Shown piece by piece: positions 1-64,000 of a DNA stretch of 64,000 bases; position 1 is the first letter of the stretch, and each line of letters begins with the position of its first letter. Source of the DNA: Antedon mediterranea (lineage: Eukaryota; Echinodermata; Crinoidea; Comatulida; Antedonidae); the NCBI RefSeq assembly GCF_964355755.1, contig NC_092678.1, positions 15,534,922 through 15,598,921 of the forward strand, in the 5' to 3' direction. A program made the position numbers and the translations under genes. Under the pieces are notes generated by a model that worked only from the letters and a program-made list of their open reading frames with translations, did no database searches and was not told where the DNA came from.

Positions 1-225
1 ATAGGTTTCAAATTATACGAAGCTTCAGGTTGACCGATGAAATGAAATTTAAATAATCCGCAGCAACATTGCCAGTCTTAATATGTCAGAGGGAACAGAT
101 TAGGCCTATTTTAGTGTGTACAGTATGAAACAAACGTAGTATCACGATAGGAGAAATCTTTGCCTTGGAGCTCATTTGCATGGACATACAGGCTTAAGGC
201 AAGTCTGTCTAATACGGTGTAACAT
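1..225. repeat. Dispersed repeat, copy 1 (second copy near 55001)
   Basis: This stretch is read again in the same orientation at about 55001-55233, with scattered substitutions and small indels. Both copies share the run ATCACGATAGGAGAAATC and the end TCTGTCTAATACGGT. It shows no coding potential. The left limit is cut by the window edge, so the full repeat may be longer. Confidence 0.75.
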
Positions 226-267
226 TTAACGCATTCAGGTTAAGATCATGAAGTTATGCAATAGAAC

Positions 268-1194
268 TGTCACGACAAATATGGTCCGGGGCCAAAATCG
301 GTCCGGCCGGACCAGTTTTGGCTCTAAAGTTGTGGCCAAAAGCAGTCCGCCACTGCCAAAATCGGTCCGGGTTTTTCTTCTGTCGATTTTAATTGAATTA
401 CTAGGCCTATGATGCTGTTTTAAGTTGTTTATGGCTAGAAAAATATCCCATGATATATATAAGTAAGTTATCTTGTCGGATAAATACTGTAAATAAATGT
501 ATTTTATCTAAAAACATGACTTAGGTGTTCACTCATATTTCAACCTGCCACACACTCACATGAACGGGTATGAGACGCTGATATTGCCAGCCAGATTTTA
601 TTTTATGATTGATGCCTTTTTCCTTCCTCAGCCTAATCAATATTGGATAATTGTTTTATAATGATTGTAGTGAATTGATATTGATTGATTAACCATAAAT
701 TAGTAATAAATTAAATTGTTTTTAACATCATGGGGAAACGAAGATGTTTAAAAAACAAAAGAACAAAATGGATTAAAAACAGGCAGAGAATTAATTGTAC
801 ACAAAAAACCTAAAAATTAGTACTAATTATTGATGAGTTACTACTAATAGCAATAATGATGATAAAAAAAAACAGGCTTAATTTATAATATTAAAATAAC
901 AAATAAAACCCCGTAGTTTTCAATATATTATAAATGACTAATCATGGCCTTTTTAAATGATATATACATTATGACTCATTTTGCGCACCATATATTTGCA
1001 AGATCGGACCATATTTGGCGGCCAAAACAGTCCTACTGCCCGGACCGATTTTATCCAGGCCGGACCAGTTTTGGCGGCCAAAATTGGTCCGGCCGGACAG
1101 GTTTTGGCAGCCATAAATGGTCCCCCGGACTGATTTTGGCAGCCAACACTGGTCCGCCGGACCGATTTTGGCCCGGACTGATTTTGGTGTGACA
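268..1194. mobile_element. Foldback DNA element with minisatellite arms (GTCCGG/CCAAAA)
   Basis: The left end (TGTCACGACAAATATGGTCC) and the reverse complement of the right end (TGTCACACCAAAATCAGTCC) match. GAAC directly flanks both ends (264-267 and 1195-1198), a likely 4-bp target duplication. The arms at 285-375 and 1005-1190 are tandem variants of a unit built from GGTCCGGCCGGACC and TTTTGGC/GCCAAAA. The centre (about 380-1000) is AT-rich and non-coding. The two overlapping ORFs in the right arm are by-products of the repeat. The superfamily is unknown. Confidence 0.65.
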
Positions 1195-1199
1195 GAACA

Positions 1200-1690
1200 T
1201 TCCAGTTAATTGTCTGCAACTGCATCTGCATCTTTTATAACTGCTATCTTATATTTTAAATATCTTAAGTCTGTTATGAATCTGGGGTTTAATAATTCGA
1301 CCATATCCTAAATATAGAGTTGGATCACAGTTCCCAATACAGTACATACATTAAAGTAATAGTTGGCGCCGTCAAAATAATTCCACCATACATAGGCACA
1401 GCAAGTCTCGTCTACTTCACTGGCTTTTGTTAATTTTGGACTGAAGTTCTTGCTTCCAATATAATATTCATCCCTCTGTTTCGGTGATAGTGCACAGCGT
1501 TACATAGATGTTGCAAATTTGCTCCTTCTCATATTTTCTTTAACTAACGATTATTCCACTATTTTGTTTATTAAAACGAAATCGCTTGTTGTTTAATGAT
1601 GGCAAAGTAATATATTTAATAGCGCATTTAAAGTTTCTATTTCATTTCGAAGTTTTTAAGCTTGTTGAATAGTATAATGTCATTAAGTTC
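1200..1690. other. No recognisable feature
   Basis: AT-rich sequence. I see no gene, repeat pair or structural signal in it. Confidence 0.6.
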
Positions 1691-2150
1691 AAATTTTAAA
1701 TTTGATTGTGACTGTCCTGTTAACGTTAAACGTTATTAAAATTGTTATGTACAAAGTCGTATTTGAACTTTTTATGAACGTTCATTGTACGATAAAGATA
1801 AAAGAAATATTTATGTATTTTAACGTTATTATAAAAAGTTAATCTAACATTAGATGAACGTCGTTAAAAAGGTTCACTGAAAGTTATTTTTTGACCGTTA
1901 TTCTGAAAGTCTTTTTAATGTTCGATAGACCTTATTAAAAACATTCTGTTTAAGTTAGATTTAAACATCATTGTGAACGTTCTTTCAACGTAAGATTAAG
2001 GTTTTAGAAAAAGTTATGTAACATTACATTTTTATGTTATTATGAAAGTTAATCTAACGTTAGATGAACGTTGTTAAAAAGATTAATTGAAATTTACTTT
2101 TTGAAAGTTAATTTAATAGTTAGTTAGTTTGATTTGTACGTTATTTTTTG
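1690..2150. repeat. AACGTT-rich repeat, part 1
   Basis: Degenerate units of about 205-210 bp share motifs such as TTAATCTAACNTTAGATGAACG, read at 1838 and again at 2045. The same repeat resumes at 5530-5840, 6318-6375 and 7338-7525. The intervening DNA is therefore best read as insertions into one repeat block. AACGTT is palindromic and strongly over-represented here. Confidence 0.6.
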
Positions 2151-2215
2151 TTCTTTTTGCTGGGAAATAGCCAGGTGTTTTATCTACAACATTGAACCAA
2201 TTAAATATTGAATTA

Positions 2216-2420
2216 ATATTAATTTACACATTATTATTATACTGTATTTTACATTTTTATCACATCTAAAAATAATATAATGAATTTTAATTTTATTATC
2301 AAATTCGAATAAAAAGAAAACGTAAATTACTAATAATAATAATGCGTACCGGTGTTTATGTGTGTTATACAAATGCTATTCTAAGAAGAATTTTATCGAA
2401 GAATCAAAGTACAATAAATG
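2216..2420. repeat. About 205-bp direct repeat flanking a LINE fragment, left copy
   Basis: It matches 3830-4034 closely in the same orientation (shared runs GCGTACCGGTGTTTATGTG and AATTCGAATAAAAAGAAAA). The LINE fragment lies between the two copies. A short duplicate of the LINE 3' end (TCTACAACATTGAAC) sits on the far side of this copy at 2181-2215, so the order repeat-then-LINE-end occurs twice. This is far too long for an ordinary LINE target duplication. Confidence 0.7.
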
Positions 2421-3829
2421 TATCTACAACATTGAACTAATTAAATATTGAAATAATATAATAATTTAGGTATTTGTAAAGCGCCAGAATCAACTAAACC
2501 GAAGTAAAAATCAAAGGCGCTTGTATTGGATGTTAAAAAGATGCGTTCTTTTTTAAAAATAGTAATAGAGGTTGAATGAGTAAAATGACGAGGGAGAGAA
2601 TTCCAAAGAGAAGCAGCAGAGAACATAAAAGACCTTTGTCCATAAGATTTGGTGTTAATTCTAGGAACAAGTAGTAGGTTTTGATCAGCCGAACGAAGAC
2701 AAGCAAGAGGGGTGTAGGTGGGAAGAAGATCAAGGTTTAAGAAGTAGCGCTTTAATTGTTAGTAAAAGGATCTTATATTTTATACGGGAGTCAATAGGTA
2801 GCCAATGGAGGTTATATAAAATAGGAGATATGTGTGAGGATCTTCTAGTAATAGTTAGAATGCGTGCAGCAGTGTTCTGGAGACGTTGAAGTCGATTCAT
2901 TGAAGATTTCGGTAGGCCAAAAAAAAAGAGAGTTGCAATAATCAAGGCGAGAAGTGACAGAGGCATTTATTAATGTAGAGGCAGTACGCTTTGACAGATA
3001 CTTTCGAATGCAAGCAATGTTACGTAGATGGAAGTTAGTAGTTTTTTTAACATGACTTATATGTTTGTTGAAGGATAATAATTCATCAAAATAAACCCCA
3101 AGATTTTTAACATGGAAAAAAAATGGAAAAATTGAACAGGAATTAAAAGAAATCGAGGGAATATTGAATTTGGAACGTATGTGTTTGGTGGAAAAAATGA
3201 TAAATTCGGTTTTAGAATTTTAAAAAATAAAATAAAAAGCAAAGGCATGTTGGATGATAGCCAGGATGATATTTTAGAGAGACAACTTTCAAGTCGTTTA
3301 GTTATATCGTGAGATTCAGAAGGATTAAAATCGACATAAATATATCTGTAAGTCATCAGCTATTATAGGTGGTAGTGTTTTAATAAATTCAGTGAGAGGG
3401 GAAATATACAGAGAAAAAAGCAAGGGCCCAAGGATAGAACCCCGTGGAACTCCGCATTCAAGGCTCTTAGGAGCAGATCTAGTATCATTGATTTCTACGC
3501 ACTGGGTCCGGCAAGTCAGACAAGATCAAAACCAATCTAAAGCACTATTAGACACTCCATAGTAATCTGAAAGACGACAGAGAAGGATGTTGTGATCAAC
3601 AGTGTCAAAAGCAGATGAAAGGTCTAGCATAACAAGTGCAACAGCACGCTTTCGATCCAAGGCACAGACAATATCATTATGAATTTTGGTGAGGGCAGTT
3701 TCAGTATTGTGACCAACTCTATATGCAGATTGAAATGGATTTAAAAAATTGAATTTGTAGAGATAAGATATAAATTGATTTAAAACTATTTTCTCAAGGA
3801 GCTTTCCAATGAAGTGAAGATTTGATATT
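2420..3829 (-). pseudogene. CR1/L2-type LINE, 5'-truncated and frameshifted
   Basis: On the minus strand, fragments in several frames give a non-LTR reverse transcriptase in the right order: GKLLEKIV, SAYRVGHNTETALTKI, LDLSSAFDTVDH, a GSILGPLLFSLY-type motif and ADDLQIYVDFNPSESHDI. The carboxy region follows (RLQRLQNTAARIL, then ILYNLHWLPI). The SAYR..H.TE and RLQ..QN.AAR blocks are typical of CR1/L2-like elements. The endonuclease and the start of RT are missing, and the piece ends abruptly near 3829. Several frameshifts and stops make it inactive. It lies between two ~205-bp direct repeats. Confidence 0.85.
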
Positions 3830-4034
3830 AATTTACATTATATTATTATACTGTATTTTACATTTTTATCACATCTAATAATAACATAATGAATTATAAT
3901 TTTATTATCAAATTCGAATAAAAAGAAAAACGTAAATTACTAATAATAAATATGCGTACCGGTGTTTATGTGTGTTATGCAAATGTTGTTCTAGTGAAGA
4001 TTGTTCTCGAAGAATCGAAGTACAATACATGTAT
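3830..4034. repeat. About 205-bp direct repeat, right copy
   Basis: Partner of 2216-2420. It abuts the truncated 5' end of the LINE fragment. Confidence 0.7.
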
Positions 4035-4718
4035 ACATTAATTAATGAATATTACAAAAAGCATTTAAAACATCTCATTGAGTTTACTGACTTTCAATTT
4101 TATTAAGCATTAATAATTAAAACATATTTATCATAAAAAAATAACGTAACCAACTACAGTAAAATTTCTAACGGTAACAGTCGAGTCTCTGGTGGTGTAT
4201 GTACAACGTGCACTCTGGTCATATCTCGATAACCCTTTGGTCAAAATACTGGGAATAAATATATTTATATTCGTTGTAATAGAACATTTTTACTAAATGT
4301 AACCGGAAATGCTCTATGCCAATTTATATTTAAAATATACAAAGATGTATTTTTTTATCATAACAAAAATATACTTGTCACTTGCTTTACTCTTTTAATG
4401 GAAAAGAGTGAAAAACCAAATGCGCCACTCTTTAATACCACTCTTTAAAAGGATGACATTCACTCTAAAAGAAGGAGTGTTGTTTCTTTGTAATTTGGAA
4501 TATGCTGGTTCAATTCAATCCGATAAAGTACATGGTGACTGAGTTGTTCAATCCACAGCTTTGGACAATTTGGGGGTAGCGAACATAAATATCTGTAAGT
4601 GCAGTTTTCCTTGCTCATATTTTTTGGTATCAATGTATAAATCATAAATTTCTCTTTATTTTGATGTAAGTTGATTGTAATTAGATAATTAATGACGTCA
4701 CATAAGGACATAAGGACA
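4035..4718. other. No recognisable gene
   Basis: AT-rich. A local inverted motif (CACTCTTTAA / TTAAAAGGATGACATTCACTC) lies near 4425-4480. The 83-codon minus ORF at 4460-4711 has no family features and I do not call it. Confidence 0.5.
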
Positions 4719-5043
4719 TTAAAGATATATTGTTCCCCAAAAACATGAACAATGAAGATTAATTTGAAAAGGTTATTTTGTAGTTTTAATCAAGTTAATC
4801 AATTGCTAAGAAAAAAAAAACAAATAAAATATGTTTTCACTAAAATGAAAAAATAAATGGTTAAATTCAATCAAAAATTCATTGGCTATTTTTTGCTTAA
4901 AATTACAGTTTTTTCAGGTAAATGATTTTTTTTCCCGATCCAAGTTTTGGTCAAAGTGGATAACTATTATGATATTAAAATGGCATAATCAACTAAAAAA
5001 TGTAAAAAAACATATTTTGTTCAGAGGGACAATACATCATTAA
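4719..5043. mobile_element. TTAA-flanked non-autonomous element, copy A (325 bp)
   Basis: TTAA at 4719-4722 is followed by AGATATATTGTTCCCC. The right end reads GGGACAATACATCA and then TTAA at 5040-5043. The ends match, with some decay, those of three better-preserved copies at 25334, 43406 and 58682. The subterminal string AACTATTATGATA is also shared. TTAA duplication fits the piggyBac type; that is inference, since no transposase is present. Confidence 0.75.
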
Positions 5044-5529
5044 ATAAATAATGAATATTTCCGTATCTAAAACATGTCAATATTATTTTTAAGATATGAC
5101 TAATATATCTAAAATTCTCATATAACTATATATAATACATGATAAGCCTATACTCTGATTCATTTAAGCATTGTTAGGCACATGTTTATAGCTATGAGTA
5201 TGTACGTACACAAGTTAACAAAACACTGAGTTCTAGATTATTAAACAATTTTGGGTAGGGTTTTTGATAACAAATAGCCAGTTTTTCTTTTTCAAACATT
5301 TAATTCTTTATATCAATGTATAGAGTAATGTCTACTTTACATTTCGGTTTTAATATGTGATTCAATTTGATTTCAATTCAAATTTTATAAAATTACTTTA
5401 CAAATATCATATCCTGAAATCAGAAAAAATACAATATCTGTAAGAATAATTTTATCTGTGCATGTTTCAACCAAACCCTTTTCATTGTGCAAATTTAATT
5501 TTTTTTTTACTTTGCCACCTAAACGTCGA
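5044..5529. other. No recognisable feature
   Basis: AT-rich intergenic or old repeat DNA. I see nothing in it. Confidence 0.5.
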
Positions 5530-5838
5530 AATTTATAGACAACAGTTCTTAAAAGGGTTTACTGAAAGTTACGTTTTAACGTTATTCTGAATGTCCTTCT
5601 AATGTTTGATAAATGTTCTGTTTAAGTTAAATTCATACATTATTGCGAACGTTCTTTTTACCGTTAGATAAAGATGTTAGAACAGTTATGTAATCTTACA
5701 TTTTAATGTTATTATTAAAGTTAACCTAACATTAGATGATCGTTGTTAAAAAGGTTCACTGAAAGTTATATTTGAAATGTTATTATGAATGTCCTTCTAA
5801 TGTTCGGAAAACGTTATTAAAAACGTTATTGTATAAAA
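5530..5838. repeat. AACGTT-rich repeat, part 2
   Basis: Continuation of the repeat at 1690-2150. It contains two units marked by GAATGTCCTTCTAATGTT and GTTGTTAAAAAGGTTCACTG. It stops at about 5838, where a LINE 3' end is inserted, and resumes at 6318. Confidence 0.6.
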
Positions 5839-6282
5839 TTAAAATCAACTAATATGGGTCAGCAAAGTATAGCATATAGAGGACCTAAGCTATGGAATCA
5901 ACTTATAAGAAATATAAGAGATAGTGAAAATATTATATCAATATTTAAAAAACTATTACTAAATAAATACATTAATAGTTATAAAGAAACAATATATCTT
6001 TGCGAAAACAACATTTGTAAACTATGTCTAACATTAACTTGATTAATTACATTTTCGTATATATTCTGAGACTGTGAAGTATATTATATTATAGTACGTT
6101 TTTTTTTTCGTTCATTTATTTACTACATGAAAACATTTTTGTAATATACTTGTAAATTTATATTTTAAGTTAGGGTGCCACAGATTAAATGCTTTGCTTG
6201 CTTGTGGTTACCCTGTTTTTCACACTTTATTGTACTAAATTGTTTATTTATATTTTGATGAATGTTGTGTGAAAAATAAAAG

Positions 6283-6317
<35 letters not shown>
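5838..6317 (+). pseudogene. 3' end of a non-LTR retrotransposon with (ATCA)n tail
   Basis: An open frame at 5854-6042 reads as the last residues of a LINE reverse transcriptase (YRGPKLWNQL, then a SIFKKLL helix). An AT-rich 3' UTR follows, then a microsatellite tail of about nine ATCA units at 6281-6317. The insertion can be placed because the interrupted AACGTT repeat is continuous at about 1931-1975. It is strongly 5' truncated and inactive. Confidence 0.8.
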
Positions 6318-6419
6318 GTTTAAGTTAGATTTAAACAATATTGTTTAACGTTTTTTTCTCGTTAGATAAACATTTCATTTCTTTTATCATTTATCTTTTT
6401 ATTTCGGAATATCATGGTG

Positions 6420-7338
6420 ACATAATATTTTATCCATAGCAAAAGAGAGAAAAAAAAATCTTAATCTAACAGCTCATAGAACAAAAACAAAGATATGTAA
6501 ATATATAAAGTCAATGCAACAAAGCATTCCATTGTATGTGCATTCTTGACACATTAAGAACGTGGCGATTAATGGTCATGATCAAGGAATTACTACTTGC
6601 GTTCACACGATTTTTAAAACTAAAAACAGATTTTCTAATGAACTCATCAAAGGATGGGACGTCATTTAAGACAAACATCATGCTTGCACTACAATGTCTA
6701 GGCTGCTTCAGCAGCAAACGTAAGGCATTGTTATAACATACTTTCAGTGATCTCAGAGTGCTCTTATTATATCTGCACCATAAGGTTGAACAGTACATGC
6801 TGACACAGTAACACTTAAATAGATAACATTTAGTCTTAGTAGAACATTTTCCAAACTTTCTATTTAGAGAGTTGGCCCTAATGCAAATAGATCGATATTG
6901 ACGTTTGATGTCACTTTCATCACTCAGGTTATTACTAATCACATGACCAAGATAGGTTATTGAATTATCAACGATTAGAGGTGCCCCATTTAAGGTAATA
7001 TGTGGAACACCTTTGAGGTTGCGGACTTTCGGGCAAAATAGCAAGCATTTGGATTTGTTTTCATTAAAAGTAATATCATGGTCACTAGCAAAACCTTCAC
7101 AGAGTCCAATTAGGCTTTGTAAGCGAATCACTAACGGAGCCAAAAGGACCAAGTCATCAGCAAAGCTTAGGCAATTCAGTTTAAGACTGTTAATTTCACA
7201 ACCTTCTTTTGACTTAGTCAGTTCAACAGTTAACGGATCAGTGTACACATTGTAAAGAAGAGGGGACATAACGCCTCCCTGGCGAACCCCATTACGAACA
7301 GTGAAAGAATTGGAAACGGAACTTCCCCACCTGACAAC
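6420..7338 (-). pseudogene. LINE reverse transcriptase carboxy-terminal half (I/Jockey-like)
   Basis: The minus frame is open from about 7335 to 6511. It begins with GVRQGGVMSPLLYNVY just upstream of the first ATG, followed by the catalytic block LSFADDLVLLAP. A thumb-like region follows (ITYLGHVISNNLSDESDI, then YNNALRLLL). The FADD.VLL box and the GVRQGG.(L/M)SP motif mark RT. The run YLGH.I....SD..DI resembles the I/Nimb-Jockey side of LINEs, which is a tentative placement. No stop interrupts the 250-odd residues, so the insertion may be fairly young. It is 5' truncated inside RT, at the junction with the AACGTT repeat. Confidence 0.85.
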
Positions 7339-7525
7339 AAACGTTATTAAGGCAAGTTATTTTAATGTTATATTTGAACGTTACCATAAACGTTCCCTCA
7401 ACGTTAAAATAATGTCAAACAAACATCGTCTTTTGAATGAATGTTATTCGAACGTCACTTGAACGTCCGAACCTGACCAAACAACAACCAAAAACTAACG
7501 TTATATAAACGTTATGTGTTTGTTT
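7338..7525. repeat. AACGTT-rich repeat, part 3
   Basis: Dense AACGTT and ACGTT motifs follow directly after the LINE breakpoint. This is the last part of the block that starts at 1690. Confidence 0.55.
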
Positions 7526-7565
7526 GGATATCACATTAATATCTACTCGTAATGCATTTACTGGT

Positions 7566-7740
7566 CTAAATCCAACCGATAAGGGGCTTCAAAATAGCAA
7601 ATGGCGGCCATTTTGAATTTATGTTAATTAGGCCACTTCCCGATGTCCGATTTTGGTAAACTTTGGACATGATGTTCATTTGAACAAAAAACAACATTGT
7701 AATTTGTTCTAGATTCAACCATACATTTACTGGACTAGTA
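7566..7740. repeat. Dispersed repeat R2, copy 1
   Basis: The run GGCGGCCATTTTGAATTTATG and the following CACTTCCCGATGTCCGATT recur at about 56845-56945 in the same orientation. They recur in reverse orientation at 55700-55860 and 56190-56340. The repeat is non-coding. Confidence 0.65.
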
Positions 7741-9286
7741 CCACCTGTCATGGATTGATAACGCTTTCGCTTGAAACTTACAGGCAGAGAAAGAATCATG
7801 GACATCACCTATTATATTACCATGATTTTTCTCAGAACTGATCATGTTACATACGTATAAAAAATGCACAGTTACATAGTAATATTTACCAAAAAACAAG
7901 TCACGTGACCAATAAAGGTATTCAGTACAACATTTCATTTTCTCAAATATTATACTGTTTGATATCGTAGTATAACCTTTTCTATTCTGAATACAGTTTT
8001 ACAGTTTATTCGATTTTCCTTTGTTTTCTTTTTCAGCAGAAACGTAACTTTGGAAAGTAATCTAAAATTGTCTTATCTGCTAGTTAATGTATTTATAACT
8101 ATCCAGTGCAGTGGTGTCTATGTTGTTTTTTCAAATATGGTTTCTGCCAATAGAAAAGAATTATGGCTATCTGAGCAAGCAAGCGGTAACCACAAACCAT
8201 ACATAAAAATCAAAGGGAACTTTTAGACGTTAAAAACACAGTAATTCTTATTTGTACAATATCTTGGTAGTCTATAAAGGTAAGGCAGTAGGACACTGAC
8301 TTGTCTTTATTTCGTGTTAATTTGTTGGGAAAACTAATTTATTTAAATTTTATTAAAAACTTCTTAAGATTTTGTTATAATTTCACTGTATAATAATATA
8401 AAATGCAATTATTTTTGGTTTTTTTTGTTTTGCTGCATTTCATCTGATGTTCAAAGAGAAAGGCATGTTAATTAACAATGGCATTGTGCACAGATGGCTT
8501 TATATTGTATGGTACCAGATTTGACAAAATAACACTGTTATACAAATGATTGTTAACGCTATGCAAATGATACCATGGCCCTAGCATTTTCTTTTTACGA
8601 AAACAGAAATTTTGAATACTAAAAATAAAATAGATTCAGAATTTAACAAGCTATCCAACGAAATAAAACAAAGATGTAATTTGACAACAGTTTATTTCAC
8701 TTTTTTCACAGACTAAAGCTATTTTGATTTTAAATAACTTGGAAACTTGACATTTTATGGCGTAGTAAGTGTAATCCAGTGCTGTACTTATATTTAGTAT
8801 TATAAGATAATATGTAATATAATATAAAACATAGGCCTATAAATGGACAATTATGACAAAGTAGACAGAAAATCAAACAAATATTACTAAAACTGTATTA
8901 AGAATGAAACAGTCGCGTGCTCAAGTTAGTGTTTACCGACCAACCGACCGACATAGTGAGCTGTAGAGTGAGCTAAAAGGTTATCCAACGAGCCCAATTA
9001 ACTATGTAACCATACGTTTATTGATATTGGTAATGGAATAAAATGTATCAGTATTACATTCCAAAGATAACATGGATGACCAGATTTAGTGTGGAACCTC
9101 GGCCGTCTTGAAATACAAGATGGCGGCTGAAGAAGTGGTTGACAAAATGGCATCTAACTGTTTTGGATTCATGAGCATCTGAAGAATAACACAATTAGCT
9201 AAAAAATATATTATGTCTTCGAGCTGGAAGACATAATAATTCTTACTACATACCTATGTGCAATAAACAATGACTTTGTGTTGGCG
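7741..9286. other. Long stretch without a recognisable gene
   Basis: AT-rich. At 8926-8975 a short piece (GTTTACCGACCAACCGACC, GACATAGTGAGCTGTAGAGT) is the reverse complement of part of the MITE at 61568-61845. Nothing else stands out. Confidence 0.5.
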
Positions 9287-9448
9287 GTCAACCTAGGCCA
9301 GGTAGCATTGCGCGGGCGGGTATAATTACCGTCTGTATATGTCAACCTAGGTCAGGTAGCATTGCGCGGGCGGGTATAATTACCGTCTGTATATGTCAAC
9401 CTAGGTCAGGTAGCATTGCGCGGCCGGGTATAATTACCGTCTGTATAT
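9287..9448. repeat. Tandem repeat, 3 x 54 bp
   Basis: Three units of exactly 54 bp start at 9287, 9341 and 9395, each with GTCAACCTAGG at its start and TATAATTACCGTCTG near its end. They differ at one or two positions. One degenerate unit lies at about 57934-57965, at the head of the paralogous segment, so the triplication is specific to this copy. Confidence 0.9.
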
Positions 9449-10326
9449 AATTATTGATATTATTTGTCATAGAAATTGTGTTTTTGGGTATGTGTTGGTC
9501 ACTCCTACCTTAGGGAGTAACGCCCCAAACCCGGAATATGCATAGTACTATAGTTTAGTAACAAGATTGATATGATTTGTTGTATACAGTATAGGCCACA
9601 AACTTTGTTCTGAAATAAAAGTTGATTAATTAATTGATTGATTAATTGATAACCTAAATCAACTAGAGAAGGTCGAAGGACAACCGAATCCAATCATAAT
9701 ACACATCCTAAAAAACGTATGTATTTAATCCCCGATACGCTATAGGCTAATTAATAGAGCATTTCAGACTATATTTTACTACTACTACTACTACTACTGA
9801 TTGTCAAACCAAAACAATTGATAATAAATCATTATTTCTTAAATTATTAGGAAGAATATAAATACAAAAAGCATATTTTATTGAAGAAAGAACAAAATCT
9901 AATTAAAACTAAGTAAGTAAAAATGGAGCGGAGTTTTTTGTAAGAATATTTCTTTTTCACTGTAGTGCTTCGTTGTTGTTTTAACATCGTGCCTGATACT
10001 ATGCTGCGTATTCTACAATTTGTCACCACAGCATGAATCCTTTTCATCACCAATACGGGATTATACAACACGATTACGAAATTCGCATCGGTAAGAACCC
10101 AATGCTACATTTTGAAATATAAATTTAAATTAAATACTGTAAGCAAAAACGTATGATGACATTGACTCTATTAGTTAAAAAACGTTGGGTTTTTTTTTTG
10201 TCCTGATTACTTAATTGGGTGAATAAACTGAAAATTATAGTTTGAATAGCAATAACACAATAATTTTACATTATAGTATTGTATTTTATTTTAATTTGTT
10301 GTGGACGAAACATTACTAATGGAATT

Positions 10327-10748
10327 ATCTTATCTTGTTCAACGGAAGTTTGTACGATTCTTGTCTTATAACTGTGTTAATTTTGCCTTTTCCATTGATT
10401 CTGTCAGCAATCGTCGAACGATATCTGATATGGTTTTTTTATATAATAATATTTTAAATTCTAAATATGACTGTTCATTAATTTCACTATTTAGTTTAAA
10501 TGTCCCTGGTCGTACACGAAATAAACATTTAGTGCATATTCCTTTTAGCCGTGTCGACTGTACTAAAAGGGGAATTTTTCATAGACTACCATATACATTT
10601 AATAATCTAAATAGCAATCATATTGATATTTTTAATGATAGACTTGGTTATTTTAAGAGGACGATTATGTGTTCACTTCTTGAACAGCCTGCATAACCTG
10701 TTAATATAAATTTTAAATTGAAATTGTTTATGGCATGCCGATCTATGT

Positions 10749-10779
<31 letters not shown>

Positions 10780-11037
10780 TATATATAAACAAATCAGGCA
10801 AAGAACAGTAATTCTAAACCGCCCGGTGACATACTGAAATTTAATTAATTAATTTTATACGATAAAGATGAGGAAATCTGTGAGAATGAGAAAAAGTCGC
10901 CCCAACCCAGATATTTTATTTGTATTTTATTGTTAACCGTTTTTGATGTTGTATTGTTTTATGTTTCAAACCTGTTAGTGGCGGTATTTATCGCTGTTGG
11001 TTTTGACTGAATAAAATTAAAATAAAATAAAATAAAA
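10327..11037 (+). pseudogene. 5'-truncated LINE (carboxy end of RT) with (AAAAT)n tail
   Basis: The open frame at 10301-10696 encodes a LINE carboxy-terminal region: RRTISDMVFLYNNILN, a VPGRTRNKHLVHIPFSR block, and FNDRLGYFKRT before the stop. The 3' part holds a (TA)n run (10748-10780) and ends in four to five AAAAT units at about 11013-11037. In the paralogous copy the flanks are directly joined (near 61510), which defines the insertion. Confidence 0.8.
10743..10880. repeat. (TA)n plus shared ~100-bp motif
   Basis: The (TA)n run and the following AGGCAAAGAACAGTAATT...CCGCCCGGTGACATACTGAA recur at 40188-40330 inside the large transposon. One of the two sites therefore received a small repeat associated with TA microsatellites. 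Confidence 0.6.
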
Positions 11038-11082
11038 TTGTACGTGTGTTTATTAGTTCTTCCAGAGTAAGTGTTTTTTAAA

Positions 11083-11355
11083 GGTCTGTCTACACTATCA
11101 TAATGTATGGGACAAAAAAATGTGATGTGCCCATATCTGGACATGATGACGTTCATTACTACCATATTTCGGAATATCACTAACATTATTAGTCGCGGGA
11201 AAAACGACTCTATAGCTCTATATGTCGGTCGGTTGGTCGGTCGGTCGGTTGGTAAACACTTAATCAAATTTGAGCACGCGACTGCAGCTATGTATATGGC
11301 CTTGTTTGGACACATAAAACTTCTTTGTCAAGCTAGTTTGATAGTGTAGACAGAG
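11083..11355. mobile_element. MITE with TIR TCTGTCTACACTATCA
   Basis: The left end TCTGTCTACACTATCA and the right end TGATAGTGTAGACAGA are inverted copies about 270 bp apart. The interior is non-coding, with a GGTC/GGTT microsatellite at 11224-11255. A second copy lies at about 61568-61845. It sits in the duplicated segment, so the two copies need not be independent insertions. Confidence 0.65.
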
Positions 11356-11379
11356 TTTTTGTAATGCGAGGCAAAGGTT

Positions 11380-11700
11380 ACCACATCTGCTGAATGAATA
11401 TGAGTTAGTGTTTACCAACCGACCAACCTACCAAAAATTGCTAAAAAATGTTTAAAAATGTTGAAAAAGTTTTAAAAACATTTATAATTATTTGCCTCCA
11501 ATTATTAATATCCAGTGTCAAAATAACGAAAAAATCATGAATATGAGTTAGTGTTTATCGACCGACCGACCAACCGAAGTTGCTGAAAATATTTAAAAAA
11601 ATGTTTAAAACATTTATATTTGCCTCCAATTATTAATATCCAGTGTCAAAATAACGAAAAAATATGAATATGAGTGTTTATCGACCGACATAGTGAGCGA
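11380..11700. repeat. Tandem array of ~130-bp units containing (CGAC)n, short version
   Basis: Two to three units carry ATGAATATGAGTTAGTGTTTA, a CCGACCGACC run, AACATTTATA and CCAGTGTCAAAATAACGAA. The paralogous array at 62060-62880 has about seven units. Confidence 0.75.
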
Positions 11701-11711
11701 TGGAGAGTCAC

Positions 11712-12365
11712 GTATAGGCCTACCCTTTTCTGTTGCCCAATAAAAAATACCGTATTTTTTTTACCTGCGACATGAGGTCAAGATCGTGTTTTTATTTTCT
11801 GTCGCTGTCAGCTGTTTTACACACGTGTATAGATATATTCGGCGAAAATGTGGAGCGAAGACGTCACAGTAGTTACTATATAAATCTGTGTGGGGAAGAA
11901 GAGGGTGGGGAAGCTAAAATGTCCAACCAACTAAAAGGTAATAAAAGGGACAACCAAATTTATAAAGACATTTATAAAAAATAAAGCAGGAGTACGGAAT
12001 AGACTTGTCTCCAAAGTAAGTAAACTCAAAGCTGAAGAGCCTGCAAAAGCAGTACAACATTGCAAAAGACAATAACTCGGGCAGGGAACGAATTACATTG
12101 TCCCCATTACGACGTTTTCTGTGCTCTCACAACATCTCTATCACTAGGGCAAGGCTGTTGAAAGTGAGACGTAAAACTTCCTTTATTGCGATTTTTAATT
12201 ATCGACCAAATAAAATGAATGGCAATTTGTGTAAAAAGGATGAAATTTAACACAACCACCCAAGAAGTATTGTTAGCAGAAACGGGGTACTAAAAAATAC
12301 CGTATTTTATATACCGTGTTTTTATACCGTATTTTGAGCAGTTGCAGCAGAATCAGGCCCTTAGG
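11712..12365 (+). mobile_element. Relic DNA element with a broken Myb/SANT-like ORF, copy 1
   Basis: The ends GGCCTACCCTTTTCTGTTGC and GCAGTTGCAGCAGAATCAGG, plus the repeated ACCGTATTTT motifs, match the better-preserved minus-strand copy at 48309-49067. At about 11920-12160 the plus strand encodes the start of the same Myb/SANT-like protein (LKGNKRDNQIYKDIY). A stop follows directly and the rest is in another frame. It is non-functional. A Myb-like protein and 3-bp duplication at the sister copy suggest the PIF/Harbinger type (inference). Confidence 0.6.
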
Positions 12366-12397
12366 TGTTGGATGATGCCGGGGGATGGCTGGGTGGG

Positions 12398-12750
12398 AAA
12401 GATTGAAAAGTTTGTAAAACTATCGAACGGCTAATTTAACAATGAAGTGTGCTAGTATGCATCTTAGTAAACAACTGAAAACACACTGAATTTCCATTGG
12501 TTGCCAATTAGAAATTAGCCTATCCTACATTGTTGTGGTTCCACTATTAGATATACCCGTTGGTCTATAGAAATACATTGTCAATTACTGTGGTTGGAAC
12601 TTTGATAAAGTGTCTCCCTTGACTACTAACATTCCGTTTTAATTACCTGTAAAAACAATATACCATTCATCCTAACACTTCTATTACTCTGAAATCTACC
12701 CACATTTATATACCACATCCTTAGTTAAAAGAAAGTACTTGTGCTGTGTA
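12398..12750. repeat. ~350-bp direct repeat, left copy (terminal repeat of the YR element?)
   Basis: It is nearly identical to 24140-24490 in the same orientation, starting at AGATTGAAAAGTTTGTA and ending at GTACTTGTGCTGTGTAT. R3 begins a few bases after its right end. Confidence 0.85.
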
Positions 12751-12756
12751 TCTATA

Positions 12757-13794
12757 TATAAATTTACGTAAGGGCAAAATTCGGTAAATCGCGCCTTACT
12801 TCTAGAATTTTTACTCGATGGTATGTAAAGTTGGTTCGTACTTTCGGTACTGATTTTAAACACCTGATGTAACCCTGTTTACTAATTAAATTAAGTTAGA
12901 TAATTAGTTATTGACGATTAAAACGAATTTAGGTTCAACGATTTGCCCCAAATAGGGGTGTTTTCCGATCGTGGTATACACTGTCTAATGGATGTCCATC
13001 TTGAAAAATACCCGCCACAAAAATGCGAGGAGGCTTCTTATTTTCCTATCTCCTCCTACGATAATTATTTTTAATAGCTGAAAACTGGTTGAACAGCTCG
13101 AGTACAGTATCATAATGTTGAAGACAGGCCGATTTTCTTAAAAAAATACTATTTTGATAGATTTAATATACGATTATACAAATGTATTGATTTGCGATGA
13201 ATGGAACATTCCAATCTCTGTTCGACAAGTTTCTCTCTGTTCCACAAGTGTCTATTCCCTCAGGCGTCGTAAAGGCAAGTACTGTATACTCATAACAGAA
13301 ATTCGATCCATTTTTTTTTCAATCTGTGCTGCCGAGGTTGGATATACAGTAATTTTTTTTTAAACGGATAATGAGTTAGCGTTTTCACTCGCCGTATATT
13401 ATGTAAAAATCTTTATTATTGCAGTTAAACCACCCACATCATCACCCTTCCCTCACTGGCATGAGTTGTAGTAGTAACTAATTAAGTTAAGTTAGATAAT
13501 TCAATATTTATTGACGATTAAATCGAATTTATGAATTGCCCCGAATAGAGGTGGTTTTCACAAATTGTTTTACATTATATAAACATATACACGTCGTAGT
13601 GATGTATCGTTACATGTACTGTACACTTTCAATCGACTAGGACGGTGATAGTTTCAACAAAGTATTACATCGCAATGTTTTACTGTGTTTAGTGGTATAT
13701 TATTTGTAATATTTCCTTACTAAATAGATAAAGAATATATTTTTAAATTGTTCCTCCTTGCACCCATCCTCTTCCCCATCCCTCAACCCTAATG
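12757..13794. repeat. Dispersed repeat R3, copy 1
   Basis: It begins TATATAAATTTACGTAAGGG and ends near CCATCCCTCAACCCTAA. Other copies are at 56976-57530 (same orientation, partial) and 59486-60526 (reversed). It contains an internal duplication: the stretch around TAAGTTAGATAATT...GCCCC(A/G)AATAG(A/G)GGT occurs at 12878 and again at 13485. No terminal inverted repeat or ORF is visible, and its class is unknown. Confidence 0.7.
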
Positions 13795-13974
13795 TTACAT
13801 ACAAAACACAACTTATTAAGTTTGTTTAAATTTGACTTAAACAATTTTAAACAGTTTCTCTTGCGGAAGGAATTCCCAGGGTGCTAATTTTAGTTGAGTA
13901 CATAAATCAAAGTGTCTATTTATTCGTTCCTGCGGTACGTACATTTGAAATCGCCAGTTTTTTAACGCTGAAAT

Positions 13975-14144
13975 TATCCAATGGAAGATAAGCGCTCCCC
14001 TAGTTGAACATGTGTATTTGGATGAAGATTCATTTTTTTTTTTTTTTTACATGAAGCAACAGCAGGGAGGCCAGGATAATTGGATGAAGATCCAATGGGA
14101 GGAAAAGCACTACCCTAGCCGAACATATGTATTAGGATGAAGAT

Positions 14145-14180
<36 letters not shown>

Positions 14181-14460
14181 CATGAAGCAGTGGCAGGGAG
14201 GTCTTTGAGAATTGGAGGAAGATCCAATGGGAAGATAAGCGCTCCCCTAGTTGAACATGTGTATTTGGATGAAGATCCATTTATTTTTTTTATTGTTTTT
14301 CACATGAAGCAACAGCAGGGAGGCCAGGATAATTGGATGAAGATCCAATGGGAAAAGCCCTCCCCTAGCCGAACATGTATAATATTTGGATGAAGATCCT
14401 TTTTTTTTTTACATGAAGCAGCAGCGGGGAGGCCTGAATGAAGCAGTGGAAATGAGCAAG
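13975..14460. repeat. Four tandem units of ~116-132 bp with poly-T
   Basis: Units start near 13977, 14093, 14225 and 14344. Each has CCAATGGGA, CTCCCCTAG(T/C), GAACATGT, TTGGATGAAGATCC, a poly-T run of 10-28 and ACATGAAGCA. They lie directly downstream (minus strand) of the tyrosine recombinase, so they probably belong to the 3' region of the YR element. The ORFs across them are repeat artefacts. Confidence 0.8.
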
Positions 14461-14498
14461 TGGTGTGAGAGAGGGGAGGAGGAAGGAACGGGACGTTC

Positions 14499-15489
14499 TC
14501 ACATGTCATTTTGTGCTTGTTTAACTACTTCTAGATTTGTTCTGATGTACCTAATATAGCAGTTGGATGTCCAACGACACATTGTTTTAATAATATGATC
14601 CTCCACTCCTGCAGCCGCAGCTGATGTTGCCGCCCCTATTCTAAACGAATGTCCGTGAAAATGTTGATAATGACCACATATTTGTAGTATATCATGAAGC
14701 CAGGATAAGAAAGTTACTCGTGATAAGGGCTCCGTACTAGATTCGTTCTTTAGAAAAAGTGGCGCTAGTGGAGATGCCCCTTGTCTTAACCTAATAGCGA
14801 TGTAGTTAGACATCGTTCGAACGGGACTTAAATTATCGTTTTCAAAAATAGGTATTTCTACCCCTGTTCTAAATGGGTCGGTTTTAGATGCCTTTAAACG
14901 AAGTAAAAAACATTGTGATTCGGGCTTTAATGTAACATCATTAATTTGTAGGTATGCACCTGACCCTCTTATACTTGTAAATTCGCCGCATCTTAAAAAC
15001 CCATAGAAACCTAATTTATAAAAATACATTGTAACATAATATCTATGAAAGGTGTAATTATTGTCCTACCAACAGAAAGTATGGCGCACATTTCGCTCAG
15101 GATTGCTGACGTTATCGGGGCGCGTTTTGCCTTACAGGTGTTTTGCGACTTCTTAATCCCTCGTAACACATAGTGGAGTCTGTTTGCCCCCACTGTAACA
15201 TCTCGTAAACCTGCTTTAATATAGTGGAAACGTATTCCCGCCAGATACAAGTTGATTGTTTCAAATTTCAGATCTAGCGCTTTTTGGGCAATGGGTAACA
15301 AAGTATATAAGTTGGTCCTCGTCAATTAGCGGAAGTGTTGCTTTCTTTACTGGTACGCCTGACATGGTCAAGAATGTTAGGAAACACCGCAATGCAGATT
15401 TATATACTCTCTTCGTAGAATCAGAAATAGAGTTGTCCCATAACTGTTCAACTTGTAGTTTCAATTCATTAGAAGCTCTGAATGGTGTA
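14499..15489 (-). pseudogene. Tyrosine recombinase of a DIRS/Ngaro-type element, two frameshifts
   Basis: In the live element this enzyme would insert the circular cDNA by strand exchange instead of a DDE integrase. Three minus-strand pieces lie in order: 15464-15261 (SAM-like core-binding region, STKRVYKSALRCFLTFL), 15325-15011 (INLYLAGIRFHYIKAG, VLRGIKKSQ) and 15029-14499 (catalytic domain). The catalytic signature is visible: first Arg in YGFLRCGEF, the HSFRIGAA box giving His and the second Arg, and a Tyr in the CYIRYIR block. Frames change between pieces, so at least two indels have occurred. Its amino end is cut from RNase H by the palindromic element at 15492-18215. Confidence 0.85.
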
Positions 15490-16249
15490 TAGTCCAGTAA
15501 AATATCACCTTCACCATTGCATAACGTTAGTAGTCAACGAGATTCTCACCGTAGGTTCTAAACATTATGTAAAGATCATTTATATATGTTGCGTCGCGTA
15601 AAAGTTGGGATTTGTGGAGAAAATGAAGTTTTTATACGCAGTTTTTGCTTCCTTTCGTCGTGGTTTGTTTTCATCGAAAAATGACGTCATGGGGCATAAG
15701 TGAATGACACGCCATTGTCGACATTTGCGTTCGTATTAAAAAGTGAATTTTAAATGTACGAATATGGTATTAATTATCTGTATTACATTGTATTATTATG
15801 TATCGCATATATAACAAGTCATTTTGATAAAAAATAAGTCAAATAAATATGAAAAACAAAAGAAAATTGTGATTTTTGCATGTCATCTGAAGTGACCTTC
15901 CATACAATGTGATAGCGCCCTCTATAAGTATTGATACACTCGCACTTCAAACTGCAAGCTTTTTGTTGTTATAAATTCATTCATTCAGAAATACAATTTA
16001 AGGAAGGAATCGAATCAAGGGCATTATTACTTGGTTTACTATATATTTATGATGTTTTCCCCAAAAATAATTACTACATTTTGCGAATTGTAGATGTACC
16101 GGCGGTATGAAATTAAAAAAAGCTGTTTATGCGGTCTGTAGCCTAACGATATAATAATAATTATATGTATAAAATAATTGTTACTTTTTTCTGATAGATC
16201 AGTATGAATAATAATGTTTACTTAACGCTGCTTTAAGCACCATATTTAA

Positions 16250-16650
16250 AAAAAAGAAACAAATTGATTTAAGCTTACTTTTTGTCACGTTTTCTGTAAT
16301 TAATCGTCTTCTTCGCTCTCACTATCTGATTCGTCACTGTTCTCATCATCCGATTCTGTTTGAAGAGGCCCCAGCAAATCGTTATCGCCAACGCACCATC
16401 CGTTATTGTCTTGGGGTTTCGGCAACTCTTAAATCGGCGTTAGTGCGAGCTTCCAGATCATGACCAAGATAGTTCGATCGTGCGTCGTATATGTTGATGC
16501 AAGCATCTACGCGACGGTGGAAAGTTAGCTAAATCAATGTTTTTTAACACTGATTATCCGTCTTTTTCCTTGCATTTCCTGCGAAGAAAGTAAAATCTAA
16601 GTTCATCGGTACTCCTTGCTTTCGATCGGGATCCATATAAGACAGCGATG
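16250..16650 (-). pseudogene. Mirrored 3' part of the HAFTGCD-type gene, left arm
   Basis: This is the reverse complement of 16975-17457, so it carries the downstream part of the gene described next, facing the other way and without its upstream half. It includes a run of Asp/Glu/Ser codons near the gene's end (16310-16350). It has stops and small indels relative to the right arm. Confidence 0.65.
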
Positions 16651-16664
16651 TTTTTTTTTTTATA

Positions 16665-17457
16665 TTGTTACATTTTGTTTCGTCCATTATTGCAAAAGTC
16701 CTATTCGATACAGGCAGTGGCAGGAATCGACGAATAACCAATCTCACCAGTTTAGCCACCACTGAAATCACCCCAAGTCGATGTAATGCCATTCTAGGGC
16801 TGCATGCGTTCACAAAGTGCAGCACGACCAGCGCTTTCAAGGGAAAAGGAAAATTAAAGGCCATTAAACTTGTCGAAAAATATCCAAATTTGAAGAGGTT
16901 TTCAAGAAAGTAGGAGAAAGTTGGAAAGGAGAAGAAGAGTTAATGTTGGAACTGGAATAGTTCACGTGCCTGTTATTATTATATGGATTCCGTTCGAAAG
17001 CAAGGCGTAGGCCTACCGATGAACTTAGATTTGACTTTTTTCGCAGGAAATGCAAGAAAAAAACCCCGGAATAATCAGTGTTAAAAAAACATTGATTTAA
17101 AAATTAGCTAACTTTCCACCGTCGCGTAGATGCTTGCATCAACATATACAACGCACGATGATCGAACTATCAAGTCAGGATCTGTGGAGGCTCGCACTAA
17201 CACCGACTTTACGAGTTGCCGAAACCCCAAGACAATAACGGATGGTGCGTTGGCGATAACGATTTGCTGGGGCCTTTGTGGTGTGAAAGCGAGATTCTTC
17301 CAACAGAATTGAACGGGCGATTGCTGAGAACGACTCCTTTAACTCGGATGATGAGAACAGTGACGAATCAGATAGTGAGAGCGAAGAAGATCGACAACTA
17401 ATTACCGAAAACGTGACAAAAAATAGGCTTAAATCAATTTGTTTCTTATCTTTTTAA
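16665..17457 (+). pseudogene. Remnant of an uncharacterised PIN/FEN-like protein (HAFTGCD family)
   Basis: From the central spacer into the right arm the plus strand encodes FDTGSGRNRRI, then NAILGLHAFTKCSTTSAFKG and KGKLKAIKL. In another frame follow GESWKGEEELMLELE, a basic stretch, PPSRRCLHQHIQR, LPKPQDNNGWCV and an acidic Ser/Asp/Glu tail (about 17340-17395). As I recall it, a widespread metazoan protein family has a GTG..RR element, then HAFTGCD..SAF.GKGK (resembling the helix-hairpin-helix after a FEN/XPG-type PIN domain), then a LPPC...L..H..R.NYQ segment. Here two conserved residues of the HAFTGCD box are changed (K, S), and frameshifts and stops occur. The amino half with the catalytic acidic residues is absent. 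Function in the element is unknown. Confidence 0.5.
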
Positions 17458-18206
17458 TAGGGTGCTTAAAGCAGCGCTAAGTAAACATATTCATACTGAT
17501 TTATCAGAAAAAAGTAACAATTATTTTATACATATAATTATTATTATATCGTTAGGCTACAGACCGCGTAAACAGCTTTTTTTAATTTCATACCGCCGGT
17601 ACATCTACAATTCGCAAAATGTACATACTAGTAATTATTTTTGGGGAAAACATCATAAATATATAATAAACCAAGTAATAATGCCCTTGATTCGATTCCT
17701 TCCTTAAATTGTATTTCTGAATGAATGAATGAATATAACAACAAAAAGCTTGCAGTTTGAAGTGCGAGTGTATCAATACTTATAGAGGGCGCTATCACAT
17801 TGTATGGAAGGTCACTTCAGATGACATGCAAAAATCACAATTTTCCTTTGTTTTTCATATTTATTTGACTTATTTTTTATCAAAATGACTTGTTATATAT
17901 GTGATACATAATAATACAATGTAATACAGATAATTAATACCATATTCGTACATTTAAAATTCACTTTTTAATACGAACGCAAATGTCGACAATGGCGTGT
18001 CATTCACTTATGCCCCATGACGTCATTTTTCGATGAAAACAAACCACGACGAAAGGAAGCAAAAACTGCGTATAAAAACTTCATTTTCTCTACAAATCCC
18101 AACTTTTACGCGACGCAACATCAATAAATGATCTTTACATAATGTTTAGAACCTACGGTGAGAATCTCGTTGACTACTAACGTTATGCAATGGTGAAGGT
18201 GATATT

Positions 18207-19709
18207 TTACTGGACTAGTACGCATGGTGTCGGAAGAGCATTGGCTGTTGGTACAAGCCGTCGAAATTTCTGCATCTGGTGGCGAGAAAGAGCATCAGCT
18301 ATAACGTTATGTTTCCCTGCAATATGAGTAGCGCATATATGATAATTATGGATAGCAGAATGATATGTTAGTTTCCTCATCAATTTCATAATATCAGGTA
18401 TTCTGGACCTACCTTTGGAGACCATTTCAACCGTGGCCATATTATCGCAAAAGAACATTATTCGTTTCCTAGACCAATTATTACCCCATAATACACATGC
18501 CATGACGATGGGATAAAGTTCAAAGAACGCCATGGACGTCTTGTCCGTAAGGTATATTTGTGGGAAATTTTCCTGAAACCATTCGTTCCGATATATACCA
18601 CCAAACGATGTGCGTGTTGCATCGGTGTACAGCGAAATGTCATTAGCAATTGTTATGTTATCATTTAAAAAGAAAGATACACCATTCCAGTGTTTTAAAA
18701 ACAGGGACCACATCGCTAAATCGGCCCTACAATCTTTGTTGATACGGATATGATGGAGTAGTTTCTTAACTGTAGTTTACAGGCTGATTAAGTGCGATAC
18801 AAATGAACGGCCAGGGTGTATGACCCTACAAGCAAAATTCAGATGCCCCAAGAGACTCAGTAATTCTCTTTTTGTACAGGAGGCACGCTTACTGAATTTC
18901 GTTGTAATATTTTGAATTCTAGCTATTTTTTCTGTTGGTAGTCTCGCTTCCATGTAAATCGAGTCGAGGTATATACCAAGGTATTCTAACGACGTAGAAG
19001 GTCCTTCTGTTTTCTTTTCTGATAGCGGAATACCAAGGGTTTTAAACATATCCAGAAAACGTATTTTGGTTGACTGTGCGTTTGCCGTCGGAGATTCAAT
19101 TACAAGAAAATCGTCCAGAAGATGAAGAATATTATGAATGTTATAAGCGTTGGAAGCTATCCAACAAACTGCTTGGGATAGTGTGTCAAATATTTTTGGA
19201 CTTGAACGACAGCCAAAAACAAGTTGTTTAAAAAAGTAATATTGTTCGTTCCATTTAATTCCATGGTAGCATCTGAGTCCGGGGTGGATGGGTATTATTT
19301 TGAATGCGTCGGTTATATCTGTTTTTATCAATAATGCTCCACGACCTTGATTTTTAATAATTCTAATAGCGTCGTCTATTTTGACGTATTGTAGTGAATA
19401 CTGCTCTTTATCTATAAGTTCGTTCAAGCTCGGGTTGTTAATATCATCGTGCGGAGCGGACAAGTCAACGATTAGTCTCTTTTTGTTTGAATATTTACCT
19501 TCTGCGATGCCAATAGAGTTTATGCGATATTGATTGTATGAAATAACGTTGTATGGGCCTAATAAATATCCCTTGGTAACTTCTGTTTTTATCAATTCGG
19601 CAACCGTATCGAGTTGCCTTGTAGCCGATTTTAAGTTCTTACATTCAATCGATTGCTCTGGAAATGATTTGATACCTGTAGAAAAACCATGTACCAACCC
19701 GTCTAACAA
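18207..19709 (-). pseudogene. RT-RNase H of the DIRS/Ngaro-type element, one in-frame stop
   Basis: The minus strand has one continuous frame from 19709 to 18207, broken only by a stop at 18777-18779. The amino part starts at LDGLVHGFSTG. RT motifs are KKRLIVDLSAPH, LIKTDITDAFKIIPIH, FGCRSSPKIFD and HLLDDFLVIE. LLDD replaces the usual YxDD, as in DIRS-type enzymes. RNase H follows with SLYTDATRTSFGG, FFELYPIVMA, MFFCDNMATVEMV and HIAGKHNVIADALSR, giving the Asp, Glu, Asp and His/Asp positions. The frame ends at the palindromic insertion (18215). The preceding part of pol (MALCPYTYLKNYL, near 22630-22690) is separated from it by the LINE. Confidence 0.88.
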
Positions 19710-19711
19710 AT

Positions 19712-22628
19712 AATAATAATAATAAATGAAAACTTATATAGCGCCGGTATCCTCCACCCATGTGGCGCTCATGGCGCTTTGTGCATTAACAACGTGCGAG
19801 AACATCAGCGAATAGCGACGTCTTTAGGTTGGTCTTGAAACTGTTTAGACTAGTTGAGCATTTAACTGTTGCTGGTAAGCTGTTCCATACACTTGCGGCC
19901 GCAATGTAAAAAGATCTCTGACCCCACTGATTTTTTGCTCTACGCTCTTGAAGAAGGTTTTGTGACAATGATCGTAGGCCTCTGCGGGATGATTCGTAAC
20001 GATCCACAAGGTCAGATAAATAAGCAGGAGCACTGTCATTTAGGATCTTGAATACAAACAACGCAAGTTTGTACTTAATACGTTGTTGAACAGGCAACCA
20101 ATGCAAATCCATCAGAACAGGAGTTATGTGAGCGTTTGATTTTGCATAAGTTACAATTCTAGCTGCCATATTTTGCAAGCGCTGCAAACGTTGTATTTGA
20201 GATTTTGGTATGCCAAACAACAAGGCATTACCAATGTCAATTTTAGAAGTGACAAATGAGTGTACAATCAATTCAGCTGTTTTCTTGTTAAGATTACCGC
20301 GAATACGACCAAGGTTCCTAATCGATATGCATGCTGCTTTGGATACAGTTGTTATTTGTGCTTCCATAGTGAGATTACTATCCAGCATGATTCCCAGATT
20401 CCGGACCACCGATGAGGGAGCGATGTTAGAGTTTCCGATTCTGATATGTGTGATGTTGATTTTGGAGATGTTACATTTAGACCCGACGATAATAAACTCT
20501 GTCTTTCCATCATTCAACTTTAGGTAATTTGTTACTAGGTAATTGCGAACATCTTATATACAGGCTTCCATCTTACTGATTGCTGCAGCAACATCCCTTT
20601 GCACTGGATTTACTGACACATAAATCTGTGTATCATCTGCATAGAAATGGAAATGTAGACTGTGTTTGCGAATAATGTCACCAAGGGGAAGCGTATAAAT
20701 GGAAAACTGGCCAGGCCCAATTACTGACCCCTGTGGTACACCATATTCCAGGCAAGCTTCATCTGAGAATGCATCATTGATACAGACTAGCTGACGTATT
20801 CCTGTAAGATATGACTGGAACCAGTTAAGAGCAACACCATTTATGCCAATGCGATTTCTCAGACGGGTTATCAGTCTTTGGTGATCAACTGTATCAAACG
20901 CTGCTGACAAATCCAACAACACCAACAGCGTTATTTTCCCATCATTCATTCCTTGTAACAAATCATTCTGTACCTTTAAAAGGGAACTCTCCGTGCTATG
21001 ACATGCACGATATGCCGACTGGTAATTCTCATTTAAATTATGCTTTTGAAGATATGGAGTAATGCGTGATGTCACTACACGCTCCAGAGTCTTTCCAAGA
21101 AAAGAAAGATTCGACACCGGGCGGTAATTTTTCAGCGTGTTATGATCCAAGTTTTGCTTTTTTATTAAAGGACGAACGTGAGCAATTTTCAGTTCATCTG
21201 GCACTATGCCGGTATTAAGAGAATGGTTAATGATTTCCGTTATTATTGGAACGACTGCGTCTATACACTTCTTCAGTATAGAAGTAGGAACTGGATCTAA
21301 CCTGCATGATTTTGTTGGTGATTTCATCAGAATGTTGCGGATCTCATCTTGAGATGCTGGTGTAAATGTTGTGAGATGCTGATGAACAGCTGTCACAGGC
21401 TCATTAAATGACATGTCATCAATCTTGAAGTCGTCTCTGATGATCTTGATCTTGTCTGTGAAAAACTGACAGAACCTGTTCGCAAGATCTAAGTCAGAAA
21501 GACTATCTGGGAGAGGTGATACCTGGCGATGATGAAGGAGTTGGTTAACAATTTTAAAAAGTCCTTTCTGATCTGCTGCATGTTCTTCACACAAGCCAAT
21601 GTAGTAGTTGGCCTTTGCCTTTCTTAACATGGAATTTACATTCCTCTTCTGTGCAATGTAAGCTTGACGATCTATTTCCAGATGAGAGATTCTCCATTTC
21701 TTTTCAAGCTTACGCTTTGTTCTTTTCTCAGCATAGATGTCACTGTTATACCAACTAGTGCTTGGTCGGACCTTTACTGTTCTCTTTTTCGGTGGTGCGT
21801 GTTTGTCAAGAAGTTCACTCAAAGTGGTGACATATAGTCGTACTTTACTTGATAAATCAAGATTTGAGAGCGAAGTTCCGAGATCAGACTGTGTGATATC
21901 TTTACTTAATGTCTCAAAATTTATAGCATTCCAATGACGAGTTTCGATGGATTTAGTGATTACGGGTGGCTTCTTGATAAGGAGATTACATGTGATTGCA
22001 TAGTGATCTGATATACCATCAATGACATTAAGGTTTGAGAAAACAGGAGGATCAGATGAACGAGTGATCAGCAAGTCTAATGTGTGACCATGTCGGTGTG
22101 TAGGTGTAGACACATGCTGTTGAAGACTGCTTGCTACAAGTAGATTCTGAAAATGAATTGCATCTGCATCATTTGGCATATCCACATGGATGTTAAAGTC
22201 TCCAACGAATAGTATGGGAGCCGGCTTCAATACATAGTGATCAACCAAAGTTGAGAATTCTTCAGTGAAAACATTGAGACTGCAACCCGTTGATTTGCTT
22301 TGAGGACGATATACTGCTACGAGGAAAACTGAGGATGCATTGCTGACTATTTCCACATTTAGCAGTTCAAATGATTTTGGTAATAATCCCGTGTCATAAC
22401 ATTTAACCGCTATGCTTTCCTTGTAAAGAAGTGCAACTCCACCACCTCTTTTAGTACCAGCACGGGGAGCATGTTTGAGAGAGTATCCGTTGGGTGTAAT
22501 ATTTCCTATAACTGATGTGTCTTCTGGTTTAAGCCACGTTTCCGAAAGGGCAACAACATCCAGATTATGTTCGATAACGAAATCCACAAATTCTGTTGTT
22601 TTGTTCCGAACGGATCTTGTATAAATAG
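19712..22628 (-). mobile_element. CR1/L2-like LINE with endonuclease and RT, nearly intact
   Basis: The insertion lies inside the pol gene of the YR element. The minus strand starts at the endonuclease (RSVRNKTTEFVDF) and ends in a 3' UTR with a (TTA)n run at about 19712-19727. A short candidate target duplication, ATTT(A/G), flanks it. The 5' end is truncated just before the endonuclease, so any ORF1 is missing. Confidence 0.85.
19786..22605 (-). pseudogene. LINE ORF2 (AP endonuclease + reverse transcriptase), one premature stop
   Basis: One frame of about 930 codons is interrupted only by TAA at 20554-20556. The endonuclease shows LDVVALSETWLKP, RGGGVALLY, FLVAVYRPQ, ILFVGDFNIHVD, HTLDLLITR and GISDHYAI, so the catalytic Glu, Asp, Asn and His are present. 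RT shows YRPVSNLSFLGKTLERVV, SAYRACHSTESSLLKVQND, LLDLSAAFDTVDHQRL, YGVPQGSVIGPGQFSIY and FHFYADDTQIYV, with the YADD catalytic pair. The carboxy end has IQRLQRLQNMAARIV, LMDLHWLPVQQRIKYKL and ASVWNSLP. The stop falls between EACI and DVRNYL, just after the ADD box, so it may be a single substitution. The CR1/L2/Rex1 group fits best. Confidence 0.92.
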
Positions 22629-22695
22629 TTCTTTAGATACGTGTATGGACACAGTGCCATATGCTTATGTAGCTGTTCAATATTTATAGGGGTGG

Positions 22696-23896
22696 TTATT
22701 GTTGTTGTCCGTTTTTTGACCACCTGCACGCTGACTGTGAGTGGCCGCCTTTACATAACAAGCAAATGTGAGCTAAATTGCAGTTTCTCTTTACACACCC
22801 TCTATCACCGTTATAATTGTTGCAGATTTCTCTGCCTTGATGAAAGACGCGTCGTCGACCATACCAGTCGTTGTCTGCGTTAGGGATGGTCGTATTTCTA
22901 GTAGCTTTCTTAGGTAAGTTTTCGGATATATCGCAGAAGGCTGTGTAGTGTGCTGCTGCAATAGTTGCATGTGTTAGGGCGACTATTGGCAAAAATGTTA
23001 CAGAAAAGCGTGTTATTTCGTATGGACCAGTCGACAAGGACATTGTTGTATCTCAAATGTGAAGCCGCAATTAAGCTAAATTGTTTGTGATATTCATAAA
23101 AACCCTTTCCAGGGTATCGAGAAGCCATGTCTACAATGTCCCTTTCGTATTTGTCGAGCTCCTCTCTCCGCTGGGGGTGGGCAGTGCACATGATATTTTT
23201 ATAAATCCCAAAGGCTATATTGAGGGATTTTGCCAATCGTGGATCGTGTTTGAACAAATTAAGTTCATCTTTATTGTCTCGGGGTGAAGCATTGAATGAA
23301 GGAATTAATAGAGAAGCAAGATTAATGTTCCTACCTGATAATATTTTTTGGCGGATTGCAGGTGATATAGTTTCCACCATGGGCAGTGATTCCGCAGCGT
23401 ATCCAAACCTGGTACGTATGTGTGTTCCTCTTTGTGAGGATTCTTCAACAACAGTTGCCGACGTACTAGGCCGTTCGAATGACTCGACTGCTGAATGAAT
23501 GGAGAATGGCTCCAGTGTGATGTCCTCACTTGTCGGTGCTCTAGAGCTAGTGGCAGTATTATTGATTAGTGAAGGACTACCAACTGCCGGCTGTTGTTGA
23601 GAGCTCATCGAACTCACTTTTTGTGTCAATGATGCCACATTTTGTTGCAGATTTTGAACTGTTGTTGACAACTTAGAAACTAAGTCTATCAGTACCCTGT
23701 TTGTAGGATTTCTACTCTCGGCAGCTTGAGGTTCGATTGCTGGCCGAGCAATAGTGGCTTCATTGAATAAGCGCAACAACTGTGCTTTTGTGGCCTTTGA
23801 TGAGTGTCCAATTCCAAGTTTCTTAAGTTCACCTTTTAGTTTCGCTACTGACCAATTATCATACGGCGCTGGGCGTTTGCTTCTTGTTGGAGCCAT
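22696..23896 (-). pseudogene. Gag-like protein of the YR element: SAP domain, coiled coil, CCCH/CCHC fingers
   Basis: The ORF starts at 23896 (MAPTRSKRPAPYDNW). Residues ~13-48 form a SAP motif (VAKLKGELKKLGI, KATKAQLLRLF), a DNA-binding helix pair found in Gags of some DIRS-type elements. Residues ~68-100 (LVSKLSTTVQNLQQNVASL) look coiled-coil, and a Ser/Thr-rich stretch follows. At about 23040 the frame shifts. The second frame (23043-22696) carries the carboxy end with NNYNGDRGCVKRNCNLAHIC and CLLCKGGHSQSACRW, two zinc-knuckle-like cysteine/histidine clusters. It ends at a stop at 22696 followed by pol sequence. One frameshift makes it non-functional. Confidence 0.8.
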
Positions 23897-24139
23897 TTTA
23901 ATAATATCAGTACAATTAATGAAACTGCCGTTGAAGTATAATAAATGAAATTGTGTCTCGAATAAATTGATTACAGATTCGCTTGAAATGTTCTGAAATA
24001 CGCACAGTAACCAAAATGATACAATAAACCGTTGTATAAATACTCCAAGTAAGATGAACGTTTTGATGAAGGTTGAACGATTCCTATTATGGAAAATTAG
24101 TACTGAGATTCAAAGTAATATATCCACAAAGTATCCAAA

Positions 24140-24490
24140 GATTGAAAAGTTTGTACAACTATCGAACGGCTAACTTAACAGTGAAGTGTGCTAGTATGCA
24201 TCTTAGTAAACAACTGAAAACACACTGAATTCCCATTGGTTGCCAATTAGAAATTAGCCTATCCTACATTTTTGTGGTTCCACTATTAGATATACCCGTT
24301 GGTCTATAGAAATACATTGTCAATTACTGTGGTTTGAACTTTGATAAAGTGTCTCCCTTGACTACTAACATTCCGTTTTAATTACCTGTAAAAACAATAT
24401 ACCATTCATCCTAACACTTCTATTACTCTGAAATCTACCCACATTTATATACCACATCCTTAGTTAAAAGAAAGTACTTGTGCTGTGTAT
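24140..24490. repeat. ~350-bp direct repeat, right copy (upstream end of the YR element)
   Basis: Partner of 12398-12750. It ends about 240 bp upstream (minus strand) of the Gag start codon at 23896, which suits a terminal repeat or leader of the retrotransposon. Confidence 0.85.
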
Positions 24491-25333
24491 AAACTATAAT
24501 TTATTACTTTAAATTTCCTTTTATATTCTTCTATACGTTTCAACGTCAATATAGACATTGACGTACTGACGTAGCCTTGTAAGTAGAAACACAAACTGAA
24601 CTAGAATATCTTGTGAAAAAAGTCTGAATTGAGAATAAGAAAGTAGAATTATTTCTTAATGTAACAAAAGCGATGCTGATCTATAAAACACAATCAGAAA
24701 ACTAATTTCAACTATCAGTAAACTACAGAAATATTGGAGTAGTGGCCAATTCAATTATATCGGTTTCATGATCAATGTGAAACTCAATGGCAGCGCAAAC
24801 GCAAGCTGGTGGTGGTCCAGCATGAACGTCAGGCTAGTTATCGGGAGTTTCCACCGGAGGATAAATTACAATTTTTTTTTCAGTGTTCTCAATGAACATA
24901 GTATAATACAAATTTACGTCAGAGTAGGGCAATTGTATTACCAATATTCAACACCATGACACAAAGATATTCCACAGTATTCAAATACAATTATCACATG
25001 TCGATACAGTACTGCTTACTTGGTTCACCCTTAGCCATCAGCGCAATCATGGTCAATAATATGAGAGACAACTGCTCAACGTCTGCTCATTGCAGGCTGT
25101 AGAGAAGGGACAAAACTGAATAAATCAATGGGTACCGGTTAGATCAAGAAACAAATTTGCGCTGATTACTAGCTGTATTATTATGGGAGTTTGTTTCCAT
25201 ACGTCTAAGCAATGACCTGGTAATAATATATGCAGCAAAACTGAGAGCTTACTAATGGGCTATAAGAATGAACTATTATTATCAACAATGGCGTCGTCTG
25301 TCAAATCATGGATTGACTCTCATGTTGAATATC
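24491..25333. other. No recognisable gene
   Basis: AT-rich sequence. The short ORF at 24768-24959 has no family features. Confidence 0.5.
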
Positions 25334-26733
25334 TTAAAGATGCATTTTCCCTTGAAACACAAAAAAATGAAGGTCAAAATATTATAAGTTTAAATTGGCC
25401 ATATCAAAGTAATATTAAAGTTATTCACTTTAAGTCGAAAATTCAAGCCAAAAGCAACAAGTTTACGTAATTAATAGGTAAATTAGTTTGTTTACATTTC
25501 GTCTGGAAAATCGTCGCGAGCGAAAGTAAACAAGGATTTCAAACCACGAGTACGCATTATGCATTATGCTAATTACAATTGTTTACAACTCGTCACGGTT
25601 GGGAAGGTATTTTCACACAGATCGTGAGGAAGTTTTATGATTATGCATACAGAGTAGCCAAACAAGCGCGTTTCATTATGGGATATGTTTTGATCGAAAG
25701 CTTTTTCTGGAAGTCAAAGTTATTTTTTTAACAAAAAAACGTCTGTATTTCAGTTAAATTATTTTTTTTGCGCGATAAATTTTTGGTGATAGCAAAGAAT
25801 ATATATCACAAGAATGAGTATTCCGTGATTTTTGCATGAGAAATTTGTAACAGAGAGCTCCAGAGAGTGATTCCCGCCCTCATAAGGGCGGATGTATACA
25901 TACAAATAAGACTTGATTTAATAGATATTATACATGTCACATTAAATAGAATTATGATAATAGTTTTGCAATTGTAAACTATTTTATAATACATATTTAT
26001 TAACAAACTAGTGTACATTCACTTTTACAGACAATTATTTACTAACATGCTAAGTTAGTTCACAAAAAAGGCCTATTACAGAAACACCTAAAGTCAACGA
26101 ATCGTTACTCAGCACGGCCTATTCTTTACCATTGCCCGTGTACTACTCTACGCCCGGTAAATTAAGTATTGTTTTTATGATATAAATTAGTATAAAATAC
26201 ATGTTATTAATAGGAAAAAATGTTAAATGTCATTAACATTTATTTGTTTTACCAGAAACAAGTTAAATATAGGAATATTATTAAACTATCCTACGTGAAA
26301 ACGCGTAAACACCAACACGCCCGGTCACGCTATTGTAGCGCCCGGTTGATAAAGCAAACTGTTTATACGGCAGTTTTTACTAAATAAATTGCATAAAACG
26401 AACAATTAAATATCCAAATAGTATTTAACATGATGTTGGCATGTAGTTGACAACAGTTTTTATCATGAAAATACTACCGGTGGTCCAGCCTTTGATTAGT
26501 GAAACCGTCACAAAAAGTTGCATACATCCCAGATACATCCACACTTATGGCGGCGCCCTACCACATGGACAATATTACTGTTACAGGGAAAATCGCGGAT
26601 TACTCATTCTTGTGATATATATTCTTTGGTGATAGTTAATAACTATTATGATACTTCAAAATGACCCACCTTTTTTCGAAATCTGTTATTTTCTATTTTT
26701 TTGGAATTAGTCAAAGGGACAATACATCTTTAA
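25334..26733. mobile_element. TTAA-flanked element, copy B (1400 bp, with a nested element)
   Basis: TTAA at 25334-25337 is followed by AGATGCATTTTCCCT. The right end AGGGACAATACATCT is followed by TTAA at 26730-26733. The interior matches copy C (43406-43954) almost throughout except for the insertion at 25793-26627. No transposase is present. It is a piggyBac-like non-autonomous element by its TTAA site (inference). Confidence 0.85.
25793..26627. mobile_element. Nested ~835-bp element with ~110-bp TIR, TSD (G)GTGATAG
   Basis: The left end CAAAGAATATATATCACAAG is mirrored exactly at the right (the final base may belong to the 8-bp duplication). The similarity of the arms extends over about 110 bp. 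GGTGATAG lies directly before (25785-25792) and directly after (26628-26635). Copy C at 43850 carries the uninterrupted site. A 7-8 bp duplication suggests a hAT-like element (inference). The interior is non-coding. Confidence 0.85.
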
Positions 26734-27274
26734 CGAGAAAATTTTACTAGAATTTTAAGAATATGTTATTACCCCACATACTTTAATCGTATAGCTTTAA
26801 TACCTTCTTAATGTTGATATAGCGTGGGTAGTTTTAAACAACAGTCTTTCTGACTATGTTATTGACAACATTGGAATTATACTTTTATATTTTATTGACC
26901 TTTCCCATTATGTTGCTAATTAACTCAGGAGAATGAATATGGTGGTTTTTTATTTCAAAGTAAAATTATACTCAATTAACTTTTCTAGTTCATTAATTAA
27001 ATTAAAAGGCATGTGTGACCAACCCAATTATAATAAGGTACTATCAATACACTCATCTTGACCAACTTAATTCTCGATCCTTACATACAGTATACAGATC
27101 AGAATGTCTTAAAAACGTAGCATGGATAAGTAATTTCACTCTTTCGTGGTAATAGACACTACACGCAATGTTCCCGGAACCACTCAATACTTTCGTAGGA
27201 AAAATCAGGTAATTACATAAAATGTCCCAGATATGTATTGTAGCCAACATTTTTACATTGTATCTCACGGAACG

Positions 27275-28925
27275 GTTCTAGGACACCTACCCCCTAGACA
27301 GTTACCCCCCGGATGTTTACCACCCGGACAACTACCCCCTTAGGACAACTACCCCCCGGACAACTATCCCCCGGACAACTACCCCCTTAGGACAACTACC
27401 CCCTTAGGATAACAACCCCCCGGACAACTACCCCCCGGACAACCACCCCCTTAGGACAACTACCCCTTAGGATAACTACCCCCCGGTCAACTACCCCCCG
27501 GTCAACTACCCCCCGGTCAACTACCCCCCCCCCCCCCCAATCCAAAAGTAGACAAATATATAGGACCGGTTTCTGTAAAAATGAAATCATCTGTTTTTAA
27601 CGGGTGTTTCGAAACTAGAGACCCGAGACCAGAGACCTGACACGAGACCCAATACGAAAAGAGAGACCTATATTTGGGTCTCCATTTTCGTATATTAGGG
27701 TCTCCCTTTTTGTATAGTGGGTCTCCCTTTTCGTATATTTAGGTCTCCCATTTCGTATATTTGGGTCTCCCTTTTCGTATATTTGGTCTCCCTTTTCGTA
27801 TATTTAGGTCTCCCTTTTCGTATATTAGGTTCTCCCTTTTCGTATAGTGGGGTCTCCCTTTTCGTATAGTGGGGTCTCCCTTTTCGTACGTGGGTCTCCC
27901 TTTTTGTATATTTAGGTCTCCCTTTTCGTATTGGGTCTCGGGTCTCTGGTCTCTGGTCTCGGGTCTCCAGTTTCGAAACACCCGTTTTTAACCGATTATT
28001 CTGTTTAACAGCACGCTAGACCCTAGATGTGCTAGATTTAAAGTACCGTATTTATTGAAAAAACGGCCTGGGCTGTTTATTGTTTAGGTGGTTTTTAGGT
28101 GGACATTTATTGGAAAAAAGTTGTTTATTCAATGGGAGGGGGTATAATCTAATGGAAATAGACGCCGATTATTCCATATGATGTTTCATGGGAGTGACAT
28201 GGTCACCGTTTATTTGAGGGGAATTTATTTAAAGATCGACGTTTATTCGGTGAGTGAACATTGAGGTCAAATATCAAAAGTGATATTATTCTTCAAGTGT
28301 ACAAAAATACATATATGACAAATTTGAGACAAAAATTAATTCTTTTAAGACCAGTGGTTATCGAAGCATTGTCCTGACGCAAAAATTATTATTATTATTA
28401 GCGAACCCAGTCTTTACAGTAAATACATGGAGTACTATATAATACGTTCGACTATCCTATGATCATGTGTGACAATCTTTAGTTTATACCACCAGGCTAT
28501 ATTTATGTTCAATCTTTTACTTTTGTTTACAATAATGAATAGCAATTCGTCAAAGTAACGAATTAAAATATAGTTATTAATTAATAGTTGCAGAGTCAGG
28601 TTGTTGAATGGTCTGGGTGGTTAGGGTGTTCTAAAGGGATAGTTTTCTGGGTGGTAATTGTCCGGGGGGTAATTGTCCGGGGGGTACCGTAATTGTCCGA
28701 GGGGTAATTGTTCCTAGGGGGTAATTGTCCGGGGGGTAGTTGTCCAGGGGGTAGTTGTCCTAAGGGGGTTGTTGTCCTAAGGGGGTAGTTGTCCGGGGGG
28801 TATTTGTCCGGGGGGTAGTTGTCCTAAAGGGGTAGTTGTCCTAAGGGGGTAGTGGTCCAGGTGGTGGTTGTCCGGGGGGTAGTTGTCCGGGGGGTAAATG
28901 TCCAGGGGGTGAATATCCGGATACG
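27275..28925. mobile_element. Foldback element with CCCCGGACAACTA minisatellite arms, 9-bp TSD
   Basis: The left arm (27280-27535) is a tandem series of CCCCCGGACAACTACC and CCCTTAGGACAACTACC. The right arm (28640-28925) is its complement (TAGTTGTCCGGGGGG). CACGGAACG lies at 27266-27274 and 28926-28934, a likely 9-bp target duplication as in Mutator-like elements (inference). The centre is AT-rich and non-coding, and it carries a second element at 27601-27984. A 17-base poly-C run sits at 27523-27539. Confidence 0.75.
27601..27984. mobile_element. Nested 384-bp element with CGGGTGTTTCGAAACT ends, TSD TTTTTAA
   Basis: CGGGTGTTTCGAAACT at 27601 is mirrored by AGTTTCGAAACACCCG ending at 27984. 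TTTTTAA lies directly outside both ends (27594-27600 and 27985-27991). Inside are GAGACCCGAGACCAGAGACC-type ends and about fourteen units of a ~22-bp minisatellite, GGTCTCCCTTTTCGTATATT. The minus ORF across it is a repeat artefact. Confidence 0.85.
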
Positions 28926-28934
28926 CACGGAACG

Positions 28935-30354
28935 CCTTAGAATGGTTTAAAGAGGGTTGAAAACGCTGTAAAACATACGAACTAAAAATTTGAGCACAAA
29001 AATGAATTTTCTGATTCCATCAATAACTTGTGACGTCACAGAAAACTTCATCTTCGGCATGTCTTCGGAAACAACCTCTTCGAAAGCATCGGGATGCTTG
29101 GAAATGTCATCCAAATTTAAAGTTCAAGAAAAGATGTCAACCCTGTTCTGATTGGTCGGTTAAAATTCGTATGTATAAGGTGTGTTATATTCATTCATAT
29201 ACAAAGTAAAACCAAAGAACTTATAACACAAGAATCTCCTGTTCTTCAATTTGCATTCAAAACACAGTATCAACAGGGTTAAAACAGGGTTAAAAGGTCA
29301 AACTGGGCGACGCCATTTCACAGCATGGAACAGCACCCCCTCCAAACTAGGAAGTCAATTGCTATACCCCCTAGAGTATTAGCAGATCCCCTCTATGATT
29401 TTGACTTTCTAATTTGATGCGGGCGCCCTACTCCATGGCTCACAATGGCGCCACCCATAGCTCTATTCTATCCCACAATGCCTTTCGAAATTGTTACCCG
29501 CTTCGGACGAACAGGAGATTCTTGTGTTATAAGTTCTTTGGTAAAACCCAATTGGATCGACGAGTTGGATCGTCCAGTTGGCTTGTGGGTTAGGTTTTTA
29601 ATAATTAGGACGAGTTTTATTATTTATGTTTTTCATTAAGACAAGTTCATAGTTGATAAATCTAAGCCATCAGACAGATAGATGCACTATTAGACGACGA
29701 TACATGACCAATGTGAGTACAGACATTATCCCAACATTCACTTCCAAAATCAAAATCAGTAGGTGAGAGGATTCATTCTCCGTATGGGTAATGGATTCTC
29801 ACCACCAGAATCATTCATCAACTACAGTCATCCTCCAAACACAGGAACATAACACAAAAGTATGAGCAACATCAAATCAGTTCAAGACATGTACTTGTGC
29901 TGACCTCACGAGCTTTGCGAACCGTCAACCCCGCTATTCAGTAGATAAATCCAATCCCCGACAAAAAATACTGCAACAAAATAACTTGTTGACTTACTCT
30001 TTCATACAGCAAATTCAGCCATAAACAGGGTGAACTGAAATTAAGCATACTTAAATCCAGCTCCAAATAGTATTAATAAACATAACATAACTAGAAAACT
30101 ATCTGCAAAACAGATCAAACGTAGCACCCTCTTACGAAGGTGTACATGTGTAAACAAGGTATCAAATAATCAACAGTGCCCTAATACGGGCATGGCTAAT
30201 TCTATAGATACATCATACATAATAGAACAGCGCCCTCTACACGAAGACTGTGTTTATCGTATATACAATTCACTAGCAATTAATACCCACCCCAGGGCGG
30301 GTTTCAAAATTAGTTTAAAGGCTTCTCAGTATAACACCCAACGCCAGTATGTCC
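28935..30354. other. No recognisable gene
   Basis: Mixed sequence left of the large transposon. I see no ORF with family features and no clear repeat pair here. Confidence 0.5.
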
Positions 30355-30399
30355 CTATACTATGGCACGCCAGGACGGACATAACTATGACAAGTTGAC

Positions 30400-30720
30400 C
30401 TCGCTCGTGTTATGTAGACATCGCTCGTGTTGAGTTTAACACATCGCTCGTGTTATGGAGGCATCGCTCGTGTTGAGTTTACACATCGCTCGTGTTATGG
30501 AGACATCGCGCGAGTTGAGTGTATACACATCGCGCGTGTTGAGTTTATACACATCGCGCGTGTTGAGTTTATACACATCGCGCGTGTTGAGTTTATACAC
30601 ATCGCGCGTGTTGAGTTTATACACATCGCGCGTGTTGAGTGTATACACATCGCGCGTGTCGAGTTTATACACATCGCGCGTGTTGAGTTTATACACATCG
30701 CGCGTGTTGAGTTTTACACG
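30400..30720 (+). repeat. 24-bp minisatellite in the left terminal arm
   Basis: About 13 units of CATCGCGCGTGTTGAGTT plus TATACA, with CATCGCTCGTGTTATG variants nearest the tip. The complement lies at 47345-47705. Long ORFs on both strands are artefacts of the 24-bp period. Confidence 0.9.
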
Positions 30721-30807
30721 ATATAATCATGGCCGCCGGGGGTTGAGGGCGTTCTCAGCTGCGCAATCATCAGCAGGGAATTCCCATCAGCAGAGCTGAG
30801 AGGAGAA

Positions 30808-30986
30808 ATGGCGTCTACTGAAGGAATCTTAGATCCATTGGGACGAATTTATTAGATTAAATGATTCATTCGTTCATCGGACACAAATACTGTTGAAAGA
30901 ATACTATTATGGGAGGAACAGTGTAGGACATTCATCATCTAGGCCTAGCCTACATAATTGTTGCAATAGTAGTAGTACAGTAGTAC

Positions 30987-31018
<32 letters not shown>

Positions 31019-33475
31019 CTAGGGCCTCTTAGGCCTAGGCTAGTAGTAGTACTAGTTAGTAGTAGGGGGAATCTGACCTAGCCTAGCTAGGCCTAGCCCT
31101 ATGTATTATACTCTAGCCTAGGCTAGGTCTAGGCCTGGCAGACCTTTAAGTCTTATTATATGTCCAGGCCCAGCCAGCCTAGAAGGTCTAGGCCTAGGCT
31201 TAGTGTAAAATCAGGATAGGACAGGATAAAAATCTAGCCAAGCTAGGCCTGACCCAGTCTCATGACAGAAATTATGCATCTAGCTAGGACCAAGAGGAGG
31301 AGGCAGGGACGGCCTAATAATAGTAGACTAGGCTAGGCCTAGCCCACACCCAGCTAGGCCAACACTAGTCTAGGCCTAGAGTTACTTAGCTAGTACTACT
31401 AGTAGTAGAAGTATGGGCCCTAATAATGGAATACAGATCAACCCGTACACATACCAACTCGTATCCAAATGTTGGCTCACTCGTACCCAACATTTTTTGG
31501 CTTACCCCTACTACCATCATGTAGATAATACAATCATATAGGTCCAGAGCCAACGGACTAGCCTAGGCCTACTGCTATGCAAAATCTAGCTACAGGCCTA
31601 CAGTACCTAGTCTACTTTCTACTCCTGATTATTGATAGTCTGATTTAATGGTACTGAGCTATTAATTATACTAAAAGCCTAATAGAGGGTACTGTAGTAA
31701 GGTACAGTGGTATGTCAAACTTTGGTACATACAGAGGCATAGGTAGCCTTGGTTGGTTGTCCTCGGTAGGCTTTTGTTTTTCTTTTGACAATCTAATAAG
31801 GGACTGGGGAGGGAGAAGGAATGAGTTAATCAGACTTAAATGTTTTAGATATAAACCGAGAGTAATATGCAAAGTATTTATAAATGACAATTCCACTACG
31901 ATTCGACTGTAGTACAGCATTCATGTTGTACAGTAGTTCACATTATGAAACTAGAGTTCTTCATTTTGTATTTAATAGTTATATAATTTATGTTGATTTA
32001 ATGAATTTAGACATTTTGGGTCAAATCATTACAGACACTTCAGCACCTGACTCATCTAGTGGCAGACATACTCAAAATACTGCTTGATATTTTGCGAGGT
32101 ATTGGTCATCGTTTAGAAATAAAAGTACCATGCAAACCCACTTTGGTCAGGTCATACAGGGCGTCCCAGGTATTGTATGTGTTTAAATAAATGATCCTTT
32201 AAAAATCATGTAATAAAAAAGGTAATTTTTTTTATATATATTTAAAACATCAGTTGGTTCAATGTTTCCTGTCAAGGTTAGGCCATTGGAGAAGATTTTG
32301 AAAATAAATTGGCCCAGAGTATAAAAAAAACTGCTTGATACTCAATTGGATTTGTCTATGAGCCTGTTGGTTCTGTCTATCTCAAAGTAATATATCCTCT
32401 AATAAAATAAGAATCAACCAAATTACACTATAGTTTTAATTAAATACAAAAATTATTAATTTTTAAAAATATTTTTATTATGCTATAAGTTGATTTTCCC
32501 GATTACACTATAGTTTAAATTAAATACAAAAATGTTTAATTACTTATTTATACCCTTATATGGCTGGTATTGTTTTGATTTATTGTAACACACTGCCGTA
32601 CATGATTTTGTACTAATGAATGAAAAATGAAAATTTTCATAATACTGTAGTTAATAATCATGTAACCTTGCAAACTTGACTATTACATTTGTTTTTTTAG
32701 GTTGAAAAAATATTTGTTCCATATTTGATCCTGTTGAACGAGCTTTGCGATGAAGATCCACAATTGTGAGAAGAACCTACAATGTAACTGTTCCAAATCA
32801 ACTATGGTATGTATGCATCTCCATGGGTTTTACTATGATATTACTTAACTCAGTACTTGTATGCAAATGTAAGGCATTATTCAGGGCGTTTATATATGGT
32901 TTATATAAAACGATCTGTTTAATTAATGATATCTACAAACAAAACTGTAACTACCCATATTAAGCTTGTTGAAACCTAATCAACTTTCATTAGTTTACTT
33001 AAATGTTAGATATTTCTAGATATTTTTAGATTTAAGACTTTTGTCTGCATAAATAAAAGCATTTATATAAAGTCATACAGACAGACATACATATATTTTA
33101 TTTGACCTTTTGGTAATAAATAGACATTTTGTATGTTATGCGATTTTACCTTTTTTTTTTTTTGTGCAAAATAATTAGTACCTGTACAGTTACACATTTT
33201 TTACTAAAATGAATTTTGTTAATGATAAACTAACTGTGCGCAATGGTTTGAAAGCCAATGCACCTTGGCAAAATGTAATTTATCTTTTCTGTTTTTTACA
33301 GGCACATAGATTCCAACCACAAACTTATCTCATGGAGGTTTGTCTTTCATGGATGTATTGATGGGGAAACAAGATGTGTAATTTATTTAAAAGTTGCATC
33401 AAACAACACGGCAGGACAAATTTTAAAGTATTTTGAAAAAGGTTGCACAGACTTTAGTACTTTTTGTATTTTTAA
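30808..33475 (+). pseudogene. Inverted decayed copy of transposase exons 1, 2, 4 and part of 5
   Basis: Exon-1-like sequence starts at ATG 30808 (MASTEGILDPLGR, with a stop soon after). Exon-2-like sequence lies at about 32036-32171 (missing bases), exon-4-like at 32701-32808 (internal deletion and a TGA in place of Trp) and exon-5-like at 33302-33475, which breaks off before the second catalytic Asp. Exon 3 is deleted near 32500-32550. Intron sequence is also shared with the right arm, so the copy is genomic, not processed. It forms the inner part of the left inverted arm. Confidence 0.85.
30940..31450. repeat. CTAGGCCTAG-rich low-complexity zone (left arm)
   Basis: Dense repeats of TAGGCCTAGGCT and (AGT)n at 30966-31020. 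The matching zone in the right arm is at 44500-44850 and 46900-47100. TAGGCCTA is common across the whole window, which may be a genome-wide trait. Confidence 0.6.
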
Positions 33476-35058
33476 GAAATCTATTCTTCGTACTTTTAGA
33501 TGTTGTATTTTTTTATTTTGAAATATATATAAATATACTGTATTTTAAATTTAAGAGGTTGTGTCAAAATGCTTATTAATATTATAATCTTATTTATAAT
33601 ACTAAATTTTGATGTTTTAATATATAAGTGTATAAACAATTTTTAAAACTGTATCCATACTTTTATATATCTATGTATCTATGTCACTTTTTGTCTGTCT
33701 TGATGTATTTATGTAAAGCGCCTTTACATAAATTAAATAAAATAAAATATAAATAAAGTAAAGTATAAAAGTAGGCCCAACGTCAGCCATAGACTTGTTT
33801 ACCTGTTTATTTCCGAGTTGTTAGAAATATTTTTTTATTTAAAAAAGGCGGAAATGTGGCATGACAAATTTCAGAAAAGTGGGCTAGGTACAAAATAATA
33901 GTATAACTAGGCCCAGATATTTTGATATATAATTTACAGTATTTTATAGTAATATGAATAAGCTGTTGTTGAAAAATAAATATATATATTTAATAGCATG
34001 ATTTCCAACTTTATTAGATATTGAATGTTACACTAATGGCCCAGTTGATTATTATATTCTTGTGAAATATGCACCAACATGCATTTAAGATATATTGCCC
34101 TCCTTAACATTTTTTAATTGTTTTCACATATGCCATTTTAATGTTATATATTATTCACTTTGACGAATAATTGGATCAAGAAGAAAAAAAATTTCCTTGA
34201 AAAAACTGTAACAAAATTGACCAAAACAACAAATATTAAGTGTATATTCATACTTGAAAATTTATTGTAAGAATGGAACAAATGTATGAAAAAAAAAAGT
34301 ATTTCTTGTAAAATAAAAGACAGAATATGTCATATAATTATAAATAAAAATATTTTAATGATGTGGAATCATCAGTGACTAGGTCTCAATGAAATACAAA
34401 TAAAATAAGCAAAAAGCTTAAAATTAAAATTAATTTATGTTCTAAAAAACTGTTTTTTTTCAGGTAGGCCTAGATAATTTTTTTTTCACTTCTTTTTTTC
34501 GTCTGTACCTTTTATATTTGAATAAACTTTGAAATGTAAGTTTTGTAATAATTTAATTCTCTTAATTCTTAATTGCGTTCAACAACAACAAATACATGAA
34601 TTACAATTAAAAATTATTTAAATTTAAAGATAAGAGTATTCAGTAGTCATTCTTGTAGTATTCAGTTGTCATTCTTGTAGTATTCGTCTTTTGCCGCATA
34701 TTGAAAGAAATGTAACTACTGACAATTTGTTCTATTGCATTCATAAACATTTTGTATAATATTGAAGTTTGTGGGGGAGGGGCATGTCACAATAGCTAAT
34801 ATATTGACAGTACAGAAGATACTGCTAGTGAAAAAGGTCAACATTTTTTAGGGGGAGGGGAATTGGTTAGGGGGTCCATGGCCCCAGCAGCATTGCGCCC
34901 GGTATTTGTTCAGAGTCTTGTGTTAATGATCTCTGATAAAAAAAAAATTGCAGCATTTTTTTTATCTGCCCGATACCCAACACCTATATCAGATGACACA
35001 TTCCCTAACACAGGCAGACTAGCACTGGCAGTGATACAATTACAGGAGTATCCTAAAC
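33476..35058. other. Single-copy AT-rich region upstream of the HECT gene
   Basis: No ORF of note. It presumably contains the promoter of the HECT gene. A small tandem motif (GTATTCAGTAGTCATTCTTGTA) lies at about 34630-34690. The 70-codon ORF at 34863-35075 overlaps the HECT start and is not supported. Confidence 0.4.
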
Positions 35059-38000
35059 ATGTCTCAGCAAAATGAATTAACCAGGTTATTCAGCATTTTA
35101 AATCGCCAAAGAGAGATAGAAGATATATTTGGCCAATCTTCAAGGTATCTATATTTGAATATTTGTTTTCAACAATATATTTTATGAGCATTTGCCTAGG
35201 TCATGTTCATAGGCCTATGACTAGCCCATAGGCTATATATTCACCTCCCTGCCCTAACTAAGTTTAGCTAATTCCAGCATGGTCCTACTGCAAATTTGGG
35301 ACTGTACAAACAATCCATAAAAATCCAAAACGGCCTGAAGAGACCAAAACGCCCCTGAAATCTACAACAAAGACGAATGGGCATGTGAATTATAAAATCT
35401 CTCAACAAAAAGATTATATGGAATTATAATTTGTATTATTAGGATTTTCAAGAATCATGCTTATGAGCTATGTAGGCCTATGGTGCGCATCAAATGTCAA
35501 AAGTGGCATTTCTTTGGGTTAAATGGATTTGATTAATTTTTTTTTTTTTTGTGGATTAATTTGGTTAATTGTGACATTTCATTTATTTATGTAAACATAA
35601 CATAATTAAAAAATTTATTTTAAAATAATATTTATCTAATGATGAAATTCTTTAAAATGTCAATTGGTTTAGGCACCAAAAATCCCTGTGGTAAAATATA
35701 GTATGATTAAATGTGGTAAATTATTTGTGCAAAATAAGAATTTACAGTGGTTTTATACAGTGTTAAATAATAGTTATTCAAGAAGCATTTTAAATTTTGA
35801 TGGTCTTGCATTTATTTATTCTTATACTTTTTCCACAGGCCAACTACTGCAACTGTGGCTTCTACTACTTCCAACCCTTCTTCTTCTGCCCCTTCTACTT
35901 CCAACTATTTTACATCTGCCCCTTCTACTTCAAACCCTTCTACATCCACTGTGACTGCACCGGTTGTACCAAGATATCAATTTCAGGCAAACTTTAGACC
36001 TTCCAACACAAACAGAAGAAGAAAAAGAAATAGAAATGATGTGTAAGTGGTTTTTGAACAATTTATTCAATGTTGATAATGTCAGAATTAATCGTACCTT
36101 TCTCATTTTTAAAGATGTACCTCCCAAACATTAACATTAAGTTAACCAAAAAAAAAGAACATACCAAACAATGTTTTATAATGAATAAATTTACTTATAG
36201 TGGAACAAAATCCTTTTATTTATCATAAAGCAAGGGTAGTAGTGGACCATACTTCAGGGAAGTTGTCCTTGTTTCCGGGCCAGAAGTCAACACAGTGCCA
36301 AGACATGGTTCAAAACTGTTTCTCGCTCAGCATGGACATGTCAAAACAGGAGTGCGTTTTATGAAAGAGTGGGATGATCAACAGATTGTATCTAAACTCA
36401 AAGACCTTTTTCCAAGCCTTGGTGATGTTAAGTGAGCTACTTTACAAAATTTTAATTGAAAAAGTATTTACACTTATTGATTAGTTTATTGCATTAAAAA
36501 TGGTTTATTTGTGTTTGGTAATTGTTTAATTGTTTCACTATTATTGATTCAGATTCGAAATACTCTACAGCATAGGGCAGACTTTGGTAAAACCCCAACT
36601 TGAAAATGGACAGAAGATATCAGGATTCATTCTTTCCAAAATGATCAAGTACACTAAACCTGTATATCTACGACCTGAGCGGGTACTAATTGAAGGGATG
36701 GAACAAGTGGTATGAATCTTAAAATATTGTCTTAAGATATCAGGCCTTAAGTTTTTTGTTTTTTTTTAATATGTTTTGGCAAAATAATGTTTTTATTTAC
36801 AGATTGAAAGAGCAAAAAAGAGGTTGCCATCTCCACCGATGTTATCGGATGATGATATGGATTTCATGCCTTCAGAAAATATTTTTCCATCAACACGTAT
36901 GTAAATCATAACAATTAACATAGAATTACAACTATTATGTATTATGTTTATCACATTTCCAATACTACGGACTAGAAAAATGTGGCATTGTCCACTTAAT
37001 GAAAACAAAATTAGGATGGGGTGGCTTATTTTTATTTATTTTATTGGTGTTAAACATCATTTTAAAAATTATGTAGTATTTATATAAAAATATTGTTTAT
37101 TAAAGCATTAAAAAATCAGTCAGAATGTTGCTTTCTACTAAATTGATATATTAAACCTTTATGATCTTTTTATATTTTGTCACTATTTTAGTTGCTACTT
37201 CACTGTCGACTGTTACATCTACACCAGCCTCAACAGATTGCGCAGTTACATTATCATCAACCGCACAATTGTTACCTACACTGCCATCTGTAACTACCAT
37301 ACCATCATCAACACCTTCTTCAAGTGCAGGAGTTCCATTTTGCTCTTCAGCTCCAACAACTTTCAGAGTGTATGACAGGTTAGTATTGGATTTTAGATTT
37401 ATGAATTGTATGTACCTGTTATTGTTCGTTGTTCAGATGAATGCCAGCACCATATGCATATAACCACAACCCTTGTTTTCATTCAATTCTTATTTTAGTT
37501 TATTTGTTGAAGACACCGACTTTATCCAGTGTGTAATTAGTGATGATGATGATGATGTAGAAGATGCTAATGTCTTGTAAGTATTTTTTTTAAACGTTTT
37601 TAAGATAGCTGTACAAACAAGATAAGAATTACAGTTGTTTATCTCATTACATTTAGGCAAGATGATACATTGCTGAGCGACATTCTGGTAGAATTGTCAG
37701 GGAAAATAGACTACAAACTTCCACGGAATCTGTTCAATATCTGGAGAGGAAATGTGTGGGAAGGAGCGAAAATTGGATTTAACCGAAAAAGGTTCAACCC
37801 TTGTGCCCAGTTAGATGTGGTGTTTGCAGACAGCACATTGAATGTCGAATTTAGTGCGGAAGGGGCTGTGGACCTTGGAGGTCCCACAAGAGAATTTTTG
37901 ACGCTTTGTATGAAAAGCATGCAGGAAGGACGTTGTTTCATCGGAGATGAAAAACTTCTTACTAGAGATGCTGAAGGTGTGTTGCAATAATATACATCAT

Positions 38001-39634
38001 ATAGAATCCTCCTCTTCTATATCATATAGATGGAGTCAAAAACATACACTAATGCTATTAGAGAAAACAGCGTCATTGTTTTGTAAGATTTTTTGTGTCA
38101 ATGAAACCGTTTTTACACTTGAATTCTAATAACAGCCACTGAATTTAATTGGTTTTTACTGATATTTTTTTTTTCGCAGCCATAGCAGCACAAGATTATT
38201 TGTTATGTGGAAGAATAATCGCCACCTCACTGGTTCATGGTGGACCAGGTCCACATTTCATAGCTCCGATTTTATTTGAAGCGATTGTCAATGGGCCAGA
38301 AAAGGTGCATGTACCTTTAGAAGCACTGCCACCAAGTGAAGTGAAGGAATCACTGCTTCAGGTACAAACTAACATCTGCCTCATTCAATATGGAAAATGT
38401 GTCAAAGGATTCTTTTTAGTGCAAAATGAAATGTATGAAAAGTTAATTGGCATTTTATCTTAGGTTTTTTTTAGATATCTTACCTTTTCCCAATCCATTC
38501 CACTTATTTTGTGTTTGTGTACAAGGGCTGCAGGTTGTTAAACATTGAATTTTGTCTTTGATTTAAAGCTAAAAAATCTAACAGTAGTGCAATTTATTGA
38601 AGCATTGGATATGCCAACGCACAGTGCTTTGGCTACTACCATCGACAATGCCGGTAGTATGGTCAACGTAAAATCTGTCGAGGACATAGAAACTGTGGTA
38701 CAGAGAACAGCACAATACTTTCTCTTTGGAAGGACAGCTGATTGCTTAGATCAGTAAGTACTGCATTACAGTATTTGTTAACTGGACAAATTTAACCAGC
38801 CCCTCACAGTTACAGAAAGTACAACTAAATAAAACAAATACAAAACGATACCAAAGAAAACAAGGCAATTTTTGTTTTAAATTAAGTTACTATTTTGCAG
38901 GTTCAAATCAGGTCTATCCACACTTGGTGTTTTAGAAGCTATGCGACAACACCCTACAGCCTTCAAACAAGCATTTTTAAGAGAAGAAGCAACAATTGAT
39001 TTGAGGTTGATGAACAAACTGTTCAAGACAAAGATATCAGAAGATGATGACAAAAAAAGTACTGAAATGCGTGTCCTCAACCAGTGGAGGCAATTTCTCC
39101 AACAAATTGATGGTAATGAATGACAATTTTTAGCTAGATTACTATAGTACATAAACATTTAGCTCAGCATTAGACCAGACCAGATAATTTGTTTTATAAC
39201 AGGAAGACAATAACTGTATATTCCCACACTTTTTCTAAAATTGTGTGCAACAATAAAAATAGAGATGTGTACACACACATTTTGACAGCCTACTTTTCTA
39301 AGTTGAATACTTTCATATTATTTATTGTCATACCTGTAGTTACTATAGTTCTTGTTTATGCTATTAACAAAACATTTCTAATATAGATGATGAATGCACA
39401 ACATCATTCCAAGACATTTTGATGTTCGCAACAGGACTGCGGACCCTCCCTCCTATGGGATTTCAACCTGGCAAGCCAGAAATTCATTTCTTACATGGAG
39501 ATGCCAGCAAGTGGCCAAAGGCAAATACCTGTAGCTCTGTGCTACTGCTACCCGTAGTGCACAGCTCATTTGCACCATTCAAAGAGGCCATGTCTTTTGG
39601 CATTGGTAATGCCCAAGGCTTTGGTTTTGCCTAA
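35059..39634 (+). CDS. HECT-domain E3 ubiquitin ligase (G2E3-like), 12 exons, 717 aa
   Basis: HECT ligases accept ubiquitin on a cysteine and pass it to a substrate. Hand splicing with GT-AG introns gives exons 35059-35144, 35839-36042, 36231-36431, 36553-36709, 36803-36896, 37192-37378, 37499-37576, 37657-37976, 38180-38361, 38569-38753, 38901-39112 and 39387-39634. Together they are 2154 nt, open throughout. Residues 30-75 are Ser/Thr/Pro-rich and ~88-95 are basic (RRRKRNRN, possible nuclear signal). A second Ser/Thr-rich linker and an acidic DDDDD stretch (~330) precede the HECT domain, about 345-717. Its N-lobe has VDLGGPTREFL, its C-lobe LHGDASKWPKANTCSSVLLL with the catalytic Cys near 684, and it ends SFGIGNAQGFGFA, the usual HECT terminus. 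It lies inside the transposon, convergent with the transposase. The start is chosen because exon 1 then joins exon 2 in frame. Confidence 0.88.
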
Positions 39635-40182
39635 AGTTGGTTGGTTGGTTTTTTTTTCGTTTTGATTTCTGTTACAAAATATTTGATTTATGTACAATTA
39701 ACCAGATATTATATTTCAAATTCATGCCTGTACCTCTGCTTTAAAACCTAGATTTGTGATATTGTGTTTTTACTTTTTTTTTAATGAACAATCTTTCTCC
39801 TCTATGTCAAGGATGACTGATAGAAATCTTCAGATTGTACTTTATATACATTTATAAAAATATTTTTCACAACTTTAGATTTATTTATATATATATGCAT
39901 ATATGCTAGTGTTGCCCGAAAGCTCTGCTAACTTTTCTAGCTGTTTTACTTTATCGTTTTGATTTAGCTTTTCGGTTTTTTTGTATCTCCTTTGAGATCA
40001 AGCCACCCATACCCCCACAGCATTGTCATTTTTTCAGTAATTTGCCTTTGGATTTATATACAGTACATATATAAATCAATGTGTTGCGTAGCACTGTGTA
40101 AATTATCGCAAATTAGCTATGCTCGACGCGATTATGAGATCATGTTCCGAATATGAGAACTGTTTCTATAATTTACAGTATG

Positions 40183-40222
<40 letters not shown>

Positions 40223-41009
40223 CCAAAGATAAACACATCAGGCAAAGAACATTTATTATAAACCGCCCGGTGATATACTGAAATTTAATTATTTAATTTG
40301 AAATGATAAAGATGAGGAAATCTATATAAATATAGCCATTCTTAGTAACATAAGTATAACAAGGTTTAATTTATTAACACAACTCTAGTATGACAATATC
40401 AGTATGACAGCGAAAATCATGGTTTTACAGGCAGCATTGTTTAAATAAGAACTTTTTCCATGACATCATGCAAAGGGGTGACACATATATTCAGACTTTA
40501 CTGTGTATATACATTTGTAAAAATATGTTCTGCAACTTTTAGATAATATATAAATATATAGCCATTTTAAGTAACAAAGTTTAGTTTTTTAATTATAAAT
40601 GACTAGTTTTACAGGCAGCCTTGTTTAAATGCAGTAGAGTAGTGCAGCATAATAATAATTCCAACCTTCAATTAGCAATTTGTCTATAATGTTCACATAT
40701 CTTGATTTCTCTAATTAACAATTTAAACTATATACCCTCAATTATCAGTATAAAAACAATAAACTAGATTTAAACGAACTTGTCATCATGGCAACAAAAA
40801 ATACACTAAGTGTATTTAAAATATTTATCATACTGTACTGCAACTGTGTTATTGAAACTTGTTACACAAATATTGTTATATTGCATTTTCTGTAGATGGA
40901 TGGTATTCAATTTACTATCAAAGATTAAAGGAAAGGTAATTTTTGCAGTTTGAGACATTTTGAAGTTTGCTGTGTATTTTATATTATCCATTACAACCAC
41001 TCCATTAAA
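39635..41009. other. Spacer between the convergent genes, with a small TA-rich element
   Basis: No gene. At about 40047-40230, TTTGGATTTATATACAGTA faces ATATATAAATCCAAA across ~180 bp, ending in a (TA)n run at 40188-40219. It may be a small MITE. The ~100 bp after it match 10780-10880. Confidence 0.45.
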
Positions 41010-44000
41010 TTATTCATGTAATCTCAATGTCTCCCTTAATTGAACATAAAGGTCAATACCATAGTTACCATCATCATACAATGCATTAAAGTTGTCAAGT
41101 TCCTGAATAACTTGCTCATTTGGTTGAAAGGTAATCTGAGGAACACAAACATTATTGTTAGTTTGAATTTCAGGTACAGGACCATCATAATCAATCCCAA
41201 AATTATCAACATCCTCATTAAACAATACATGATAATTATTTTGTAATGTACCTCCAAGCCACAATGCCAAAGGAGATTGACCATTCATTGTACGCAGTCC
41301 ATGGTGATTCCACATGGAAATAAATTGATCTAAAGATTGCTGAATCCTGGGTTGGTAAACACTATGGAGACAGAATAGATCAAGGTCATCTGTCGAACAA
41401 AGCAGGTTATTATATTCTAAAAAACAAAATATATCTTTGTATAACCAGGAAACAACTCTGTTTGTTTCAGCCCAAAGTCTTTCAATACGCTGATTATGGA
41501 CGCTACGGCCAGCAATGAAACTACCTCTGTCTCCACCTCTATTATCTACCATAAATCTAGCTACATCAACATTTTCAGTTCCATGGTCTCCTCTCACTCG
41601 TGAAGGTATACCAAAGTCTGTGCAACCTTTTTCAAAATACTGTAATACTTGTGCTGCCGTGTTGTTTGATGCAACTTTTAAATAAATAACACATCTTGTT
41701 GCCCCATCAATACATCCATGAAAAACAAACCTCCATGAGATAAGTTTGTGGTTGGAATCTATGTGCCTGTAAAAAACCGAAAAGATAAATTACATTTTGC
41801 CAAGGTGCATTGGCTTTCAAACCATTGCGCACAGTTTATCATTAACAAAATTCATTTTAGTAAAAATTGTGTATACTGTACAGGTATACTATTTTTTTGG
41901 CCCAAAAAAAAGGTAAAATCGCATAACATACAAAATGTCTATTCATTAGCAAAAGGTCAAATAAAATGTATGTATGTCTGTCTGTCTGTATAACTTTATA
42001 TAAATGCTTCTATTTTTATTTATGCAGACAAAAGTCTTAAATCTAAAAATATATAAATAAATGTGTGCCTCTAACATTTAAGTAAACTAATGAAAGTTGA
42101 TTAGGTTTCAACAAGCCTAATATAGGTTGTTACAGTTTTGTTTGTAGATATTAATTAAACAGATCGTTTTATATAAACCATATATAAACGCCCTGAATAA
42201 TGCCTTACATTTGCATACAAGTACTGAGTTAAGTAATATCATAGTAAAACCCATGGAGATGCATACATACCATAGTTGATTTGGAACAGTTACATTGTAG
42301 GTTCTTCTCACAATTGTGGATCTCCATCGCAAAGCTCGTCCAACAGGATCAATAATATTTAGACGTTCTCTAATACGCGCACGTGGAACAAATATTCTAC
42401 GACCTAAAAAAACAATTTTAATATAGTCTAGTTTGCAAGGTTACATGATTATTAACTACAGTATTATGAAAAAAATGAAAGCGCAAATAATTTCTAGTTT
42501 TGTAAGTAGAGTAGGACAATTACGTGTCATCACTATCAACCCTCGCATGCCAAAAGTATCGACCTTTTACGAAAAGCAGTACAAAATCATGAACGGCAGT
42601 GTGTTATAATAAATCAAAACAAGACCAGTCATATAAGGGTATAAGGTATGAATTTGTCCTCTAGCTTAACTGAAAAACCGAGGAAATTCAGATTAGGCCC
42701 TCCAGGGACCCACCGCAATCAGCAGTGCAATATATAATATAATAATAATACAACTTCATGAAGTACATTTTTATGACATAGTTATATAAAATGATACAAA
42801 AAAAAAATGAACAACCTCACCTCTAAGCCCACCTATTACATATGTTTCACCAGACTGTGGTGCCAGATATAAAATATCAACTATATTTTGGTCCAAATCC
42901 TCATCAGATATGGTAGTGTAAGGATCATCAGGAATTCCAAGATGACTCCTATGTCTTCGTAGTGTCTTTGCAGAAACATGAAGACATTTTGCAATGTCCT
43001 TCCATTGCATCCCAGCTTCCCGAAGTTGTTCGATTTGGGCTTTGGTTATGTCATACCTGCACGAATAAAAAAAAAAAAACTTTTATTACATTTGTGGCTA
43101 CTATTAGGAAAATCAACTTATACTGTAACATAATAAAATTATTAAAAAAAATCAATAATTTTTTTATTTAATTAAAACTATAGTGTAATTTGGTTGATTC
43201 TTATTTATTACAGGATACATTTCTTTGAGATAGACAGAACCAACAGGCTCATAGACAAATCCAATTGAGTATCAAGCATTTTTTTAATAATCTGAGCCCA
43301 TTTATATCAAAATCTTCGCCAATGGCCTAGTCTCGACAGGAAACATTGAGCCAACTGATTAAATGAATATTTAAAAAAAATAAAGCAACCTTCATCCGAC
43401 TTCTTTTAAAGATGTATTGTCCCTTGAAACACAAAAAATGAAAAAAAAATATTCTAAATTGAAATTGGCCATATCAAAGTAATATTAAAGTTATTCACTT
43501 TAAGTCGAAAATTCGAGCCAAAAACAACAGTTTACGTAATTAACAGGTAAATTAATTAGATTACATTTCGTCTGAGAAATCGTCGCAAGCGAAAGTAAAC
43601 AAAGATTTCAAACCATGAGTATGCATTATGCATGATGCTAATTAGGATTGTACAACTCATCACGGTTGAGAAGGTGTTTTCACACAGATCGCGAGGAAGT
43701 TTTATGATTATGCATAAAGAGTAGCCAAACAAGCGCATTGCATTATGGGATATGTTTTGATTGGAAACTTTGACTGGAAGTCAAAGTTATTTTTTGAACA
43801 AAAAAACATCTGTATTTCGGTTAAATTTTTTTTTTTTGACTATTTTTTGGTGAAAGTTAATAACTATTATAATACTTCAAAATGACCCACTTTTTTTCGA
43901 AATTAAAAAAAAAAAAACTTTGGGGAATTAGTCAAAGGGACAATACATCTTTAAGGAAAAAGAATGACCTTTTTAAAGGATCATTTATTTTTCCACATAC

Positions 44001-47000
44001 ATTGCAATACCTACCTGGGACGCCCTGTATGACCTGACCAAAGTGGGTTTGCATGGTACTCCTCACTGCCTCTGATTTCTAAACGATGACCAATATCTCG
44101 CAAAATATCAAGCAGTATTTTGAGTATGTCCTCCACTAGATGAGTCAGGTGCTGAAGTGCCTGTAATGATTTGACAAAAAAAAAAAATGTCTACATTTAT
44201 TAAACCAACATAAATTAAATAATTATTAAATACAAAATGAAGAACTCTAGTTTCATAATGTGAACTACTGTACACAACATGAATGCTGTAGGCCTACTAC
44301 AGTCGAATCGTAGTGGAATTGTCATTTATAAATATTTTACATACTCTTACTCTCAGTTTATCGAATCTAAAACATTTAAGTCTGATTATCATCATTCCGT
44401 CTCTCTCCCCAGTTTTGGAGGGTCCCTTTTAAAATTGTCAAAAGAAAAACAAAAGCCAAGGCTATACCTATGCCTCTGTATCATGTAAGTTAGACCTACA
44501 CTACAGTACTCTATGCCTTTAGTATAATAGCTCAGTACCATTAAATGAGATTATCAGGAGTAAAGTAGCCTAGACCTAGGCCTGTAGCTAGGCATCAGTA
44601 GGCTAGTCCGTTGGCTCTGGACCTATGACTACGGGTAAGCCAAAAAATGCTAGGTACGAGTGAGCCAAAATTTGAATACGAGTTGGTATATGTACTTGTA
44701 TTCCAGTATATTAGTTAGGGCCCCTAGATAAAATAAGTAGCTCTAGGCCTAGGCTAGTAGTAGGCCTAGCTGGGTGTGGGGCTAGCTAGGCCTATACGTA
44801 ACCTCTAGCCAGGGCCAGGCCTACCAGCCTAGTAAATAGGTCCTCCCTGCCTATTATTAGGTATCCCAATGTAAAAATTCAAATTAATGATGGTACTTTT
44901 TCTTTCAGTTAATCAGAAGGAACTTACTGAACATAAACTTTTGCAATTTAAATGATTGAAATCGGATTATCCATTCAAAAGTTATGGTCCATTAAAGTGC
45001 CCAAAAAACAGTGATTTTTGCTTGAAAAACGGCACTTTTTCTAATTATATTTGAACCCATTTTTGAAGGGTTATAACTTTTATACTAATAATTTTAAAGT
45101 TCTTATTTTTTCCAAACCCATAGATACAACAGAGTTGTACAAGAATTTTTTTTTTTGGGTGTCCTCGACATTTTTTTTTTTAGATATCGCCCTCCAAAAT
45201 TCGTCCGAGGGCTTTTTACGCGTGATTTTCCCAATGTCTCAAAAATGCCCAAAAAGTTCCTGTCTTTAAATGATTCATAACTTTTGAACCAATGTGTGAA
45301 TTAACTTCTTTTTTTTTGCATTGCATAAAATTTAATATGTATTTTAGTAAGGTTATTTATATTGACAGGTAGGTAATTCTGAAATACAACATAAAATATT
45401 GTTAAAAAATGTTAAAATGTGAAAAAAAAAAATAATGCGTTAAAAAACTGTGTGGGTATTGTTTCTTTTCATTAAATATTATTTTTCGTAAGTATACATT
45501 TTTTTTTTAATTCTAGTATTTAAAGTTATATTTATAATCATATATTATTTTAATTGATTTTCGAACCGCCAAAAATAAGAATTAAGCCCGTGCTTATTAT
45601 GTGTTCGATTCCATTTGGAGCGCCGGGCCGAACGTAGACTCGGCCGCGCCTACTACAAGTTAAGTTATATAGGCCCCTAAGACTAAGGTCTAAATAAAAG
45701 CCTGGCGCTAAATTCTGCCTAAGACTAAGAAATATCGGGAAGAAATTTTTTATTTAACAAAGTAATTACCTCAATGGTATAATTGTAACATGTTTAATTT
45801 TATTTCCCTTTCGATTATTCTAACCGAAAGTTGCACTTTGAATTGAAATATACGGAATAAAATTTAGGCCTAGAAACAGCGTAGACATACAACGGCAACA
45901 CAGGCCAAAGCGCGTTTCGGCCGCCTACATAGAATGGCTTACGGCCGCTGCATAGCAAAATCAAAGCTTCTTAAATTTCTTCGGTACATTTCTTCCTAAC
46001 GTACTTGCTTTATATAGTAGATTTATAAATATTCCACTTATTAAATAATTTAATAAATCGGTAAAATTGACGTTTCGAAGCAAATATTCCATGAGAGGCG
46101 ACATTTTTCGACATGCCTCGTGTGCGGCGAAGACTAGTTCAGAAAATGGAACAGTCCACTGCAGGGGTTATCCAATCATTAATTAACGCGCTAATACATG
46201 CATACCATGCACATTGTCTGGGCGACGGTAATTTAGTAATAAGCGGAGAACTGAATCCCCCCCGTAAGGAAAATGGTAAACACTGATATTTTTGGTAGGG
46301 ATTATTTTTTTCAGTGGTTGGTCTTGTTGGCCTCTTCGCACGAGGTCCACGCAAAGTCAAATAAAACGATGTGGTTTATCAAACAAAAATATAAATTAGC
46401 TTCAATTCAATACTAAATTAGCCAAATTTTGATAATGAGAAAGACTAAAAAATTCAATTTTTATCGTTAAAATTGACATTTGAGGCGGATGTACATAATA
46501 ATAATAACCGATTTACATATCAAAATAAAGAGTATTTAAAGCCTGATAACATGCAACAAAAATTACTCCACCACCTATTATGGACCTCGTGCGATCGTGT
46601 TTTGAAAATGGGTAGGTGTTTTCCAAAGTTATTTTTAGCGCGCGGATTTCGGCTCGCCGGCTTTTGTACCTCATTTTTAACTCGAGTTTTCTATTAAAAT
46701 ATTTAATAAACATAGATTAAAAATATATGAAAATAATCCCTTAAACAAGATCTTTCCAGACATATAATTTTTTTTCACATGTGTATATAAGAAATAGTAT
46801 ATTTTTAACTTCAAAGACACGTCACTTTTTGAAATTTCACGAACGTGTTAAAATCGCGGTAACGAAAATCCGCTTCATTGGGATACCTACTATTATAGGC
46901 CTAGGCTTATCCTGATTTTAACACCAGGCCTAGGCTGGCTGGGCCTGGGCATAATATAAATAATGGGCTAATAATATAGACTTGGGTCTGCCAGGCCTAG

Positions 47001-47258
47001 ACCTAGGCTATAGGTAGAGTATAATAGATAGCTTTAGTATATGCGTCGGATTCCCCCTTTATAGGCCTACTAGCTAGGGCTAGGCCTAGGTCTACCACCT
47101 ACCTCGACACTGACTACCATTGCAACAATGTAGATGAATATCCTACAATGTTCTTCCCATAACCTCTGTATTCTTTCAACATTGTTTGTGTCCGATGAAT
47201 CATTTAAAAATTCACCCAATAGATCTATGATTCCTTCAGTGTATTCATTAAACGCCAT
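41010..47258 (-). CDS. IS3/retroviral-integrase-like DDE transposase, 5 exons, 475 aa
   Basis: Exons on the minus strand are 47258-47103, 44160-44015, 43056-42821, 42403-42271 and 41766-41010. All introns are GT-AG, exon phases fit, and the 1428 nt are open to the stop at 41010. Residues ~107-143 form a helix-turn-helix ([34 protein letters not shown]), as in IS3-like OrfA or Mor-type DNA-binding domains. The rve-type catalytic core follows: [12 protein letters not shown] (D~227), [14 protein letters not shown] (D~284) and [13 protein letters not shown] (E~319), spacing about 34 residues. The rest ([36 protein letters not shown]) is typical of this eukaryotic family. All three catalytic residues are present, so the enzyme could be active. 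Intron 2 carries a later TTAA element, and the large intron 1 carries a 2-kb element. Confidence 0.88.
43406..43954. mobile_element. TTAA-flanked element, copy C (549 bp) in a transposase intron
   Basis: TTAA 43406-43409, then AGATGTATTGTCCCTTGAAA. The right end AGGGACAATACATCT precedes TTAA at 43951-43954. It matches copy B without the nested element. The left arm of the host transposon lacks it (near 32220), so it arrived after the arms formed. Confidence 0.9.
44858..46889. mobile_element. 2.0-kb element with TAGGTATCCCAATG ends, TSD CTATTAT
   Basis: The left end TAGGTATCCCAATG is mirrored at 46876-46889. CTATTAT lies directly outside both ends (44851-44857 and 46890-46896). The left arm of the host transposon has no counterpart, so it is a later insertion. 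The interior is AT-rich with short GC-rich islands (about 45600-45660 and 45900-45960) and one small ORF (46113-46286). The superfamily is unknown. Confidence 0.75.
46113..46286 (+). CDS. Small ORF or first-exon remnant, 57 codons
   Basis: It reads [20 protein letters not shown] and continues through a helical, Ala/His-containing stretch to [11 protein letters not shown] good splice donor (ATG|GTAAAC) lies just before the stop, so it could be the first exon of the element's lost transposase. It is GC-richer than its surroundings. I do not recognise the family. Confidence 0.35.
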   Translation: MPRVRRRLVQKMEQSTAGVIQSLINALIHAYHAHCLGDGNLVISGELNPPRKENGKH

Positions 47259-47344
47259 TTCTACAGTCTGATTTCTCTCACTTTCTTTGACAAGAGAGAG
47301 AATTGAAGAAAGGACGAGAACCGGAAATTCTAGCCACGCCTCAT

Positions 47345-47705
47345 CTCTCGATATGCGCGATGTGGAAAAACTCAACACGCGCGATGCGTAAAAACTCGAC
47401 ACGCGCGATGTGCAAAAACTCAACACGCGCGACGTGTATAAACTCAACACGCGCGATGTGTATTCACTCAACACGCGCGACGTGTATAAACTCAACACGC
47501 GCGATGTCAACATAACACGCGCGATGTCAACATAACACGCGCGACGTGCAAACTCAACACGCGCGATGTCAACATAACACGCGCGACGTGTAAACTCAAC
47601 ACGCGCGATGTCAACATAACACGAGCGATGTACAAACTCAACACGAGCGATGCCTCCATAACACGAGCGATGTGTTAAACTCAACACGAGCGATGTCTAC
47701 ATAAC
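47345..47705 (-). repeat. Minisatellite in the right terminal arm
   Basis: Complement of the left-arm minisatellite (units AACTCAACACGCGCGATGTG, with ATAACACGAGCGATG variants near the tip). The unit number and order differ from the left arm, so the arrays have changed independently. Confidence 0.9.
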
Positions 47706-47929
47706 ACGAGCGAGGTCAACTTGACATAGTTATGTCCGTCCTGGCGTGCCATACTATACTTATCACACCCCACACTGCTTTTTTGAAAACAAACGCTTCC
47801 CAGAACAAATTCAACTTCTAATGAGAAGAGTATACATAGCTAAGTATAGGCCTATAGGGTATAAGTACGTTGTAAACTTTGTAAATGAATAGGTGTCATA
47901 TAGGCTGATAATTAAAATATCTAATTTTG

Positions 47930-48157
47930 ATCTGCGGGACCCCAGCCTTCTTTCTCCTCTCACCATCCCAGCCACAATTAACAAACCTTAACAACTCTAC
48001 CCCTGTACAGTTCGAATTTAGTAACTTTTCCTAGTAAAATTCCAATCATATATACTTCATTACGCCAGTATTTCGGCTACGCTCTTCCTTCCTCCCAACA
48101 CACCCCAGATAATGGGTGATGTGTTTATAAGACGGTTCCAGTACAAATTATGTTAGC
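47930..48157. repeat. Pyrimidine-rich repeat, copy 1 (interrupted)
   Basis: It matches 52925-53140 (shared CATTACGC(C/T)AGTATTTCG and GACGGTTCCAGTACAAATTATG). The element at 48162-52648 is inserted at its end. Confidence 0.75.
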
Positions 48158-48308
48158 CATCCAGGGCCGTAGCCAGGATCTGTCAAGGGGGGTTCGGACA
48201 CTAAATCGTGGTTCCCACTAGCGACGCAACACAAGGACGTAACGCAACGCAAGTGAATTGACCAATCACAAGCGATGGCTTATTCGCTTGTGATTGCAAA
48301 CTGTCTAT

Positions 48309-49067
48309 GGGCCTGTTTCTGCTGCAACTGCTCAAAATACGGTATAAAAATACGGTATAAAATACGGTATTTTTTATACCGTATTTTTTAGTACCCCGGT
48401 CTGCTAACAATACTTCTTGGGTGGTCGTGTTAATTTGGTCGATAATTAAAAGTCGCAATAAAGGAAGTTTTACGTCTCACTTTCAACAGCCTAGCCCTAG
48501 TGATAGAGATGTTGTGAGAGCACAGAAAACATCGTAATGGGGACAATTAATTCGTTCCCTCCCCGAGTTATTGTATTTTGCAATGTTGTACTGCTTTCGC
48601 AGGCTCTTCAGCTTTGAGTTTACTTGCTTTGGAGACAAGTTTATTCCATATTCCTGCTTTATTTTGTTATAAATGTCTTTATAAATGTGGTTGTCCCTTT
48701 TATTACCTTTTAGCTTCCCCACACACATTTATTAAGTAAAACTGTGACGTCTTCGCTCCACATTTTCGCCGAATATATCTATACACGTGTGTAAAGCAGC
48801 TGACAGCGACAGAAAATAAAAACACGAATGTTCCCCTTTTGTCATGTAAAAAAAAAATACGGTATTTTTTATTGGCAGCAGAAACGGGTACAAAAAATAC
48901 GGTATAAGTTTGTAAATACCGTATTTTATCCACAACTTTTGTGGGGAAAATACGGTATACAAAATACGGTATATTTTTTATGAGCGCAGTTTCTGCTGCC
49001 AAAAATATACTGTATTAAAAAAATACCGTATAATATATGGTATTTAGTTGGCAGCAGAAACAGGGCC
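48309..49067 (-). mobile_element. Nested ~760-bp element with GGCCTGTTTCTGCTGC ends, TSD TAT
   Basis: The ends GGGCCTGTTTCTGCTGC and GCAGCAGAAACAGGGCC are mirrored and flanked by TAT (48306-48308 and 49068-49070). ATACGGTATT/AATACCGTAT palindromes are scattered through it. It carries a Myb/SANT-like ORF. The other copy is at 11712-12365. Confidence 0.7.
48483..48728 (-). pseudogene. Myb/SANT-like DNA-binding domain fragment
   Basis: The 81 residues include LKGNKRDNHIYKDIYNKIKQ, then INLSPKQVNSKLKSLRKQYN, then a segment ending CPHYDVF. The spacing of helices with S.KQV..KL..L...Y resembles the Myb/SANT-like or MADF-type domain that partners the transposase in PIF/Harbinger elements. In such systems the Myb-like protein binds DNA and helps nuclear import of the transposase. 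No transposase ORF is nearby, and the amino end is not clear, so this is probably a relic in a non-autonomous copy. Confidence 0.55.
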
Positions 49068-49490
49068 TATAACTTCGCTTGTCATTGGTTAAAACGCTTG
49101 CGTTGCGTTTACGTCATTGCGTTACGTTCTAGTGGGAACCAAGCTTTAGTATTTGGGTCACTGTCCCAAGCCCATCCCCCCCCCCCCCCCGGTGTGGTCT
49201 GAGGCGAATTTTGTTAAATGACACCCCTTGATTGCCGGAAATGATAGTCTCGCACATAACATTCAAAAACACTCTCATGCAGCATGCTACCATTGAACAA
49301 AACGATTGTTTGATCATTCACTCGGTATTTTGTTTTGCGTTCAAGTTACAAGCCCCAAAGCAAAATTTGGGAGAGAAGGCAAATTCAATGCTTATTATAG
49401 CCAGGGGAGGACCCAGGTAAAGTAGTTACAGAGTTGCAGGGCATTTTATCATTGTTGAATGTTTTGATATTAGTCTAATTGTTAAAACGA

Positions 49491-51003
49491 CCTTCACAAC
49501 CAAAATATTTCTTTGTAATAAAATTTATTTATCTGATTTATCAGAGCATGCATACCTAATAACCAGACAAGAACGTATCTTTATTATTTTTACTATCAAT
49601 CTATTTTCATGTCACGCAATCCATTTTTCAACAATATAGTAGTATAATAACATTTTGATTGAATAGTGAGGGATTAGTTACAGTTTGACTTTGAATAAAC
49701 CATTGGTAATTTACTGAAAATCCAAAATGAACTTGTGACTTGTGTTATAATACAAAAAAAATTATTCAATCAAAAAAACGCTCTACTACACATGAGAAAT
49801 AGATGTCGGTCGATAAACTTCCTTCACAACCAAAATATTTCTTTGTAATAAAATTTATTTTAAATGGAACGCTACAAAAATAATCCTCTGCTTTATCAGA
49901 GCATGCATACCTAATAACCAGATGTAACAGGGTAACAGGTATGCTTATACCCAAATACTTGAATGATTTATCTGCTGAATCTGACTTGAATCTGAGAAAC
50001 CTTGTGGGACCCATTAAAGTAAAAGCTGGAATGATAAGTGACCATGCTATAAATAGATGAGTCACCTCATCCAAGTGGCGGGAAAATAGTCATGAATATT
50101 TAGTGTATAATGTTTCAGTATGGGTCAGTTCATAAATGGACAAGGGATTTTGTTAATTGATTTGCATTTTTAATAGTTTCTTTTTTTGTATAACCGAACT
50201 TTAAATTGATAATTACATGTGTATGACTCGAGTTACAATACAATCCTTCTGTAAACTACGAAATAACGTTATGGTAAATGTATGTACCATCGGTTAAAAA
50301 TTGTCATAGTACCCAACTGGGAATGGATGACACTTACTAGTGCCTAGCCCAAAGTGAAGGTTTTCATCTCCTTCCGACTGGTTACTAGGTAAGCATCTAT
50401 ATTTTTATCTCTCTTAAATTTAGAATTGTTTTACTATAGTTAATATAGTTGATTAGTTATTTGATGTTATACTATAGTTAATATAGTTGATTAGTTAATT
50501 GATTGTTATACTAGACACAACGCAATAGTAGCCTATACTGTCGTTAATGATACGATCGATCGATCACTGATATTTTATCTTAAATAGTAACACTGTTTTT
50601 GTTCTATCTCCTTCCGACTGGTTACTAGCTTCAATAAAAGAATTTAACTTTTCCAAACCAAGAACTGTCTCTGTGGATGATTTTATTGTGTTTGTGCCAG
50701 TGCTGCAGCTCCGGATCTTTTTTATACCTCCATGGTAGTACGAACCTGTTACACAGACAAGAACGTATCTTTATTAATTTTACTATCAATCTATTTTCAT
50801 GTCACGCAATCCATTTTTCAACAATATAGTAGTATAATAATATTTTGATTGAATAATGAGGGATTAGTTACAGTTTGACTTTGAATAAACCATTGGTAAT
50901 TTACTGAAAATCCAAAATGAACTTGTGTATAATACAAAAAAAATTATTCAATCAAAGAAACGCTCTACTACACATGAGAAATAGATGTCGGTCGATAAAC
51001 TTC
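49491..51003. repeat. Tandem duplication of a ~330-bp unit, second copy split by a solo LTR
   Basis: CTTCACAACCAAAATATTTC opens both copies (49491 and 49820). AAGAACGTATCTTTATTA up to GTCGGTCGATAAACTTC occurs at 49564-49823 and again at 50759-51003. The LTR at 49923-50753 lies in the second copy, and the first supplies the uninterrupted site (ATAACCAGACAAGAACG). Confidence 0.85.
49923..50753 (+). mobile_element. Solo LTR (~831 bp), Ty3/Gypsy-like, TSD CAGA
   Basis: It begins TGTAACAGGGTAACAGG and ends CCTGTTACA, flanked by CAGA at 49919-49922 and 50754-50757. An AATAAA signal lies at about 50633. Inside are a duplicated 23-bp string (starting ATCTCCTTCCGACTGG, near 50367 and 50608) and two 32-bp units with CTATAGTTAATATAG near 50436 and 50471. 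No second LTR or internal gene is seen, so the internal part was probably lost by LTR-LTR recombination. Confidence 0.8.
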
Positions 51004-52500
51004 TGACGACGACTAAAACAACGACAATCTTGTTACATTTTTCACATTACCGGACTTCCCTCTCCTCTCGCAATGAACGACAGTACAGATCTTCCCTATC
51101 TAGGCTCGTGTATGTAGCATACTACTACGTTATTCACAAATTACCCACGCATAGTGACTAGAGCCATCACAGATTACCTATAATGGATCAATCATTCACA
51201 CATGAATTAAAAAATTCATCGACAAACGAAATATAGCCTATATTCATTCCTTTTAAATATTAGGCATATTGCCAATCGATTTGTCCATAATTATTGCGTT
51301 TTGCCAATTTTTAGGCCAAATCATAATTGTGCGTATAGTGTTGTATTTCCGATGCGTGTAGTACCCTATTTATCTTCATTTCCGTACGTTCGTCGTAAAT
51401 AGGCCGAATTTCCGTAGTAATTTATAGACGTTCCAAAATTTGAACCGTGTTATACCGGTAACAGAGCAACGTTTGCTTCTTTCTGCAAATGTCCTCTCAT
51501 TATTTTCTTTGTTTTATTTGGAGTGTGGTTTAAAAAAACACTTTTGTAAAGTTTATAGTGGATAAATGAAAATGAATTTTTGGAAAATTTGGTTTTAACA
51601 TCTGACTTTATTTAGCATTTTGAAATGAATTAAAATTCCAAATTATACAATTTAACCTTTTGCTCAATATATTTATAGAAACAGCTTCATATTTTTTGTA
51701 CAACTTTTTAAAATTATTAATTGATAATTAATTTACATTAATTATGTACAGTTATTAGAATGTATTACCGTACCAAAAGTACCTTAATCGGAGACTTCCC
51801 CGTGACGTTTGCATTGAACGAAAAAAAAAATATTATAAATTTACGTGCGAGAGTACTATTTGCGGCCATCTAGGGGTGTCATTTAACAATTTGCTTGCTC
51901 AAATACTCAGTGTCTACAGCCCTGGAGTCTTTAGGCAAACCTCTTAAGATAGTCCTGCGACCGCCCCTGATAGCTTTATCTATATTTATTTACAGGAATG
52001 TGTTGAGGAAACTAAATATATCAATGTAAATAGGTGGTATTGATACAGTTGAGTATAGGCCTACGTATCGGCTGGTGGTCTACTGTAGAAAAAAATAATC
52101 GAATGCTATAGGCCTAATGTAAACTACAGTACATGATATCATAGATATTATAGTTTAATATATTAAATTCACTATAATCCTCTATGATGATGATACACTA
52201 TACTTCATAGCCACACATAAATATTGTAGGTAACCGCAGCGTTCCATTTTTTTATGTACGTCGGAAGGCTATATACTTTATAAATGCTGACTGCCAGTGA
52301 TCGAAACAATAGGTACGCGGTTGTCTAGCGGTGTTCTTTGTACAACTCGTTCGTGCCCAAGCTCGCGTCAATATCATGTTACATCCTGGGACCAAAAATT
52401 CATATTATTTTTCAGGTGAAAATCGGCAACCAATTCATTTGTTTAACAAATAAGGTATGAGTTATTCACGAACGAGTTTACGAATTTTTCAATTTACAAA
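51004..52500. other. No recognisable gene (inside the 4.5-kb element)
   Basis: AT-rich. A short inverted match, GGTGTCATTTAACAA at 51885 against TTGTTAAATGACACC at 49212, links its two halves. Nothing coding is visible. Confidence 0.5.
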
Positions 52501-52653
52501 CAACCTTTTGTATTGTGGGGCACGTATTTGGAGGATGAGGTATTGGGGATGTCGGGGATGGGGGTTTGCAGTCGGTTAAGGGGGGTGGGGGGTCGTTGTA
52601 AAGGGGGGGTTCACCCGAATCATAAAAACCCCCCTGGCTACGGGCCTGCCATC

Positions 52654-53450
52654 ACTCCCACTTTCAAACAATTTCCTACCACAATTCTGGTCAATTTGAT
52701 AACCTACTACACCTAGCCTAAGGCCACTATTCCCTGAACCCCAACTTTTACACCCTTTTACACATCTCTCAACCCCCCTCTCCCACCAATTCCCCTTCCC
52801 CCTTTTTGAAATGTAGTTTAAAACCTTCCCGGTACAATTGCAATCATTTTGATACCCTATATGTATGGTTACGTGCAGAAACAGAAATTTGTTGTATAAC
52901 GAACAAACATCGAAAGTGGGGAAAAGTGATACTGCGGTCCACCAGCCTTCTGTCTCCTTTCACCACCTCACCATCAACAAACCTTAACTCCTCCCCTGGA
53001 CAGTTCAAATATAGTAACTTTTCTTAGTACAATTCCAATCATATAGGCTACTTCATTACGCTAGTATTTCGCTCCTCCTCCGCCTACAAATACACCCCAG
53101 ATACACTGGATGATGTGTTGAAGACGGTTCCAGTACAAATTATGTTAATATCACTCCCAACCCATACTCCCTCAGTGGCAGTTTTCAAATGTAGTTTGAA
53201 ACATTCCAAAATACAGTTTCGGTTATGGTGATAGGCCTACATCCCCACCACAAACTCCCAGCATCTTCCCAGGGATAATTATATACTTTAAAATTTTTCA
53301 ACCACAATTCTGGTGTAAGCAAAATCCCCACTATCCCCTGAACCCCACTCTCCCACAATTGAGTTGTATCTATATACGCCTTGCTGAGGATAATTAAAAT
53401 ACTGTAAAACTTTTGTAGTATAATTTTACAATTCGATAGCCTACAACCCC
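52654..53450. repeat. Degenerate pyrimidine-rich repeat region
   Basis: Short phrases such as CCCTGAACCCCA, CCACAATTCTGGT, GAAATGTAGTTT and CTCCCAC recur at ~300-500 bp intervals here. The sister of 47930-48157 lies at 52925-53140. It looks like an old tandem array. No gene is seen. Confidence 0.55.
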
Positions 53451-53484
53451 GAGCCCTAGCAAAAAATGACATCACAAAACACCT

Positions 53485-53890
53485 CTCGTAAAGCAACCAC
53501 CTCTCTTAACGACCACACAACTATTAAAGACCACCTCTGTTAAAAACAACCAACTCTCGTAAGGGAACTCTTTTTACAGTCGACCACCTCTCGTAAGTGA
53601 CCACCTCTCTTAACGACCACATCTCTCGTAAGTGACCACCTCTTCTAAGGGACAACAACCTCTCTCTCAGACGAGAGGTGTGGTCGTTAAGAGAGGTGGT
53701 CGATTATGACAAGCGGTTCCTTAACAGAGACGGTGATCGTTCAATAGAGGTGGTCACGTACGAGAGGTCGTTGTTACAGGAGATGGTTGATTATGAGAAG
53801 CGGTCCCTAAAGAGAGATCGTAGTCCTCTAAAAGAAGTTGTCACTTACGAGAGGTGTGGTCTTAAGAGAGGTGATCGATTATGAGAGAGA
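53485..53890. repeat. Palindromic minisatellite: GACCACCTCTC / GAGAGGTGGTC
   Basis: Units like GACCACCTCTCGTAAGT run at 53485-53660. Directly after 53665 the complement (GAGAGGTGGTCG) runs to about 53885. The array could fold into a ~400-bp hairpin. The ORF at 53678-53884 is an artefact. Confidence 0.85.
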
Positions 53891-53953
53891 CTGATAGCTA
53901 AGTAACAAGATGCAATTGTACATGATTCAGACAAATATATAATATTAGCTAGC

Positions 53954-54150
53954 GATAGCAACTACATTAGCTGGGAGGCACTATTCGTTACTACATTAGC
54001 TGTTGACAATTCTACAATAGCTCGTGTTGATTTTGCATTTATTACTACATAAGCTGTTGGTGTTTCTACATTAGCTGAAGGTTTTACTACATTACCGGTG
54101 AATTGTTCTACATTCGGCTGTTTTGACATTAGCTGGCGTTTTGTACATTT
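53954..54150. repeat. Degenerate tandem repeat, TACATTAGCTG
   Basis: About seven variants of (T/A)CTACATTAGCTGTTG spaced 25-40 bp apart. Non-coding. Confidence 0.6.
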
Positions 54151-54180
54151 GCGGTTGCAACCTACCATTACGATTTTCAT

Positions 54181-55000
54181 AAAACTCGAAGGTGTGTTTG
54201 TTAAAGCACGTCTGCATAATGTGAAGACTTATATATTTGATTTACAGTATAATTGTATTATAAATTGTATTCGTGACACGTAATAGTAGGCTTAGGAGGT
54301 TTATATTCTTTGTACTCACTTTTTAAACACGGTGAAATCATATTATATTGTGGAAATTATGAATCTATTCAAGGTAATGTAGCTTCCTTTTTATTCATCA
54401 GAATACCTTTTTTTACTCAGGCTGAGCACTATGGTTCTGGTGGTTTGCTTTGTAACGTGAACGACATACTAGTCATATTAGAGCAATCTATCTCACTTAT
54501 ACGCATTTACATTTTACATATACGAACACGGTTGAATTCATATTATTATTTAGAAAAAATAATTTAGATTCGGTTGGAGAGCTATAATGTGTAGCTAGCC
54601 AGTTTCATCGGCGCATCTACCCTAAGCCTGGCCAAAATGTTTACTTTTTTTGTCGTTTTTATGAAGTCGTTATACTAAAACTCTGTTTGAATTTTCTTTT
54701 CTTAATCTATGTTTAAGTTATGGTGGTAAAGTGTTATCTTTGCCGCGTTTAACAACTTAATTTTCAACGAATAAATCTTAAACGTGTGAAATACAATCGG
54801 GTATAGTACGTCGAGACGCATATGTAGCCTAGCACGCGATTTTTACCCATAACTATATGCATACGGTGGTTGCCCTGCCTATTTGACGTACTTTATACCC
54901 CTGATGTCAAGAGTTGCTGATGGTATGATGTGTCGTCAATGGTTTAATAACCGTATTTATTTTTCCAGATTTAGGGATAATCGGATTTATATATATATAT
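54181..55000. other. No recognisable gene
   Basis: AT-rich sequence. The 85-codon ORF at 54310-54567 shows no family features. Confidence 0.5.
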
Positions 55001-55233
55001 AGGTTTCAAATTAAACGTAGCTTCAGTTCTTCGTTGAACGATGAAATGAAACTAAAACAATCCATCCGCAGCAACAGTGCCAAGCTTAGTATCTCAGAAG
55101 GAACAGTTTTAGGCCTATCTTAGAGGCTACATTATCAAACAAACATAAGTATCACGATAGGAGAAATCTTTGCCTTGGAACTCATTTGCATGGACAAAAA
55201 GGCTTAAGGCAAAGTCTGTCTAATACGGTTTAC
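55001..55233. repeat. Dispersed repeat, copy 2 (of 1-225)
   Basis: Same orientation as copy 1. It shares GTATCACGATAGGAGAAATC and GCTTAAGGCAAAGTCTGTC. Confidence 0.75.
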
Positions 55234-55699
55234 CTAAGATTCGAAAACAGACACGACACAAAAAGTGACAATATAAAGCAATAATGGCACTGGGCTTTTT
55301 TATGTCTCTATGTCTCCAAACTAACTAAAGCACACTATAACCTTACAAACAATAATATGTTAAATGTGTTTACAAATAGAAAATATGCTCTTTGTGTCAA
55401 TAAACATGATGAAATAAAAACTGCATAATAAAGAAATTCTGTTAATTTTATAAAGAAAAAAAAACCACTTTATTTGACCAAACGCTAGAGCAAAGTTATG
55501 TAAGTAGAAGTTGTAGACTTGATAGTATAGTACCTTTGGTGATCTAGGGTGTTAACCACAGCGCGGTGTATTAGAACTATGCATGTATTACACATTACTA
55601 CTGTAGTCCAGTCCAGATAAGTCAAAAGTAGGGTGAAGCTACTAGAATAAATTGAATTGAAACAAAATTTGCTTTGTCTGAAAAACATTTTTCAAATAA

Positions 55700-56945
55700 A
55701 CATCATATTCAAAGTTTACCAAAGTCGGACATCATTGGAAAGTGGGTTAATAAGAATAAATCCAAAATGGCCGCCATTTGCTATTTTGAAGTACATATCT
55801 CTGTAACGGTTGTATTTAGACCAACTAAGTGCATTACAAATAAATATAAATGTGATATTAAACATTCTAATTAGCATATCTAAATTCCCATATGATGTAC
55901 CTATGACGTCATATGGTAGTTGTGACGTCATACACATGTTATAACTGCTTTGACAATGACATTCTACTATGCAAACAATTTAGGATCTGCAGGAAAGTTT
56001 TTTTTTTTTTTTATTCATTTCGGCAATAAACATAAAATAATAATTACAAAAACATAGAAATATATATATGAAGTACAAGACACGAAGCCGAGGAGAGACA
56101 AAAGCATTACACAAAACGCTGTCACCGGTAAGATGTGTCTCTCCAACTAACAACAACTTAACATTCTCCTTGGTGTAATGAACATCATTTCCAAGGTTTA
56201 CCAAACTCGGAAGTCAGGAGGTGGATTAAAAATCATAAATTCAAAATGGCTGCTATTTACTATACCATTTTGAAGTTCCGTATCTCCTTAACGGTTGGTT
56301 TTAGACCACCTAAGTGCATTGCGGCTAGATATAAATGTAAGTTTAAACTTTCCAAAAACGTGTTTTTGCGTAGTAATTTTTTGAAACACGCAAATGGTCT
56401 AATTCATGCTCTAAATTGATCAAAACGTAATTTTGAGTTTTTTTAATATTTAACGTAGCAATTTAACGTGCCTGACTTTGAACGCGTAAGTTTTTATTTG
56501 CTAATATTTTTACCCTTCACCTGAACTTTACATATAGTGAATTTTATTGATATTTTATGACGAGTTATGCAGATATGATTGATAATGTGATTTCACAAAA
56601 TGGCGTATAAATATCAAAGACAATATTTTTTTATATTTTCTTTTACCAATTTGAGATGAAGTTCTAAAAGATATCGTTGTAGGAAACACAAAACAAGATG
56701 TGTTCGTGAGTACAAATCAGTTGCGGAAATAGTAAATAAATTTTAGCAAAAAGTAAAATGTAACATTTTATGACATCACATTTACCATTTATGATGTCAT
56801 AGGTACGTCATGATATTTTAAATGATAACTAAAATTTCAACATTGCAAATAGCGGGCATTTTGAATTTATGCTAATTAACTCACTTCCCGATGTACGATT
56901 GTGGCCAACTTTGAACATGATGTTCATTTAGACCATATCAACCAG
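55700..56945. repeat. Cluster of three R2 copies
   Basis: Copies lie at 55700-55860 and 56190-56340 (same orientation, with TTTACCAAA(G/C)TCGGA, AAAATGGC(C/T)GC(C/T)ATTT and TAACGGTTG) and at 56845-56945 (inverted). No coding capacity. Confidence 0.65.
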
Positions 56946-56975
56946 CATTAGCAGTTTCAAAGATTTTCCCATATA

Positions 56976-57530
56976 CAGTATATATCAATTTACGTAAGGG
57001 CAAAATTCGGTAAATCGTCCGTTACTTCTAGAATTTTTACTCGATGGTATATAAAGTTGGTTCGTACTTTCGGTTCTCATTTTATCAACTGATGTAACCC
57101 TGTTTACTAATTAAATTGAGTTCGATAATTATTAGTTATCAACGATTTGCCACACATAGCGGTGTTTTCCGATCATGTTATACACTGTCTAATGGATGTC
57201 CATCTTGAAAAATACCCGCACACAGTAATACGAGGATGCTTCGCATTTTCCTATCTTCTCATACGATAATTGTTTTTGATGGCTGAAAACCGGTTGAACA
57301 GCTCGAATACAGCATCATAATGCTGAAGACAGGCCGATTTTCTTAAAAAAACACTATTTTGATAGTTTAATATACGTTTATACAAATGTATTGATTTCCG
57401 ATGATATAAACGTTGTAGTGCTGTATCGTTACATGTACTGTGCTATTTCAATCGACTATGACAGTGACAGTTTTAATAAAGTATTAAATTGCAAATGTGT
57501 TACTGTATCAAGTGGTATATTAATTAATTA
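56976..57530. repeat. Dispersed repeat R3, copy 2 (partial)
   Basis: It aligns with 12757-13210 and 13590-13700 of copy 1, lacking the middle. It shares CAAAATTCGGTAAATCG and GAAGACAGGCCGATTTTC. Confidence 0.75.
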
Positions 57531-57930
57531 ATAATTCATCGTGTCTATTCGTTTCTGTAAACGAACATAACTATTATAGTCCACTCCTGCGGAACGTACA
57601 TTTGAAAAAAAACCACCTTTTTTACGCTGAAATTGCTGTGTATTCGAGTACCACCTGGAGGGAATAATTCATGTTAATATTATGTCTGAAAATACAATGT
57701 TAGACTAACATTTTAAACATATATATTATTTTAGTGTCAAATTCTTAATCAATTTCATTTACACTCAATTTGTGAGTGTTTGTGCAGCTAGCAGCGCGAA
57801 GACAGATCATTTTCAATTACCGCTTGAAAACTATTTTCAGGGCTTGCCGTCACATCATGAATATTCATGTATGGATTCAGGCCCTCTATAGTTTCTGCCT
57901 TAACCTAATAGGAAAAATATAATAATCCGG
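57531..57930. other. No recognisable gene
   Basis: Contains a short stretch (GGAACGTACATTTGAAA near 57590) also found at 13930. Otherwise nothing is seen. Confidence 0.45.
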
Positions 57931-59485
57931 CCGGCTAGCATTGTGGCCGGGTATAATTGCCGTCAGGGTATTATTGATTTTATTTGTCAATTTATAGAAA
58001 TTGTGTTTTTGGATATGAGTTGGTCACTCCAACCTTAGGAAGTAAGGCCCCCAACCCGGAATATGCATAGTATTATAGTTTAGTTATAGGATTGATATGA
58101 TTTGTTCTATACATTATAGGCCACGACTTTGTTCTGAAAAAAATGGTGATTGATTGATTCCTTAATTGATTAGCTAAATCAACTAGAGAAGAAAAACTGA
58201 AGCCAATCATAATACACATCCTCAAAACATCTATGTATTTAATCCCCGATACGCTATAATTAATAGAGAATTTCAGACTACTACTACTACTACTACTGAT
58301 TGTCAAACCAAAATAATTGATAATAAATCATTATTTCTTAAATTATTAAGTAGAATATAAATAAAAAAGCATATTTTATTGAAGAAAGACCAATATGTAA
58401 TTAAAACTAAGTAAGTAAAAAATCGAGCAGAGTTTTTTGTAAGAATATTTCTTTTTCACTGTAGAGCTTCGTTTTTGTTTTAACATCGTGCCTGATACTA
58501 TGCTGCGTATTCTACAATGTGTCACCACAGTATGAATCCTTTGCATCACCAATACCAATGTATAATACAACACGATTATGGAATTCGCAACGGTAAGATG
58601 CCAATGCTACATTTTGAAATATAATTTTAATTGGGTGAATAAACTAAAAATTATAGTTTGAATAGCAATAACACGATAATTTTAAAGATGTATTGTCCCT
58701 TTGAATTGACTAATTCCAAAAAAAATAAAAAATAAAAGATTTCGAAAAAACGTGGGTCATTTTGAAGTATCATAATAGTTATTAACTATCACCAAAAATT
58801 TTTCGAAAAAAAAAATAATTTAACTGAAATACAAACGTTTTTTTGTTAAAAAAATAACTTTGACTTCCAGTCAAAGTTTTCATCAATCAAAACATATCCC
58901 ATAATGAAACGCGCTTGTTTGGCTACTCTGTATGCATAATCATGAAACTTACTCGTGATCTGTGTGAAAAAACCTTCTTAACCGTGATGAATTGTATACA
59001 ATCCTAATTTAGCATATGCATAATGCGTACTAAAGGCTGGTTTCCTGTCGACGTAAGAACATCACTTTTGTTGCGACTACGTCGATTTGTCGTAAGAAAT
59101 GCGGATTTTACAGGAAACCGATTACGATCGAAAATTTATAAAATCGACGCAACGTAAGAAAAATGGTAACGACAAACGATTTTACAGGAAACCGATGACC
59201 TAACAATTGTTGCGTTACGACGTTTTCTTCCGATTTTACAGGAAACCGGGATTTTTTATCTTACGCTTGAATGAACGCCCTTGCGTCACGTTTCTTACGT
59301 CTCTTACGAAAGTTGACTTGAAGTCAACTTTCGCAAGAGACGTAAGCGCAATCGTAACAAGCAACCAATGAGCGACAAGAGTTATGACGTAATGTGTATG
59401 TCCTTATAGTGAAATAAAGCCGGACAATAACATTTGTATGTATTTACTACTATAATTTTAGCCTAATCATGTTCTAATCAGGGAG

Positions 59486-60526
59486 TTTTAGGGTTGAGGG
59501 ATGGGAAAGCGGATAGGTGCAAAGAGGAACAATTTTTAAATATATTCTTTATGCACTCAGTAACGAAATATCTTTTTCATGTTTTATAGGCCTATAAATA
59601 ATATACCTCTAAATATATACAGTAAAACATTTGCGATTTAATACTTTGTTAAAACTGTCACTGTCATAATCGATTGAAATATAGTCACGATACACCACTA
59701 CGACGTTTATATTTTTGGTAATTATTAATTAATACAAACGTTGAGAAGGAACTGTCAGTATAGTTTATTTTTATATAATAATGTGTTTATATATCTAACA
59801 GTAGAGCCTATCCACAATCTCAGTAATAAGTTTATTTGTATATATTTTTATATTACATCTAACAGTACGAACATTCACAGTAAGAAATGTTCGATTCAAA
59901 TGAGGACCAAAAATAGGTAATTATAATAGGTATTTACAGTATTGTTCAAGTTTATTCTCAAAGGGCCCATATATTTACCTACCGTATGTGTTAAACCAAG
60001 GGCTCATAAATTTACCTACTTGTGTTAAACCAAACTCTGGCAGACTGAGAGATTGGGATGTTCCATTCATCGCAAATCAATACATTTGTATAATCGTATA
60101 TTAAATCAAAATAGTATTTTTTAAAGAAAATCGGCCTGTCTTCAACATTATGATGCTGTACTCTAGCTGTTCAACCGGTTTTCAGCTATTAAAAACAATT
60201 ATCGTAGGAGGAGATAGGAAAATGCGAAGCCTCCTCGCATTTTTGTGGCGGGTATTTTTCAAGATGGACATCCATTATTAGACAGTGTATACCACGATCG
60301 GAAAACACCCCTATTTGGGGCAAATCGTTGAACCTAAATTCGTTTTAATCGTCAATAACTAATTATCTAACTTAATTTAATTAGTAAACAGGGTTACATC
60401 AGGTGGTTAAAATCAGTACCGAAAGTACGAACCAACTTTATATACCATCGAGTAAAAATTCTAGAAGTAAAGCGCGATTTACCGAATTTTGCCCTTACGT
60501 AAATTTATATATAGATTATAGGCCTG
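59486..60526 (-). repeat. Dispersed repeat R3, copy 3 (reversed)
   Basis: Reverse complement of 12757-13794 with an extra segment around 59920-60050. It is the innermost level of the nest. Confidence 0.75.
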
Positions 60527-61000
60527 TAAATAATGGGTATCTTACTGCGGTAGTACTATCTCATGCTCGATTAGATATGCTTATAGGCCAATAGGCCAAT
60601 GCCTAGTCTAGGGCCTGGGTAGGTCTATTAATAATAGGAATCTCGAAATGATTTGCCTTTTTTTAATTTTGAAAACTATTTAAGGCTAGGCCTAGAGGGC
60701 CAGGATAATTAATTCATATTTTGATTCATACAAATAATACATAGGCCTACTAGCCTAGGCTAGTTTGATTATTTGGTCAAATCAATTCCTATTAGTACGG
60801 TACCGTACAGTATTAATTAAGTATTTTACTAATACTAGGGCCTAGCTTATCTACTGAAAATAACATGTTGGTGTGCTGCACTGACAGGTAGGCTACAATA
60901 ACAACATTCAACATTTTGCGCGAAAAATGATAAAACCCGCTCTAAAAAGAAACACCAATCAGAGATGTTGTTTCAAATACGTCATAAATCCGACCGACGT
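60527..61000. other. Interior of the TAA-flanked element, no gene
   Basis: Contains several TAGGCCTA-type motifs. Nothing coding is seen. Confidence 0.5.
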
Positions 61001-61567
61001 AAGAAAAAAATTTCAACTTTCGTAACAACACTAAAATCGACGTAAGCATACGACGTGTGTTTCACAGCCAGAATTTCAACTTTCGGGAGCAGCATAACTA
61101 CAGATGTTTCTCTGCGGCCCGACACGATCTTGACTAACGTCAACGACGTCAATTTTTTCTCAACTTTCGTAAGAGACGTAAGAAACGTATGAAACGCAAG
61201 AATCGTTGCAAAATTCGACTTCTTACGTCGACAGGAAACCAGCCTTAATGGTTTGAAATCTTTGTTTACTTTTGCTCGTGACGATTTTCCAGATGAAATG
61301 TAATCAAACTAATTTACCTGTTAATTACGTAAACTTGTTGTTTTTGGCTCGAATTTTCGACTTAAAGTGAATAACTTTAATATTACTTGATATGGCCACT
61401 TTAAATTTAGAATATTTTGACCTTCATTTTTTTGTGTTTCAAGGGACAATACATCTTTAACTAATTGTATTGTATTTTATTTTAATTTGTTGTGGACGAA
61501 ACATTACTAATGTAATTATATTGTACATGTGTTTAGACAGTACTTCCAGAGTAGGTGTTTTTTAAAG

Positions 61568-61845
61568 GTCTGTTAACACTATCATAATGTATGGGACAAA
61601 ACAGTGTGATGTGCCCATATATGGACACGATGACGTTATAACACTACCATATTTCGGAATATCACTACCATTATTAGTCGCATGCAACACAACTCTACAG
61701 CTCACTATATGTCGGTCGCTTGGTCGGTCGGTTGGTTGATTGGTCGGCCGGTAAACACTACATAAACGCGACTGCAGCTATGTATATGGCCTTGTTTGGA
61801 CACATAAAATTTTTTGTTAAACTAGTTTGATAGTTTAGACAGAGT
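61568..61845. mobile_element. MITE with TIR TCTGTCTACACTATCA, copy 2
   Basis: Counterpart of 11083-11355 in the duplicated segment. Both TIRs carry one or two changes. Confidence 0.6.
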
Positions 61846-62059
61846 TTTAGTAATGCGAGCCAAAGGTTACCAAATCTGTTGTTACCATTATCTTTTTAAG
61901 AAAATATTTTTGATAATAATAATCAATGCTTAGCGCTATTAAGTTAAATACATTGTCCCCTAAATGTTTTTTTTTTAATTTTGTGTTGAATTTTTTTTTA
62001 AAGAAACATTTATATTTTGCCTCCAAGAAGTATTAATATCTACTGTCAAAAATAACAAA

Positions 62060-62880
62060 ACAAAATGTGAATGAATATGAGTTAGTGTTTACCGACCGAC
62101 CAACCTACCGAAATTGCTAAAAAATTTAAAAAAAATGTTGAACAAGTTTTAAAAACATTTATATTTGCCTCCAAGTATTATTATCCAGTGTCAAAATAAC
62201 GAAACAAATATGAATATGCATTTGCTGAAAATGTTTAAAAAACATTGAAAAATGTTTTAGAACATTTATATTTGCCTTCAAGTATTAATACCCGGTAGCA
62301 AAATAAATAAAAAATATGATTAATAGTTAGTGTTTACCGACCGACCGACCAACCGACCAAAATTGCTGAAAATGTTAAAAAATGTTCAACAATTTGTAAA
62401 AACATTTATATTTTCCTCCAAGTATCAAGTGTCCAAATAACGAAAAAATATGAATATGAGTTAGTGTTTAGTGACCGACCGACCTACCGACCAAAATTGC
62501 TGAAAATGTTACAAAATGTTCAACAATTTTTAAAAACATTTATATTTGCCTCCAAGTAATAATATCCAGTGTCAAAATAACGAAAAAAATATGATTATGA
62601 GTTAGTGTTTACCAACTGACCGACCAACCGACCGAAATTGCTGAAAATGTTAATAAATGTTCAACAATTTTTAAAAACATTTATATTTGCCTCCAAGTAT
62701 TAATGTCCAGTGTCAAAATAACGAAACAATATGAATATGAGTTAGTGTTTACCAACCGATCGAAATTGCAAAATGTTAAAAAATGTTGAACAATAAAACA
62801 TTTATATTTGCCTCCAAGTATTAATATCCAGTGTCAAAAAAACGAAAAAAATATGAATACGAGTTATTGTTTACGACGTC
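62060..62880. repeat. Tandem array, ~7 units of ~130 bp with (CGAC)n
   Basis: Unit starts (ATGAATATGAGTTAGTGTTTA) lie near 62073, 62209, 62318, 62450, 62590, 62730 and 62852. Each unit has a variable CCGACCGACC run, AAATTGCTGAAAATGTT, AACATTTATATTTGCCTCC and CCAGTGTCAAAATAACGAA. Confidence 0.85.
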
Positions 62881-63165
62881 TATGATGCATTTCATTTTTA
62901 TTTTTTTAGGTTTTTATAAGTATATCATTAATTTTAACAACCTATGACATTTGAAATTTTGTCCATAACTAAAATGCACTAATATTTTGTAACGATATCT
63001 TTGAGGAACGCATACTGGTACTTTATGTTAATACTATCTTTTTGAAAATTATCAGAATACAAATTGAAATAATTTTATTTTCTTTCGTTTTGAAGATTTT
63101 ATATTTTCTTTCACTTCACAGTCACTTCCACTTCTTCTCTAACTATGAACTTAGTAGATGCTTAA
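62881..63165. other. No recognisable feature
   Basis: AT-rich gap between the tandem array and the minisatellite. Confidence 0.5.
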
Positions 63166-63169
63166 TTTT

Positions 63170-63395
63170 GTTTAACGTACTCTTATGCTTAATTTGTAAA
63201 CGTACGTAGAAGCAATTTATAAACGTACGGAGATACTACATTTTCAAACGTACATAGAAGCAATTTGTTAACGTACGCAGATGCAATTTTTAAACGTACG
63301 CAGATGCTTAATTTTTAAACGTACGTAGATACTTAATGTTTAAACGTACGTAGATACTTAATGTTTGAACGTACGTAGATACTTAATTTTTAAAG
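63170..63395. repeat. Minisatellite, ~9 x 24-27 bp, AACGTACGTAGAT
   Basis: Units read AAACGTACGTAGATACTTAA with variants (AGAAGCAATTT, CGCAGATGC). ACGTACGT is palindromic. It lies about 280 bp before the Gal3ST exon, probably in an intron or upstream region. Confidence 0.9.
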
Positions 63396-63673
63396 TATCC
63401 ATGCCAATTTCGTATCCTATTCCATTTTCCCAATTTTAGTTATGTTTGTATTACATATTACTTTCTTCTTCGATCTTATGGAATTAAAATGCATAAAAAT
63501 GTATTAAAACTTATAATTTTTATATAAAAGCAAATGCAGAACCATCTTTTTAACGTTCTGTCTGCACATAAACTAGTTGCAAAACGTTTACTCAACACTA
63601 ATTCATTATTTAAATAAACTAATAGTCTGCGCTACATGGAATACAATCATAAACAATTATTCTCTCTCAATAG

Positions 63674-64000
63674 ACCTACGATTGAAGTTCCAAAATGCAG
63701 CCCAAGACAAACTATAGTTTTCCTAAAGACTCACAAGACGGGTGGTACAACTCTTGCAAGACTCATTGAGTTGTACGGATACAAACATTCACTAACGTTC
63801 GTGAGGAAAATAGGACAAAGGGGATCAATTCATTTCGGTAATCGAAATTTTAATTATAAATCTCATAAGATGTTTCTACCACCTCCCAATGTAACTAAGG
63901 GAGATTACTCAAACTATAAATACAATATATTTGCATTGCATGTTCGTTATAATCGATCAGTGTTAAATACATTCATGAAAAAAGATCCTGTTCACATTAC
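63674..64000 (+). CDS. Galactose 3-O-sulfotransferase family exon, partial
   Basis: The family transfers sulfate from PAPS to the 3-OH of terminal galactose on glycolipids or glycans in the Golgi. The frame is open from the exon start to the window edge, 108 codons. It has QTIVFLKTHKTGGTTLARLI, the 5'-phosphosulfate-binding loop in the family's FLKTHKT form. Then come a HSLTFVRK segment, a PPPNVTKGDY stretch and YNIFALHVRYNRSVLNTFM, which matches the family's HxR(Y/F)N region before the PAPS 3'-phosphate site. An acceptor (CTCTCTCAATAG) precedes it. The same frame is also open back to an ATG at 63636, so it could instead start there, but family members usually have a membrane anchor upstream. 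It is the only convincing host gene here. Confidence 0.78.

Follow-up and report, generated by a model that had tools for sequence, protein, structure and literature searches.

An IS3EU-like transposon with a second gene for a HECT-type ubiquitin ligase in Antedon mediterranea

Structure of the element

The window, the whole stretch of 64,000 nucleotides of Antedon mediterranea DNA that was analysed, contains an inserted element of 17,393 bp at positions 30361-47753 (no strand assigned) that begins with TATGG and ends with CCATA. It is flanked by the hexamer CTATAC on the left (30355..30360, +) and on the right (47754..47759, +), and the tip TATGGCACGCCAGGACGG at one end is matched by its own reverse complement at the other. 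The terminal inverted repeats (left, 30361..30715, +; right, 47391..47753, -) are about 355 bp long and 87% identical, and both contain subterminal repeats, of 20-24 bp in the left one. The left 400 bp hold 14 copies of a 12-base subterminal motif and the right 413 bp hold 12 in inverted orientation, with the motif's first six positions counted from the tip equal at both ends (40, 60, 83, 103, 125 and 145); no further match to it was found in the rest of the window on either strand. When the two 200-base flanks joined by one CTATAC were used as query, a paralogous uninterrupted site was found at C9:15398852-15399246 with 98% identity; the sole differences are one substitution each at columns 32 and 84 and a gap of 5 bases spanning columns 57-61. 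Its junction is identical to the joined flanks, CTATAC is present once, and the whole 17.4 kb, HECT gene included, is missing.

Tip sequences with up to three mismatches are found 95 + 91 times in the genome, against 24 + 14 for a reversed control. No second inward-facing pair of exact tips less than 20 kb apart and more than 4 kb long is present among the matches listed (about 100 of 186). One short copy of 280 bp (L005) has the same tips with CGTCTG on both sides, and two further tip pairs (L002 and L008) have flanking hexamers that match at 5/6 and 3/6 positions.

The transposase gene lies on the reverse strand and consists of five exons of 1428 nt in total, open throughout and encoding 475 amino acids: exon 1 at 47103..47258, exon 2 at 44015..44160, exon 3 at 42821..43056, exon 4 at 42271..42403, and exon 5 with the stop codon at 41010..41766. 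Exon 3 encodes an HTH-like region that precedes the core, and exon 5 encodes the core with the catalytic triad D227, D284 and E319, a DD34E arrangement in which 34 residues separate D284 and E319. All four introns are GT-AG; the exon models of both genes were set by inspection of splice sites. In a Pfam scan of a 473-aa draft, the core matched PF24764 (rva_4) with an E-value of 3.5e-74, PF00665 (rve) matched below its own cut-off, and no integrase zinc-binding domain was among the matches.

The second gene lies on the forward strand and contains 12 exons of 2154 nt in total, open throughout and encoding 717 amino acids, with all 11 introns GT-AG. Exon 1 (35059..35144) is followed by the Ser/Thr-rich exon 2 (35839..36042), by exons 3 (36231..36431) and 4 (36553..36709), which encode a conserved N-terminal module, and by exons 5 (36803..36896), 6 (37192..37378) and 7 (37499..37576; 78 nt, also present in NCBI protein P0001). 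The HECT N-lobe is encoded in exon 8 (37657..37976); exons 9 (38180..38361), 10 (38569..38753) and 11 (38901..39112) lead to exon 12 with the stop codon (39387..39634), which encodes the C-lobe with the catalytic-type Cys684 in an ANTC motif (codon 39530-39532). The C-terminal 489 amino acids are identical, letter for letter, to P0001 of Antedon mediterranea. The HECT domain scored above the Pfam cut-off of 23.9 bits both in the draft (49.2 bits) and in P0001 (51.9 bits), and a HECT fold was predicted for P0001 by AF2 with a mean pLDDT of 79.7; the best Foldseek matches of this model are the HECT domains of Smurf1 and HUWE1 (E about 1e-11, TM 0.62-0.67 by target length). The ANTC motif aligns with the C-lobe of UBR5, and 32 of the 36 proteins in the alignment keep the catalytic cysteine, the window HECT among them; the four without it are one truncated model and three vertebrate G2E3 proteins.

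An earlier note, made from the letters of this DNA, had described a complete IS3-like eukaryotic transposon with both genes intact, and this description is supported by the core, the ends, the target-site duplication and the open exons. The exact duplication and the matching tips it reported are borne out (6/6 and 18/18 positions), as are the two spliced reading frames of 1428 and 2154 nt with their DDE triad and catalytic cysteine; the empty site has the boundary that the note had drawn, and the tip, for which it proposed a genome search, proved to be above chance. As to its words "recently active", the near-identical empty site upholds the recency of the insertion.

Beyond what the note describes, the left end of the element holds a second, inverted and truncated transposase gene (30817..33455, +), where matches to residues 7-42, 48-82, 86-102, 195-226 and 225-275 were identified; the HTH exon has no match in this copy, which stops short of both the second D and the E. 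The left arm (31334..33459, +) and the right arm (41609..44794, -) of an inner inverted duplication are up to about 3 kb long and 76-94% identical. A truncated copy of part of the element, including the HECT region and likewise absent from the note, is found on C3 with 94-98% identity, and an older HECT relic is likewise located there. Between the C3 copy and the element there are 9 differences in 1755 exon positions and 30 in 2208 intron positions (Fisher p 0.009), so that exons have diverged less than introns; dN/dS is above 1, yet it derives from 1.5 synonymous and 7.5 nonsynonymous changes against a copy with exons lost, numbers too small for the ratio to be of use.

HECT and transposase genes across the genome

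In a survey of the genome, 29 of 62 rva_4 loci have a HECT domain no more than 10 kb away, against 0.18 expected, and in another survey 24 of 52 transposase loci do so, against 0.15 expected; loci within one family are copies, so these counts are not independent, and both include X2 (L038), whose HECT lies 6.6 kb from the transposase and which may be two elements. Tail-to-tail arrangement is seen in 17 of the 24 pairs. The HECT and transposase matches lie 1294-1317 bp apart at eight dispersed loci of family X and 1441-1442 bp apart at three dispersed loci of family Y1. Loci were assigned to these families where their match ranges, scores and spacing coincide in the match tables, and one locus of each family was read. 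Such near-constant spacing at dispersed loci is expected if the two genes moved as one unit. No Pfam HECT match lies within 10 kb of the other 33 of the 62 transposase loci; three of four such loci, once read, do hold HECT sequence (C5:18782495; C8:21793437, a remnant; and C3:13533136, which had come up through its HECT), and the fourth lacks it over the 5 kb 3' of the locus. Conversely, no transposase lies within 10 kb of 26 among the 47 HECT loci; most of these 26 are probably host genes.

The HECT genes diverge more between lineages than the transposases do, and the two sets of distances correlate weakly (Mantel r 0.19, p 0.09; r 0.35, p 0.08 minus two lineages), so that fixed co-descent of the pair is unsupported. 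The transposases of X and X2 are 70% identical and their HECTs 15%, indicating either that HECT genes were swapped or that one of these pairs is due to chance. A scan of five loci for TA tips with target-site duplications found no ends of other families; a weak AT-rich candidate from it, at C8, is not believed. Fused transposase-HECT proteins were absent among 10 matches, and no relative turned up when IMG/VR was scanned with alignments of HECT and of transposase (A1 and A2). In a firefly, FQR65_LT14316 and FQR65_LT14317 are consecutively numbered HECT and transposase genes, the contig of each being listed at 141,530 bp.

As the pair recurs in diverged transposons (eight of the nine lineages read having been chosen for a HECT match or being the window itself), the ligase seems to belong to such elements as a standing component. 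From these sequence comparisons, HECT ligase looks like a recurrent, not universal, second gene of IS3EU transposons in the Antedon mediterranea genome.

Known systems and proposed explanation

Membership in the IS3EU superfamily fits the rva_4 core, the TATGG..CCATA tips and the 6-bp target-site duplication. IS3EU (IS3EU/GingerRoot), known from Repbase, is characterised by TA..TA termini and 6-bp target-site duplications, which the element shares together with a DDE transposase, an HTH-like region before the core and the absence of an integrase zinc-binding domain, none being among its Pfam matches (PMC10045372). The account of the superfamily in that source mentions no HECT gene (PMC10045372), whereas the present element spans 17.4 kb and holds a HECT gene as well as an inverted piece of transposase. 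Fungal TET+ IS3EU families have TAYGG..CCRTA ends, 6-bp duplications and likewise a second gene, an alpha-kinase, opposite to the transposase; their accessory genes are alpha-kinase and TET/JBP dioxygenase, in contrast to the HECT ligase of the animal element, and the words "HECT" and "ubiquitin" are absent from the main text of that study (PMC12730594). Helitrons likewise contain ubiquitin-pathway enzymes, the VTD and OTU deubiquitinases, but these belong to a rolling-circle element, remove ubiquitin rather than ligate it, and lie inside the Helitron reading frame (PMC9741609). None of the papers searched joins HECT, transposase and terminal inverted repeats. RAG-like transposons belong to a transposase superfamily different from IS3EU. 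They share with the element two convergent genes in one transposon, but their second gene is RAG2-like (PMC7204232).

We consider it quite probable that an IS3EU-type cut-and-paste transposon, complete and recently inserted, occupies the locus and that its second gene is a HECT ubiquitin ligase. By analogy with its family, the transposase would bind the repeat arrays near both tips, cut at the TA tips and join them to a 6-bp staggered target; autonomous transposition is possible. The ligase would probably act on host factors or on the transposase. In the least certain part of this explanation, held at slightly less than even confidence, the HECT protein would be a functional E3 that aids the element; its most likely substrate would be a nuclear host factor that holds transposition in check, and the N-terminal module would serve as substrate reader. 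Since about half of the HECT loci with a nearby transposase have inward-pointing transposase sequence on both sides, the mobile unit may be the HECT gene between inverted transposase-bearing arms, with the left arm truncated in the window.

Alternatively, the ligase could act on the transposase itself and limit its dose, as a self-regulator rather than a weapon against the host. Elements with a gene beside the transposase are known, such as the convergent RAG-like transposons (PMC7204232), and the matches of 14 of 17 convergent pairs are 1.1-1.7 kb apart; a fixed target inside the element, however, does not predict HECTs more divergent than the transposases, and we regard this alternative as unlikely, if worth serious attention. 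Somewhat more doubtful is a composite transposon, in which HECT is the cargo between two inverted IS3EU units and mobility belongs to the units or to the entire structure. At 11 of the 21 HECT loci linked to a transposase, inward-pointing transposase sequence lies on each side within 20 kb, as in the window, and the arms of the window, by their length and identity, agree with this reading. Against two complete flanking units, the left transposase copy in the window is broken and ends at residue 275, no inner ends came to notice in passing, and families Y1, Y2 and Z and the C8:5.17 relic have a single transposase.

That this copy picked up the HECT gene once, as a passenger irrelevant to the transposon, is very improbable: the element is the sole exact-tip pair above 4 kb among the matches listed, but several diverged transposase lineages are accompanied by HECT, and C3 holds both a copy of the HECT region and the older relic. 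The recurrence of the pair rules out for the Antedon genome such a one-off capture, which the earlier note had linked to full-length copies lacking HECT. Host HECT genes adjoining insertion sites by chance, as the 26 HECT loci without transposase might suggest, are excluded for practical purposes by the number of coincidences, the near-constant spacing within families and the empty site that lacks the HECT gene with the rest of the element.

Possible relation to G2E3 and significance

The transposon ligase has a possible connection to vertebrate G2E3 and to proteins named "G2/M phase-specific E3 ubiquitin-protein ligase-like", whose HECT domains group together with that of the window. G2E3 itself clusters with the fish G2E3-like protein P0007 and with P0030 (support 99/99) in a tree with six long-branched rows, the root of which is uncertain because its outgroups L040 and L041 are partial and long-branched; P0014 was left out of the tree and of the HECT profile, and P0044-P0046 were left out of the profile. 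The G2E3 proteins (P0044-P0046) lack the catalytic cysteine, unlike the transposon HECT, which has it, and possess additional Pfam domains ahead of HECT (PF13771 and others), which we take to be PHD-type. N-terminal PHD/RING-type domains, the feature of G2E3 orthology, had no match in the window HECT pieces scanned, exon 1 excluded. The name "G2/M phase-specific E3 ubiquitin-protein ligase-like" is borne by genes in fish, corals, acorn worm, firefly and Antedon, and G2E3 is one of two HECT subfamilies said to postdate the split of chordates and echinoderms (Marin 2010). Tentatively, and with more doubt than confidence, animal IS3EU transposons may be a widespread ubiquitin-armed class in which the transposase is often partnered by HECT, gained or swapped repeatedly because ligase activity pays, and an element of this kind may have been the source of the HECT domain of vertebrate G2E3, whose catalytic cysteine would have disappeared afterwards.

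Some viruses write ubiquitin, and a recurrent E3 ligase, if true, would mean that DNA transposons do so too. Deubiquitinases (PMC9741609) and DNA-demethylating enzymes (PMC12730594) are already known on transposons. If true, the transposon HECT ligase would provide a concrete system for finding the target of ubiquitination, would explain the scattered "G2/M phase-specific E3 ligase-like" genes of these animals, and would offer a testable origin for vertebrate G2E3.

Boundaries and structure of the element

The IS3EU-type element occupies 17,393 bp (window positions 30361-47753), with 18-bp tips identical at both ends and CTATAC repeated in both flanks, as the earlier note had described. A related empty site is the decisive test of this boundary. 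The joined flanks with one CTATAC align uninterrupted to C9:15398852-15399246, on the same contig at a distance of 166 kb. They differ from it by two substitutions and a single 5-base gap, all in the outer part of the left flank, and the junction is unchanged. Two further aligned paralogues of the target site, on contigs C11 and C1, are also uninterrupted, the C1 copy with the last base of CTATAC altered. The target site belongs to a repeat family with at least 51 matches (40 of 483 candidates scored). Barring a precise excision at C9:15398852, the insertion is younger than the duplication of its target site, and hence young. A 280-bp internally deleted, MITE-like copy on C1 (L005:1501-1780) shares the tips of the element and is flanked by an exact 6-bp duplication, CGTCTG.

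The terminal inverted repeats are about 355 bp each (87% identity) and contain arrays of a 12-base motif, with 14 copies in the left repeat, 12 inverted copies in the right and none on either strand in the rest of the window. The first six motif positions, counted from the tip, coincide at both ends, and these arrays are likely to be transposase-binding sites. A second inverted duplication, in pieces 76-94% identical, pairs el 974-3099 with el 14434-11249 (counted from the left end of the element), and its left arm holds a broken transposase fragment. The intact transposase gene (47258 to 41010, leftward) and the HECT gene (35059 to 39634, rightward) converge, with 3' ends about 1.4 kb apart. 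At about 43406-43961 (el 13046-13601), transposase intron 2 contains a repeat with further occurrences in the window, probably a nested element.

Outside the element, a retroelement cluster on the minus strand (14502-24109) includes a reverse transcriptase (18780-19733, minus), an ORF with endonuclease and reverse transcriptase (20557-22632, minus) and a tyrosine-recombinase match of 25.0 bits, under the Pfam cut-off of 27.1; the cluster resembles a DIRS-like element that adjoins or contains a non-LTR element. Another reverse-transcriptase fragment is found at 6514-7356 (minus), and a Gal-3-O-sulfotransferase match in a 127-aa plus-strand frame reaching the window edge (63618-63998) is the probable start of a host gene.

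The transposase and HECT proteins

Both genes are intact, and the catalytic residues reported in the earlier note are present. The transposase (475 aa) possesses an rva_4 core (Pfam PF24764) with the triad D227, D284 and E319, and a helix-turn-helix-like region scoring below the Pfam cut-off. The HECT protein (717 aa) has a Ser/Thr-rich basic N-terminus followed by a module, then an acidic linker and, at the C-terminus, the HECT domain, which contains Cys684. The module is similar to the N-terminal region of full-length relatives, among others P0002, P0003, P0007, P0016 and P0025; the aligned HECT protein P0001 begins downstream of it. The last 489 residues are identical to this P0001, an NCBI protein of Antedon mediterranea named 'G2/M phase-specific E3 ubiquitin-protein ligase-like', which makes that crinoid the most likely host. 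AlphaFold2 gave a confident HECT domain for these residues, with pLDDT of at least 90 at 321 residues and below 50 at 114 of the 489, for the most part in the linker, and HECT domains occupy the top Foldseek ranks for this model.

Pairing of HECT and transposase genes across the genome

The genome contains at least 56 matches to the transposase protein, 77 to rva_4 and 106 to Pfam HECT. A HECT match lies within 10 kb of 24 of 52 transposase loci in one clustering and 29 of 62 in another, where random placement would give 0.15 and 0.18 loci, respectively, and the pairing is thus no one-off capture, the alternative raised by the earlier note. In the 52-locus clustering, convergent orientation accounts for 17 of the 24 pairs, and 14 of these have 1.1-1.7 kb between matches. 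Copies of family X on different contigs have spacings of 1294, 1308, 1309, 1310, 1310, 1314, 1317 and 1317 bp, and those of family Y1 1441, 1442 and 1442 bp. Since spacing is kept between contigs, the HECT and transposase genes moved together.

Loci read directly include C8:5.17, with relics of both genes in the window's arrangement, and families Z (L031), X (L032), X2 (L038), Y1 (L033) and Y2 (L039); L034 is a copy of Z with only part of its HECT left. Also read were family T (L037), where the two genes have the same orientation, and family S (L035/L036), where they are divergent. A separate HECT profile reached no more than 7.2 on 47 kb of reversed sequence, and the hits used have scores of at least 8. 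At L035:1228-1848 (minus), an ORF of the C5 family with a SAM domain adjoins the HECT exons on the same strand; the L035 transposase N-terminus is similar to this ORF by eye, yet gives no SAM match. Two adjoining HECT and transposase units at G000:C6:31605812-31615575 represent either a local duplication or a nested insertion.

A HECT gene between inverted transposase units recalls a composite transposon, and inward-pointing transposase sequence flanks both sides within 20 kb at 11 of 21 transposase-linked HECT loci, the window element and a large part of family X among them. Two of these 11 loci adjoin each other on C6, and each may be counting the other's genes. However, one transposase copy in the window element is broken.

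Pfam HECT was not found within 10 kb of 33 of the 62 transposase loci. At C8:19959174, C11:12468203 and C3:19247494 a HECT lies 13-18 kb away. Sequence was read at four others: C3:13533136 is a truncated copy of the window element whose HECT region, 4 kb off, has lost exons 7 and 12 as well as pieces of other exons; C5:18782495 and C8:21793437 contain HECT sequence overlooked by the Pfam search; and at C11:20732443 no HECT was found in the 5 kb read. HECTs have diverged more than transposases and their distance matrices are weakly correlated, suggesting that HECTs may have been exchanged or acquired repeatedly.

Proposed function, relatives and vertebrate G2E3

The element is a co-mobilised pair of intact genes with a target duplication. 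Its DDE transposase would cut and paste it at the TA tips, and the HECT protein would transfer ubiquitin through Cys684, an activity that would benefit the element. A host factor is the favoured target, because HECTs differ widely between lineages, as conflict partners would; the main rival is that the HECT regulates the transposase instead. IS3EU is already known, with fungal families carrying an alpha-kinase opposite to the transposase, as are transposon-encoded deubiquitinases. Neither a HECT in IS3EU nor a paper joining HECT, transposase and terminal inverted repeats was found in a search with Repbase and most subscription journals outside its scope.

Among the matches listed, the nearest named HECTs are from fish, frog, beetles, corals and acorn worm, and transposase relatives (120 of 983 matches, about a quarter of the proteins named) are from corals, sea anemone, fish, beetles and tubeworm. 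In the firefly Abscondita terminalis, HECT P0025 (FQR65_LT14317) and rva_4 transposase P0163 (FQR65_LT14316) are presumably adjacent, given consecutive tags and listed contigs of equal length. A study of fish detected a match to G2E3 within its unclassified repeats (PMC5638112). The HECT tree unites vertebrate G2E3 with one unnamed protein and a fish G2E3-like protein, P0007 (99/99). The G2E3 group falls inside mobile-type HECTs, apart from two host HECTs (100/99), although support for the branch placing it is moderate (92/86) and the tree has a small outgroup. Vertebrate G2E3 (P0044-P0046) has no Cys at the catalytic column of alignment A1, where 32 of the 33 other rows keep it and the single exception is truncated. 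Marin (2010) counts G2E3 as one of two HECT subfamilies that originated after the chordate/echinoderm split. With this dating, the tree position makes domestication plausible, and the HECT of vertebrate G2E3 may be derived from a transposon.
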